From: an uncultured Ruminiclostridium sp.
GTDB lineage: Bacteria; Bacillota; Clostridia; Oscillospirales; Ruminococcaceae
DNA: 40,255 nt
NCBI GenBank assembly: GCA_947630175.1
Contig: CANRGJ010000016.1
Span: 1-40,255 of the forward strand
Reading direction: 5' to 3'
A program made the position numbers and the translations under genes. The notes beneath the pieces are model-generated. The model was not told the DNA's origin, did not search any database, and saw nothing but the letters and a program-made list of their open reading frames with translations. Within the stretch, counting starts at the first letter, position 1. Every line of letters begins with the position of its first letter. Positions 1 through 40,255 of the stretch are shown here, one piece after another.

Positions 1-375
1 ATCGACCGGTGCTTGAGAAACAAGTACAGGCGGTGGACTCTGGATGACCTTGTGGAAGCCTGCTCGGAAGCCCTATATGAAATGGAGGGTATCACCAGAG
101 GTGTTTCCGTAAGAACCGTGCAGGCTGACATCCAGATGATGCGGTCTGACAAACTGGGCTACAATGCCCCAATAGAAGTATACGATACCAAATACTACAG
201 ATACGAGGATTCGGATTACTCGATAACCGACTCACCCTTGGAGGATGACACCTACGAATTGGTTGTCAAAGCCGTCAGAATGATAAGGCAGAAGGGTGAG
301 TCATCAGTCGAGGATTTGGGTGATATTCTCGAAAAAATCGGCGAACGGCTCAATGCCCTGCTGATACATCAATAG
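1..375 (+). CDS. WYL-type transcriptional regulator, N-terminal part only
   Basis: The frame is open from base 1, so the gene starts upstream of the window; the TTG at 13 is internal and not a credible start. The visible 124 residues match the N-terminal half of Bacteroidales WYL regulators: an IDRCLRN opening, then a DDLVEAC helix, a winged-helix segment (VSVRTVQADIQMMRSD) and the short YYRYEDSDYSI strand region that normally leads into the sensor half. Family members are usually about 300 residues or more and carry the WYL domain in the C-terminal half. Here the frame stops 40 to 45 residues after the wHTH region, so no WYL or WCX domain is encoded. It may be a truncated regulator that still binds DNA, or a decayed copy. 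The family call is fairly firm; function is unknown. Confidence 0.65.
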   Translation: MDRCLRNKYRRWTLDDLVEACSEALYEMEGITRGVSVRTVQADIQMMRSDKLGYNAPIEVYDTKYYRYEDSDYSITDSPLEDDTYELVVKAVRMIRQKGESSVEDLGDILEKIGERLNALLIHQ

Positions 376-377
376 AA

Positions 378-419
378 AAGGCTTCCGAGAAAATCATTCC
401 TGGTTTTCTCGGAAGCCTT
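378..419. terminator. Bidirectional intrinsic terminator hairpin
   Basis: Perfect 16-bp inverted repeat: left arm AAGGCTTCCGAGAAAA (378-393), 10-base loop, right arm 404-419. It lies between two converging units, the regulator ending at 375 and the tRNA array ending at 428. On the plus strand the stem is followed by CATTTTTG, and on the minus strand by TTCTATT just after the AAGCCTT arm. It can therefore serve both sides. Confidence 0.9.
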
Positions 420-427
420 CATTTTTG

Positions 428-501
428 AGTGAGAAGTCGGATTTGAACCGACGAATACCGGTTTTGCAGACCGGCCCCTTAAACCACTCGGGCATTCTCA
501 C
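428..501 (-). tRNA. tRNA-Cys (GCA)
   Basis: Acceptor GTGAGAA pairs with TTCTCAC. The anticodon stem CCGGT/ACCGG closes loop CTGCAAA (anticodon GCA). The T arm carries GGTTCAAATCC, and the discriminator base is U, as expected for tRNA-Cys. No CCA is encoded. It is the last tRNA of a seven-gene array, nine bases before the terminator hairpin. Confidence 0.93.
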
Positions 502-508
502 ATATCGG

Positions 509-580
509 TTGCGGGGGATGGATTCGAACCACCGACTTCGAGCTTATGAGGCTCGTTAGCTGCCACTGCTATACCCCACA
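509..580 (-). tRNA. tRNA-Met (CAT), elongator type
   Basis: Acceptor TGTGGGG pairs with CCCCGCA with one wobble pair; discriminator A. The anticodon loop is CTCATAA. The anticodon stem is CGAGC/GCTCG and lacks the three G:C pairs of initiator tRNA, so this is an elongator Met or possibly a lysidine-modified Ile-CAU tRNA. CCA is not encoded. Confidence 0.9.
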
Positions 581-587
581 TATGTTG

Positions 588-661
588 TACTTCCGACAAG
601 ATTCGAACTTGCGACCCTCACGTTCGTAGCGTGACGCTCTAATCCACTGAGCTACGGAAGC
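588..661 (-). tRNA. tRNA-Arg (ACG)
   Basis: Acceptor GCTTCCG pairs with CGGAAGT, the first pair being G:U. The anticodon stem TCACG/CGTGA closes loop CTACGAA (anticodon ACG, read as ICG after deamination). The T loop TTCGAAT is canonical and the discriminator is A. It lies 7 bases from tRNA-Met and 6 from tRNA-Tyr. Confidence 0.92.
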
Positions 662-667
662 ATATTG

Positions 668-749
668 TTGGGGCGGTAGGACTCGAACCTACGATGTCCG
701 AAGACGGGAGATTTACAGTCTCCTGCAATAGCCGCTATGCGACGCCCCA
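668..749 (-). tRNA. tRNA-Tyr (GTA)
   Basis: Acceptor TGGGGCG pairs with CGCCCCA; discriminator A. The anticodon stem GGAGA/TCTCC closes loop CTGTAAA (anticodon GTA). A long class II variable arm (CGTCTTCGGACATC) fits bacterial tRNA-Tyr. The T arm GTAGG/CCTAC is perfect. Confidence 0.93.
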
Positions 750-758
750 GGATAATTG

Positions 759-831
759 CACAGGCAGAAGGACTTGAACCCACGACTTTCGGTTTTGGAG
801 ACCGACGCTCTACCAACTGAGCTATACCTGC
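759..831 (-). tRNA. tRNA-Trp (CCA)
   Basis: Acceptor GCAGGTA pairs with TGCCTGT with wobbles; discriminator G, as normal for Trp. The anticodon stem TCGGT/ACCGA closes loop CTCCAAA (anticodon CCA). The T stem GTGGG/CCTTC contains a T:T mismatch and a G:T pair, so it is weaker than expected for a housekeeping gene. In Bacteroidales the housekeeping tRNA-Trp usually sits beside tuf and secE, so this is probably an extra copy. Confidence 0.88.
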
Positions 832-840
832 ATTATGTCG

Positions 841-913
841 TGGACACTCGTGGACTCGAACCACATTCTCAGGATTTTCAGTCCTGCGCATACACCATGT
901 CTGCCAAGTGTCC
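841..913 (-). tRNA. tRNA-Phe (GAA)
   Basis: Acceptor GGACACT pairs perfectly with AGTGTCC; discriminator A. The anticodon stem CAGGA/TCCTG closes loop CTGAAAA (anticodon GAA). The T loop is TTCGAGT. The D arm (GCAGACATGGTGTATGC) is irregular but can still form GCA/TGC. CCA is not encoded. Confidence 0.9.
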
Positions 914-921
914 TTAGATAG

Positions 922-1009
922 CGGAAGCAGAAAGATTCGAACTTTCGGAGCCTTTGTGAGGCTCGGCCCCTTAGCAGAGGGCTGGTTTCGACCGCTCACC
1001 CATGCTTCC
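922..1009 (-). tRNA. tRNA-Ser (GCT)
   Basis: Acceptor GGAAGCA pairs with TGCTTCC; discriminator G. The anticodon stem GCCCT/GGGGC closes loop CTGCTAA (anticodon GCT). A long variable arm GAGCC...GGCTC marks class II. It is the promoter-proximal gene of the array, with the TAACTTTG box about 16 bases upstream. Confidence 0.92.
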
Positions 1010-1024
1010 TTTGTTTTGACACTG

Positions 1025-1032
1025 CAAAGTTA
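1025..1032 (-). promoter_or_regulatory. -7 box (TAACTTTG) for the tRNA array
   Basis: The minus strand reads TAACTTTG, a perfect match to the Bacteroidetes -7 consensus TAnnTTTG. The predicted start of transcription falls within about 10 bases of the 5' end of tRNA-Ser (1009), as expected for a tRNA promoter. No clear -33 TTTG is seen at the usual spacing. Confidence 0.6.
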
Positions 1033-1122
1033 GACAGGCCGCATGAAGCCTATTTGCGTAGCAGAATTTTTAGATGATTTTTTTTATTTTTCATGTGATT
1101 TCGGTGATTTAGACTCCCCATA

Positions 1123-1196
1123 GGGCGGTTTTGTGGAGCTTGCGGAGGAAAACCGCCCCGACCGGATGGATTTGGCTTCGGTCGGTGTGGCTCCAC
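1123..1196. repeat. Structured intergenic element with three nested or overlapping inverted repeats
   Basis: The 200-base gap between the tRNA promoter and the next gene holds three perfect pairings. GGGCGGTTTT (1123-1132) pairs with AAAACCGCCC (1149-1158). CCGACCG (1158-1164) pairs with CGGTCGG (1179-1185). GTGGAGC (1133-1139) pairs with GCTCCAC (1190-1196). The first and third compete, so alternative folds are possible. A T-rich stretch (about 1080-1092) lies on the plus-strand left side. It is not a standard terminator for the minus-strand operon, since no T run follows on that strand. Its role is unknown. Confidence 0.5.
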
Positions 1197-1209
1197 GTTA
1201 TTGATGCTT

Positions 1210-1833
1210 TCAGTCGATGTCGGTGCCGATGAAGTGTTCATTGTCGATGAGGGTGTAGAAGTAGCCGTTGCCACAGCCTCGATACTCCTTGCTGAACCCG
1301 GCGATGATGTCACCCTTTCGGGCATATTTTGTGTCCTCTGTCACTACTTCAATCCATATGGTGCCGTCATAGCCCCGGAAGTCGAATCGGCATGAGCGGT
1401 AGGTCTGCCGTTCACGGAGTGCCTTGCGGAACTGGTTTACTGCCCACTCGTCATATCGGGCGATGGCTTGCAGGGAGATGATTTCTCCATCGATACGTGT
1501 TCCGGTGGTAAGTCCGTTGGCATAGCAATCCTTTTCGGGGTCGGCTTCAAGACATTTTCTGATGAACGGCGATGTGAAGTCGGCCTTGGCTGCATAGCGT
1601 TGGAACTTTCTGACGATGTTTGACACTTTAGGTTCTGACCGATTGAGAGCCGTCCAATTCTCAATGACTTTGCTTCCGATAGGATAACCCTTGGTGCGAG
1701 AGCGTGGAGCGAACTCGCATAGCTGTCCGTTCTGCGACATGAAGAGTCTTCGCTGATGGATGCCGTTTATAGTGGTTACGTCATATAAGCCTGATTTTCT
1801 TCCGACGATAGCTGTAGCTTCTTGATATTCCAT
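1210..1833 (-). CDS. Hypothetical protein of the accessory operon (207 aa)
   Basis: I do not recognise a family. The protein is soluble, of mixed charge and rich in aromatic residues (for example RQTYRSCRFDFRGYDGTIWIEV near residues 141-162), with no signal peptide or membrane segment. The N-terminus has a run of short strands (residues 8-45) and the C-terminus ends in a Gly/Tyr/Asp-rich segment. It is the last protein gene of the minus-strand unit, separated by 63 bases from the gene upstream. Its position next to ArdC, Toprim and DUF3945-type genes makes a conjugative-element accessory role likely, but this is inference from context only. Confidence 0.6.
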   Translation of the reverse strand: MEYQEATAIVGRKSGLYDVTTINGIHQRRLFMSQNGQLCEFAPRSRTKGYPIGSKVIENWTALNRSEPKVSNIVRKFQRYAAKADFTSPFIRKCLEADPEKDCYANGLTTGTRIDGEIISLQAIARYDEWAVNQFRKALRERQTYRSCRFDFRGYDGTIWIEVVTEDTKYARKGDIIAGFSKEYRGCGNGYFYTLIDNEHFIGTDID

Positions 1834-1896
1834 AGGTGTATTGGGTGTTGTGCCGCTCCGACCTGTGTTGTCGGAGCGACTGATTTTACCTGCTGA

Positions 1897-2136
1897 TTAC
1901 TGCATCATCATTACGTTGCAGTCGATTACGTCTGAGGCGAGTCCGAACGCCGGATAGTATGTGAAGTACGGATGGCTGCTGCCTTCCTCGTCAGTGGCGG
2001 GACTGACCGTCACCACATTGTTGCGCTCCCACCACTCGTCGATGATGGCTTTATCCTCGTCTGTTATAGAGTCAAGGTCTCCGTTGACGAGATAGCACAT
2101 AGCCCATACGGGTATCGGTTCTATTGTAAATTCCAT
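1897..2136 (-). CDS. Small acidic hypothetical protein (79 aa)
   Basis: A short acidic protein with a distinctive layout: an opening MEFTIEPIPVWAMCYLVNGD, a helix rich in Asp/Glu/Trp (DEDKAIIDEWWERN, residues 26-39), a VTVSPATDEEG strand-turn and a YFTYYPAFGLASDV end. Proteins with this pattern (IEPIPVWA...CYL, then PxFG near the end) recur as uncharacterised small proteins on Bacteroidales mobile elements; I recall a DUF6926-like family but cannot verify the assignment. It lies 11 bases downstream of the gene ending at 2148 and is probably co-translated with it. No function is known. Confidence 0.7.
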   Translation of the reverse strand: MEFTIEPIPVWAMCYLVNGDLDSITDEDKAIIDEWWERNNVVTVSPATDEEGSSHPYFTYYPAFGLASDVIDCNVMMMQ

Positions 2137-2147
2137 GGCGTTGATGT

Positions 2148-2636
2148 TTAGAAGTGATAGTCAAGGATGGCTCCGATGTAGAGTCTCGCTCCGATTTGCA
2201 GATTGCCGATGAGACGCATCAGCTCTCGCGACCTGTCGGCAAAACAAGAGTCTCCGGCGATTGAGGTGATGAAGAGCGCGTCGGTGGCAAGCGGATTGGC
2301 GATTGCCTTTTGCAGACGATATACCGGCCCGACATACTTGAAGAGATTGGTCTCGTCGATTGCTGCTGCCTTTTCATGAAGCGTGGCGGCATACTCGCGG
2401 CTCCACTCGGTGAAGCCTCCCTTATAGGTCAGCGACTCTCCGTCGGGATTGAGGGAAAACATTCCTGCCGGAAGTATGCGCTCCACGAGAGCCTTGATAA
2501 GCTCGGCTCTTTCCTCCTTGCTGACCTCCTGGCAATAGTCAATCATGGTCATGTCGGCGGCTTCAACGTTGTCGGCTCCTACATATTCATCGGGCAGGAT
2601 GGGTCGCTCTGCGATTTGATATATTGTGCTGTGCAT
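2148..2636 (-). CDS. Hypothetical protein (162 aa)
   Basis: I chose the ATG at 2634-2636 (MHSTIYQIAER). The frame stays open further upstream, but it then runs through the neighbouring gene on the same strand and through low-complexity basic sequence, which is not credible coding. The product is soluble and mostly helical, with an acidic N-terminal third (DEYVGADNVEAADMTMIDYC), a KEERAELIKALVERI helix near residues 40-55 and a hydrophobic C-terminal tail (GARLYIGAILDYHF). The family is unknown. It starts 11 bases after the stop of the 2648-2887 gene, so it is part of the same transcript. Confidence 0.65.
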   Translation of the reverse strand: MHSTIYQIAERPILPDEYVGADNVEAADMTMIDYCQEVSKEERAELIKALVERILPAGMFSLNPDGESLTYKGGFTEWSREYAATLHEKAAAIDETNLFKYVGPVYRLQKAIANPLATDALFITSIAGDSCFADRSRELMRLIGNLQIGARLYIGAILDYHF

Positions 2637-2647
2637 GGTGACGGGGA

Positions 2648-2887
2648 TTAGAAAGTTGCTACTGAGGGTATTGAGCCGTTCACTCTGAGCCCAAACGCCT
2701 GGGCGTAGATGAGTCCGAGTGGTGTGTCGGGATGGTCGATGTGGTATGAGCATACCTTTTTGAGGGTGGCGGCTATCTTCTGTCCGCTCCAGCCTCGCAT
2801 GAAGCTGACACGGTCGCGGTACTCGCGGTGTACATCCGATTTCGATACCGCGGCATATAACGCCTTGATTTGTTCCTGTCTGTCCAT
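2648..2887 (-). CDS. Small hypothetical protein (79 aa)
   Basis: A basic helical protein beginning MDRQEQIKALYAAVSKSD, followed by REYRDRVSFMRGW and a Cys/His-containing segment (VCSYHIDHPDTPLGLIYAQAFGL). There is no membrane segment or signal. The 12-base spacing to the next gene and the shared strand place it in the accessory operon. It follows directly after the 394-base non-coding stretch, so its ribosome-binding region lies at the end of that stretch. No family recognised. Confidence 0.65.
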   Translation of the reverse strand: MDRQEQIKALYAAVSKSDVHREYRDRVSFMRGWSGQKIAATLKKVCSYHIDHPDTPLGLIYAQAFGLRVNGSIPSVATF

Positions 2888-3281
2888 AGTTCCTTATGTT
2901 TATGTGTTCTAATCTTTTTCCCTTTGGTAGAAGCCTGATGGCTTCTCGCTTCCGGGGAAATTTTTCGATGCAAGACAGACGGAGGGCATGAGGTGGCGTA
3001 AGGCAAGTGTGGCAAGATGAAAATGACGGAATACCCAAATCTATGATTTGCGGAAGGCTGCCGGCTTTTTTATCGCAGACAAGCGCAGCGGTCACTTGCC
3101 GCCGGCGCCGCACTCCGTAACTTCGTAGCGAAAAATCCACGGATGCGTGAAGTATTCCGGAACAACAGGGTAATAGAAAACCCGATGCTCACGCACCGGG
3201 CATTCCTACATACAATGGCAAAAGAAAACTGTTTTATTATTTCATCGGCAATCCTGGTCAGCAACTGACCGGCCTGAAGTA
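2888..3281 (-). other. Non-coding structured stretch inside the accessory operon
   Basis: No credible gene is found here, although frames stay open by chance. The stretch contains several perfect inverted repeats: AGAAGCC/GGCTTCT (2929-2935 and 2940-2946, loop TGAT), GGCAAGTG/CACTTGCC (3002-3009 and 3093-3100), CGGAATAC/GTATTCCG (3027-3034 and 3152-3159) and GGTCAG/CTGACC (3257-3262 and 3266-3271). The second and third pairs cross, as in a pseudoknot. Such length and pairing are unusual in an operon where other gaps are 5 to 60 bases. It might be a structured RNA, a leader for the small genes downstream, or a DNA site such as a transfer origin. The minus strand can be read as RSYGVRRR...CDKKAGSLPQ, a pattern I recall seeing annotated as short ORFs on other Bacteroidales elements, which suggests nucleotide-level conservation. 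Confidence 0.45.
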
Positions 3282-3464
3282 TCAGTCTTTCTTCTCCGAG
3301 GCTTTCAGAGAGGCTTTGCGGAACTGTTTGAGCAACGGTTCCAGTTCTAGCGATGTGCGGCGGGCACGGAGACCTGCCGCCTTGTTCCCCTTTTCAAGCT
3401 GGGAATTGGCATCCTTCAGAAAGGCTTCCGCCTTGGCTGAAATCTGTTCGATAAGGTCTTTCAT
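3282..3464 (-). CDS. Histone H1-like (Hc1-type) small nucleoid protein
   Basis: A 60-residue protein with the features of the Hc1-like family in Bacteroidetes: an N-terminal helix MKDLIEQISAKAEAFLKDAN, the signature KGNKAAGLRARRTSLELE, then LLKQFRKASLKASEKKD at the lysine-rich end. These proteins are small, helical and basic and are thought to bind DNA non-specifically, organising the nucleoid or mobile DNA. Length is normal for the family and the ATG is the only sensible start. The gene lies between a non-coding structured stretch (downstream) and a membrane-anchored protein gene (upstream). Copies on conjugative elements are common, where they may coat or silence incoming DNA; that role is inferred. 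Confidence 0.8.
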   Translation of the reverse strand: MKDLIEQISAKAEAFLKDANSQLEKGNKAAGLRARRTSLELEPLLKQFRKASLKASEKKD

Positions 3465-3488
3465 GTCTGAATAGTGATATTTGATGAT

Positions 3489-4031
3489 TTATAAGAGTGG
3501 TATCTCAAAGGAGTTTACGACGCAGGTGGCTTCCTTGTCGAGTATAAACCAGTATTCGGAGTGGTATGGCGACCCGGCTTCATCCTTGGCTTCATATTCG
3601 ATTTTGACTTTCCATCCGGTGAACGGCTTCGGCATCTTATCATTCGGGCTTTTGAAGCTGACAAGCGAGCGGAGAGCCGAAAGAGCAGACATCTGACGCT
3701 CCATGAGTGCCGACGTGGAGCGGTCTTCAAGGTCGAAGTTCTCCATGTTGTCGGTGACATCCATCACCTTCTCGTTGATCTTGAGCATTGCCATGGCGAT
3801 GTTCATGCTCTCGTCCGTCGTGATATAGTCACGTCCGAATACCGAGTCAGCCTTGCTCACGGCCTTGATGCTGACGGACTCGGGACAGTCCACACAGGCA
3901 TAGAGCGACTTCTCGGCCACTTCCTTGGCACGTGCCTTAGGATCCTCACGCTGACATGCGAAGAAGAATATGCTTCCCCACACGAGCAACCCTCCTATGA
4001 GAAGGATTGCGAGTTTCATTCCCGGCTTCAT
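3489..4031 (-). CDS. Membrane-anchored or lipoprotein-like hypothetical protein (180 aa)
   Basis: Residues 6-25 form a hydrophobic segment (LAILLIGGLLVWGSIFFFAC) followed by QREDPKARAKEV. The cysteine at position 26 could be a lipidation site, but the preceding FFA is a poor lipobox, so a simple N-terminal membrane anchor is equally likely. The rest is extracytoplasmic: an acidic helical middle (MNIAMAMLKINEKVMDVTDNMENFDLEDRS) and a strand-rich end (GWKVKIEYEAKDEAG...YWFILDKEATCVVNSFEI) that resembles small beta-sandwich periplasmic domains. The start overlaps the stop of the upstream gene by four bases (ATGA), indicating translational coupling. Possibly part of a transfer or envelope function; not recognised. 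Confidence 0.65.
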   Translation of the reverse strand: MKPGMKLAILLIGGLLVWGSIFFFACQREDPKARAKEVAEKSLYACVDCPESVSIKAVSKADSVFGRDYITTDESMNIAMAMLKINEKVMDVTDNMENFDLEDRSTSALMERQMSALSALRSLVSFKSPNDKMPKPFTGWKVKIEYEAKDEAGSPYHSEYWFILDKEATCVVNSFEIPLL

Positions 4032-4573
4032 ACCCTTATGACCTGTGACTTGTCGGGTGAGACACCGAGTTTCTTTTCAAACTGCTGGCCGTCCTCACGG
4101 TACATCTCCACCGGATTGGCGGTGATGCCGTCGGCGCATATCTGACGCGCCTCGTCAAGAGTAATCAGATGACCGCCGATGTTGCGCCAGATTACGAAGT
4201 TGCATGGCGCGGACGGATGACTGTAGTTCGAGCAGTTGAAGGCCTTGGAGCCAACACGTATGTCGCCGCCGCATTTAGGACACTTGCCGATGACGGACTG
4301 CATGTCCACCGACCCATCGGCGTTCAGCACAAGCACGGTAGGGAATGTCTTCCACTCCTTTGTCGCGAAGCCGTCGAGCATAATCTCTCGCTTTTCCAAA
4401 AGGATGGAGATTTCCTCATCGGACATTTTGCGGTTGCCGATGACACCGTTGATGAAGACCCCGCACTTGGGAGCATCCCCGGTATTGTTCTCGCAGCGAT
4501 AGCCCTTGCAGGTCTTCACCACGTTGCCGCCGCACACAGGGCAGACGCCAACTATTTTCTTTTCTGATTCCAT
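4028..4573 (-). CDS. Double zinc-ribbon protein, topoisomerase C-terminal-repeat-like
   Basis: Two similar modules of about 70 residues are visible. Each begins with a CxxCGG knuckle (CPVCGGNVVKTCKGYRC near residue 11; CPKCGGDIRVGSKAFNC near residue 97), continues with a second Cys pair (CGVF; CNFV) and a hydrophobic strand, and ends with a DEEISILLEK or LDEARQIC helix. This layout is like the zinc-ribbon repeats at the C-terminus of bacterial topoisomerases and related accessory proteins, which bind single-stranded DNA. I take the ATG at 4571-4573 (MESEKK) because the extra 23 residues upstream come from a 14-bp tandem repeat (TTGATATGGTTGTA-like) and overlap the preceding gene. It is coupled (ATGA) to the next gene. 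Confidence 0.65.
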   Translation of the reverse strand: MESEKKIVGVCPVCGGNVVKTCKGYRCENNTGDAPKCGVFINGVIGNRKMSDEEISILLEKREIMLDGFATKEWKTFPTVLVLNADGSVDMQSVIGKCPKCGGDIRVGSKAFNCSNYSHPSAPCNFVIWRNIGGHLITLDEARQICADGITANPVEMYREDGQQFEKKLGVSPDKSQVIRV

Positions 4574-4620
4574 ATTGATATGGTTGTATTGATATGGTTG
4601 TTTTGTTGTTGATTTTGAAC

Positions 4621-5346
4621 TTAGTATTTGATGTATTTCCAATCGGAGACGAGTCCTTCGACCACGGCCTTACCCGACATAACCGAGGCCCAGCCCTCCG
4701 GGTCGAGGGAGAACCATAGGGCATCCCACGAAAGCGTCCTGATCTGCCATGCGAGGATAAAGAGGTCGGTGTTTATCGCTTCCAGCCTCGATACCACCTC
4801 GTTGGCTATGTAGTACCGCTCGGCCGAGTTGAGCAGATTCACTTTGTGTTTCGCCTTTTTTCCATCGTCCCCGGTGACATTGTATGAGCCGGAGGTGACA
4901 AGCTGTTGCATGAAAGGATAAAGGGCTGCCATCTGGGAGGCGGCATCGGAAATCTCATCGGAAACAAGCAGCGCTATCGCCGTTCCCTTGAGATTACCCT
5001 TTACCGAATTTTTCAGCAAAGCCGTGTTCTTGGGAATCTCGGTCAGCACCAGCTCGCCGGCACGTTTTATCTGATATAGATTCTGCATGGCGCCCTGGGC
5101 GTTCGAGAGATATTCAAGCATCTTGTTCTCCACGGCATGAACGCGGTCGAGGGCGACAGTCACGGCAGCTTCAGCCGCGATTATCTGTTCCTGGGTCTTC
5201 TTCCGTTTCTTGTGGATGCTTTTCAGCTCCTCGGTCTGGAGAATGACAGTGGCCGTCAGCGTCGGGTCTGTCTGCTGGGCGCACAGTGGCAAGCCACTCG
5301 TCAAGCAGCTCAGAGATATGGCGAGGCCGACAACACCTTTTTTCAT
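4621..5346 (-). CDS. Secreted helical protein, possibly a conjugation accessory protein
   Basis: A clear signal peptide (MKKGVVGLAISLSCLTSGLPLCAQQ) is followed by a long amphipathic helix with coiled-coil character (LQTEELKSIHKKRKKTQEQ onward, roughly residues 35-85), then mostly helical sequence ending DWKYIKY. I prefer the ATG at 5346 to the one four codons upstream because it gives a standard signal peptide. The arrangement resembles small periplasmic proteins of type IV secretion and conjugation modules (VirB5-like), but no signature confirms that. The gene sits 17 bases downstream of the Toprim gene and is co-transcribed with it. No other conjugation pore genes are in the window. Confidence 0.6.
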   Translation of the reverse strand: MKKGVVGLAISLSCLTSGLPLCAQQTDPTLTATVILQTEELKSIHKKRKKTQEQIIAAEAAVTVALDRVHAVENKMLEYLSNAQGAMQNLYQIKRAGELVLTEIPKNTALLKNSVKGNLKGTAIALLVSDEISDAASQMAALYPFMQQLVTSGSYNVTGDDGKKAKHKVNLLNSAERYYIANEVVSRLEAINTDLFILAWQIRTLSWDALWFSLDPEGWASVMSGKAVVEGLVSDWKYIKY

Positions 5347-5363
5347 GAGACATATCATTTCCG

Positions 5364-6548
5364 TTAAATTTTGAAAGATGATTTACGTTGCTCCGCGAGG
5401 TTGATGTCGCGGTCGTTCTTGTCGGGAGCAATTTCCGGCTTCATCGGCTTGTTCAGGAGGCAGTCGTTCCAGTCTTTGAATGCCTTGGGCGGCGGCCACT
5501 GACCCATGCGGTAGCGAAGCGACAATGCAGAACTGACCTGCGGGATAATCGAACGGTCTGTATCGACATCAATTGACTTACCCTTTGCCTCGACTTTCAG
5601 CCCGTTATCCGTCTTGCTGATTTTCAACGGCAAGTCCTCCAGCAGAGCCATCATGCGCAGACCGTAGATACGTCCGGCAAGGTCGTTGTCGAAGCAGTCG
5701 AATGCCCGGGCATTTGGGAACCGCTCCATCACGCCGGTCACCTGTCTGTCGGAGAATGTGCCTCCGAGTGAGGCAAGCGCGATATTGCCGCCCAACCGGG
5801 CGCGGTTCATCTGGTAGAACGACATGGCGTCGAAAGCCGACTCAAAGAAAAAGACGTTCCTTACAAGGCCGTTGTTTCCGTCCGAAAGGTCAGCGACCCA
5901 TGCGGCCGAGGAAGAGTTGGTTCCAGCCGCCTTTGATTTGTAGCCTCCCATACCTCGGATTTCATAACCCTGAACCTTGGAGTCAACGCACTCGGTATAA
6001 GGGAAGCCGATGTTATATCCGTCGAAGTTTTCGTTTCTCTTGTCACGGATAAGAGCGATATGATTCGCGAGGCTCCTGACTGTTTCATCGGAAATACCTC
6101 TCTGTGAGAAGAGTTTTGGAATCCTGTCGGGATCAACCGGCCTCACATCATACCGGGAGCTGTCGAAGGTGTGGCTGACCGATGCCGACTTCACGTACTC
6201 CCGGTCCTCCTTATATTCCGGCTCCGGCATATTGGCGAAACGGGCCATCACCTTGGCTATCTTCTGCCACTCGTCGTTGCCGGTGACAAAGAAAGAGTTG
6301 AGATTCTCTCGTATCAGTGTCACCACATCGCCCTTGCTGCCGTCACGACGGAAGAAGGTCTGTGAAGCCTTGTCACGGGGATTGCTCACGATGATGGTGT
6401 CGCGGCGGTTGTTGCCGTCGCCCAACACCAGCTCGATGTACTTGCCGACTCCAGCCTTGCGGTCGAGACGGTAGCCGAGAGCGTAGGCGATGTCATCGAC
6501 CCCGACACGGGATTTCAGTTCCTTGAAATTTACTTTGTAGTCATTCAT
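5364..6548 (-). CDS. Toprim-domain primase-like protein of a mobile element
   Basis: The N-terminus (residues 1-110) resembles the CHC2-like/DUF3991 region of plasmid primases: FKELKSRVGVDDIAYALGY, then FFRRDGSKGDVVTLIREN. The Toprim domain spans about residues 190-310, with a FFFESAFDAMSFY motif holding the catalytic Glu near 235 and a DCFDNDLAG motif holding the conserved Asp residues near 284-289. In the family this domain supports primer synthesis or strand handling for transferred single-stranded DNA. No zinc-binding Cys/His cluster of true CHC2 type is seen, so it may be an accessory rather than a replicative primase. The C-terminus is basic. It lies 13 bases downstream of the ArdC gene, a pairing common in Bacteroidales conjugative elements. 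Confidence 0.8.
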   Translation of the reverse strand: MNDYKVNFKELKSRVGVDDIAYALGYRLDRKAGVGKYIELVLGDGNNRRDTIIVSNPRDKASQTFFRRDGSKGDVVTLIRENLNSFFVTGNDEWQKIAKVMARFANMPEPEYKEDREYVKSASVSHTFDSSRYDVRPVDPDRIPKLFSQRGISDETVRSLANHIALIRDKRNENFDGYNIGFPYTECVDSKVQGYEIRGMGGYKSKAAGTNSSSAAWVADLSDGNNGLVRNVFFFESAFDAMSFYQMNRARLGGNIALASLGGTFSDRQVTGVMERFPNARAFDCFDNDLAGRIYGLRMMALLEDLPLKISKTDNGLKVEAKGKSIDVDTDRSIIPQVSSALSLRYRMGQWPPPKAFKDWNDCLLNKPMKPEIAPDKNDRDINLAEQRKSSFKI

Positions 6549-6561
6549 CCCTTTGTGGTGA

Positions 6562-7905
6562 TTAGATGCTTAGTGACGCTGACTTTTTCCGGGCTTTCCC
6601 GAGGTTGGCAATCTCCGGTTCATAGTGCTTCTTGGCAGTCATGATCAGAAAAGCGTCCTTGTCCTTCATGTCGGTGAGCTGGAAATAGGTCTTGGCAGTC
6701 GATTTCTCGATAGGTTTCAGACCGAGGTCAACTCCGTCATAGGAGGCACGGATGGCGTAGTCGCCGGAACGTGTCTTTACGATGGCAGCGTTCTTGAACG
6801 GAACTTCCTCATTCGGATCGAGCGGTCGCCATGGGTCGTTCTTCGCCAGATACGGTTCTTCACCGAGGGCGAGACGCTGCTGATCCACGTGGTCGAGAAT
6901 CAGGTCGGATGCCTTGTTGACGTCGGCCATTACCGAGACGATGAATTTCGGTTCCTGCTTCAACGTGGCTATCCACGAATCGAGATAGGCTGCCGAGTTG
7001 TCTGTGACTTTCGGATCGAATCCCATCGAGTTGGAAATCATAGCGGCGGTAAGTTCCGCAACAAGTTCTTCCTTTGCGTATTTCGGGTCTCCGAACTTCG
7101 TACCTCCTTCACGGTTAAGTCGTTCCGGCGTCATCGTCGAGTGGGTCATTTCATGCAGCATGGTGGAGTAAAACTCCATGCCGTCACGATAGACTTCATC
7201 GGGAGTGGAGCCTGTGTTGAACTGGGCCTTCATCGGAAGCACCACTATATCCCGTGAGGGAGAATAGTAGGCTCCGTTCTCTCGCCTGTCGGCCTGAATA
7301 GGGCAAAGCCACGACTGCTGCTGTATCATGCGGTCGAGTGCGGCATGGGAATACATCCCCATGGTGTCCCGCAGTTCGGGCACCTTGAACTTGTCGAGAA
7401 GTTTCTGGACACGTTCCGGCTGAACCTCACGCAGATTGGTCTGGTCGATGTTGTAGACCGGAAACGCTTTTACGAAAGGAATCACTTCGAGGTCTTTCTT
7501 CTGCTCCTTGCTCATGGACCGGTATTCTTCAGAGCTGATTTTCCTGCCGTCCTTGTCCTTGATCATCATGTCCCAGTAGACCACAGGGAAAGCCTTCTCA
7601 CCTTTCAGCACGTGTGCTTTCAGATTGTGCGCCTGGTTGAAGGTCAGATAGACCGGAAGCTCGTAGCCTTTCTCGGCCGAATAGAGCTGGAGGAAGAAGG
7701 AGTTGGAACCGGAGTAGTTTCTGCCGCCGACATTCTGGGGCAGTCCGGCGTAGCCGTTGGCGCCGCCTATCCATCCCTGCTTCCAGTCGGATGCCTTCAT
7801 CTGCTCCATTCGCCCGATCATCATCTCGGCGAAACGGTCAAGCGCGGCCTGACCCGCGCCCCCCGTCTGCGGAATGCCTGACTTTGATTTATAACCAAAG
7901 GCCAT
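6562..7905 (-). CDS. ArdC-like antirestriction protein with zincin metallopeptidase domain
   Basis: The N-terminal ArdC/DUF1738 domain (about residues 20-160) shows the usual markers: GGRNYSGSNSFFLQL (the family's NxxxYxGxN region), LTFNQAHNLKAHVLKGEKAFPVVYW and FPVYNIDQTN. The second half is a zincin-like peptidase, with HEMTH at 251-255 and a downstream KEELVAELTAAMI helix supplying the third ligand Glu. ArdC proteins bind DNA and protect incoming conjugative DNA from restriction; the role of the protease half is not settled. Length (447 aa) is longer than plasmid ArdC (about 300 aa) because of a C-terminal extension of about 110 residues. The start overlaps the upstream small gene by 17 bases, pointing to translational coupling. 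Confidence 0.88.
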   Translation of the reverse strand: MAFGYKSKSGIPQTGGAGQAALDRFAEMMIGRMEQMKASDWKQGWIGGANGYAGLPQNVGGRNYSGSNSFFLQLYSAEKGYELPVYLTFNQAHNLKAHVLKGEKAFPVVYWDMMIKDKDGRKISSEEYRSMSKEQKKDLEVIPFVKAFPVYNIDQTNLREVQPERVQKLLDKFKVPELRDTMGMYSHAALDRMIQQQSWLCPIQADRRENGAYYSPSRDIVVLPMKAQFNTGSTPDEVYRDGMEFYSTMLHEMTHSTMTPERLNREGGTKFGDPKYAKEELVAELTAAMISNSMGFDPKVTDNSAAYLDSWIATLKQEPKFIVSVMADVNKASDLILDHVDQQRLALGEEPYLAKNDPWRPLDPNEEVPFKNAAIVKTRSGDYAIRASYDGVDLGLKPIEKSTAKTYFQLTDMKDKDAFLIMTAKKHYEPEIANLGKARKKSASLSI

Positions 7906-8116
7906 AATCCTCGTCGTCGATGAGCTGACGTTCCATCACGTCGATTTCGGTCTGCTCGATGAAGAACTCGGCGGAATCGTCGCTCGGGTCGGCGCCATGG
8001 CTGCGGCACCAGTCGAGATAGTCCTGCGCGTTCTCGCCGTTCATCACAAACTGGAGGTGGCCGATGCGCCCCTCCTGAAGAAGCTCCACAAGCTCCTCGT
8101 GTTTCATTGCTGACAT
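7889..8116 (-). CDS. Small acidic hypothetical protein coupled to ardC (75 aa)
   Basis: An acidic soluble protein: MKHEELVELLQEGRIGHLQFVMNGE, then YLDWCRSHGADPSDDSAEFFIEQTE and a Glu/Asp-rich end (VMERQLIDDEDYGLWL). The first ATG (8116) and a second three codons later are both possible starts. The 3' end overlaps the start of the ArdC-like gene by 17 bases, and such a small acidic ORF regularly precedes ardC-like genes in Bacteroidales elements. It might be a partner or an inhibitor of the ArdC protein, or an unrelated DNA mimic, but no motif establishes that. Confidence 0.7.
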   Translation of the reverse strand: MSAMKHEELVELLQEGRIGHLQFVMNGENAQDYLDWCRSHGADPSDDSAEFFIEQTEIDVMERQLIDDEDYGLWL

Positions 8117-8152
8117 ATTCTGTTTAAGATGTTTACGTTATGGGATTGATGG

Positions 8153-9445
8153 TTACATTTTCATTGACTGGGCCTTCTCCATGTTCATGACCGGGCCGTT
8201 GAGCATCGCCTTGATGTCCTCGCCGAGATATTTGGCGGCTATCTGCTCGCGGCTGGCGGTCTTGGTCTTGAATAGGGCGAAGCCGTCGTCGAAGGAGATT
8301 TCCTTCTTGTCGGTGCGCCCGTGCTCGCCGAGGTCAGCCGACACCTTCCACTTGTTGTCTGAGCGGTCTTTGGCGATACGCACAGCCGACGCTTCCACGC
8401 CCTTGGGCAGACGGAACTGCTGGTAATGGCTCGGCAGGTGCAGTCGCTCGCCGAAGTTCTTCTCGACAAGCTCACCGGGTGTCTTCACGCGGTCGAAGTA
8501 TGCGTTCAAGTCCTGGCGGGATGCCACGGTGGACATCTTCTGACCGTCAACTTCGGCGTAGAACTTGTACCGTCCGAAGTCGGAGCGCTGTTCGTCCTTC
8601 TCCTTGTAGACGTTGAACTTATCGACGGTCAGCGGTCGCTGTTCGGGACCGGACACCACGTTGGCGACTTGAAACGCCACGTCCGGCACAGGCTGCATGA
8701 GTTTCGTGGGATAGTAGCGTTCCATGAGCTGCGGCACGGTCATCTCCTTCTTCTGATAGGCGGCGAGGTCGGCCGAATCCATCTTCTGCGGCTTGAGCTG
8801 CTCGCCGTTGATCTTGGCGGTGAAATACCAGTCCTCGGGATTGGTCTTGCTCTGGTAGGCGTGGCCGTGTGTCACCTTGTCGCCGTTGACCGTCACCATC
8901 TGAGGCTCGCGGGGCTTGCGCTCCGCCTTGGTCTCCTGGGTCTGTTCGGTCTTGGCTTCGGCCTTGACCTCTTTCTTGGTTTCAGCCTTCGCATCGGTCT
9001 TGACCTCTGTCTTTTTTTCTTCGGCAGGTTTGTCAGCCTTTACGGACTTGACAGGCTCTTCCTGCGCGGCCTGATCCTTCTTCTTTTTTGGCATGTCTGC
9101 TTCGTTAGTGGTCGTTGATTGTAAGTTGTCTTTCTCTATTTTCTTCTGCTGCGGCGTTTCAAGCTGCTCGCAGATGGCGACTCTCATTCCGGCTCTTACG
9201 AGCTTCGGGAGATAAGTATCGAGGGCTTGATGGGGAAATCCGGCTACTTTTATATCGTTACCGTCGATTTCCCGGCTTGCGGTTGTGATTCCAAGGGTGA
9301 CGCTTGCTTTTGTGGCGTCCTGCTTATATGTCTCGTAGAAATCTCCGCGCCTGAAAAGCAGAATCGCATCGGGATGCTTCTGCTTCATTGCGTCAAACTG
9401 GAGCATCAGCGCGGCATCGCCCGGATCTTCTTTCTTTTTTGCCAT
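8153..9445 (-). CDS. MutS domain I fused to DUF3945-like repeats
   Basis: Residues 12-105 match MutS domain I, the mismatch-reading domain: [20 protein letters not shown], then FYE at 36-38 (the Phe and Glu that contact mismatches in MutS, in the same order), [17 protein letters not shown] and [11 protein letters not shown]. The other MutS domains (connector, clamp, ATPase) are absent. A lysine/alanine/glutamate-rich linker (residues 118-180) follows, then two related modules of about 70 residues ([20 protein letters not shown]...; [20 protein letters not shown]...) of the DUF3945 kind found in conjugative-element proteins. An internal ATG at 9092-9094 (MPKKKKDQ) could be the ancestral start of the DUF3945 part. 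It is 12 bases downstream of the DUF4099-like gene. Confidence 0.8.
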
Positions 9446-9457
9446 GGCTCCACGTCG

Positions 9458-10243
9458 TTACATCTTCATACCGGAACTGCGGTCACGCTTCCTGTCGGGG
9501 TCGAGATTGATGACTCGCTCAGTCTCCTGACGTTCGACCACCTTCTGATATTCCCAGCGGTTCTTGTCGGTCTGGACGAGTCCGACGTATTCCGGATGGA
9601 CTTCATCATAGCGGAGTTTCTGCTGACGCTCCCATTCCTTCATGTCGCCCTTGACCACACGGAAGCCCTGCGGCTCTTTCAGGTCGATGCCTACTGTGAC
9701 TTTCTCGCCTCCGACATTCAGTTCGGCCGGCTTGCCGTCGCGCACCTGCTGCTTCTGCTGGGTGCCAAGCTCGATGTCGTTGACCTTCTCCATATCCTTG
9801 ATGCGTTGCTCGACCTTGATGTCGTTAACCTTGCGTTGGATTATGGACTTTGTTTCCGGATCGAGCTGTAAATACTGCTGGGTTTTCTCGCCATTTACGT
9901 CGACGGCTTTCTGGAGCACGTCACCCTTGCGGAGACGTTCAACCTCGTTGGTGGTGAGTCTCAGCTCGCGCACCTTCTCCTCGTCGAGAGCCTTTCTCAC
10001 GGGATAGGCTATGAGGACAGCCTGACCTGTCTGGTCGAGCGCCATCTGCAATTTCAGCGGCAACGTTATCACGTTCCCGTTTCGGGCAGTTATGGAGACC
10101 TGCATCAGAGGGGTCACTTCGCCGTCAACGAGCTTCTGACGGAACTCCTGCGGCAGCCTGTCCGCTTTCTCACGGTCGATACCGAGGAGAGCCAGTTTCT
10201 CGTAAGGAAGCTGAGTCTGTTGATTTCTGTTGTCTATTTCCAT
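9458..10243 (-). CDS. DUF4099/DUF3945-like mobile-element protein
   Basis: The N-terminal 80 residues carry the DUF4099 pattern (YEKLALLGIDREKADRLP, then QKLVDGEVTPLM and the strand pair GNVITLPLKLQMALDQTG), followed by AYPVRKALDEEKVREL and a DUF3945-like module (LRKGDVLQKAVDVNGEKTQQYLQLDPETKSII). The C-terminus is charged and ends DPDRKRDRSSGMKM, strikingly like the end of the next gene (QSMKM). Proteins of this kind are encoded beside topoisomerases and mobilisation genes in Bacteroidales conjugative elements; a DNA-processing role is assumed, not shown. It is the first gene of the minus-strand operon, with a promoter box about 50 bases upstream. Confidence 0.78.
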   Translation of the reverse strand: MEIDNRNQQTQLPYEKLALLGIDREKADRLPQEFRQKLVDGEVTPLMQVSITARNGNVITLPLKLQMALDQTGQAVLIAYPVRKALDEEKVRELRLTTNEVERLRKGDVLQKAVDVNGEKTQQYLQLDPETKSIIQRKVNDIKVEQRIKDMEKVNDIELGTQQKQQVRDGKPAELNVGGEKVTVGIDLKEPQGFRVVKGDMKEWERQQKLRYDEVHPEYVGLVQTDKNRWEYQKVVERQETERVINLDPDRKRDRSSGMKM

Positions 10244-10262
10244 TCGGTAGATATTGGTGGAT

Positions 10263-10270
10263 TAAATTTG
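10263..10270 (+). promoter_or_regulatory. -7 box (TAAATTTG) for the glucosaminidase gene
   Basis: Perfect TAnnTTTG on the plus strand in the 83-base divergent region. It would start transcription near 10277, about 50 bases before the ATG at 10327. No convincing -33 box is seen. Confidence 0.5.
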
Positions 10271-10293
10271 CGATGCGAACCGCTTGAACACCA

Positions 10294-10301
10294 CAAAATT
10301 A
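10294..10301 (-). promoter_or_regulatory. -7 box (TAATTTTG) for the minus-strand accessory operon
   Basis: The minus strand reads TAATTTTG, a perfect TAnnTTTG. Transcription would begin near 10287, some 44 bases before the ATG at 10243. The TTTTCG about 20 bases upstream could serve as a -33 element. The two divergent promoters in this gap overlap, so they may influence each other. Confidence 0.55.
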
Positions 10302-10326
10302 TTTTCACTTCAACCCGCGAAAAGAA

Positions 10327-11004
10327 ATGCACAACACTATTCTCGCCATATTCCTGCTGCTGACCGTCACGGTCAACGCACAGGCACAGTTCAACACAAT
10401 CAGCTCAGACGGCAATTTCGGACGTGAAATAGCCGTTACATATATGCAAACAGCTAATAATAAGGATACAAAACCGCATGAAGAAGCCATCAAAGCCGAT
10501 TGCACCTACAACACCGACTCAATCACGGCTACAATACCGTCTGCGCCATCTGACCGAAAAAGGAACGTGAACAAGTACGGCTCCAAGCCCTCCAGACATA
10601 CCTCCAGTCACACATTATATAATAGGAGTCAATCTGACTCCACAATAAATTTGCCAGAGCTGACCATTCCCAATCTCTTCGCGGAGATAAAGCGCAACGG
10701 CATCCGGCATCCGAAGATAGTATTGGCACAGGCAATACTGGAGACAGGCTGGTTCCGCTCCTCCGTCTGCCGCAACAAACACAATCTCTTCGGTCTGACC
10801 AACCCGCGCACCAAGACATACTACGAGTTCAACCATTGGACCGAGAGCGTCCGCGCATACTATACCAAAGTCCAGTACCGATGGGTAAGAAAGAATAATT
10901 CAGCCAAAAACGATACGGATTACCTCCGCTGGCTGCGCAACATCGGCTATGCCGAAGACCCAGGCTATATCCGCGCCATCATCAAGGTTCTCAAACAACT
11001 CTAA
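10327..11004 (+). CDS. Secreted glucosaminidase (FlgJ/LYZ2-like peptidoglycan hydrolase)
   Basis: A signal peptide (residues 1-20, ending VNAQAQF) is followed by a Ser/Thr-rich, low-complexity stretch (about 40-100) and a C-terminal glucosaminidase domain (about 110-225). The domain shows the family core LAQAILETGWFRSSVCRNKHNLFGLTNP, with the catalytic Glu in ILETGW and the NLFG motif, then YYEFNHWTESVRAYYTK and a YLRWLRNIGYAEDPGYI end. Such enzymes cut the glycan chain between GlcNAc and MurNAc and often open the wall for conjugation machinery. The gene diverges from the accessory operon and ends 24 bases before the recombinase. Whether it belongs to the element or to the capsule region is not clear. 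Confidence 0.85.
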   Translation: MHNTILAIFLLLTVTVNAQAQFNTISSDGNFGREIAVTYMQTANNKDTKPHEEAIKADCTYNTDSITATIPSAPSDRKRNVNKYGSKPSRHTSSHTLYNRSQSDSTINLPELTIPNLFAEIKRNGIRHPKIVLAQAILETGWFRSSVCRNKHNLFGLTNPRTKTYYEFNHWTESVRAYYTKVQYRWVRKNNSAKNDTDYLRWLRNIGYAEDPGYIRAIIKVLKQL

Positions 11005-11028
11005 TCTATTATTTATAACACTCTTGAT

Positions 11029-12264
11029 ATGGCTTCGATAAAAGTTAAGTTCAGGCCCTCGACTGTCGCCGACCGCGAGGGTGCAATCTATTACCAGATA
11101 ATCCATGAGAGGAAAGTGCGCCAGCTGCCCACAGACTATAAGGTATTCCAGTCGGAGTGGGACGAATCCCGCTCGATGGTGGTTGCTGCCCATGACAGCG
11201 GACGCAAACCACAGCTCCTGTCAATCCGCGAGCGTATTCGTTGGGACGTGGAGCGGCTGACGAGGATTGACCGCAGGCTGAAGGCCGGGGGCATGGCCTA
11301 TACCGTTGACGACGTAATCGACGGGTTCAACCGATATGCTCAGGAATACTCCCTGTTCAACTTCATGGAGAGTCTCATCGCCAGACTCAGACAGCACGGC
11401 AGAGTCAGGACGTGCGAGTCCTACCGGTCCACCCTCAACAGTTTCAGGAAATTCCTTGAGGACCAGGCGCCTGATGACAATCACCACCAGAATGGGGATA
11501 TAATGCTCGACAGCATCACATCCAATGTCATGGAGGCATATGAGGCATGGCTCAGGCAGAGGGGTGCGTCGCTCAACACAATTTCCTTTTACGCCAGGAT
11601 ACTCCGGGCTGCATACAACCGTGCGGTGGAGGATGACATCATCGAGAACCGCAATCCGTTCCGCAAGGTATATACAGGAGTTGACAAGACTGTAAAAAGG
11701 GCGTTGCCGCTGACATCGATCAGGAAAATCAGGTCACTGGACCTGTCGCTCAGCCCGTCGCTCGATTTTGCGAGGGATATGTTCATGATGAGCTTCTACC
11801 TGCGCGGCATGAGCTTTATCGACATGGCGTTCCTGAAGAAGAGCGACCTCAGGAACGGGTGCGTGACCTACCGGCGCCACAAGACCGGCCAACAGCTGGT
11901 CATCGCATGGACAGATGAGATGCAGGTCCTTCTCGACAAGTACCCTGAAAACGGCAGCGACTACCTGCTCCCCATAATCCGCAATCCGGGCACCGTGGAG
12001 CTGTACGCCTACCGCAATGCCGGCTACAACATAAACAGGAGTCTGAAAAAGGTCGCGGAGAAGGCGGGGATTGATGTACACCTTACTTTATATGTGGCCC
12101 GCCACAGCTGGGCATCGGCGGCAAAGGCAAAGGGCATCCCACTGTCGGTAATCAGCGAGGGGCTCGGACACGATTCGGAAGCCACCACACAGATATATCT
12201 GGCGAGTCTCGACACCTCAGTAATAGACAATGCAAACTCCCTTATCATGCAAAGCCTGAAATAG
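11029..12264 (+). CDS. Tyrosine recombinase, probable local invertase of the capsule promoter
   Basis: An arm-type N-terminal domain (residues 1-85), a SAM-like core-binding domain (about 105-210, with SYRSTLNSFRKFLED) and a catalytic domain. The active-site set is visible: Arg259 (FYLRGMSF), Lys285 (RRHKTGQQ), Arg358 in YVARHSW (the HxxR position carries Tyr, as in many Bacteroidetes enzymes), His381 (GLGHDSE) and the nucleophile Tyr390 (TTQIYLASLD). The length is typical of the Bacteroidetes family that includes capsule and surface-gene invertases (Tsr type). It stands directly upstream of a 14-bp inverted-repeat pair and a UpxY gene, the layout seen in phase-variable capsule loci, so local inversion is the likely job. 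Excision of the neighbouring element is the alternative. Confidence 0.88.
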   Translation: MASIKVKFRPSTVADREGAIYYQIIHERKVRQLPTDYKVFQSEWDESRSMVVAAHDSGRKPQLLSIRERIRWDVERLTRIDRRLKAGGMAYTVDDVIDGFNRYAQEYSLFNFMESLIARLRQHGRVRTCESYRSTLNSFRKFLEDQAPDDNHHQNGDIMLDSITSNVMEAYEAWLRQRGASLNTISFYARILRAAYNRAVEDDIIENRNPFRKVYTGVDKTVKRALPLTSIRKIRSLDLSLSPSLDFARDMFMMSFYLRGMSFIDMAFLKKSDLRNGCVTYRRHKTGQQLVIAWTDEMQVLLDKYPENGSDYLLPIIRNPGTVELYAYRNAGYNINRSLKKVAEKAGIDVHLTLYVARHSWASAAKAKGIPLSVISEGLGHDSEATTQIYLASLDTSVIDNANSLIMQSLK

Positions 12265-12297
12265 CGGCGACAGCTCTAAGATTCCGCCTATATGGAT

Positions 12298-12343
12298 ACA
12301 CGTCAACGCCCCGGCACCGGTAGGTCCTGGGGCGTTGACGTGT
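12298..12343. terminator. Terminator-like hairpin after the recombinase
   Basis: Perfect 15-bp inverted repeat: left arm ACACGTCAACGCCCC (12298-12312), 16-base loop, right arm 12329-12343. It is followed on the plus strand only by TTAGC, so the T run is weak. It can stop recombinase transcription and also lies in the path of the promoter that faces left in the present orientation of the invertible segment. Confidence 0.7.
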
Positions 12344-12362
12344 TTAGCAACTATCCAAATCG

Positions 12363-12557
12363 CTTGGTAAGTGATAATAAACAACGGTGCAAAGGTACAA
12401 AAAAATATTGGCATTCAGGCTATTTATGAAGCTAAAAAAGTCGTGTCCTCCCTAAATTTTGGGCCAAATTGAAACATTGTTTAGCAAATGGGATATTTGC
12501 TGCTTTGTAAGATGAATTATATCAGGCAGATACATCTTGTCCATATCACTTACCAAG
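12363..12557. repeat. Invertible segment bounded by 14-bp perfect inverted repeats
   Basis: The left repeat CTTGGTAAGTGATA (12363-12376) is the exact reverse complement of the right repeat TATCACTTACCAAG (12544-12557). The repeats enclose 167 bases. Spacing, position between a tyrosine recombinase and upxY, and a single outward promoter box inside match the invertible capsule promoters of Bacteroides. The segment is AT-rich and holds a small hairpin (AGCAAAT/ATTTGCT, 12483-12489 and 12495-12501). The only perfect TAnnTTTG box inside points left, so the orientation shown is expected to be OFF for the capsule. Confidence 0.85.
12390..12397 (-). promoter_or_regulatory. Phase-variable capsule promoter -7 box (TACCTTTG), facing away from the capsule genes
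   Basis: The minus strand reads TACCTTTGCA, a perfect and strong Bacteroidetes -7 element preceded by a T tract. It lies near the left inverted repeat and reads toward the recombinase hairpin. After inversion about the repeat centre it would occupy about 12523-12530 on the plus strand and give a leader of roughly 200 bases to the upxY start. No perfect plus-strand TAnnTTTG is found in the segment, so there is no obvious second promoter for the present orientation. Confidence 0.75.
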
Positions 12558-12672
12558 TGAATACTAAGTACTAACTTAAAAGACGAGATGAAAAAGTGAC
12601 CAAAACACGAGTAAAAAAGCGAGGAAAGCCGGCTGACTGCAAATCCTCTTTCTTCATAGATAATGCTTGTAA

Positions 12673-12707
12673 CTGCTTGAATTTCATAAGTATATGAATT
12701 TAAGCAG
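12673..12707 (+). promoter_or_regulatory. Leader hairpin upstream of upxY
   Basis: CTGCTT (12673-12678) pairs with AAGCAG (12702-12707). After a bulged G and one T:T mismatch, TTCATA pairs with TATGAA across the AGTA loop. The structure sits 36 bases before the upxY ATG, inside the leader that the flipped promoter would transcribe. UpxY-type antiterminators act on the 5' leader of their own operon, so this is a candidate recognition or pausing element; that is inference. Confidence 0.5.
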
Positions 12708-12743
12708 GACTTGAAGAATTGCTCTTAGGTCACAAAAGCACTT

Positions 12744-13280
12744 ATGGAAGCCCCCGTGAAACAGTGGTTCGTGATGCGTGACCTCAAGCGTAGGAACGCC
12801 AATAATCTCGCGATCCACGAGCTTGCCAAGGCCGGTCTCGAGGTGTTCACCCCGATGACGCAGATGGTAATGAAAATCGGAGGACGAATCCAGCGCCGCG
12901 ACGTCCCGCTCATACAAGACCTGTTGTTTGTCCACGAGACAAAGACCGCGCTCGACCCGTTTGTCGAGAAGTATCAGACCCTCCAGTACCGCTTCCAGCG
13001 TGGCAAAACAGCCAACGAACCCATGACCGTCGGAAGCGAGGAGATGGATAGGTTCATATTCGCTGTGAGCAATACCGAATCTCCTATATATTATAAGCCC
13101 GGCGAACTGACGGAATCAATGTACGGCAAGTCCGTGCGCATCGTCGGCGGCATCCTCAACAATTTCGAGGGGCATCTTCTCTCTATCAAGGGCAAGAGAA
13201 AGAAGCATCTGATAATAGAGTTGCCCAACCTTATTGCCGCCGCCGTCGAGGTCCAGCCCGAATTCATCCAGCTCGTCTGA
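12744..13280 (+). CDS. upxY: UpxY-family transcription antiterminator (NusG paralogue)
   Basis: 178 residues with the NusG layout: an N-terminal NGN domain opening WFVMRDLKRRNANNLAIHELAKAGLEVFTPMTQ, the RRDVPLIQDLLFVHE segment typical of UpxY proteins, and a short C-terminal KOW-like domain (GKSVRIVGGILNNFEGHLLSIKGKRKKHLIIELP). UpxY proteins ride with RNA polymerase from the promoter-proximal leader and prevent premature termination in the long capsule operon; each acts on its own locus. The gene is first after the invertible promoter, as usual. Expression would depend on segment orientation. The start ATG follows a leader hairpin. The call rests on domain order, the loop motif and position. 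Confidence 0.88.
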   Translation: MEAPVKQWFVMRDLKRRNANNLAIHELAKAGLEVFTPMTQMVMKIGGRIQRRDVPLIQDLLFVHETKTALDPFVEKYQTLQYRFQRGKTANEPMTVGSEEMDRFIFAVSNTESPIYYKPGELTESMYGKSVRIVGGILNNFEGHLLSIKGKRKKHLIIELPNLIAAAVEVQPEFIQLV

Positions 13281-13288
13281 CCGGGGCT

Positions 13289-13305
13289 GAAGACGTCCCG
13301 TCTTC
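13289..13305 (+). terminator. Short intercistronic hairpin after upxY
   Basis: GAAGACG (13289-13295) pairs perfectly with CGTCTTC (13299-13305) across a three-base loop, nine bases after the upxY stop. No T run follows. It may be a pause or weak attenuator, the kind of signal an antiterminator would override. Confidence 0.4.
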
Positions 13306-13345
13306 TAGCCATTCCTTCCGCTAATCACTCATAGTTGCTGATTTC

Positions 13346-14104
13346 ATGCTTACCGCTCTTCCTTCCAGAATAATGAACTACCGCGTCTCAGCTGCATCCC
13401 CGACCGAGGAGCTGATGACACTCGGGCAGATTCTCTCTGAGGTAGGCGACTACATGTCAACCATCCTTGACCGCGAGCATCTTTCCCTGTCAAGGCGATG
13501 CGCCACAAGACTCGGAAAGGTTGTCAGCGAACTGATAACGAGGAAGTGCATAAAGTCGCAGGATGACCTTTATGAAATTTCTGAGTCAGCCGTAGCCAAG
13601 GCGGATTTAAGCGCTATGACGGTTTCAGACCTTCATACCCTCTATCGCCAGTGGCCGATGCGCCATAGGGAAAGGTTGTCCGAAGGTCGGGAACACCTCA
13701 CATATTATTATGAAGGTCGGATTGTCCGGGAACTCCAGCGCCGTAAGCCTGCTGACAAAGGCGAGCGTCTGAAGATTGACTATTGCGTGGCAACGTATAA
13801 CAACGAGCTTGACAATATGTCGTTCATCTTCTCATTGCCCGTCAATGCAGACGACGCTAATGTATATCCGGACCCGTCGAGGGTCTATTCTCCCGAAGAG
13901 CTTGCCGCGCTCATCAGAAGATACAGCGATTATCGCGATATCATAGGGCGCGAGATTCTGGTGGAATACACCGACCTTGCTCTCGACCTCATCAATGCCA
14001 ATCCCTCGCAGCCGATGGCGTGTCTTGTCGATGCGCTCGCTGCCCTTAGGGAAAAGGGGAATTATTCGCATCCCGGTTCTTTCGAGCCGCCTGTCAGCGG
14101 TTAA
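13346..14104 (+). CDS. Hypothetical protein in the regulatory head of the capsule locus (252 aa)
   Basis: Not recognised. The protein is soluble, mainly helical and charged, with LSLSRRCATRLGKVVSELITRKCIKSQDDLYEI near residues 47-80, a segment HTLYRQWPMRHRERLSEG near 96-115 and a C-terminal helix pair (ALIRRYSDYRDIIGREIL; DLALDLINANPSQPMACL). There is no signal peptide, membrane segment or enzyme motif. The ATG at 13373 (MNYRVSA) is an alternative start. It is the first gene after upxY, where B. fragilis loci carry upxZ, an inhibitor of foreign UpxY proteins. It is much longer than UpxZ and I see no clear similarity, so a regulatory role is only a positional guess. Confidence 0.6.
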   Translation: MLTALPSRIMNYRVSAASPTEELMTLGQILSEVGDYMSTILDREHLSLSRRCATRLGKVVSELITRKCIKSQDDLYEISESAVAKADLSAMTVSDLHTLYRQWPMRHRERLSEGREHLTYYYEGRIVRELQRRKPADKGERLKIDYCVATYNNELDNMSFIFSLPVNADDANVYPDPSRVYSPEELAALIRRYSDYRDIIGREILVEYTDLALDLINANPSQPMACLVDALAALREKGNYSHPGSFEPPVSG

Positions 14105-14124
14105 GCCATGGTGATTCCAGCACA

Positions 14125-14930
14125 ATGGGAATAAAAATGCTTCCGAAATTATCCGACACAAAGGAAATAATAGGCTACGGCCACTGGCTGATCATGCGCG
14201 GTCAACACGCCGGTAATTTCATTTTCAACGGACATACACCAACTGTCGAGGAACGTGATATAGCCCGTGACTTGCAGGAGCTGTCCGAACTGATTAAGAA
14301 ACGGTTGGCGACCTGTAAACCGGAAGATGTAGGAGACTTGCTCGACTGTTATGACATGACATACAGGATCGGATTCAAGAAGAACCCTCTCCGGTATTTA
14401 TTGACAGACACCGTAAGAGAGTCCTGAATTCATGGAAGGAAGGCAACCGTGACATCGAGGAAAGCAGCATTTATAACCTACTTTCTCCGACGAAGATACG
14501 CAGTTGCTCCCCACGTGACAAAAAACAGTATGAAACCTCTTGGCAAACGATCCGCGAAAAGTGGATTAAAACTCTCGCCGGCAGCTCATACTTTAACGAT
14601 GCAACATCCTACGAGAACTACCAGCGGCTCGCACTGCTGATGCGTGAGAATCTCACGGATTGTTTCAACGGAGACTCCGGGCGTGCGGAAAAAGCGAAGC
14701 ACGGCTTGTACGACTATAATAAGGTGGAAGATTTGTCTACCCTCGGTTCACAAATCCTTCGCAGTTACCAGCTATTCGTCTCATCACTTTTTCCCGATGT
14801 CCTCGCCTACGACGAAATGATGGCTCTCGACAACAACATCCTCCTCGAACTCTCCAATCGCCCCGACATCGACCCCTACGACCGGAAAGCTTTCTCCCTC
14901 GCCCTCGAATACAACAAGAAACTGGCCTGA
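14125..14930 (+). pseudogene. Frameshifted hypothetical gene in the capsule regulatory head
   Basis: Two overlapping frames read as one protein. The first (14125-14427) encodes 100 residues, beginning with MLPKLSDTKEIIGYGHWLI (after MGIK) and ending RYLLTDTVRES. The second is open from 14355 to 14930 without a good start of its own and continues as SWKEGNRDIEESSIYNLL..., including KKQYETSWQTIREKWIK and LRSYQLFVSSLFPDVLAYD. Inserting one base between 14355 and 14424 would join them into about 268 residues (for example ...TVREFLNSWKEGN). No canonical slippery heptamer is present, so programmed frameshifting is unlikely. The intact protein would be soluble and helical, of unknown family. A short ATG-initiated product at 14640 is possible but would lack most of the protein. 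Confidence 0.6.
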
Positions 14931-15023
14931 CACTCCAACTCCTCAATTAAGCATTAAGCATTCCGAATTCCTCATCAAGCCGTTTCCGCCCGGGCCGTGC
15001 CCCGAAAAGAATAAGATCAAATC

Positions 15024-15563
15024 ATGACACCCGAACAAGTCTACGCCGAATGGCGCTCTTCGCTCAAATCCCCGGATGACAGTCTATTCTACTATCATCC
15101 CAATCTGGAGCGTATACTTCTTGGACTGTCGATATACGCAATCTCCTCACGTCCCCTTGTCAAAGACCTTGGCAAAGCGGAATCACTGAGAATCCTGAAC
15201 ATCTACATTACTGACCTCATCACCGCATGGATTGATGAAGACGACGATGCCTTCAAGACAATGTTCGACATGACCATGACGGTAGCCGAGGCATACATAC
15301 CCTGCCTCATGGCAGCCGAGAAGGAATACCCCTCAAAGAAACGCCTGATAAGAAAACTGTCCTTCTTATACGGACACGCGATAGCCTGCGGCGGCGACAT
15401 GACCCCGGCACTCACCGAAACCCTCCTCGACAACCTCTCCACCGACGGCAAGCAGCTCCACTCCTCCAAAATCCAGCAATTCGGCAACTCCATCCTCTCC
15501 CTCATCCGCATCCACGGCATGGACATCCCCGTCCCAGCCCTCACTCGCCTCAACGGCTGGTAA
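15024..15563 (+). CDS. Hypothetical helical protein in the capsule regulatory head (179 aa)
   Basis: Not recognised. It starts MTPEQVYAEWRSSLKSPDDS and is almost entirely helical: LERILLGLSIYAISSRPLVKD, a long acidic helix with DLITAWIDEDDDAF, KRLIRKLSFLYGHAIACGG and a C-terminal LSLIRIHGMDIPVPALTRLNGW. No membrane segment. Length and all-helical character are close to those of UpxZ proteins, and it occupies the same neighbourhood between upxY and the biosynthetic genes, so a UpxZ-like role is conceivable, but I could not identify family residues. Codon use (many TCC and CTC codons) resembles the upstream genes rather than the AT-rich capsule core. Confidence 0.65.
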   Translation: MTPEQVYAEWRSSLKSPDDSLFYYHPNLERILLGLSIYAISSRPLVKDLGKAESLRILNIYITDLITAWIDEDDDAFKTMFDMTMTVAEAYIPCLMAAEKEYPSKKRLIRKLSFLYGHAIACGGDMTPALTETLLDNLSTDGKQLHSSKIQQFGNSILSLIRIHGMDIPVPALTRLNGW

Positions 15564-15616
15564 AAGAAGCCCTTTCTTGGCAGAATATTACGGTGCTGAA
15601 ATTTTAAGACAAAGTA

Positions 15617-16445
15617 ATGGAATACGAGATAGAAAAACCATCTTGCTTCAGATTTTGAAAGGCAACTTTTCAAGGCAAGCCTCTACAATCTGAAAGACAG
15701 TGGGAATCCTCTGCGTCTAAACAATTTCGCATATTCTCTGAGAGAACTCACGCGGCATTTCCTTGAAAGACTCGCTCCGGATGGTGAGGTGAGACAAGCA
15801 CCCTGGTACAGGATACACGATCCGAAAAAACCAGAGATGATAACAAGGACTCAAAGGATGCAATATGCCGTTCATGGTTGGTTGCTACCTGAATATGTGA
15901 AGTCGGAATTGGGTATTGATACGGAAGACATAATAAAGGAACTCAACGATGGAATCAATAGATTAAGCAAATTCACCCATGTCAATCCGTCAACATTCAA
16001 CTGCGATGACAACACTACGAAACAGTTGAGCAACGAAATACTGGAGAGTGTATTGTCATTCTTTCAGCTAATAGATGAATCGAGAAAAAGGGTGGAGGAA
16101 GCTGCATTCGACTGTGTAGACGAAGAGATGGTTTCATCGTTTTACGGAACCACATTCAACGAGATTGACATGCTTGCCACCCACCACGAGATAGAATGCT
16201 TCATTGTCAGCAGAATGGACAAAACGGGGGAAGATGACGGCAACTTCTACATGGAGGCAGACGGTGAGGTGCATGTGCGCCTCCAATATGGCTCAGACGG
16301 AGATATGAGAAGAGGCGATGGACATGAAATGCACACCTCTCTTCCATTCACATCCACCTTCACAGTCTCCTTCAAAAATGAAAAGGGGGATTTACATCTT
16401 ACAGACCCGAACATTGAAATCGACAATTCTTCTTTCTTTGAATAG
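15617..16445 (+). pseudogene. Frameshifted gene resembling a predicted pPIWI-associating nuclease
   Basis: The natural ATG at 15617 starts MEYEIEK and then stops, while the downstream frame (from 15633) reads NHLASDFERQLFKASLYNL, LRLNNFAYSLRELTRHFLERL, RTQRMQYAVHGWL, LSKFTHVN, SFFQLIDESRKRV, DMLATHHEIE and DGDMRRGDGHEMHTSLPF. Changing the A5 run at 15633-15637 to A4 joins them exactly into a protein of about 275 residues. The LNNFAYSLRELTRH opening, the SK(F/Y)TH segment and the RRGDG...FPF end are what I recall for a domain described as a predicted pPIWI-associating nuclease; I cannot verify the family name. A GTG at 15789 might give a 218-residue product lacking the first 57 residues. The gene lies between unknown genes and the wbp cluster. 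Confidence 0.5.
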
Positions 16446-16686
16446 GAACTTATGTACCAAGCATCTTCTTTACCTGCCGGTCATAGATTCGGAGGAGGCA
16501 ACTCGCAGATTTTACGTAACAAAATCGTTTCACATGACTCTCGTAAGTATTGTTAATAAAAATAATTCTGACGTAAAAATTAAATGCCAAAATGGTGTTG
16601 GATGAAAGTCGGAATTCCAATTCGAATCGCTCTTTGGAGCGCTTATACGTAAACTCCATTTATAAAGTATAAATTAATATTAAATC
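16446..16686. other. Intergenic stretch with no clear gene
   Basis: About 240 AT-rich bases between two hypothetical genes. I see only a small perfect hairpin (GATTTT, 7-base loop, AAAATC, 16509-16527) and no promoter box or credible reading frame. Confidence 0.5.
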
Positions 16687-16983
16687 ATGACCGAATTAGC
16701 GAATAAATTTTCAATTTCCGAATTACAATCTATCCTGATTTTTCTTCAGGGTGGATGCAGCATTGCTGATTTGATAAGAGAGATTGAAAATCCCGAAAGC
16801 ACACTTTTCAATCCAAGTAGCAAAGGAAAATTCAAGAATATGCTGCCGAGATTACGTGACATATCTGCAGCTGAGGAGCAAACCTTGAAAACATTCTTAG
16901 ATATACATGTCTCAGGAATTGAGAGTGATATTTTGACTGCCCTCATTCCATTCTATACATCTGCTGACAAGAGCAGAAAGTAA
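16687..16983 (+). CDS. Small hypothetical protein (98 aa)
   Basis: Not recognised. A soluble, probably helical protein starting MTELANKFSISELQSILIFLQGG, with a Ser/Pro-rich middle (PESTLFNPSSKGKF) and a helix LRDISAAEEQTLKTFLDIHV. There is no signal peptide and no obvious motif. It lies 33 bases upstream of wbpB on the same strand, so it would be transcribed with the capsule operon. It is more AT-rich than the wbp genes that follow. It may be a regulator or a leftover of an inserted cassette. Confidence 0.5.
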   Translation: MTELANKFSISELQSILIFLQGGCSIADLIREIENPESTLFNPSSKGKFKNMLPRLRDISAAEEQTLKTFLDIHVSGIESDILTALIPFYTSADKSRK

Positions 16984-17016
16984 CTTGCTTCAATATAATT
17001 TATTCCAAATAATAAT

Positions 17017-17994
17017 ATGGCAAATTTTGCATTGATTGGCGCTGCGGGATATATTGCCCCGCGTCATATTAAAGCCATTGCCGACACAGGCAACAACCTT
17101 GTAGTGGCATACGATCGTTTTGACAGTGTAGGCCGTCTTGACAGCAGTTTCCCGGAAGCATCTTTCTTCACTGAGCAGGAGCAGTTTGACAGATTCTGCC
17201 ACAATCAGATGAAAACTGAAAATCCTCTGCATTGGCTGTCGATATGCACACCCAACTACACTCACGCACCTTTCATCGAGGAAGGTCTGAGACTCGGAAC
17301 AGATGTAATCTGTGAAAAACCGATTGTATTACATGCAAAGACAATCGACGAGCTCATGAAAGTTGAAGATGAGACAGGTCATAAGGCGTACAATATTCTT
17401 CAGCTTAGACTTCACAAGGCTATAGCCGATCTCAAGAAGAAAATCGACAACGGTCCTAAAGACAAAATCTACGATGTCGACCTCACCTATATCACATCAC
17501 GCGGCAAATGGTATTATGCGAGCTGGAAAGGTGATGTTCACAAAAGCGGTGGCGTTGCTACAAACATCGGTGTCCATTTCTATGACATGCTCCAGTGGGT
17601 TTTCGGTCCGGTAAAGAAGAACATTGTCAATGTGATGAGCTTCGACCGTGTGGCCGGTTATCTAGAGCTTGAAAAGGCACGTGTTCGCTATTTCCTCAGC
17701 ATAAATGCCGAGAATCTGCCGGAAAACGCGGTTCAGGGTGAAAAGAGAACTTATCGCACCCTCAATATCGACGGTGACGAATTCGAGTTCAGCCAGGGTT
17801 TCACCGAGCTTCACACAGAAAGCTACAAGAATATTCTGAGCGGCAACGGCTTCCGTATCAGTGAGGCGCGCCCTTGCATAGAGATTGTGGAGCAGATACG
17901 CACCTCAACTCCTGTCGGACTTGTCGGTGACTATCATCCACTTGCGAAACTTCCATTCTCACACCATCCTTTTGGCTGGGACGAAAAGAGATGA
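17017..17994 (+). CDS. wbpB: UDP-N-acetylglucosaminuronate 3-dehydrogenase (WbpB/WlbA)
   Basis: Gfo/Idh/MocA-family oxidoreductase of 325 residues. The Rossmann motif FALIGAAGYIAPRHI opens the protein, the catalytic ICEKP motif is at 98-102 (Lys101), and YYASWKGDVHKSGGVATNIGVHFYDML supplies the active-site His region. The family oxidises the 3-hydroxyl of UDP-GlcNAcA, and characterised members regenerate bound NAD+ by reducing 2-oxoglutarate to 2-hydroxyglutarate. It is followed immediately by the WbpE and WbpD genes (gaps of 15 and 2 bases), the usual cassette for UDP-2,3-diacetamido uronic acids. Strong identity by motif and neighbours. Confidence 0.93.
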   Translation: MANFALIGAAGYIAPRHIKAIADTGNNLVVAYDRFDSVGRLDSSFPEASFFTEQEQFDRFCHNQMKTENPLHWLSICTPNYTHAPFIEEGLRLGTDVICEKPIVLHAKTIDELMKVEDETGHKAYNILQLRLHKAIADLKKKIDNGPKDKIYDVDLTYITSRGKWYYASWKGDVHKSGGVATNIGVHFYDMLQWVFGPVKKNIVNVMSFDRVAGYLELEKARVRYFLSINAENLPENAVQGEKRTYRTLNIDGDEFEFSQGFTELHTESYKNILSGNGFRISEARPCIEIVEQIRTSTPVGLVGDYHPLAKLPFSHHPFGWDEKR

Positions 17995-18009
17995 TATAAT
18001 CCCGGAAAT

Positions 18010-19143
18010 ATGAATAAGAAAATTCAAATGGTAGACCTTCACGGTCAATACCTGAAGATCAAACCGGAGGTTGACAAAGGGATACAGGAAGTAATCGACT
18101 CTTGCGCCTTTATCAATGATCCTCAAGTCAAGGAATTTGCATCCGAACTTGAAAAATATTCAGGTTCCAAACATGTGATTACATGTGCCAATGGCACGGA
18201 CGCGCTCCAGATAGCATTGATGGCATTGGGACTGAAGCCCGGAGACGAGGTTATCGTGCCTGCCTTCACATACGTTGCGTCAGCAGAGGTAATCGGACTG
18301 TTGGGTCTGACACCGGTGATGGTCGACGTTGCCCCCAAGACATTCAACGTTACTGTCGAGAACATAAGGAAAGCGATTTCACCGAAGACAAAAGCCATTA
18401 TCCCTGTGCATCTCTTCGGTCAGTCGTGCGACATGGAGCCGATAATGAAGCTTGCAAAGGAGCATGGCCTTTATGTGATAGAGGATAATGCTCAGGCGAT
18501 AGGTTCGGTATATACTTTCTCTGACGGCACGAAGAAACACACCGGCACAATCGGAAATATAGGTTGCACCTCTTTCTTCCCCTCGAAGAACCTCGGTTGC
18601 TATGGCGACGGTGGGGCTATTTTCACCGATGACGATGATTTGGCTGAGAAACTGCGCATGATTGCAAACCATGGTCAGAAAGTTAAATACCATCATTCGG
18701 TGATTGGCTGCAACTCGCGTCTCGATACTATCCAGGCTGTCGTGCTTAAGGCAAAGCTGCCTCATCTTGATGAATATTGCAGTGCCCGCAAAAAGGCAGC
18801 TGACTATTATTCTGAAAACCTGAAAGATGTGGAGGGTATAGTGGTTCCTGAGGAGATTCCGAATTCCACTCACGTATATCATCAATACACACTTCAAATC
18901 CTCGACGGCAAGCGCGACGCATTGAAGGAATTCCTTGCATCCAAGGGCATTCCGGCAATGATCTACTATCCGCTTCCTCTTCAGAAGCAAGAGGCGTTTA
19001 AGGAGATTACTCGCTCAGCCGAGTCTCTCGAGATTTCTCAGAATCTTGCTGATTCTGTGCTTTCGCTCCCCATCCATACCGAGCTTACCCACGAGGAGCA
19101 GGATATTATAATCAACGCTGTAAAAGAATTTTTCAAGAAATAA
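18010..19143 (+). CDS. wbpE: UDP-3-oxo-GlcNAcA aminotransferase (WbpE)
   Basis: A DegT/DnrJ/EryC1-type PLP enzyme of 377 residues. The family landmarks are in order: [14 protein letters not shown] (62-74, phosphate-binding region), [24 protein letters not shown] (Asp159 region) and the Schiff-base lysine in [15 protein letters not shown] (Lys193). WbpE transfers the amino group of L-glutamate to the 3-keto sugar made by WbpB, releasing 2-oxoglutarate, which WbpB consumes. Normal length. It begins 15 bases after wbpB and ends two bases before wbpD, so it sits in a tightly coupled cassette. Confidence 0.93.
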
Positions 19144-19145
19144 AC

Positions 19146-19724
19146 ATGGCAGAATATTTCGCACACCCTACAGCGACCATCGATGAAGGGGCTCAGATTG
19201 GTGATGGTGTAAAGATATGGCACTACAGCCACATAATGGACGGAGCTGTACTCGGAGAGAAGTGCAACATCGGTCAGAACGTGGTGATCTCCCCGGGTGT
19301 CACACTCGGTCGGAACTGCAAGGTTCAGAACAATGTGTCAGTCTACACCGGAGTCACATGCGACGAGGATGTGTTTCTTGGACCATCGTGCGTGTTTACC
19401 AATGTCACCAATCCGCGAAGCGCGGTAAACCGTCACTCCCAATATGCGAGAACTCATGTGGGCAAAGGCGCCACAATTGGTGCGAACGCCACAATCGTCT
19501 GTGGACATGATATTGGTGAGTACGCGTTTATAGGAGCCGGAGCTGTAGTTACAAAAACAGTGGCTCCATACGCCCTTGTGGTAGGCAATCCTGCAAGGCA
19601 GATAGGATGGATGAGCGAATATGGTCATCGTCTTGACTTCGATGCCAATGGCTTTGCCTTATGTCCTGAATCCGGCAGCAAATATCAGCTTGCTGATGGA
19701 AAAGTTGTGAAAATTAATAAATAA
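19146..19724 (+). CDS. wbpD: UDP-2-acetamido-3-amino-uronate N-acetyltransferase (WbpD)
   Basis: A left-handed beta-helix acyltransferase of 192 residues built of hexapeptide repeats ([58 protein letters not shown]). The loop [23 protein letters not shown] and the end [21 protein letters not shown] are typical of the WbpD/WlbB family. It acetylates the 3-amino group to give UDP-2,3-diacetamido-2,3-dideoxy-glucuronic acid from acetyl-CoA. It starts two bases after wbpE and ends four bases before the dehydrogenase gene. Confidence 0.93.
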
Positions 19725-19728
19725 AACA

Positions 19729-21021
19729 ATGATATACGACAAATTAGTAAAAAAAGAGGCAAAGCTTGCTGTTGTCGGTCTCGGATATGTGGGCCTTCCT
19801 CTTGCCCTTGCCTTGGCGAAGAAAATCTCAGTCATAGGGTTTGACATCAATGAGAAACGTGTCAACCTCATGAAAAACGGCATCGATCCCTCAAAAGAGC
19901 TTGAACACGAGGCATTCGAAGGTGCTGACATTGAATTCACCACCTCACTCGACAAGCTGAAGGAAGCGTCTTTCTTCATCGTGGCTGTGCCTACACCCAT
20001 TGATGACCACAACCAGCCAGACCTCACGCCTGTGCTTGGAGCTACACGCTCAGTGGCCAAATGTCTCAAGAAGGGGGACTATGTGGTTTATGAGTCTACT
20101 GTCTATCCCGGCTGCACGGAAGAGGACTGCTTGCCGATTCTTGAGGAAATCTCCGGTCTTAAGCTTGGAGAGGACTTCAAGTTAGGTTATTCTCCCGAGC
20201 GTATCAACCCGGGAGAGAAGGTACATACTCTGCCCAACACAATAAAAATTGTATCCGGTTCAGATCCCGAAGCCCTCGACCAGATTGCAAAAGTGTACGA
20301 ACTGGTAGTAAAGCCTGGCGTTCACAGGGCCCCGAACATCAAGGTGGCCGAGGCCGCAAAGATTATCGAGAACACGCAGCGCGACGTGAACATCGCCCTG
20401 ATGAACGAGCTTTCCATAATCTTCTCGCGCATAGGCATCAACACATACGATGTGCTCGAAGCAGCCGGCACAAAATGGAACTTTCTCAAGTTCTATCCTG
20501 GACTCGTGGGAGGCCATTGCATCGGCGTAGACCCCTACTATCTCGTCTACAAGGCAAACGAGCTCAAATACCATAGCCAGATAATCTCCGCAGGTCGATT
20601 CATCAACGATACGATGGGAGGTTACATCGCCAAGAAGCTTGTCAAGAAGCTTATCGGACTCGGCAAGGCAATCCTCGGTGCCCGTATCCTCGTGATGGGT
20701 CTCACTTTCAAAGAGAACGTAGCCGACATTCGCAATTCCAAGGTTGTTGACATCATCAACGAACTTCGCGACTTCGGCGCTGATGTTGATATAGTCGATC
20801 CATACGCTGATCCCGAAGACGTAAAGCGCATGTATGGTCTCAACCTCATTGAGAAGCCTCACGGCAACTATGATGCTATTGTTGTAGCAGTCGGCCATGA
20901 TGAATACCGTGCCCTGACTGAAGACTATTTCACAGGTCTTGTACACCCCAACGCCGTCCTCGTCGACGTCAAAGGTCTCTACCGCGACAAAATCCACAGT
21001 CTCAAATACTGGAGTTTGTAA
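19729..21021 (+). CDS. UDP-N-acetyl-hexosamine 6-dehydrogenase (WbpA/WbpO/TviB type)
   Basis: A 430-residue NAD-dependent nucleotide-sugar dehydrogenase with an N-terminal Rossmann motif (AVVGLGYVGLPLALALA, 14-30), VPTPIDDHNQPDL, ESTVYPGCTE, GYSPERINPGEK, and the catalytic Cys264 in GGHCIGVDPYYL; the C-terminal Rossmann-like domain holds MGLTFKENVADIRNS. The sequence pattern is of the Vi/TviB-WbpO type. It oxidises C6 of UDP-GlcNAc or UDP-GalNAc to the uronic acid, here most likely the first step feeding WbpB-E-D. The gene directly follows wbpD (4-base gap). Whether it is a true WbpA (GlcNAc) or WbpO (GalNAc) enzyme cannot be read from sequence alone. Confidence 0.9.
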   Translation: MIYDKLVKKEAKLAVVGLGYVGLPLALALAKKISVIGFDINEKRVNLMKNGIDPSKELEHEAFEGADIEFTTSLDKLKEASFFIVAVPTPIDDHNQPDLTPVLGATRSVAKCLKKGDYVVYESTVYPGCTEEDCLPILEEISGLKLGEDFKLGYSPERINPGEKVHTLPNTIKIVSGSDPEALDQIAKVYELVVKPGVHRAPNIKVAEAAKIIENTQRDVNIALMNELSIIFSRIGINTYDVLEAAGTKWNFLKFYPGLVGGHCIGVDPYYLVYKANELKYHSQIISAGRFINDTMGGYIAKKLVKKLIGLGKAILGARILVMGLTFKENVADIRNSKVVDIINELRDFGADVDIVDPYADPEDVKRMYGLNLIEKPHGNYDAIVVAVGHDEYRALTEDYFTGLVHPNAVLVDVKGLYRDKIHSLKYWSL

Positions 21022-21032
21022 TCATAATACAT

Positions 21033-21069
21033 TCAGATGAATGCAGACTTAAAGTTTGCATTCATCTGA
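21033..21069 (+). terminator. Intercistronic hairpin between the wbp cluster and wzx
   Basis: TCAGATGAATGCAGACT (21033-21049) pairs with the reverse arm 21053-21069 across a 3-base loop: 17 bp with one G:U pair, perfect otherwise. No T run follows (TCCCTTACAA). The strength is unusual for an operon interior. It could stop or slow polymerase at the boundary between the conserved and the AT-rich part of the locus, or protect upstream RNA. Confidence 0.55.
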
Positions 21070-21097
21070 TCCCTTACAATTTACTTGCGGATTTAAG

Positions 21098-22444
21098 ATG
21101 GTCAGCGAAATAATTAACAGGATAAAAAGGTCTCAAGTAATCAAAAATATGATGACATTGAGCTTGGGAACCATAATATCTCAGATAATTCCAATTATTC
21201 TGTCTCCTGTCTTGGCTCGCATTTATTCTCCGGATGACTTTGGATTATGGGGCATATTTTCAAGTACTGCGCTTATATGCAGTATATTTATGACTGGACG
21301 TTATGAATTAGCCATTTTGCGTCCCAAGGATGATAATGATGCGCTCAATCTTGTACGACTAAGTCTTCTGATAACGGCTGTAATACTTTGCGTGCTTTCT
21401 GTTGGATATATCATATGTAAAGGCATAGGTCTTTTTCAAAGTATAGGGATTACTTTTTTTTTGTCCCTAATTTTATATCTTCTATTTAATTCAACAACAC
21501 AGATTTTATCATATTTTGCTAACCGAGATGAAAGGTACAGAAAAATAGCGGAAGGCTCCATCAGCAGAAGTGCCGTACAAGGTCTTACACGATTAGGATT
21601 TGGACTGATTGGAATCACACGTATGGGTTTGATTTATGGAACGATTCTTGGAGTTTTGTCTAATGTTGCTATTTTATCGACTCCTTTTAAGAGGCTAAAA
21701 GAAATTTTTCGTAAGGCAAAATGGAGTGATATAAAACAGCAGGCGTATATATATCGAAGATTTCCGATATACGAGATGCCAAGTTCCGGTCTAAACTCTC
21801 TATCTACTAATCTTCCGTTGATTTTATTAGCGTTTTATTTCCCAGAGTCTGAAATCGGATTCTTCTCAATGGCAGTGAGCCTTATGTTCTTACCCATTAG
21901 TTTTATCACTTCCGCTCAAAGTCAAGTTTATTACAAGCGCACATGTGTGATTCAGAATCCTTCTGAAATTGGCAGTTTAACGGCTAAGATCTTCACTCTT
22001 AATTTCTTGTTTGGGGCTATAGCCTTGACTATATTCGAACTATTCGCGGGTAATCTATTCTCCATATTTCTTGGCTCACGCTGGGCTGTAGCCGGCAATT
22101 ATGCTGCTTGTTTTGCGCCATGGATTCTTATGGTTGTCAGCTTTTCCCCAATAAGTACCATTTTTCTTCTCCGCGACAAGCAGCAGCTTGCCTTTATTTT
22201 TAATCTATCCTTGCTTATAGCAAGAATGTTTGCTGTTTTGGGAGGTGGGATATTATTCCATTCCATGCAGTGGTCAATGATCCTGTATGGAATAGTTGGA
22301 TTTATAATTTGGATAGTCGAGGGATTGTTTATTTTAAAACTTAGCAACGCCTCATTTCCTAGAAAACAGACGTTTTTTTTTATTACAATAATTACGATAT
22401 ATATAACTATATGGATTGTGAAAATTTATTCAATATTGAGCTGA
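21098..22444 (+). CDS. wzx: Polysaccharide flippase Wzx
   Basis: A PST/MATE-type transporter of 448 residues from the ATG at 21098 (MVSEIINRIKRSQ); the frame upstream of it has only a TTG and overlaps the hairpin. About 12 membrane segments are visible (for example NMMTLSLGTIISQIIPIILS, TALICSIFMT, LLITAVILCVLSVGYIIC). The opening SPVLARIYSPDDFGLWGIFSS is the classic flippase signature. It moves the lipid-linked repeat unit across the inner membrane. It is AT-rich compared with the wbp genes before it. It overlaps the next gene by 34 bases. Confidence 0.9.
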   Translation: MVSEIINRIKRSQVIKNMMTLSLGTIISQIIPIILSPVLARIYSPDDFGLWGIFSSTALICSIFMTGRYELAILRPKDDNDALNLVRLSLLITAVILCVLSVGYIICKGIGLFQSIGITFFLSLILYLLFNSTTQILSYFANRDERYRKIAEGSISRSAVQGLTRLGFGLIGITRMGLIYGTILGVLSNVAILSTPFKRLKEIFRKAKWSDIKQQAYIYRRFPIYEMPSSGLNSLSTNLPLILLAFYFPESEIGFFSMAVSLMFLPISFITSAQSQVYYKRTCVIQNPSEIGSLTAKIFTLNFLFGAIALTIFELFAGNLFSIFLGSRWAVAGNYAACFAPWILMVVSFSPISTIFLLRDKQQLAFIFNLSLLIARMFAVLGGGILFHSMQWSMILYGIVGFIIWIVEGLFILKLSNASFPRKQTFFFITIITIYITIWIVKIYSILS

Positions 22445-24051
22445 TAAACAATAACGGTAAAAAATGGTTGTTTGAAGGGGATTGCTATATTAAAGGTTTT
22501 GCATTCCACAATAACGAGTTACTTGAAGGCAACTCTCTTTTAAATGTTATAAAGAAATCAATATCGTCCGGGACTCTTGATCTGGTTCTTAGAGAACTTA
22601 ACGGCAACTTTGCAGCTGTAATTAATTTTTGTGACAAAGCTTATTTGATTTCTGATAAGATAAGATCTTATCCGTTGATTTATACCCGCCAAAATGATGA
22701 ACAATGGTTTATTACAGATTCTGCTATCGGCGTTGATAATAATAAATTGATAACCAAAAAGTTTAATTCACTAAATTCTCTTGAATTTCTGGCTCTTGGA
22801 TATGTAAGCGGCAATGAGACATTATATGAAGATATCTTTACCGTCGATGCTGGAGAATATGTAGTTTTAGGGACTAATGGTACTAATCATCGGACATCTT
22901 ACTTTAAGTATATTTTCGAAAAAGAGACATTTGACAAAGAAACAATAATTAAGAAGGCATATGACAGTTTGGAAAAAGCATTTCAACGAACTATTGCAAC
23001 TATCCCACCCGGAAGCCAAATCGTGATTCCACTGAGTGGAGGATATGACTCCAGACTTATTGCATGCTTATGTAAAAAATATGGCTTGGGAAATGTCGTG
23101 TGCTATACATATGGACGTCCCGACAGCTTTGAGGTTTCCACTTCGCGCAATGTCGCTGTTCAATTAGGATTTGAATGGCATTATGTAGAATATAAGGCTG
23201 GAGAGTTCTCGTCAATTATTAACCAAGAGGAGTTTAATAGATATTCAGTATTTAGTCAAAACTGTAACACAATACCTCACGTACAAGATTATATAGCAAT
23301 CAAAACCTTAAAGGAAAAAGGAATACTTAAATCAGGAGCGATTGTAATTCCGGGCTTTTGTGGAGATTTATTCGGTGGGAGTAAAATCCCGAGAGAGACA
23401 TTTGACTGGTCGGCATCGAAATACAATAAAATCAGTTTTGCTAAATTAATTTTTAAACATTTCTATGATCTAAATACGCCTCTTCGCTGTTGGCAAAAAA
23501 AAATCCAATGGAAAATAATGTCACAAACTTTACAAACAGACATCAGTACAGAAGATGTATTTTTGAATAATTATGAGCAATGGTGTATCCAAAATAGACT
23601 ATCTAAATTTATAATTAACTCCCTGCGGGTGTATGAATTTTATGATATGGATTGGAGAATGCCTCTTTGGGACGACGAGTATGCCAAGTTTTGGTATACA
23701 ATTCCATGGCGTCAGAAGAGTCCGCAACTGCTCAATAAATTCATGTTTGATAGATACTTTGATAGTTATGGGGTAAAATTTCTTAAACCGGATACCAAAA
23801 AGATCCTTTGCAGTATAAAAAGTATTATTCCAAGAAAGTTACGACCTGTGATCAAAGATGTTGTTAACGTAATTTATGAACCATTCACTGACAAAACAAA
23901 AAAGGACATCAATTCGTTTACGGGAGAAGCTATATGTATTTATCAAAAAATGAATAAGAAATATGAGAAAGATATTTCAATAAAGAAAGATTCTATCGGG
24001 GCAATACTTGCAGCTTATATTATTAATAATATCGAGAATGAAAATATTTAG
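22411..24051 (+). CDS. Asparagine-synthase-like amidotransferase (ATP-dependent, no N-terminal Cys)
   Basis: 546 residues. The N-terminal half has the strand pattern of an Ntn-type glutaminase domain (GTLDLVLRELNGNFAAVINF near 54-73; DAGEYVVLG near 146-154), but it begins MDCENLFN: there is no Cys at position 2 after Met removal, so glutamine hydrolysis is doubtful. The second half is the AsnB synthetase domain with the PP-loop SGGYDSR (209-215) and later MDWRMPLWDDEYAKFW. In polysaccharide loci such proteins are proposed to amidate uronic acids (WbpS-like) using ATP and ammonia. Uronic acids made here are natural substrates, which supports that idea. It overlaps wzx by 34 bases and the GNAT gene by 14. 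Confidence 0.75.
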   Translation: MDCENLFNIELINNNGKKWLFEGDCYIKGFAFHNNELLEGNSLLNVIKKSISSGTLDLVLRELNGNFAAVINFCDKAYLISDKIRSYPLIYTRQNDEQWFITDSAIGVDNNKLITKKFNSLNSLEFLALGYVSGNETLYEDIFTVDAGEYVVLGTNGTNHRTSYFKYIFEKETFDKETIIKKAYDSLEKAFQRTIATIPPGSQIVIPLSGGYDSRLIACLCKKYGLGNVVCYTYGRPDSFEVSTSRNVAVQLGFEWHYVEYKAGEFSSIINQEEFNRYSVFSQNCNTIPHVQDYIAIKTLKEKGILKSGAIVIPGFCGDLFGGSKIPRETFDWSASKYNKISFAKLIFKHFYDLNTPLRCWQKKIQWKIMSQTLQTDISTEDVFLNNYEQWCIQNRLSKFIINSLRVYEFYDMDWRMPLWDDEYAKFWYTIPWRQKSPQLLNKFMFDRYFDSYGVKFLKPDTKKILCSIKSIIPRKLRPVIKDVVNVIYEPFTDKTKKDINSFTGEAICIYQKMNKKYEKDISIKKDSIGAILAAYIINNIENENI

Positions 24052-24589
24052 AATATTAAAATCACTAATAAGTATTAAGAAAACGATAACCTTTAAAGTA
24101 GTAGAAGCTATTCCACATGAATTGCCCTTTATAGTATTTAAAAATATCACAAATCACAACTTGGAGGATGTTGAGGATTTTAGAGACACACAATATATGT
24201 CAACATTCAGAAAGTTTCTTGAGAATAATGACAGAAAAGGACTTTATGGGTATTATAAAGGTCGGTGTGTTGTACATGGTTGGGTAGTTTATAATACCAC
24301 ATTTAAGACTAAAAAGGTTTGTGGCTATTTTCAACTTCCTCCTAAAAGTTGCTTTATCCATTTTTGTAACGTTACTGAATACATGAGAGGCAAGGGAATC
24401 TACAAAGCATTGCTTTACCAAATCTACAACCGACTTTGCAAAGGATACAATATCTATATAGACACGGGAAAGAATAATATTTCAGCATTAAAGGCAATAA
24501 AAGCTTCAGGAGCGAAAAGAATATTTCAACACATTACCGTCAATATAAGATCACATTGCATTATTTCATTTAAGAAAAAATATGAGTAA
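24038..24589 (+). CDS. GNAT-family acetyltransferase
   Basis: 183 residues from the ATG at 24038 (MKIFRILKSLISIKK); the frame extends ten codons upstream within the previous gene, but the later start gives the usual coupled overlap. The GNAT fold is indicated by a central strand CFIHFCNVTEYMRGKGIYKALLYQIY, which contains the R/Q-x-x-G-x-G/A-like motif MRGKGIYKALL for the acetyl-CoA pyrophosphate, and a following strand YNIYIDTGKNNISALKAIKASGAKRI, typical of the motif B region. It probably acylates an amino sugar of the repeat unit. It is AT-rich and overlaps the gene that follows by eight bases. Confidence 0.8.
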   Translation: MKIFRILKSLISIKKTITFKVVEAIPHELPFIVFKNITNHNLEDVEDFRDTQYMSTFRKFLENNDRKGLYGYYKGRCVVHGWVVYNTTFKTKKVCGYFQLPPKSCFIHFCNVTEYMRGKGIYKALLYQIYNRLCKGYNIYIDTGKNNISALKAIKASGAKRIFQHITVNIRSHCIISFKKKYE

Positions 24590-25568
24590 TAAAGACATTT
24601 ATTTGAAGCTTTTTTCGCAAGAGCCCGAGAAATTCCCAGTCCTTTTTTCCCCTTGGTGGCTTGATGCTGTATGCGATGATGGGAACTGGGATGTTCTCTT
24701 GTATATTAACGGTGACAAGATATATGGACTTTGGCCATATTTTCAGGCAAAACAAAAAATATTCAAAACAATACATCAACCGGCTTTTACACAGTATAGT
24801 GGTCCGCTATTATTCTATCCTGAGGGACTGACTGAGGTGAAACGTCTTGAATTTGAGAAGAAAGTCATTTCAAATTTAATTGACGTCGTGCCTAAAGAAG
24901 TTGACATGATTTCAATTAATTCAAGTCCTTTTCTTTTAAACTGGTTGCCATTTTATTGGAAGGGATTTAGACAAACGACCAGATACACATATACCACAAA
25001 CAGTTTAAGCGGTAAAGACGAGGATGCATTGTTACAAACCTATACAAAGGATGTGCGGAAAGCCATAAATAAATTCCGCTCACAAGGTTTCGTATGTAGA
25101 GATGCCAAAGATGTTAATTTCAACAGTAGAGATTTCTTTTTGTTACATAAAGAATGTTTAAGAAAAATCAACCGTGAGATATCCTATACTGAGGAGCTTT
25201 TGAAAAGGATGATAGATTATTCTATCTCTAATAAATCAGGAAAATTGCTTGTTGTGGAAGATGAACACAATAATATATGCGGAGCCACATTCTTCATTTA
25301 TAATTCATTTGAGGCTGTCGTTATCAATACGGCCGCAGACCATACAATCAAGCATTTAGGATATTTCTTAAATCATCTTTGTATCCTTGAGGCTTCCAGG
25401 CTTGTTAGTTCTTACAACATCGGTGGTAGCATGATAGAAGGAGTGGAAAAAATCTATCGTCAGTTCGGATTGCACCAAACCCCTTATTTCAATATCTCAA
25501 AAGAAATATCAATGTGCTACAAGATTTATTCCGCTGTGCGAAATTTAGGTAAAGCAATTCTTAGATGA
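24582..25568 (+). CDS. FemAB/CelD-like GNAT-fold acyltransferase
   Basis: 328 residues showing the Acetyltransf_6/FemAB layout: an N-terminal half with FSPWWLDAVCDDGNWDVLLY and GLWPYFQAKQKIF, then the AYTTNSLS...DVRKAINKFRSQGF region (KxxRxxIxKA-like) near 153-170, and LLVVEDEHNNICGATFFIY followed by AADHTIKHLGYFLNHLCILEASRL as the substrate-binding half. Members add amino acids or acyl groups to peptidoglycan or polysaccharides. Next to the GNAT and asparagine-synthase-like genes it suggests decoration of a uronic acid or amino sugar. It is AT-rich, and the next gene starts seven bases later. Confidence 0.78.
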   Translation: MSNKDIYLKLFSQEPEKFPVLFSPWWLDAVCDDGNWDVLLYINGDKIYGLWPYFQAKQKIFKTIHQPAFTQYSGPLLFYPEGLTEVKRLEFEKKVISNLIDVVPKEVDMISINSSPFLLNWLPFYWKGFRQTTRYTYTTNSLSGKDEDALLQTYTKDVRKAINKFRSQGFVCRDAKDVNFNSRDFFLLHKECLRKINREISYTEELLKRMIDYSISNKSGKLLVVEDEHNNICGATFFIYNSFEAVVINTAADHTIKHLGYFLNHLCILEASRLVSSYNIGGSMIEGVEKIYRQFGLHQTPYFNISKEISMCYKIYSAVRNLGKAILR

Positions 25569-25575
25569 AAATCGC

Positions 25576-26913
25576 ATGAAGATTAAAATTTCAATTCCTG
25601 ACAATAATATAATAGAGAGGGAATATTCAGTAAAAATTCTTTTGAATTTTATATTCAATGAGGAGACAACCGAATATATTTTTGAAAGATGTGGCTGTTC
25701 TGATAATATAATTATTTATTTCAATGATATAGAAATTCATTTCAAAGACGCATTTTGGAATAAATATCAGGAAGACTTATCATATCTTTCTATTGACAAT
25801 CTACCTAAACCGACTTATAGCTCAAATGATTTCACCCCGGAGCCGGACATCCCGATTATATATGGAGATAGTAGTATCTTAGTCAGTAAGAATAAGATAG
25901 AATGTGGAATAGACATCTTTGCATCTACTTTTTTTATGCTGACGAGATGGGAGGAATATGTAAATCACATAAGAGACCTCCACAACAGATTCCCGGGAAG
26001 TGAATCCATAGCTGTAAAGTATGGATTTATAGAACGCCCGGTTGTGAATGAGTATGCCGAGATGGTCAAGAACATGTTTCTTACACTCGGACTGTCTGAA
26101 GAATTTTTTAGAGCCCGGAAGTTCGAATTAATTCCAACGCATGACATTGACAAAATGAGATATATGGGATTAAAGAGTCTAATCGGAGACCTTGTCAAAA
26201 GAAGGGATCCTCTACTTTTTTATAAAAATATACTTATGTCAATGAAAAATCCATTTGATACGTATCATTTTTTGATATCTCAAAGCGAGAAATATGGATT
26301 AAAAAGCCATTTCTATTTTATGGCATCACATAATAAGAATGGGCATGACTATGATTTTTATATAAATCGGCAACAATTCAAAAAGTTGGTTGATGAAATT
26401 TATAGAAGAGGTCACATTATAGGTTTCCATCCGGGTTATACCACCTCAACTGACTCAAAAGAATGGGCGAAGCAAAAAAAAGCACTTTCCAAGATGTCTC
26501 CAGTTCAGGTTGTTGAAGGTCGTCAGCACTTCCTAATGATGAGCATTCCAATGACTTTACAGATGTGGGAAGATGCCGGTATGAAAATAGACAGTACTTT
26601 GGGCTATGCTGATCATGTTGGTTTTAGATGTGGTACAGGCGATTCTTTTCCGGTTTTTAATTTCTTAACACGGGAACAGTTGACTCTTAAAGAACGACCT
26701 TTGATTGTAATGGATGGGACTTTGAAACAATATATGAATCTTTCAAAAGAAGAAGCCCTTAATCGGGTATCTAATCTTATAGATGTATCTAAGAAATATC
26801 AAATGTCCATTACTATTCTGTTTCATAACTCATCATTCTGTAATGAGTGGAATAACTATGATAGGCTTTATGAGTCGATATTGATCTATTCATGTTGCCA
26901 TCACAACAACTAA
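25576..26913 (+). CDS. NodB-like polysaccharide deacetylase-family protein
   Basis: 445 residues. The N-terminal 180 resemble the DUF7033-like region that precedes deacetylase domains in Bacteroidetes. The catalytic region holds THDID (188-192, the variant of the TxDD motif), GFHPGY (283-288, His ligand), RQHFLMMSIPMT and a terminal LFHNSSF, corresponding to motifs 1, 2, 3 and 5 of the family. Metal-dependent de-N- or O-acetylation of the capsule repeat or its lipid-linked precursor is likely. No signal peptide is seen, so it would act in the cytoplasm. The C-terminus (LIYSCCHHNN) looks short compared with relatives, so a few terminal residues could be lost. Confidence 0.8.
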   Translation: MKIKISIPDNNIIEREYSVKILLNFIFNEETTEYIFERCGCSDNIIIYFNDIEIHFKDAFWNKYQEDLSYLSIDNLPKPTYSSNDFTPEPDIPIIYGDSSILVSKNKIECGIDIFASTFFMLTRWEEYVNHIRDLHNRFPGSESIAVKYGFIERPVVNEYAEMVKNMFLTLGLSEEFFRARKFELIPTHDIDKMRYMGLKSLIGDLVKRRDPLLFYKNILMSMKNPFDTYHFLISQSEKYGLKSHFYFMASHNKNGHDYDFYINRQQFKKLVDEIYRRGHIIGFHPGYTTSTDSKEWAKQKKALSKMSPVQVVEGRQHFLMMSIPMTLQMWEDAGMKIDSTLGYADHVGFRCGTGDSFPVFNFLTREQLTLKERPLIVMDGTLKQYMNLSKEEALNRVSNLIDVSKKYQMSITILFHNSSFCNEWNNYDRLYESILIYSCCHHNN

Positions 26914-26976
26914 AGATCAGGTATATAGTATGTCAAATACCTTAAATTATAATTTAAAGTATTCATCTTTATAATT

Positions 26977-28347
26977 ATGAGCCCAGCAATAAAGATTATC
27001 GTGTCGTTATTATTTTTTTTAATCGGAATTTCTTCATGTGCTGAGCATGAGGTTGAAGGACCTGCTAGTGATGAGGAGATTGAAGCTCCGAAGTATTTGG
27101 ATTATTCTGAAATTAAGGCATACTTTGACCCTGAATATATTGCATTCATCGATTCAAAATTAGGCGGTTATGAAATTGACTACAAGAGCTATTTTGACAA
27201 AATTTCATATTTTGGATATATTGTACGCGATTGCGCACTGATTTACCATTTTACAGGAGAGGATAAATTCAAAAAAATCTGTGTTGAAATAGTTCGATAC
27301 ATTAAAGAGAATTATACAGTTGACGGCTTTTTGTTGCCAAAAACCACTAATGGATACTGGAACCGAGACATCTTTGCCCGTACTCTTCGGCTATATTATG
27401 AAGCTTATGAATATACCTGTGAGACAGAAATTCTTACAATAATAGATAATCAGATAGCGGAATGGATAGCCCATGTGCCTCGCAAATATCATAATGGATA
27501 CAATATCTTTCCTTACGGACTTGATCCGCAGAAACAGCCTTTGGATTATGAGATAGATCCCAATCAAAATTTGGTGATAGCATGGTTGTTTTCATCTGTC
27601 TATTTTTGCAAAGAAAGCCGATTCTTCAAGGATGAATTACTCCAAAATATTGTATACGAAGAAACAAATGCTGCAATAAGTCTAACAACTGCCGCAGGCG
27701 AGTTGCCGTTATGCGAGCGATATGTAAATTGTTATGACAGCAATTATGGAGGGTATTCAGCTACAATATTGTACTGTGTAGCTCAGCTATGGGGCAATAG
27801 GCAGTGGATAGATGTTATAAAGCGATGGGGAAACTGGCTGTATACTTCCTTCCCCGTCAATCATCCTTGGAATACAAAGGAAGACTGGCCAAATTGGGTT
27901 AAAGACCGACATTACGCGTCAAATCTTGCTGAGCGAATTCCGGCATTCTATCTTTCAGGAGTGTCAAAACAATACAATTGGAATTGGGTTTCCAATATAA
28001 TTCAGCTTTTCCCTGATTATGACAGATACCTCTATCTGAAATTCTATGGTCTAAAGACTATCCCCACTTCTTATCTAAAATCATCTTATAAAAATCTTTA
28101 TGGATTTGACAACCCTACTGTTACAGAAGTTGACAAGACCCTAAGGGTTATATGGAGAAATGTCGAGAGCATAAAAATCAGAAATGCCATTTATTCGTGC
28201 CATAATAAACATTCAATTTCAATATCTCTGCGGCAAGGTGAAAAAATAGCAATAAAAGAGGGTATAACAAATAGAGTCAGTGATTATTATGTAACCGGAG
28301 AGGTTGAGAAAATTGTTATTGTCGATTATAGTCACCCAATGCAATAG
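26977..28347 (+). CDS. Surface lipoprotein with probable (alpha/alpha)-toroid domain
   Basis: A lipoprotein signal ends in ISSC (Cys21), followed by AEHEVEGPASDEE, an acidic stretch like the Bacteroidetes surface-export signal, so it is probably exposed on the outer membrane. The rest is built of helical pairs rich in aromatic residues (YFDKISYFGYIVRDCALIYHF, NRDIFARTLRLYYEAYEYT, YGGYSATILYCVAQLWGNRQW), as in the (alpha/alpha)6 barrels of glycan lyases, hydrolases and C5-epimerases. I cannot name the family. A secreted glycan-active enzyme inside a Wzx/Wzy locus might trim, epimerise or release the capsule. It is 63 bases after the deacetylase and 11 before wzy. Confidence 0.6.
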   Translation: MSPAIKIIVSLLFFLIGISSCAEHEVEGPASDEEIEAPKYLDYSEIKAYFDPEYIAFIDSKLGGYEIDYKSYFDKISYFGYIVRDCALIYHFTGEDKFKKICVEIVRYIKENYTVDGFLLPKTTNGYWNRDIFARTLRLYYEAYEYTCETEILTIIDNQIAEWIAHVPRKYHNGYNIFPYGLDPQKQPLDYEIDPNQNLVIAWLFSSVYFCKESRFFKDELLQNIVYEETNAAISLTTAAGELPLCERYVNCYDSNYGGYSATILYCVAQLWGNRQWIDVIKRWGNWLYTSFPVNHPWNTKEDWPNWVKDRHYASNLAERIPAFYLSGVSKQYNWNWVSNIIQLFPDYDRYLYLKFYGLKTIPTSYLKSSYKNLYGFDNPTVTEVDKTLRVIWRNVESIKIRNAIYSCHNKHSISISLRQGEKIAIKEGITNRVSDYYVTGEVEKIVIVDYSHPMQ

Positions 28348-28358
28348 AGTTCTGACTG

Positions 28359-29762
28359 ATGTTTTATCTTCTGCTTACAATATTGCTCGTATTTTTTTCC
28401 GGGTATCTGTTCAAAAAGGGGTGTGGAACAATATCCCTTTCCCAATTGAACATGATGTCGGTGATATTCTACTACTATCTGTTGTTGCAAAGTGTTATTG
28501 GTTCGGTTCTGGTTGTCAACCAGATTGACAACCATTATATGATAGATAAATTAACTCATGTTGAGAGTCGTTATTATGGGTATGCCGCTATAATGTACAC
28601 AATAATCGCCTTTCCAATAGGCATGATTATTGCGAATCGGCTATGGGGAATCCGTAATATATCACAAAAATTTAATCGATATTGTCAATCTAAGATAGAC
28701 TTTGAGAATAAATATAATGACAAAATTGTCAAATATATATGTATTGTCGTAAGTTTCATTGCTTTTTGTGCGACACTATATGTTACAGCCGTCATTGGCG
28801 AGATTTCTATCATCAAAGCTTTGGGGAGCTCCTCAGCAGTCGAATTAGCGGGATTCAGAGCCGATAGTACCCGTCATTTTATGGGAAATGAATACGTAAA
28901 GAACATTCTAGCATTGGGGATGACCCCTCTTATGTCATATGTAGCTTATGCGTATAAGCTTAGAAATAACACAAGATTTAACAAAATTTGGTTTTGGTTG
29001 ATGTTCGCGACATCAATCCAGATTGTAAGCTATAATCTTGAAAAAGCTCCTATAGTTGTCTACCTTATAGGATTTCTTTTTTTTAGAATCTATTTGGGCA
29101 AATATATATCAAAACGACAGCTGATTATTCTTGCCATTATGATCATACTGCTTGTCATTGGTCTTTATATGCTTATAATGGGTTCAGGAATAGACGTTTT
29201 CACATTATTCACGTACAATTCGGGTATAATCGGGAGGCTTACCCTTTCGTCTGTCGCAGGTCTGTTTCACAATTTCGACCTATGGCCTGATGTAAATCCA
29301 TTTATTGGATTCAGCTCGTTGTCGCAGGTCTTTTCAGAATTTATAGGTATTCCATACACTGAGCGAGCCTCGCGATTAATTATGGAAACTGTTAATCCCG
29401 AAGGAATTAAGATGGGTTTTGCCGGGGTTGTAAATTCTTTATTTGTGGGTGAGGCATGGTCTAACTGGGGAATATGGGGAGTCGTATTGTCTCCTTTAAT
29501 TGTCGGAGGAATGATCCAGTCGCTTTATATCTTTTTTCTTAAATCACCAAAGACACCGTTTTTTTTGGCTTTGTTTGTAAACTTCTCGTTCAAATCATCA
29601 ATCACTGGCGGTGTTAATGACTACCTATATAATATTCAGGCTATAATCATTATATGTTTGATATTATCTATATATGGCTTTAGTAAAGTTCTCAATAAGT
29701 CCTTACGCTATGAAAAAAAGAATGATATTTCACATTCCGCTGGAGTTAGACCCGAAGCTTAA
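28359..29762 (+). CDS. wzy: O-antigen/capsule polymerase Wzy
   Basis: 467 residues with roughly a dozen hydrophobic helices (MFYLLLTILLVFFSGYLF; YYYLLLQSVIGSVLVV; IVVSFIAFCATLYV; LIILAIMIILLVIGLYM; FLALFVNFSF). A large non-membrane region follows the middle helices (ITPL..., IDVFTLFTYNSGIIG...FIGFSSLSQVFSEFIGIPYTE), as expected for the periplasmic loops of Wzy polymerases. The gene sits between a lipoprotein and a glycosyltransferase in the serotype-specific core and is very AT-rich. Wzy sequences diverge strongly, so the call rests on topology and neighbours. It overlaps the next gene by 53 bases. Confidence 0.82.
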   Translation: MFYLLLTILLVFFSGYLFKKGCGTISLSQLNMMSVIFYYYLLLQSVIGSVLVVNQIDNHYMIDKLTHVESRYYGYAAIMYTIIAFPIGMIIANRLWGIRNISQKFNRYCQSKIDFENKYNDKIVKYICIVVSFIAFCATLYVTAVIGEISIIKALGSSSAVELAGFRADSTRHFMGNEYVKNILALGMTPLMSYVAYAYKLRNNTRFNKIWFWLMFATSIQIVSYNLEKAPIVVYLIGFLFFRIYLGKYISKRQLIILAIMIILLVIGLYMLIMGSGIDVFTLFTYNSGIIGRLTLSSVAGLFHNFDLWPDVNPFIGFSSLSQVFSEFIGIPYTERASRLIMETVNPEGIKMGFAGVVNSLFVGEAWSNWGIWGVVLSPLIVGGMIQSLYIFFLKSPKTPFFLALFVNFSFKSSITGGVNDYLYNIQAIIIICLILSIYGFSKVLNKSLRYEKKNDISHSAGVRPEA

Positions 29763-30792
29763 GTCAGCAAGTCAGATACGCCCAATCAAGATGCTCCAGG
29801 GGTTCAGAGAAGCAGGGTTCGAAGTTGACGTTGTAGAGGGGGATACAAAGAAAAGGGCTACACAAATACGGCAAATCAAAGAGCGAATAAAGAAGGGTGA
29901 GAAATATTCTTTCATGTATAGCGAATCGTCAACTATGCCTACAATGCTGACATCGCGCCATCATATTCCAACTCATCCTTTTTTGGATTTCGAGTTGTTT
30001 AGAATCTGCAAAAGAAACGGAATAAAAATCGGATTATTTTATCGTGATATTTATTGGGTATTCCCGGAATATGACACTGGAATTAAAAGCAAGATCGCTA
30101 AATTATTCTATCGGATAGACCTGAGGCTTTACAACAGATATGTCGACATATTGTTCCTTCCTTCTTTGAGAATGAAAGAATTCATACCCAAAAAAATGAA
30201 GATGCCCATTTACGCATTACCGTCCGGGTCTGAGGTTACTAGCAATAATATTGATTCGAAAGCAGAGAATGATGTATTAGAGGTATTTTATGTCGGTGGA
30301 ATTGGGAATCATTACAATCTAACTCTTCTATGTGAATGTGTAGCTAAATTAAATCACATACATTTGACAATATGCTGTAGACCGAAGGACTGGGAAACTG
30401 TTAAGAATATTTATAAGCCACTGTTGGGAACAAATATTGACGTAGTCCATGCGTCCGGATCTGAACTTGACTATTATTATAAAAGGGCGGATTTATGCAG
30501 CCTTTTCGTTAAACCTGGAGTTTATTGGGCATTTGCAATGCCCTATAAACTCTTAGAGTTCATTGGAAGAGGCAGACCCGTGCTTGCCTCGACCGGCACT
30601 GCCACAGCAGATTTCGTGAAAAAGAATTATGTTGGGTTCTGCATAGACTATAACGAACAGTCCTTGTTAGATTTTCTGAAATCAATAAAAAAATCTGAAC
30701 TCACAGAAATGAGAGAACATATATTCAAGGTCGCGAATAAGAATTCCTGGACGAATAGGGCTCTCGAAGTTGCCGAACTTTTAGATGACTGA
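29710..30792 (+). CDS. Glycosyltransferase (GT4-like, GT-B fold)
   Basis: About 360 residues from the ATG at 29710 (MKKRMIFHIPLELDPKL); the frame goes on upstream within wzy but that part is not coding. N-terminal GT-B half: SASQIRPIKMLQGFREAGFEVDVVEG; C-terminal donor-binding half: LEVFYVGGIGNHYNLTLLCECVAKL, ASGSELDYYYKRADLCSLFV, and the E-rich site PYKLLEFIGRGRPVLASTGTATADFVKK. It adds one sugar of the repeat unit at the cytoplasmic face. The donor specificity cannot be inferred. It is AT-rich and overlaps the damaged transferase that follows by eight bases. Confidence 0.82.
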   Translation: MKKRMIFHIPLELDPKLKSASQIRPIKMLQGFREAGFEVDVVEGDTKKRATQIRQIKERIKKGEKYSFMYSESSTMPTMLTSRHHIPTHPFLDFELFRICKRNGIKIGLFYRDIYWVFPEYDTGIKSKIAKLFYRIDLRLYNRYVDILFLPSLRMKEFIPKKMKMPIYALPSGSEVTSNNIDSKAENDVLEVFYVGGIGNHYNLTLLCECVAKLNHIHLTICCRPKDWETVKNIYKPLLGTNIDVVHASGSELDYYYKRADLCSLFVKPGVYWAFAMPYKLLEFIGRGRPVLASTGTATADFVKKNYVGFCIDYNEQSLLDFLKSIKKSELTEMREHIFKVANKNSWTNRALEVAELLDD

Positions 30793-30796
30793 ATTT

Positions 30797-31498
30797 ATGA
30801 GGATTCTGATGCTTTCAGATATGGGCAGCATCCACACAAAGAGTTGGGTAAAAAGCCTGAGTGAAAGAGGCTGCTCAATAATGCTGTTTTCGTTGCGTGA
30901 AAGTCACCCTGATTTTTACGCTAACCTGAATGATGTACAGATCAAGTATGCTCTTGCAAAAGGAAGCGACTCTTATTGGGATAAAGTCAAGTATCTCCGA
31001 TCTATATCTACGGTAAAAAACTGATAAAAGAATACAAGCCTGATATTGTTCATGCCCATTACGCGAGCAGCTATGGGCTTATCGGGGCTTTGGCAAGGAC
31101 AGAGGTGTCATACGTCGTATCGGTATGGGGCAGTGATGTCTATGATTTTCCCAACATCGTGCCGTTTGGCAAAAAAATCATCAGGTTCAATCTCAAGAAA
31201 GTATCCACAGGCAACGGCTAATGCTATCCAGAAATTTATTGATAATCCCAACCTACATGAAGAAATGGGGGAGAATGGACGTAAAAGAGTATTGGACCTC
31301 TATTATTGGAATGACAATGTGTCAAAGATGATCAATATATATAATATCACATTAGACATTCTGTCGTTTTACTATCCCCCAAAATATCTTCTAAATAATT
31401 CCCCAAAAATATTTTTAAATGAAGGACAAAAATATAAAACTTCTGACTGTAATAGGTGCGAGGCCGCAGATTATCAAGGCGGCAGCCGTGTCACGTGA
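30797..31498 (+). pseudogene. GT4 glycosyltransferase, frameshifted and internally deleted
   Basis: The start MRILMLSDMGSIHTKSWVKS (ATG 30797) is that of a GT4 enzyme and breaks at an A6 run (31015-31020): the first frame ends STVKN, while a -1 shift continues KLIKEYKPDIVHAHYASSYGL, SVWGSDVYDFPN and PFGKKIIRFNLKKVST up to about 31205. The next recognisable part, in a third frame, is ANAIQKFIDNPNLHEEMGENGRKRVLDLYYW...NDNVSKMINIYN, which is the extreme C-terminus of GT4 proteins. Roughly 150-200 residues of the donor-binding half, including the ExxxxxxxE site, are missing. The gene cannot encode an active enzyme, so either the sugar it added is lost from the repeat or another transferase took over. 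The coding tail overlaps wbpI. Confidence 0.8.
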
Positions 31499-32581
31499 GA
31501 TAAAGAATAATTTCTTTGACAGAATCGAAGAAAAGATACTCCATACAGGTCAACACTATGATGCCAATATGTCGCAGGTGTTTTTCGACGAACTCGGGAT
31601 TCCGGCACCTGATTTCAATCTTGGAGTAGGTTCCGGCTCTCACGGTGTGCAGACGGCAAAGATGATAGAGGGGATAGAGAAAGTATTGACCGAAGAACAT
31701 TTCGATGGAATAATTCTTTATGGCGACACCAACTCTACTCTTGCGGGTGCGGTGGCGGCGTCAAAGATCCATGTCCCCATTTTCCATATAGAGGCAGGTC
31801 TGAGGTCATTCAACATGGCTATGCCCGAGGAGGTCAACCGTATTGTGTGCGACCAGCTTTCATCAATTCTGTTCCCTCCGACTCTTACCGGTCTGCGGAA
31901 TCTGGAACGCGAGGGATTCATGCTGGATCTCGCCCGTTTCAAAGACGGAAGAGGTAGACGGATAGTGATTAGCGGTGATGTGATGTATGACAACTGCATG
32001 TATTTCGCCCCTATAGCAAAAGAGAAGAGCGATGTCATGAGCCGTCTTGGCCTTGAACAAAACGGTTTCATACTCTCTACAATTCATCGTAACAACAATA
32101 CTGATAACCGGAAAGGCTTACCGCAATAATCAAAGCGTTGCTTGACATCTCTGAAAAAGACAGAATAAAGGTTGTCCTTCCATTGCACCCGCGCACGTCA
32201 AAGTTGCTTGACAAGAATCTTGACTCAGCCACATACAAGCGTCTTAACGATTCTCAATGGGTGGAAGTGATTCCTCCAGCCTCCTTCTTCGACATAATCG
32301 AGCTTGAGCGAAAATCACGCATTATCATGACCGACAGCGGCGGAGTGCAGAAAGAATCTTTCTTTTTCGAGCGTCCGTGTGTGATATTGCGTCCTGAGAC
32401 TGAATGGACCGAGATAGTCGAACATGGTGCCGGAATCATCGCCGATGCAGATTATTCACGCATTGTAAATGCCTATAATGATCTTGTTAACCGTGAGGTG
32501 AAGTTCCCGCCATTATTTGGCGATGCCCATGCTGCCGGACATATACTTGATGAAATTTCTTCATATTTAGATAAGCATTAA
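31419..32581 (+). pseudogene. wbpI: UDP-2,3-diacetamido-uronate 2-epimerase (WbpI), single-base frameshift
   Basis: The first frame (31419-32129) encodes the N-terminal half: LLTVIGARPQIIKAAAVSR, LYGDTNSTLAGAVAASKI, FHIEAGLRSFNMAMPEEVNR and CDQLSSILFPP. After GFILSTIHRNNNTDN it should read PERLTAIIKALLDISEKDR, which is present in the -1 frame, so one base (a C in the AACCGG run near 32107-32110) is missing. The second frame runs to 32581 with VLPLHPRT, MTDSGGVQKESFFFERPC and ETEWTEIVEHGAG. The HIEAGLR and TDSGG motifs are those of the family. With the base restored the protein is about 387 residues, of normal length. It would convert UDP-GlcNAc(3NAc)A to UDP-ManNAc(3NAc)A, completing the pathway started by wbpB, wbpE and wbpD. 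Confidence 0.88.
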
Positions 32582-35500
32582 TGGCAACCCCTGAGATACT
32601 TAGGGACTCCCTTCACCGGATAGCCTACAGCACCGACGCGAGTGCTTACCGCGAAGTGCCTTATGGCGTGGCATATCCGGAAGATGAGGATGATATACGT
32701 ACCCTGATAGCCATTGGGCGCGATTTGGGGCTCGACCTTATTCCACGCGCCGGAGGCACCTCTATCGCCGGACAGGTTGTAGGCAAAGGGATTGTCGTGG
32801 ACATCAGCAGGCACATGAACCGCATCCTCGAAATCAACAGCGGAGAGCGGTGGGCGCGTGTGCAACCCGGTGTCGTCCGCGATGAACTGAATCTGGCTTG
32901 CCGACAATACGGCCTGTTTTTCAGTCCCGAGACCTCTACAAGCAACCGATGCTGCATCGGCGGGATGTTCGGCAACAATTCCTGCGGCTCACATTCACTG
33001 ATATATGGCAGCACACGCCACCATGTCATTGAGGCAAAGGGTATTCTTGCCGACGGGTCTTCGGGGCATTTCAAGGAGTATACGGTTGAAGAACTGGAAC
33101 ATCGCTTCGGCAACCGGTTTTGGGAGAAATCCGATTCAGACAGTCTCATCTAAAAAATCTATGCGCAGCTCATAAACTGGGCATTGGATTCAGCGACAGC
33201 ACATCATATAGAAAATACCTATCCCGACAAGTCGTTGCGCCGCCGCAGTTGCGGATACGCCATCGATGAGGTGATTGAAAATCTTGCCGATACATCTGTT
33301 CCACTTCAGAAGAGGAGTATAAACCTTTGCAAGCTGCTGTGCGGCAGCGAGGGCACCCTTGCATTCATCACAGAGATAAAGGTTGACCTTGACCCGATCC
33401 CCCAAGGTGTGAAAATGGCGCTTTGTGTCCATTGCGACTCTCTGCATAAAAGCTATCTTGCCAATCTTGTATGTCTTAAGCATAATCCGGATGCCATAGA
33501 ACTTATCGACGGTCATATTCTCGAACTGAGCCGACAGAACGGTTCTCAGAAGGCCAACAGCTTTTTTGTCGACGGCGAACCGGCGGCTCTCCTTGTTGTG
33601 GAGTTTTCGGCTGACGACAATAAGGCGCTTGAGGCGAAAGCCGATGATCTTGAACGCGACTTGACGACAGGTGACGGCGCACTCGCATATTCATGCACGA
33701 GGGTCGAGGGTACAAAGATTTCCAAGGTGTGGGATTTGCGAAAGGCCGGACTCGGACTGCTTTCAGGTATGAAAGGAGATGCCAAGCCGGTCGGAGTAAT
33801 CGAGGATACCGCCGTGGCGCCCGATAGGCTCCCGGACTATCTTACTGATTTTGATGATATGCTTGGCCACCTCGGTCTGAGCTGTGTGTTCTACGGTCAC
33901 ATATCCACCGGCGAACTCCATCTGCGTCCGATAATCAACATGAAGACTGCCGAGGGAGTCAGGAAATTCCGTGAAGTAGCACATGAGACGGCTCTTCTGG
34001 TTCGTAAACACAAGGGTAGCCTCAGTGGTGAACATGGCGACGGCAGACTCCGTGGAGAGTTCATTCCATTGCTTTATGGTGAGGAGACTTACCGCCTGAT
34101 GTGTGAGGTGAAACGTGTATGGGATCCTGACGGAGTCTTCAATTTGAACAAGATAGTCGGAGTCCCGCCGATGGACGAATCGCTTCGCTTCGTCCCTGAA
34201 AGCAGCTATGCCATTGAGAAGGAGCTAAAGGGCGACGGCACTTATTTCAACTGGAAGGCGGCATTTGATGAATGTAAGGTCAATGGTGCGAGTGGCGTAA
34301 AGTCGCAGCTCCATGCATTCATGTGTTCGATCGAACAATGCAACGGCGCCGGCGACTGTCGTAAGTCTAACCTTTTTGGAGGCGTGATGTGTCCGGCATT
34401 TAAGGTATCGTCTGAGGAGACGGACACGACTCGTGCAAGGTCAAATGTCTTGCGCGAAATACTGACGCGGGGCTGGAACAGCGAGGCATTCAAGGATTCA
34501 GCTCATCCTGGCAGTATATTCGAGTCCCCGGATTTGAAAACTGTTCTCGACTCGTGTCTTGCCTGCAAGGGATGCAAGAGGGAATGTCCATCGAATGTCG
34601 ACATGACGCGGCTTCGTGCAGAAGTGCTTCAGCATATATATGACAAAAGCGGCATGCCACTCCGCACACGACTTATTTCCCGTATGGCGGAAATTGAGAA
34701 GCTCGGAAGCTTCGTAAGGCCTATTTATAATGCCGTCGTAGGAAACAGTGTCACATCCGCCATTATCAAACATATACTTCATTTCTCGGCTGAACGGAGT
34801 CTGCCACACCTTTCAGCAAGGAGTCTGCGCAAACTTGTGTCAAGGATGGCTGGACCGGTAAAGGCTAAAGGTCGAAAGGTTTTATTGTTTGCCGATGAAT
34901 TTACCAATTATCAGGAAGCGGAGCTTGGTCTTAAATTCGCAGAACTTCTTGTCGGTCTCGGTTATGTAGTGGAGATACCTGAGCATGTTGAAAGCGGACG
35001 CGCCTCGATTTCTAAAGGCAATCTCCGCCATGCTCGCAAATGCGCCGAAAAGAATCTCGCTCTTCTTAAAGAGCGCGTGATGGAAGAAACACCATTGGTG
35101 GGGATAGAGCCTTCCTGCATACTGACATTCCGTGACGAATATCCCGACCTCGTTTCTCCCGAAAACCGCAAAGGGGCAATTGAAATGGCAAAGAACTGTC
35201 TTCTTTATGATGAATTCCTTTGTCGGGAAATAGAAGCAGGGCGCATATCGTCTGACTTGTTCAGTGACCGGCTGATAGAAATCTGGCTTCATGGGCATTG
35301 CCATCAGAAGAGTCTCGTCGGCATCGACAAGACTGTAAAGGCTTTCGGAGTACTTAAAAACGCCAAAGTCAATGTCATTCCGAGCGGTTGCTGTGGCATG
35401 GCTGGTTCATTCGGCTATGAAAAAGAGCATTACAAGACTTCATTGGAGATAGGCGAGATGATACTTTTCCCTGCCGTAAGAAGGGCTGTTGAACAAAGCA

Positions 35501-35622
35501 ATGGTGCCATACCTATGTTTGTCGCTGCTCCCGGCACTTCCTGCCGTCAACAGATAAAGGACGGAACAGGAGTAACCGCCGTCCATCCGATTGAAATCTT
35601 ACACAGTCTGCTGATAGCTTAA
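32581..35622 (+). pseudogene. YdiJ-like FAD/Fe-S dehydrogenase, interrupted by an in-frame stop
   Basis: One frame of 1013 codons is broken only by TAA at 33151-33153; after the stop, KIYAQLINWALDSATAHHIEN continues the protein in the same frame. Part one holds the FAD_binding_4 domain (PRAGGTSIAGQVVGKGIVV; FSPETSTSNRCCIGGMFGNN). Part two has the FAD-oxidase C domain (GHISTGELHLRPI; LSGEHGDGRLRGEFI), a ferredoxin-like pair of Cys clusters (CNGAGDC...CP near 34350; CLACKGCKRECP near 34560) and CCG-type motifs (HGHCHQKS; SGCCGMAGSFG). Domain order and length match E. coli YdiJ, a D-2-hydroxyglutarate dehydrogenase. It overlaps wbpI by one base (TAATG), tying it to the WbpB pathway, which makes 2-hydroxyglutarate. 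Confidence 0.85.
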
Positions 35623-35735
35623 ATTGAAAATTAATCAAACATTTTTCAAACACAACAAATCTTTGGTAAACGTTGGATTGGCTTATACTATTATATTGGC
35701 TACATCAACAATACAATATATCAAGAGTCGCAACT

Positions 35736-36575
35736 ATGATTAATAAACTTAAAATACTATCTAACTCGTGTATTGGATATTTATATAAATTTATATTAAG
35801 AATAAAGAAATATCCGAAATTAAATAAGGAATTTATAAATAATCCAAAAATTATTGTGTCTCTTACAAGTTATGGACGTAGAGTTGGAAAAACTGTGCCG
35901 TATGCGATTATGTCTATGCTGAACCAGACGTATCCACCTGATATGATTATTTTATGGTTGGATAGTTCTTGGAAAATTAATACAATTCCTAAGACCCTTA
36001 AGGATTTAATGAAATATGGTGTAGAAATTCGTTTTTGTGAAGATATAAAGTCATATAAGAAATTAATTCCCACTTTATTAGCTTATCCAAAGGATATAAT
36101 AATAACGATAGATGACGACATCATTTATTCTAGAAATCTAATTCGCAATTTAATTAAAGGGTATCAATTGGACGGGAATATCCAATGTTCGGTAGGAATT
36201 GTTCCGCAAATAATTAAGTCAAATCATTTTGGCCCCTATAAAAATTGGACTGAAGTAAATGGAACATATACTGGGGATTACTTAGTTCCAATTGGCGCGG
36301 GAGGTGTATTGTATCCCCCTAAATCTTTGTCTCCAGATGTGTTAAGCAAAGAGGATTTCGCTGAATTAGCACCTAATGCAGACGATTTATGGTTTTGGGT
36401 GATGGCTAAAAGAATTGGGACTAAACATTCTTGTTGTAATATTGATGGCACAAATTATTCATTCGATGCTATTTATCAATTTTTCCATAAAGGGTCTGCG
36501 TTAACCCACAGTAATGCTGGTGCTTCAATGAATGATATTCAACTGAAGCAAATTATTGATAGATATCCATTATAA
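35736..36575 (+). CDS. Glycosyltransferase with GT-A-like DxD motif
   Basis: About 279 residues from the ATG at 35736 (MINKLKILSNSC); the upstream 21 codons of the open frame are not convincing. It has the GT-A pattern: PKIIVSLTSYGRRVGKTVPY, MLNQTYPPDMIILWLD, the metal-binding DDD in DIIITIDDDIIYS (about 130) and the acceptor region GGVLYPPKSLSPDVL...LAPNADDLWFWVMAKRIG. It is similar to capsule transferases that start with SLTSYGRR. The gene is extremely AT-rich compared with the genes on both sides (YdiJ-like and wecC), suggesting a separately acquired insert. It is preceded by a 113-base gap and followed by 38 bases without a strong promoter. Confidence 0.78.
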   Translation: MINKLKILSNSCIGYLYKFILRIKKYPKLNKEFINNPKIIVSLTSYGRRVGKTVPYAIMSMLNQTYPPDMIILWLDSSWKINTIPKTLKDLMKYGVEIRFCEDIKSYKKLIPTLLAYPKDIIITIDDDIIYSRNLIRNLIKGYQLDGNIQCSVGIVPQIIKSNHFGPYKNWTEVNGTYTGDYLVPIGAGGVLYPPKSLSPDVLSKEDFAELAPNADDLWFWVMAKRIGTKHSCCNIDGTNYSFDAIYQFFHKGSALTHSNAGASMNDIQLKQIIDRYPL

Positions 36576-36613
36576 CATAGATATTTAACTTAATTTTTAG
36601 ATATAAAAATTTA

Positions 36614-37822
36614 ATGAAAGCATGTTTTATGGGGCTTGGCTATATCGGTCTGCCCACGGCTATTATTGCCGCTAAGGAAGGTGGAGTCGACATCGTAGGT
36701 GTCGATATCAATCCTTCGGTTGTAGAACAGACTAACGCCGGCCATCTTCACATCATTGAACCCGGAATGGAGGAAATGCTGCGGGAGGTTGTCAATTCAG
36801 GCAAGCTCCATGCGTCAACCAAGCCGGAAGTCAGCGACGCGTATTTCATGGTCGTACCGACACCTTTCAAGGGAAATCACGAACCTGACGTAAGCTATGT
36901 CGAGGCTGCAACCCGCGCTGTAATTCCTCTGCTCAAAGAGGGTGACCTCTACGTGATTGAGTCGACGTCACCCGTCGGAACCACCGAACAGATGGCAAAA
37001 ATAATCTTCAACGAACGCCCCGAACTCGAAGGCCAGATTTTCATTGCATACTGCCCAGAACGTGTGCTACCCGGTAACGTGATCTATGAACTCGTACACA
37101 ATGACCGCGTTATCGGTGGGCTCGACGAAGCTTCTACCAAGAAGGCACAGGAATTCTACGGTCAGTTTGTCAAGGGCACACTCCACCCCACTAATGCCCG
37201 TACCGCAGAAATGTGTAAGCTCACCGAGAACTCCAGCCGTGATGTCCAGATTGCGTTTGCCAACGAGCTCAGCCTTATCTGCGACAAAGCCAGCATCAAT
37301 GTGTGGGATCTTATAAATCTTGCAAACAAGCATCCTCGTGTCAATATTCTCCAGCCCGGTTGTGGTGTGGGTGGGCACTGCATTGCAGTCGATCCCTACT
37401 TTATCACAGCCGACTTCCCCGCCGAATCCAAAATCATTGCTGCAGCACGCGAAATAAATAACTACAAAGCTTTCTGGTGTGCGGAGAAGGTAAAGAACGC
37501 CATGCTCGAGTTCGAGCTGAAACATCATCGTAAGCCTGTCGTGGCAATGATGGGACTCGCTTTCAAACCCGATATCGACGACCTTCGCGAATCGCCGGCA
37601 AAACAGATTGTCAGCCGTGTGATGCAGAGCTGCAACAACGCTGACATTCTTGTTGTCGAGCCGAACGTAAAGAGTCACAACGTGTTCAAGCTCACTGACT
37701 ATAGGGAAGCCTATGACAAAGCTGACATCGTGGTGTTCCTCACCGCCCACAAGCCATTCAAGTCATTGCCCTGGTCGGATGACAAGGTGATTCTCGACTT
37801 CTGTGGAATCTTCAAAAAATAA
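36614..37822 (+). CDS. wecC: UDP-N-acetyl-D-mannosamine dehydrogenase (WecC)
   Basis: 402 residues. The N-terminal Rossmann motif is CFMGLGYIGLPTAII; VPTPFKGNHEPDVSYVEAAT, ESTSPVGTTEQMA, CPERVLPGNVIYELVHNDRVIGG and the active-site GCGVGGHCIAVDPYF (Cys256) are typical of WecC rather than of UDP-Glc dehydrogenases. It oxidises UDP-ManNAc twice to UDP-ManNAcA with two NAD+. It lies nine bases upstream of wecB, the enzyme that supplies its substrate. Composition returns to the level of the wbp genes, so this pair probably belongs to the conserved frame of the locus. Confidence 0.92.
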   Translation: MKACFMGLGYIGLPTAIIAAKEGGVDIVGVDINPSVVEQTNAGHLHIIEPGMEEMLREVVNSGKLHASTKPEVSDAYFMVVPTPFKGNHEPDVSYVEAATRAVIPLLKEGDLYVIESTSPVGTTEQMAKIIFNERPELEGQIFIAYCPERVLPGNVIYELVHNDRVIGGLDEASTKKAQEFYGQFVKGTLHPTNARTAEMCKLTENSSRDVQIAFANELSLICDKASINVWDLINLANKHPRVNILQPGCGVGGHCIAVDPYFITADFPAESKIIAAAREINNYKAFWCAEKVKNAMLEFELKHHRKPVVAMMGLAFKPDIDDLRESPAKQIVSRVMQSCNNADILVVEPNVKSHNVFKLTDYREAYDKADIVVFLTAHKPFKSLPWSDDKVILDFCGIFKK

Positions 37823-37831
37823 CTCATTCAG

Positions 37832-38983
37832 ATGAAGAAAGTAATGCTCGTTTTTGGAACTCGACCCGAAGCCATAAAGATGGCTCCGCTGGTAAAGGAG
37901 TTCCAGAAACATACTGAACAATTCAAGACTATCGTCTGCGTGACCGGTCAGCATCGTCAGATGCTTGATCAGGTTCTCGAAATATTTGACATCAAGCCCG
38001 ATTACGACCTCAACATCATGAAGCAGGGTCAGGATCTTTATGATGTGACGGCCCGTGTGCTGACCGGTATGCGTGATGTCCTTAAAGAGGCGCAGCCGGA
38101 TGTGGTGCTTGTACACGGTGACACGACAACCTCGACCGCAGCCGCTCTCGCTGCTTTCTATCGGCAGATTCCTGTAGGTCATGTAGAGGCTGGGCTTCGT
38201 ACACACAACATCTACTCGCCATGGCCCGAGGAGATGAACCGTCAGATTACAGGACGAATTGCCACATACGATTTCGCTCCGACTCCTCTGAGCAAATCCA
38301 ATCTTGAAGCCGAAGGTGTTGCGGAGGACAAAATCACCGTTACCAGCAATACTGTAATCGACGCCCTCTATTGGGTGGTAGACAAAATCAAAAACACAGC
38401 ATCGCTCAACGAGGAGCTGAAACGTGTTCTCGCTTCTGCCGGATACGATACTGATCGATTGGCGAATGGAAAGAAACTCGTGCTTATCACCGGTCATCGT
38501 CGCGAAAACTTTGGCGACGGATTTATATCGATGTGCAAGGCCATCAAGGCACTGACCGAGAAATACCCGGAAGTTGATTTCGTCTACCCCATGCACCTCA
38601 ATCCCAACGTCCGCAAACCCATTCATGAAGTGTTTGGCGAAAACCTCGAAGGTCTGGGCAACATGTTCTTCATCGAGCCGCTTGAATACCTTTCGTTTGT
38701 CTACTTGATGGAGAAATCAACCATCGTGCTCACCGACAGCGGCGGCATCCAGGAAGAAGCTCCCGGTCTGGGTAAGCCCGTGCTTGTGATGCGCGATACC
38801 ACCGAACGCCCCGAAGCCCTTGAAGCCGGTACGGTGAAACTCGTCGGCACTGACTACGACATGATAGTCGGCGAAGTATCAGCGCTGCTCGATGACCCAG
38901 AACTCTACGAAAAAATGTCGAAAGCCGTAAATCCCTATGGAGACGGCATGGCCTGCGAAAGAATAGTAAAAGCCCTTGTCTGA
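37832..38983 (+). CDS. wecB: UDP-N-acetylglucosamine 2-epimerase (WecB)
   Basis: 383 residues with the full family pattern: VMLVFGTRPEAIKMAPLVKEF, TGQHRQMLDQVLEIF, VLVHGDTTTSTAAALAAFY, HVEAGLRTHNIYSPWPEEMNR, TGHRRENFGDG and LTDSGGIQEEAPGLGKPVLVMRDTTERPEALEAG. It interconverts UDP-GlcNAc and UDP-ManNAc. With wecC next to it the product is UDP-ManNAcA, a second acidic sugar of the capsule. Its intact TRPEAIKMAPL sequence contrasts with the distinct and damaged WbpI at 31419. Normal length and start. Confidence 0.94.
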   Translation: MKKVMLVFGTRPEAIKMAPLVKEFQKHTEQFKTIVCVTGQHRQMLDQVLEIFDIKPDYDLNIMKQGQDLYDVTARVLTGMRDVLKEAQPDVVLVHGDTTTSTAAALAAFYRQIPVGHVEAGLRTHNIYSPWPEEMNRQITGRIATYDFAPTPLSKSNLEAEGVAEDKITVTSNTVIDALYWVVDKIKNTASLNEELKRVLASAGYDTDRLANGKKLVLITGHRRENFGDGFISMCKAIKALTEKYPEVDFVYPMHLNPNVRKPIHEVFGENLEGLGNMFFIEPLEYLSFVYLMEKSTIVLTDSGGIQEEAPGLGKPVLVMRDTTERPEALEAGTVKLVGTDYDMIVGEVSALLDDPELYEKMSKAVNPYGDGMACERIVKALV

Positions 38984-38984
38984 T

Positions 38985-40178
38985 ATGAGAATCGGCCTTT
39001 TAACCCAATATTACAAACCTGAAATGGGAGCACCCCAGAACCGTCTTTTTGAGATGGTATGGGGTCTCTCTCAATTAGGTAATGAGGTCGTTGTTATAAC
39101 CGCAATGCCCAATTACCCAACCGGTAAAATTTTTCCTGAATATAAAGGAAAATTCAGCAGCACAGAGACACTTGACGGAATTGAGATTAAAAGATATTGG
39201 CTATACGCCTCTAATGTTCGAAAAACACTGCCTCGAATATGGAACATGATATCTTTTACACTATCTTCTCTATGCAGTCTTCCTTATCTCAAGAAAAAAA
39301 AACTTGATTATCTAATCGTTGAAAGCCCGCCATTAACTCTTGCATGGACTGGACGTTGGCTAGCAAAATTTATAGGTGCCAAATACATCTCTAATATTTC
39401 AGATTTGTGGCCTTTGTCGGCAAAAGAACTTGGGGCTATCTCTGAAGGAAAGTTATATAAAATGCTTGAAAGATTGGAGAGTTATGTCTACCGCAAGTCA
39501 GATATTGTCATGGGTCAATCAGAGGAGATTGTCAACCACATTTCGCATCATGGTGGAAAAACTACCTATCTTTTTAGAAATGGTGTTGACCCTTCAAGGT
39601 TTGATATATCAAAAAAAAGAAAACGTAAAGTAGATGAGCCTGTCAAAATTGTGTATGCAGGTCTTTTAGGTTTTGCACAAGGAATTGCTGACATCTGTCG
39701 TTCTGTAAATTTCAAAGAGTTAGGCGCAGAGTTCCATATCTATGGAGCTGGGGGCGAGAAAGAGGAAATTGAAGAACTACTGTCAAAAAATACGGACTAT
39801 GGAATAACATATCACGGCATTGTATCTCGCGATGTACTCCCCTCGGTTCTTCTTGATGCTGATATGACGATGATACCCCTAGTAAAAAATATATTCGGTG
39901 CAGTCCCTTCAAAAATTTATGAATCAATGGCGGCCGGTTTGCCCATTATGTTTATGGGAGAGGGTGAGGGGGCTAAAATTGTCAAAGATAATAGACTTGG
40001 CTTGGTTTGTCATTCAAAAGACTATGAAATGCTCAAGCAGAATATTAGATACGCTTCATCTCATCAAGACGAGATAACTGAAATGTCGATTAATTGTATA
40101 AATGCTGCAAATAACAATTTTAATCGACCAAAACAAATAGCTGATTTACACTATTTTCTTCAAAATAATCTCCAATAG
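38985..40178 (+). CDS. GT4 glycosyltransferase (WbuB-like)
   Basis: About 397 residues from the ATG at 38985 (MRIGLLTQYYKPEMGAPQNRLFEM), two bases after the wecB stop. It shows the WbuB-type start (QYYKPEMGAPQ, EVVVITAMPNYPTGKIFPEYKGK), SNISDLWPLSAKELGAIS and VMGQSEEIVNHIS, then the donor half KIVYAGLLGFAQGIADIC and IFGAVPSKIYESMAAGLPIMFMGEGEGAKIV, with the Glu pair of the GT4 ExxxxxxxE site in KIYESMAAGLP. It transfers one sugar of the repeat unit, possibly an N-acetylated or uronic residue made by the neighbouring enzymes. It is AT-rich compared with wecB. Confidence 0.87.
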   Translation: MRIGLLTQYYKPEMGAPQNRLFEMVWGLSQLGNEVVVITAMPNYPTGKIFPEYKGKFSSTETLDGIEIKRYWLYASNVRKTLPRIWNMISFTLSSLCSLPYLKKKKLDYLIVESPPLTLAWTGRWLAKFIGAKYISNISDLWPLSAKELGAISEGKLYKMLERLESYVYRKSDIVMGQSEEIVNHISHHGGKTTYLFRNGVDPSRFDISKKRKRKVDEPVKIVYAGLLGFAQGIADICRSVNFKELGAEFHIYGAGGEKEEIEELLSKNTDYGITYHGIVSRDVLPSVLLDADMTMIPLVKNIFGAVPSKIYESMAAGLPIMFMGEGEGAKIVKDNRLGLVCHSKDYEMLKQNIRYASSHQDEITEMSINCINAANNNFNRPKQIADLHYFLQNNLQ

Positions 40179-40255
40179 CTAATGACCCGTCCTGAAAAAT
40201 GTTGACTGGGATTTGTATTGTTAAATGTTAATATATGTTCAAAGTCCGGAGAGAC
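40179..40255. other. Short tail after the last glycosyltransferase, possible insertion-sequence end
   Basis: 77 bases with no gene. The start TGACCCGTCCTGAAAAATG (40184-40202) followed by TTGAC resembles insertion-sequence ends I recall from Bacteroidales, but only one end is visible and no transposase is present in the window. Confidence 0.2.

Follow-up and report, generated by a model that had tools for sequence, protein, structure and literature searches.

A probable phase-variation switch ahead of a Bacteroidales capsule operon, sequenced in the OFF orientation

The window analysed here, 40,255 bases in length, is an entire contig of a binned 2.70-Mb, 46-contig genome. A tyrosine recombinase gene and a upxY gene frame a 479-bp intergenic region, and the features relevant to this region are as follows.

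11029..12264, + strand: tyrosine recombinase, 411 aa, with Arm-DNA-bind_5, Phage_int_SAM_5 and Phage_integrase domains
12298..12343: hairpin with 21-nt arms, 90% complementary, between the recombinase stop and the left site; probably the recombinase terminator
12343..12350, + strand: proposed arm-type site, the outer copy of TTTAGCAA, located 16 nt ahead of the left site
12359..12375, + strand: left recombination site, ATCGCT-TGGTA-AGTGAT, overlapping the left 14-mer
12377..12543: putative invertible segment, 167 bases between the 14-mers
12390..12397, - strand: promoter box TACCTTTG of the TAnnTTTG type, directed away from the operon
12480..12487, + strand: inner copy of TTTAGCAA, at a distance of 65 nt from the right site; most relatives have it flipping together with the promoter
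12545..12561, + strand: right recombination site, ATCACT-TACCA-AGTGAA, its core mirroring that of the left site
12673..12707, + strand: first predicted leader hairpin of upxY, two-sided change at 3 predicted pairs in an alignment of 4
12708..12731, + strand: second, adjacent predicted leader hairpin of upxY, two-sided change at 1 pair
12744..13280, + strand: upxY, NusG-family antiterminator (NF033644 at 125 bits, cut-off 100)
13346..40178, + strand: downstream genes on the same strand; ORFs with no family match, next a pPIWI-associated nuclease, and after it mainly genes of polysaccharide biosynthesis

The original prediction had placed two perfect 14-bp inverted repeats between a tyrosine recombinase and upxY, and both gene assignments were confirmed by Pfam and NCBIfam. 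The repeats are likewise real: CTTGGTAAGTGATA lies at 12363-12376 on the plus strand and its reverse complement at 12544-12557, with 167 bases between them and a match that grows to 17 nt if one mismatch is allowed. This is the sole perfect inverted pair of at least 14 nt with a gap of 100-300 nt in the whole window, and no such pair arose in 100 dinucleotide shuffles of the window or in 3000 of the intergenic region; the pair is thus beyond chance expectation. The promoter box also proved to read as predicted. CAAAGGTA at 12390-12397 is the sole perfect TAnnTTTG on either strand of 12265-12743, it faces left, away from the operon, and by arithmetic a flip of the segment would carry it to 12523-12530. 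Inspection of the sequence upstream of this box revealed no TTTG at the usual -33 spacing, and an Rfam search of 12200-12900 returned two matches, both far under their gathering scores. As a separate observation, the promoter as sequenced is aimed, through 12377-12390, at the 3' end of the gene for the recombinase, and may yield RNA antisense to it.

Catalytic-type motifs (YLRGMS, ARHSW, LGHDS and TQIYL) were located in the recombinase, which was aligned with a XerC-like chain, and its N-terminal arm-binding domain is recognised as PF17293 at 30.2 bits (cut-off 22.6). An Mpi-type serine invertase was ruled out by these tyrosine recombinase domains. A scan at E 0.001 of 37 distinct window ORFs of 100 aa or more yielded no excisionase family.

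The contig most likely represents Bacteroidales DNA misbinned, as a whole, into a Clostridia-like genome. Ribosomal protein L1 of the binned genome shares 67-68% identity with the L1 of two Clostridia-titled MAGs, against 51-53% for four other genomes (three Bacteroidales by title, and a fourth titled Clostridium and placed in Muribaculum's family); the MAG UBA7087 gave no match in this L1 comparison. Tetranucleotide composition of the window correlates with stretches of 14 other contigs at 0.36-0.60, against comparison values of 0.82-0.98. Among 396 genomes of the binned genome's family, the recombinase was found at E<=1e-100 only in the window's own, and searches among relatives of the binned genome with DNA, UpxY and recombinase matched only that same genome. 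The nearest relative seen is instead UBA7087, listed in the family of Muribaculum caecicola, with 99.5% identity over 11029-12376 and no match upstream of the start codon. Horizontal transfer in place of misbinning is possible but less likely. Because the contig is probably misbinned, searches of its own genome say nothing about the host; an inventory of switches in that Clostridia-like genome was dropped as uninformative. A claim that the host carries a single switch was also dropped. The UBA7087 similarity sets in precisely with the start codon of the recombinase, which looks as though recombinase and left site had moved as a module.

Related recombinases were found at 76 loci, of which 71 were examined (L074 and L076-L079 were excluded as truncated or partial matches). 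Ten of these were too short or contained N (L004, L005, L009, L020, L022, L027, L030, L047, L058 and L066). Among the 61 judgeable loci, 35 possess an inverted pair of dyad sites downstream of the recombinase, and such a segment is absent within 1 kb downstream in the other 26 (less than 1 kb is available at L049 and L057). Together with the window, these 35 gave a set of 36 loci and 40 segments, picked by perfect inverted 12-mers and partly non-independent (L014 and L045 are 99% alike, L028 and L031 86%). In 32 of the 36 loci, window included, the first segment lies no more than 190 nt away from the recombinase; in the remaining four the distance is 224-996 nt. The commonest site arms are ATCTCT-n5-AGAGAT, the window has ATCGCT-TGGTA-AGTGAT with a right outer arm of TTCACT, and other arms occur in L026 and L073. 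While the arms are conserved, the 5-bp core varies among loci, even close ones such as L028 and L031. Mirrored cores were seen in 38 of 39 segments and were rejected as evidence, being a consequence of selecting loci by perfect repeats. Two tandem segments with different cores lie behind one recombinase in L011, L013, L016 and the later-found L138/L144. Tyrosine recombinases need core identity, so different cores would prevent recombination between the two segments. Three further relatives lie on viral contigs, with a segment at L133 and L134 and none seen at L135. At L064:4738-5033 a nested switch was noted, with one site in three copies and two opposed promoters.

Orientation was scored in 39 of the 40 segments, the outer nested pair of L064 being excluded. 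The TAnnTTTG box begins 35-49 nt from the outer edge of the segment, mostly 35-39 nt, and the chance of such a box at one given edge of a shuffled segment is 1.4%. By this marker 31 segments are OFF, 5 are ON (L032, L036, L037, L055 and L064), 1 is ambiguous and 2 have no box. Relatives, which the original prediction had proposed to search for both orders, thus contain the corresponding segment in both orientations. In a recombinase tree with 19 of 40 inner branches weak, the ON loci L037, L055 and L064 adjoin OFF loci and the other two were unplaced. A second marker was provided by TTTAGCAA, with at most one mismatch, 60-70 nt from the promoter-distal edge: it is present in 18 of 31 OFF segments and in the mirrored, ON place in 3 of 5 ON segments, against a chance rate of 0.9%. 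Box and inner motif thus agree for the most part. They conflict in L043, which is OFF by its box with the inner motif at the ON position, and L032 (ON) has an exact motif at the ON place plus a one-mismatch match at the OFF place; the two segments lacking a box have the inner motif one each way.

The OFF assignment of the window, supported by the direction of its box and by comparison with these loci, has to be weighed against a near-match. A one-mismatch box, GATATTTG at 12492-12499, faces the operon in the sequenced orientation with a TTG at a plausible spacing 20 nt upstream, and the segment could in principle invert with the sequenced orientation being the expressed one. However, 36 of 39 segments have perfect boxes close to a single edge (1 has them at both edges, 2 have none), that of the window lies at the edge facing away, and the stretch just past the inner motif is little conserved in 32 segments. 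We regard expression from GATATTTG as very unlikely.

Direct evidence of flipping comes from a cousin rather than from the window locus. Fifteen pMMCAT-like plasmid records, out of 89 with a match, were compared; their recombinase is 49% identical to that of the window, and two segments follow it. The second segment is OFF in 13 records, inverted between repeats at 100% identity in one (pMMCAT_BuniCL06T06, L158) and disrupted and non-alignable in one (L159, with a transposase beside the recombinase), and inversion of the first was seen in 0 of 14 alignable records; these counts are soft, because PMC8102008 describes ambiguities of invertible regions in pMMCAT assemblies that were fixed by hand for some isolates. 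That assembly ambiguity itself speaks for inversion. Contig ends point the same way. The UBA7087 contig that matches the window (L004) ends at the base corresponding to 12376, the last base common to both orientations, and of 12 loci compared two others behave similarly: L009 runs out on the final base of its site, and L058 stops one base short of that point. A 14-bp repeat hardly stops an assembler, so both orientations were presumably present at these ends.

These observations bear on two further readings of the repeats. They might be static, as an attachment-site remnant or a regulatory dyad that undergoes no recombination today; the 26 related recombinases with no neighbouring segment are compatible with this. 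Conserved arms around variable cores, the two orientations among related loci, the flipped plasmid copy and the near-identical relative whose contig ends at the branch point all argue against it, and we consider static repeats highly improbable. Alternatively, the enzyme could be the integrase of a conjugative element to the left, with the repeats as part of its attachment site. The recombinase is indeed integrase-like, and the left 10 kb of the window encodes ArdC, Toprim, DUF4099 and DUF3945 proteins, genes typical of conjugative elements. In relatives, however, the sites form inverted pairs that enclose a promoter, and the genes that follow are unrelated, which leaves this explanation scarcely credible.

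The inverted plasmid copy, the occurrence of both orientations and the contig end together make the case that the region is a phase-variation switch of a Bacteroidales capsule operon, sequenced OFF, a reading to which we assign a probability of about 0.92. The recombinase at 11029-12264 would bind the two dyad sites and exchange strands within the identical 5-bp core TGGTA, inverting about 180 bp. As sequenced, the predicted promoter would fire leftward, leaving upxY and the operon OFF; after inversion the box would lie near 12523-12530, transcription would enter the leader, and UpxY, probably acting on the leader hairpins, would carry polymerase through the operon. The window itself would then add one further phase-variable capsule.

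The design of such loci is known, as had been stated at the outset: PMC8748976 describes cassettes on conjugative elements that combine an invertase, an invertible promoter and upxY. These cassettes share with the window an adjacent invertase, a -7 TANNTTTGY box, upxY often as first gene, glycan genes and a mobile-element setting. They share with the family described here a predominance of OFF (4 of 96 ON) and one class with two adjacent segments. The parts of that paper covered contain no mention of an arm-type motif or of attP/attB-like asymmetry, unlike the loci here. The pMMCAT switch is similar in placing its segments before upxY, in a box distance of 38 and in the inner motif of its first segment, which lies at 65 as the TTGAGCAA variant. 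It differs in having two segments, other site arms and upxY 870 nt downstream of the recombinase, the inner motif of its second segment is not at 65, and its outer motifs are weak (2-3 mismatches). Bacteroides fragilis capsule promoters, inverted by Mpi, a serine enzyme, also precede upxY. There, one global invertase serves seven loci, according to PMC12632263, in contrast to the local tyrosine recombinase of the window.

The less familiar element is the arrangement of TTTAGCAA about the sites. Logos and arm tables were built for 35 of the 39 segments, L015, L023, L026 and L073 being excluded as unassigned or mis-anchored. In the logos of the four arms, TTGTTTAGCAAnnATCCAA adjoins the left site externally, a second TTGTTTAGCAA occupies the inner arm distal to the promoter, the inner arm on the promoter side shows TAnnTTTG plus TAAGT, and the right outer arm is nearly blank. 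With two mismatches to either of two variants allowed, 32 of the 35 segments have the inner copy at 64-67 nt, measured from the site, a loose test that by rough arithmetic is passed by chance about one time in ten. A strict test (TTTAGCAA, one mismatch) placed the left outer motif at 13-19 nt in 16 of 35 and the distal inner motif at 62-68 nt in 21 of 35, against 0-3 of 35 for six other combinations of arm and distance and 0-2 for the reversed motif. Six segments either lie at 500-1000 nt from the recombinase or are the second of a tandem pair; the outer motif is kept in four (L008, L032 and the second segments of L011 and L016) and lacking in two (L007 and the second segment of L013). Since these four keep it, the outer motif appears to be part of the switch and not of the recombinase terminator.

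The pattern of outer arm plus site also retrieved new examples. It occurs at 10 places in 8 of 397 Muribaculum-family genomes, the reversed control at none; two places were already known, one was cut by a contig end, one (L137) has no right site and six have one. These six and one viral-contig match make seven new segments, with the inner motif at 64-66 in six of them and with 5 OFF, 1 ambiguous and 1 ON. The arms of L134, on a viral contig with a recombinase 50% identical, are CCCCC-TAATA-GGAG; found by eye and missed by the repeat search, this segment is ON and nevertheless keeps the geometry, with the outer motif (TTGAGCAA) at 17, the inner at 65 and the box at 38. Twelve distinct plasmid- or phage-labelled segments, chosen by repeats, have the box at 37-39 in 12 of 12 (11 OFF, 1 ON); with one mismatch allowed, 6 of 12 carry TTTAGCAA or TTGAGCAA as the outer motif at 15-16. 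The 65-nt rule fits them poorly, with the inner motif (at most one mismatch) at 63-65 in only 5 of 12, and the second segment of L167 has a one-mismatch match in the opposite orientation. What appears new is the placement of TTTAGCAA, which lies 16 nt beyond the left site, recurs within the segment about 65 nt from its promoter-distal edge, and is rare elsewhere. The 16/65/38-nt geometry can serve as a search rule for such switches.

Which protein reads the two copies bears on how the switch might work. Lambda Int and IntDOT likewise possess an arm-binding domain and short arm sites near their core sites (PMC8138268), corresponding sites here being putative; they differ in that the sites here invert a promoter and that no excisionase was identified among the 37 ORFs scanned. 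Both copies might instead be bound by a host nucleoid protein or regulator, as in E. coli fim, a system that resembles the present one in its tyrosine recombinase (FimB/FimE), its orientation bias and its accessory IHF sites, one next to the left repeat, the other within the element (PMC9993118). Those accessory sites bind IHF and Lrp, unlike the arrangement proposed here. A search for an IHF-like site between core and inner motif found only a weak ATCAA-like consensus, which offers some encouragement for a host factor but is not put forward as an IHF site. To our knowledge, FimB has no arm-binding domain. On the other side, of 22 segments with two recognisable copies, 19 have an identical fourth letter in both (16 A/A, 3 G/G; relatedness ignored), and plasmid relatives carry TTGAGC variants. 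Both would be expected if the arm-binding domain of each locus reads its own copies, and the agreement is support, not proof. The excess of exact motifs within 1 kb downstream in loci with a segment (15 of 36 versus 2 of 26 without one) fits either binder. A host factor at both copies is thus a possibility to be taken seriously, at less than even odds.

If the recombinase itself binds both copies, the two orientations would be unequal substrates. In the ON geometry both motifs flank the left site and point to the core, and the right site has none; in the OFF geometry each site has one. By analogy, ON would comprise an attP-like left and an attB-like right site, and OFF a pair resembling attL and attR. 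For arm-binding integrases, attP x attB recombination needs integrase and a host factor, and attL x attR needs an excisionase as well. We therefore propose, tentatively and with rather less than even confidence, a promoter inverter with attP/attB logic, a portable set/reset switch in which the recombinase alone would turn ON to OFF and an excisionase-like factor would be needed for OFF to ON. Such logic would explain why most copies are OFF, and the excess (31:5 here; 92 of 96 in PMC8748976) fits the directional model, although other explanations exist. As proof of directionality the bias was rejected, given that a cost of expression, or several capsules with one ON, gives an equal bias. The unequal accessory sites of ON and OFF constitute a testable reason for it; if this holds, switching direction would be set by a factor and not by a coin-toss. 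No paper dealing with arm-type sites, or with attP/attB logic, in the inversion of Bacteroidales promoters was seen among the literature matches listed, which comprise titles and abstract starts with subscription literature mostly outside. PMC11892184, as far as covered, ran motif searches on whole invertons, and the motif may already figure in its supplementary tables.

Two adjacent hairpins are common to four relatives between the right site and upxY. Two-sided changes affect 6 of 29 predicted pairs of the whole fold, 4 of them within the two hairpins, a conservation across four sequences that is suggestive only. Antitermination by UpxY is established in B. fragilis (PMC12632263). The hairpins at 12673-12731, which have no Rfam match above gathering score, are a candidate UpxY recognition element.

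In the window upxY is the first gene and glycan genes run from 17017 onward. Of the 27-kb operon originally predicted, the shared strand is borne out; the same-strand genes reach the contig end at 40255, so 27 kb is a minimum, and their transcription as one operon is presumed. Where upxZ would be expected as second gene, ORFs 13346-14104 and 14125-14427 gave no Pfam or NCBIfam match at E 0.001.

At related loci the first genes downstream vary, and the cassette therefore looks portable. Thirty such proteins were scanned, 7 having no match. The others include NusG/UpxY-like proteins (L023, L034, L073), BspA-like repeats (L006), a TonB-dependent receptor (L028), a type ISP restriction enzyme (L012), EcoRI-type and MmeI-type methylases (L040, L060), TerD (L013), SrfB (L011), FHA/kinase proteins (L015, L019, L024, L043), DUF3575 (L044, L064, L075) and radical SAM (L014). 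An iterated HMM search detected further UpxY-like ORFs in L071, L039, L042 and L055. If this picture is true, restriction enzymes, surface receptors and capsules would come under the control of one cassette.

Several smaller observations concern individual genes. A predicted pPIWI-associated nuclease lies at 15789-16445, between upxY and the sugar genes, and 14977-16454 is 93.5% identical to UBA7087 DNA (L091). At L055:5122-6480 a single ORF, perhaps a fusion, matches an N-terminal domain of integrases and, in the iterated search, UpxY as well. In the window, UDP-GlcNAc 2-epimerase (31419-32581) and an FAD-oxidase (32581-35622) are each divided over two neighbouring ORFs, which may reflect broken genes, split genes or sequencing error.
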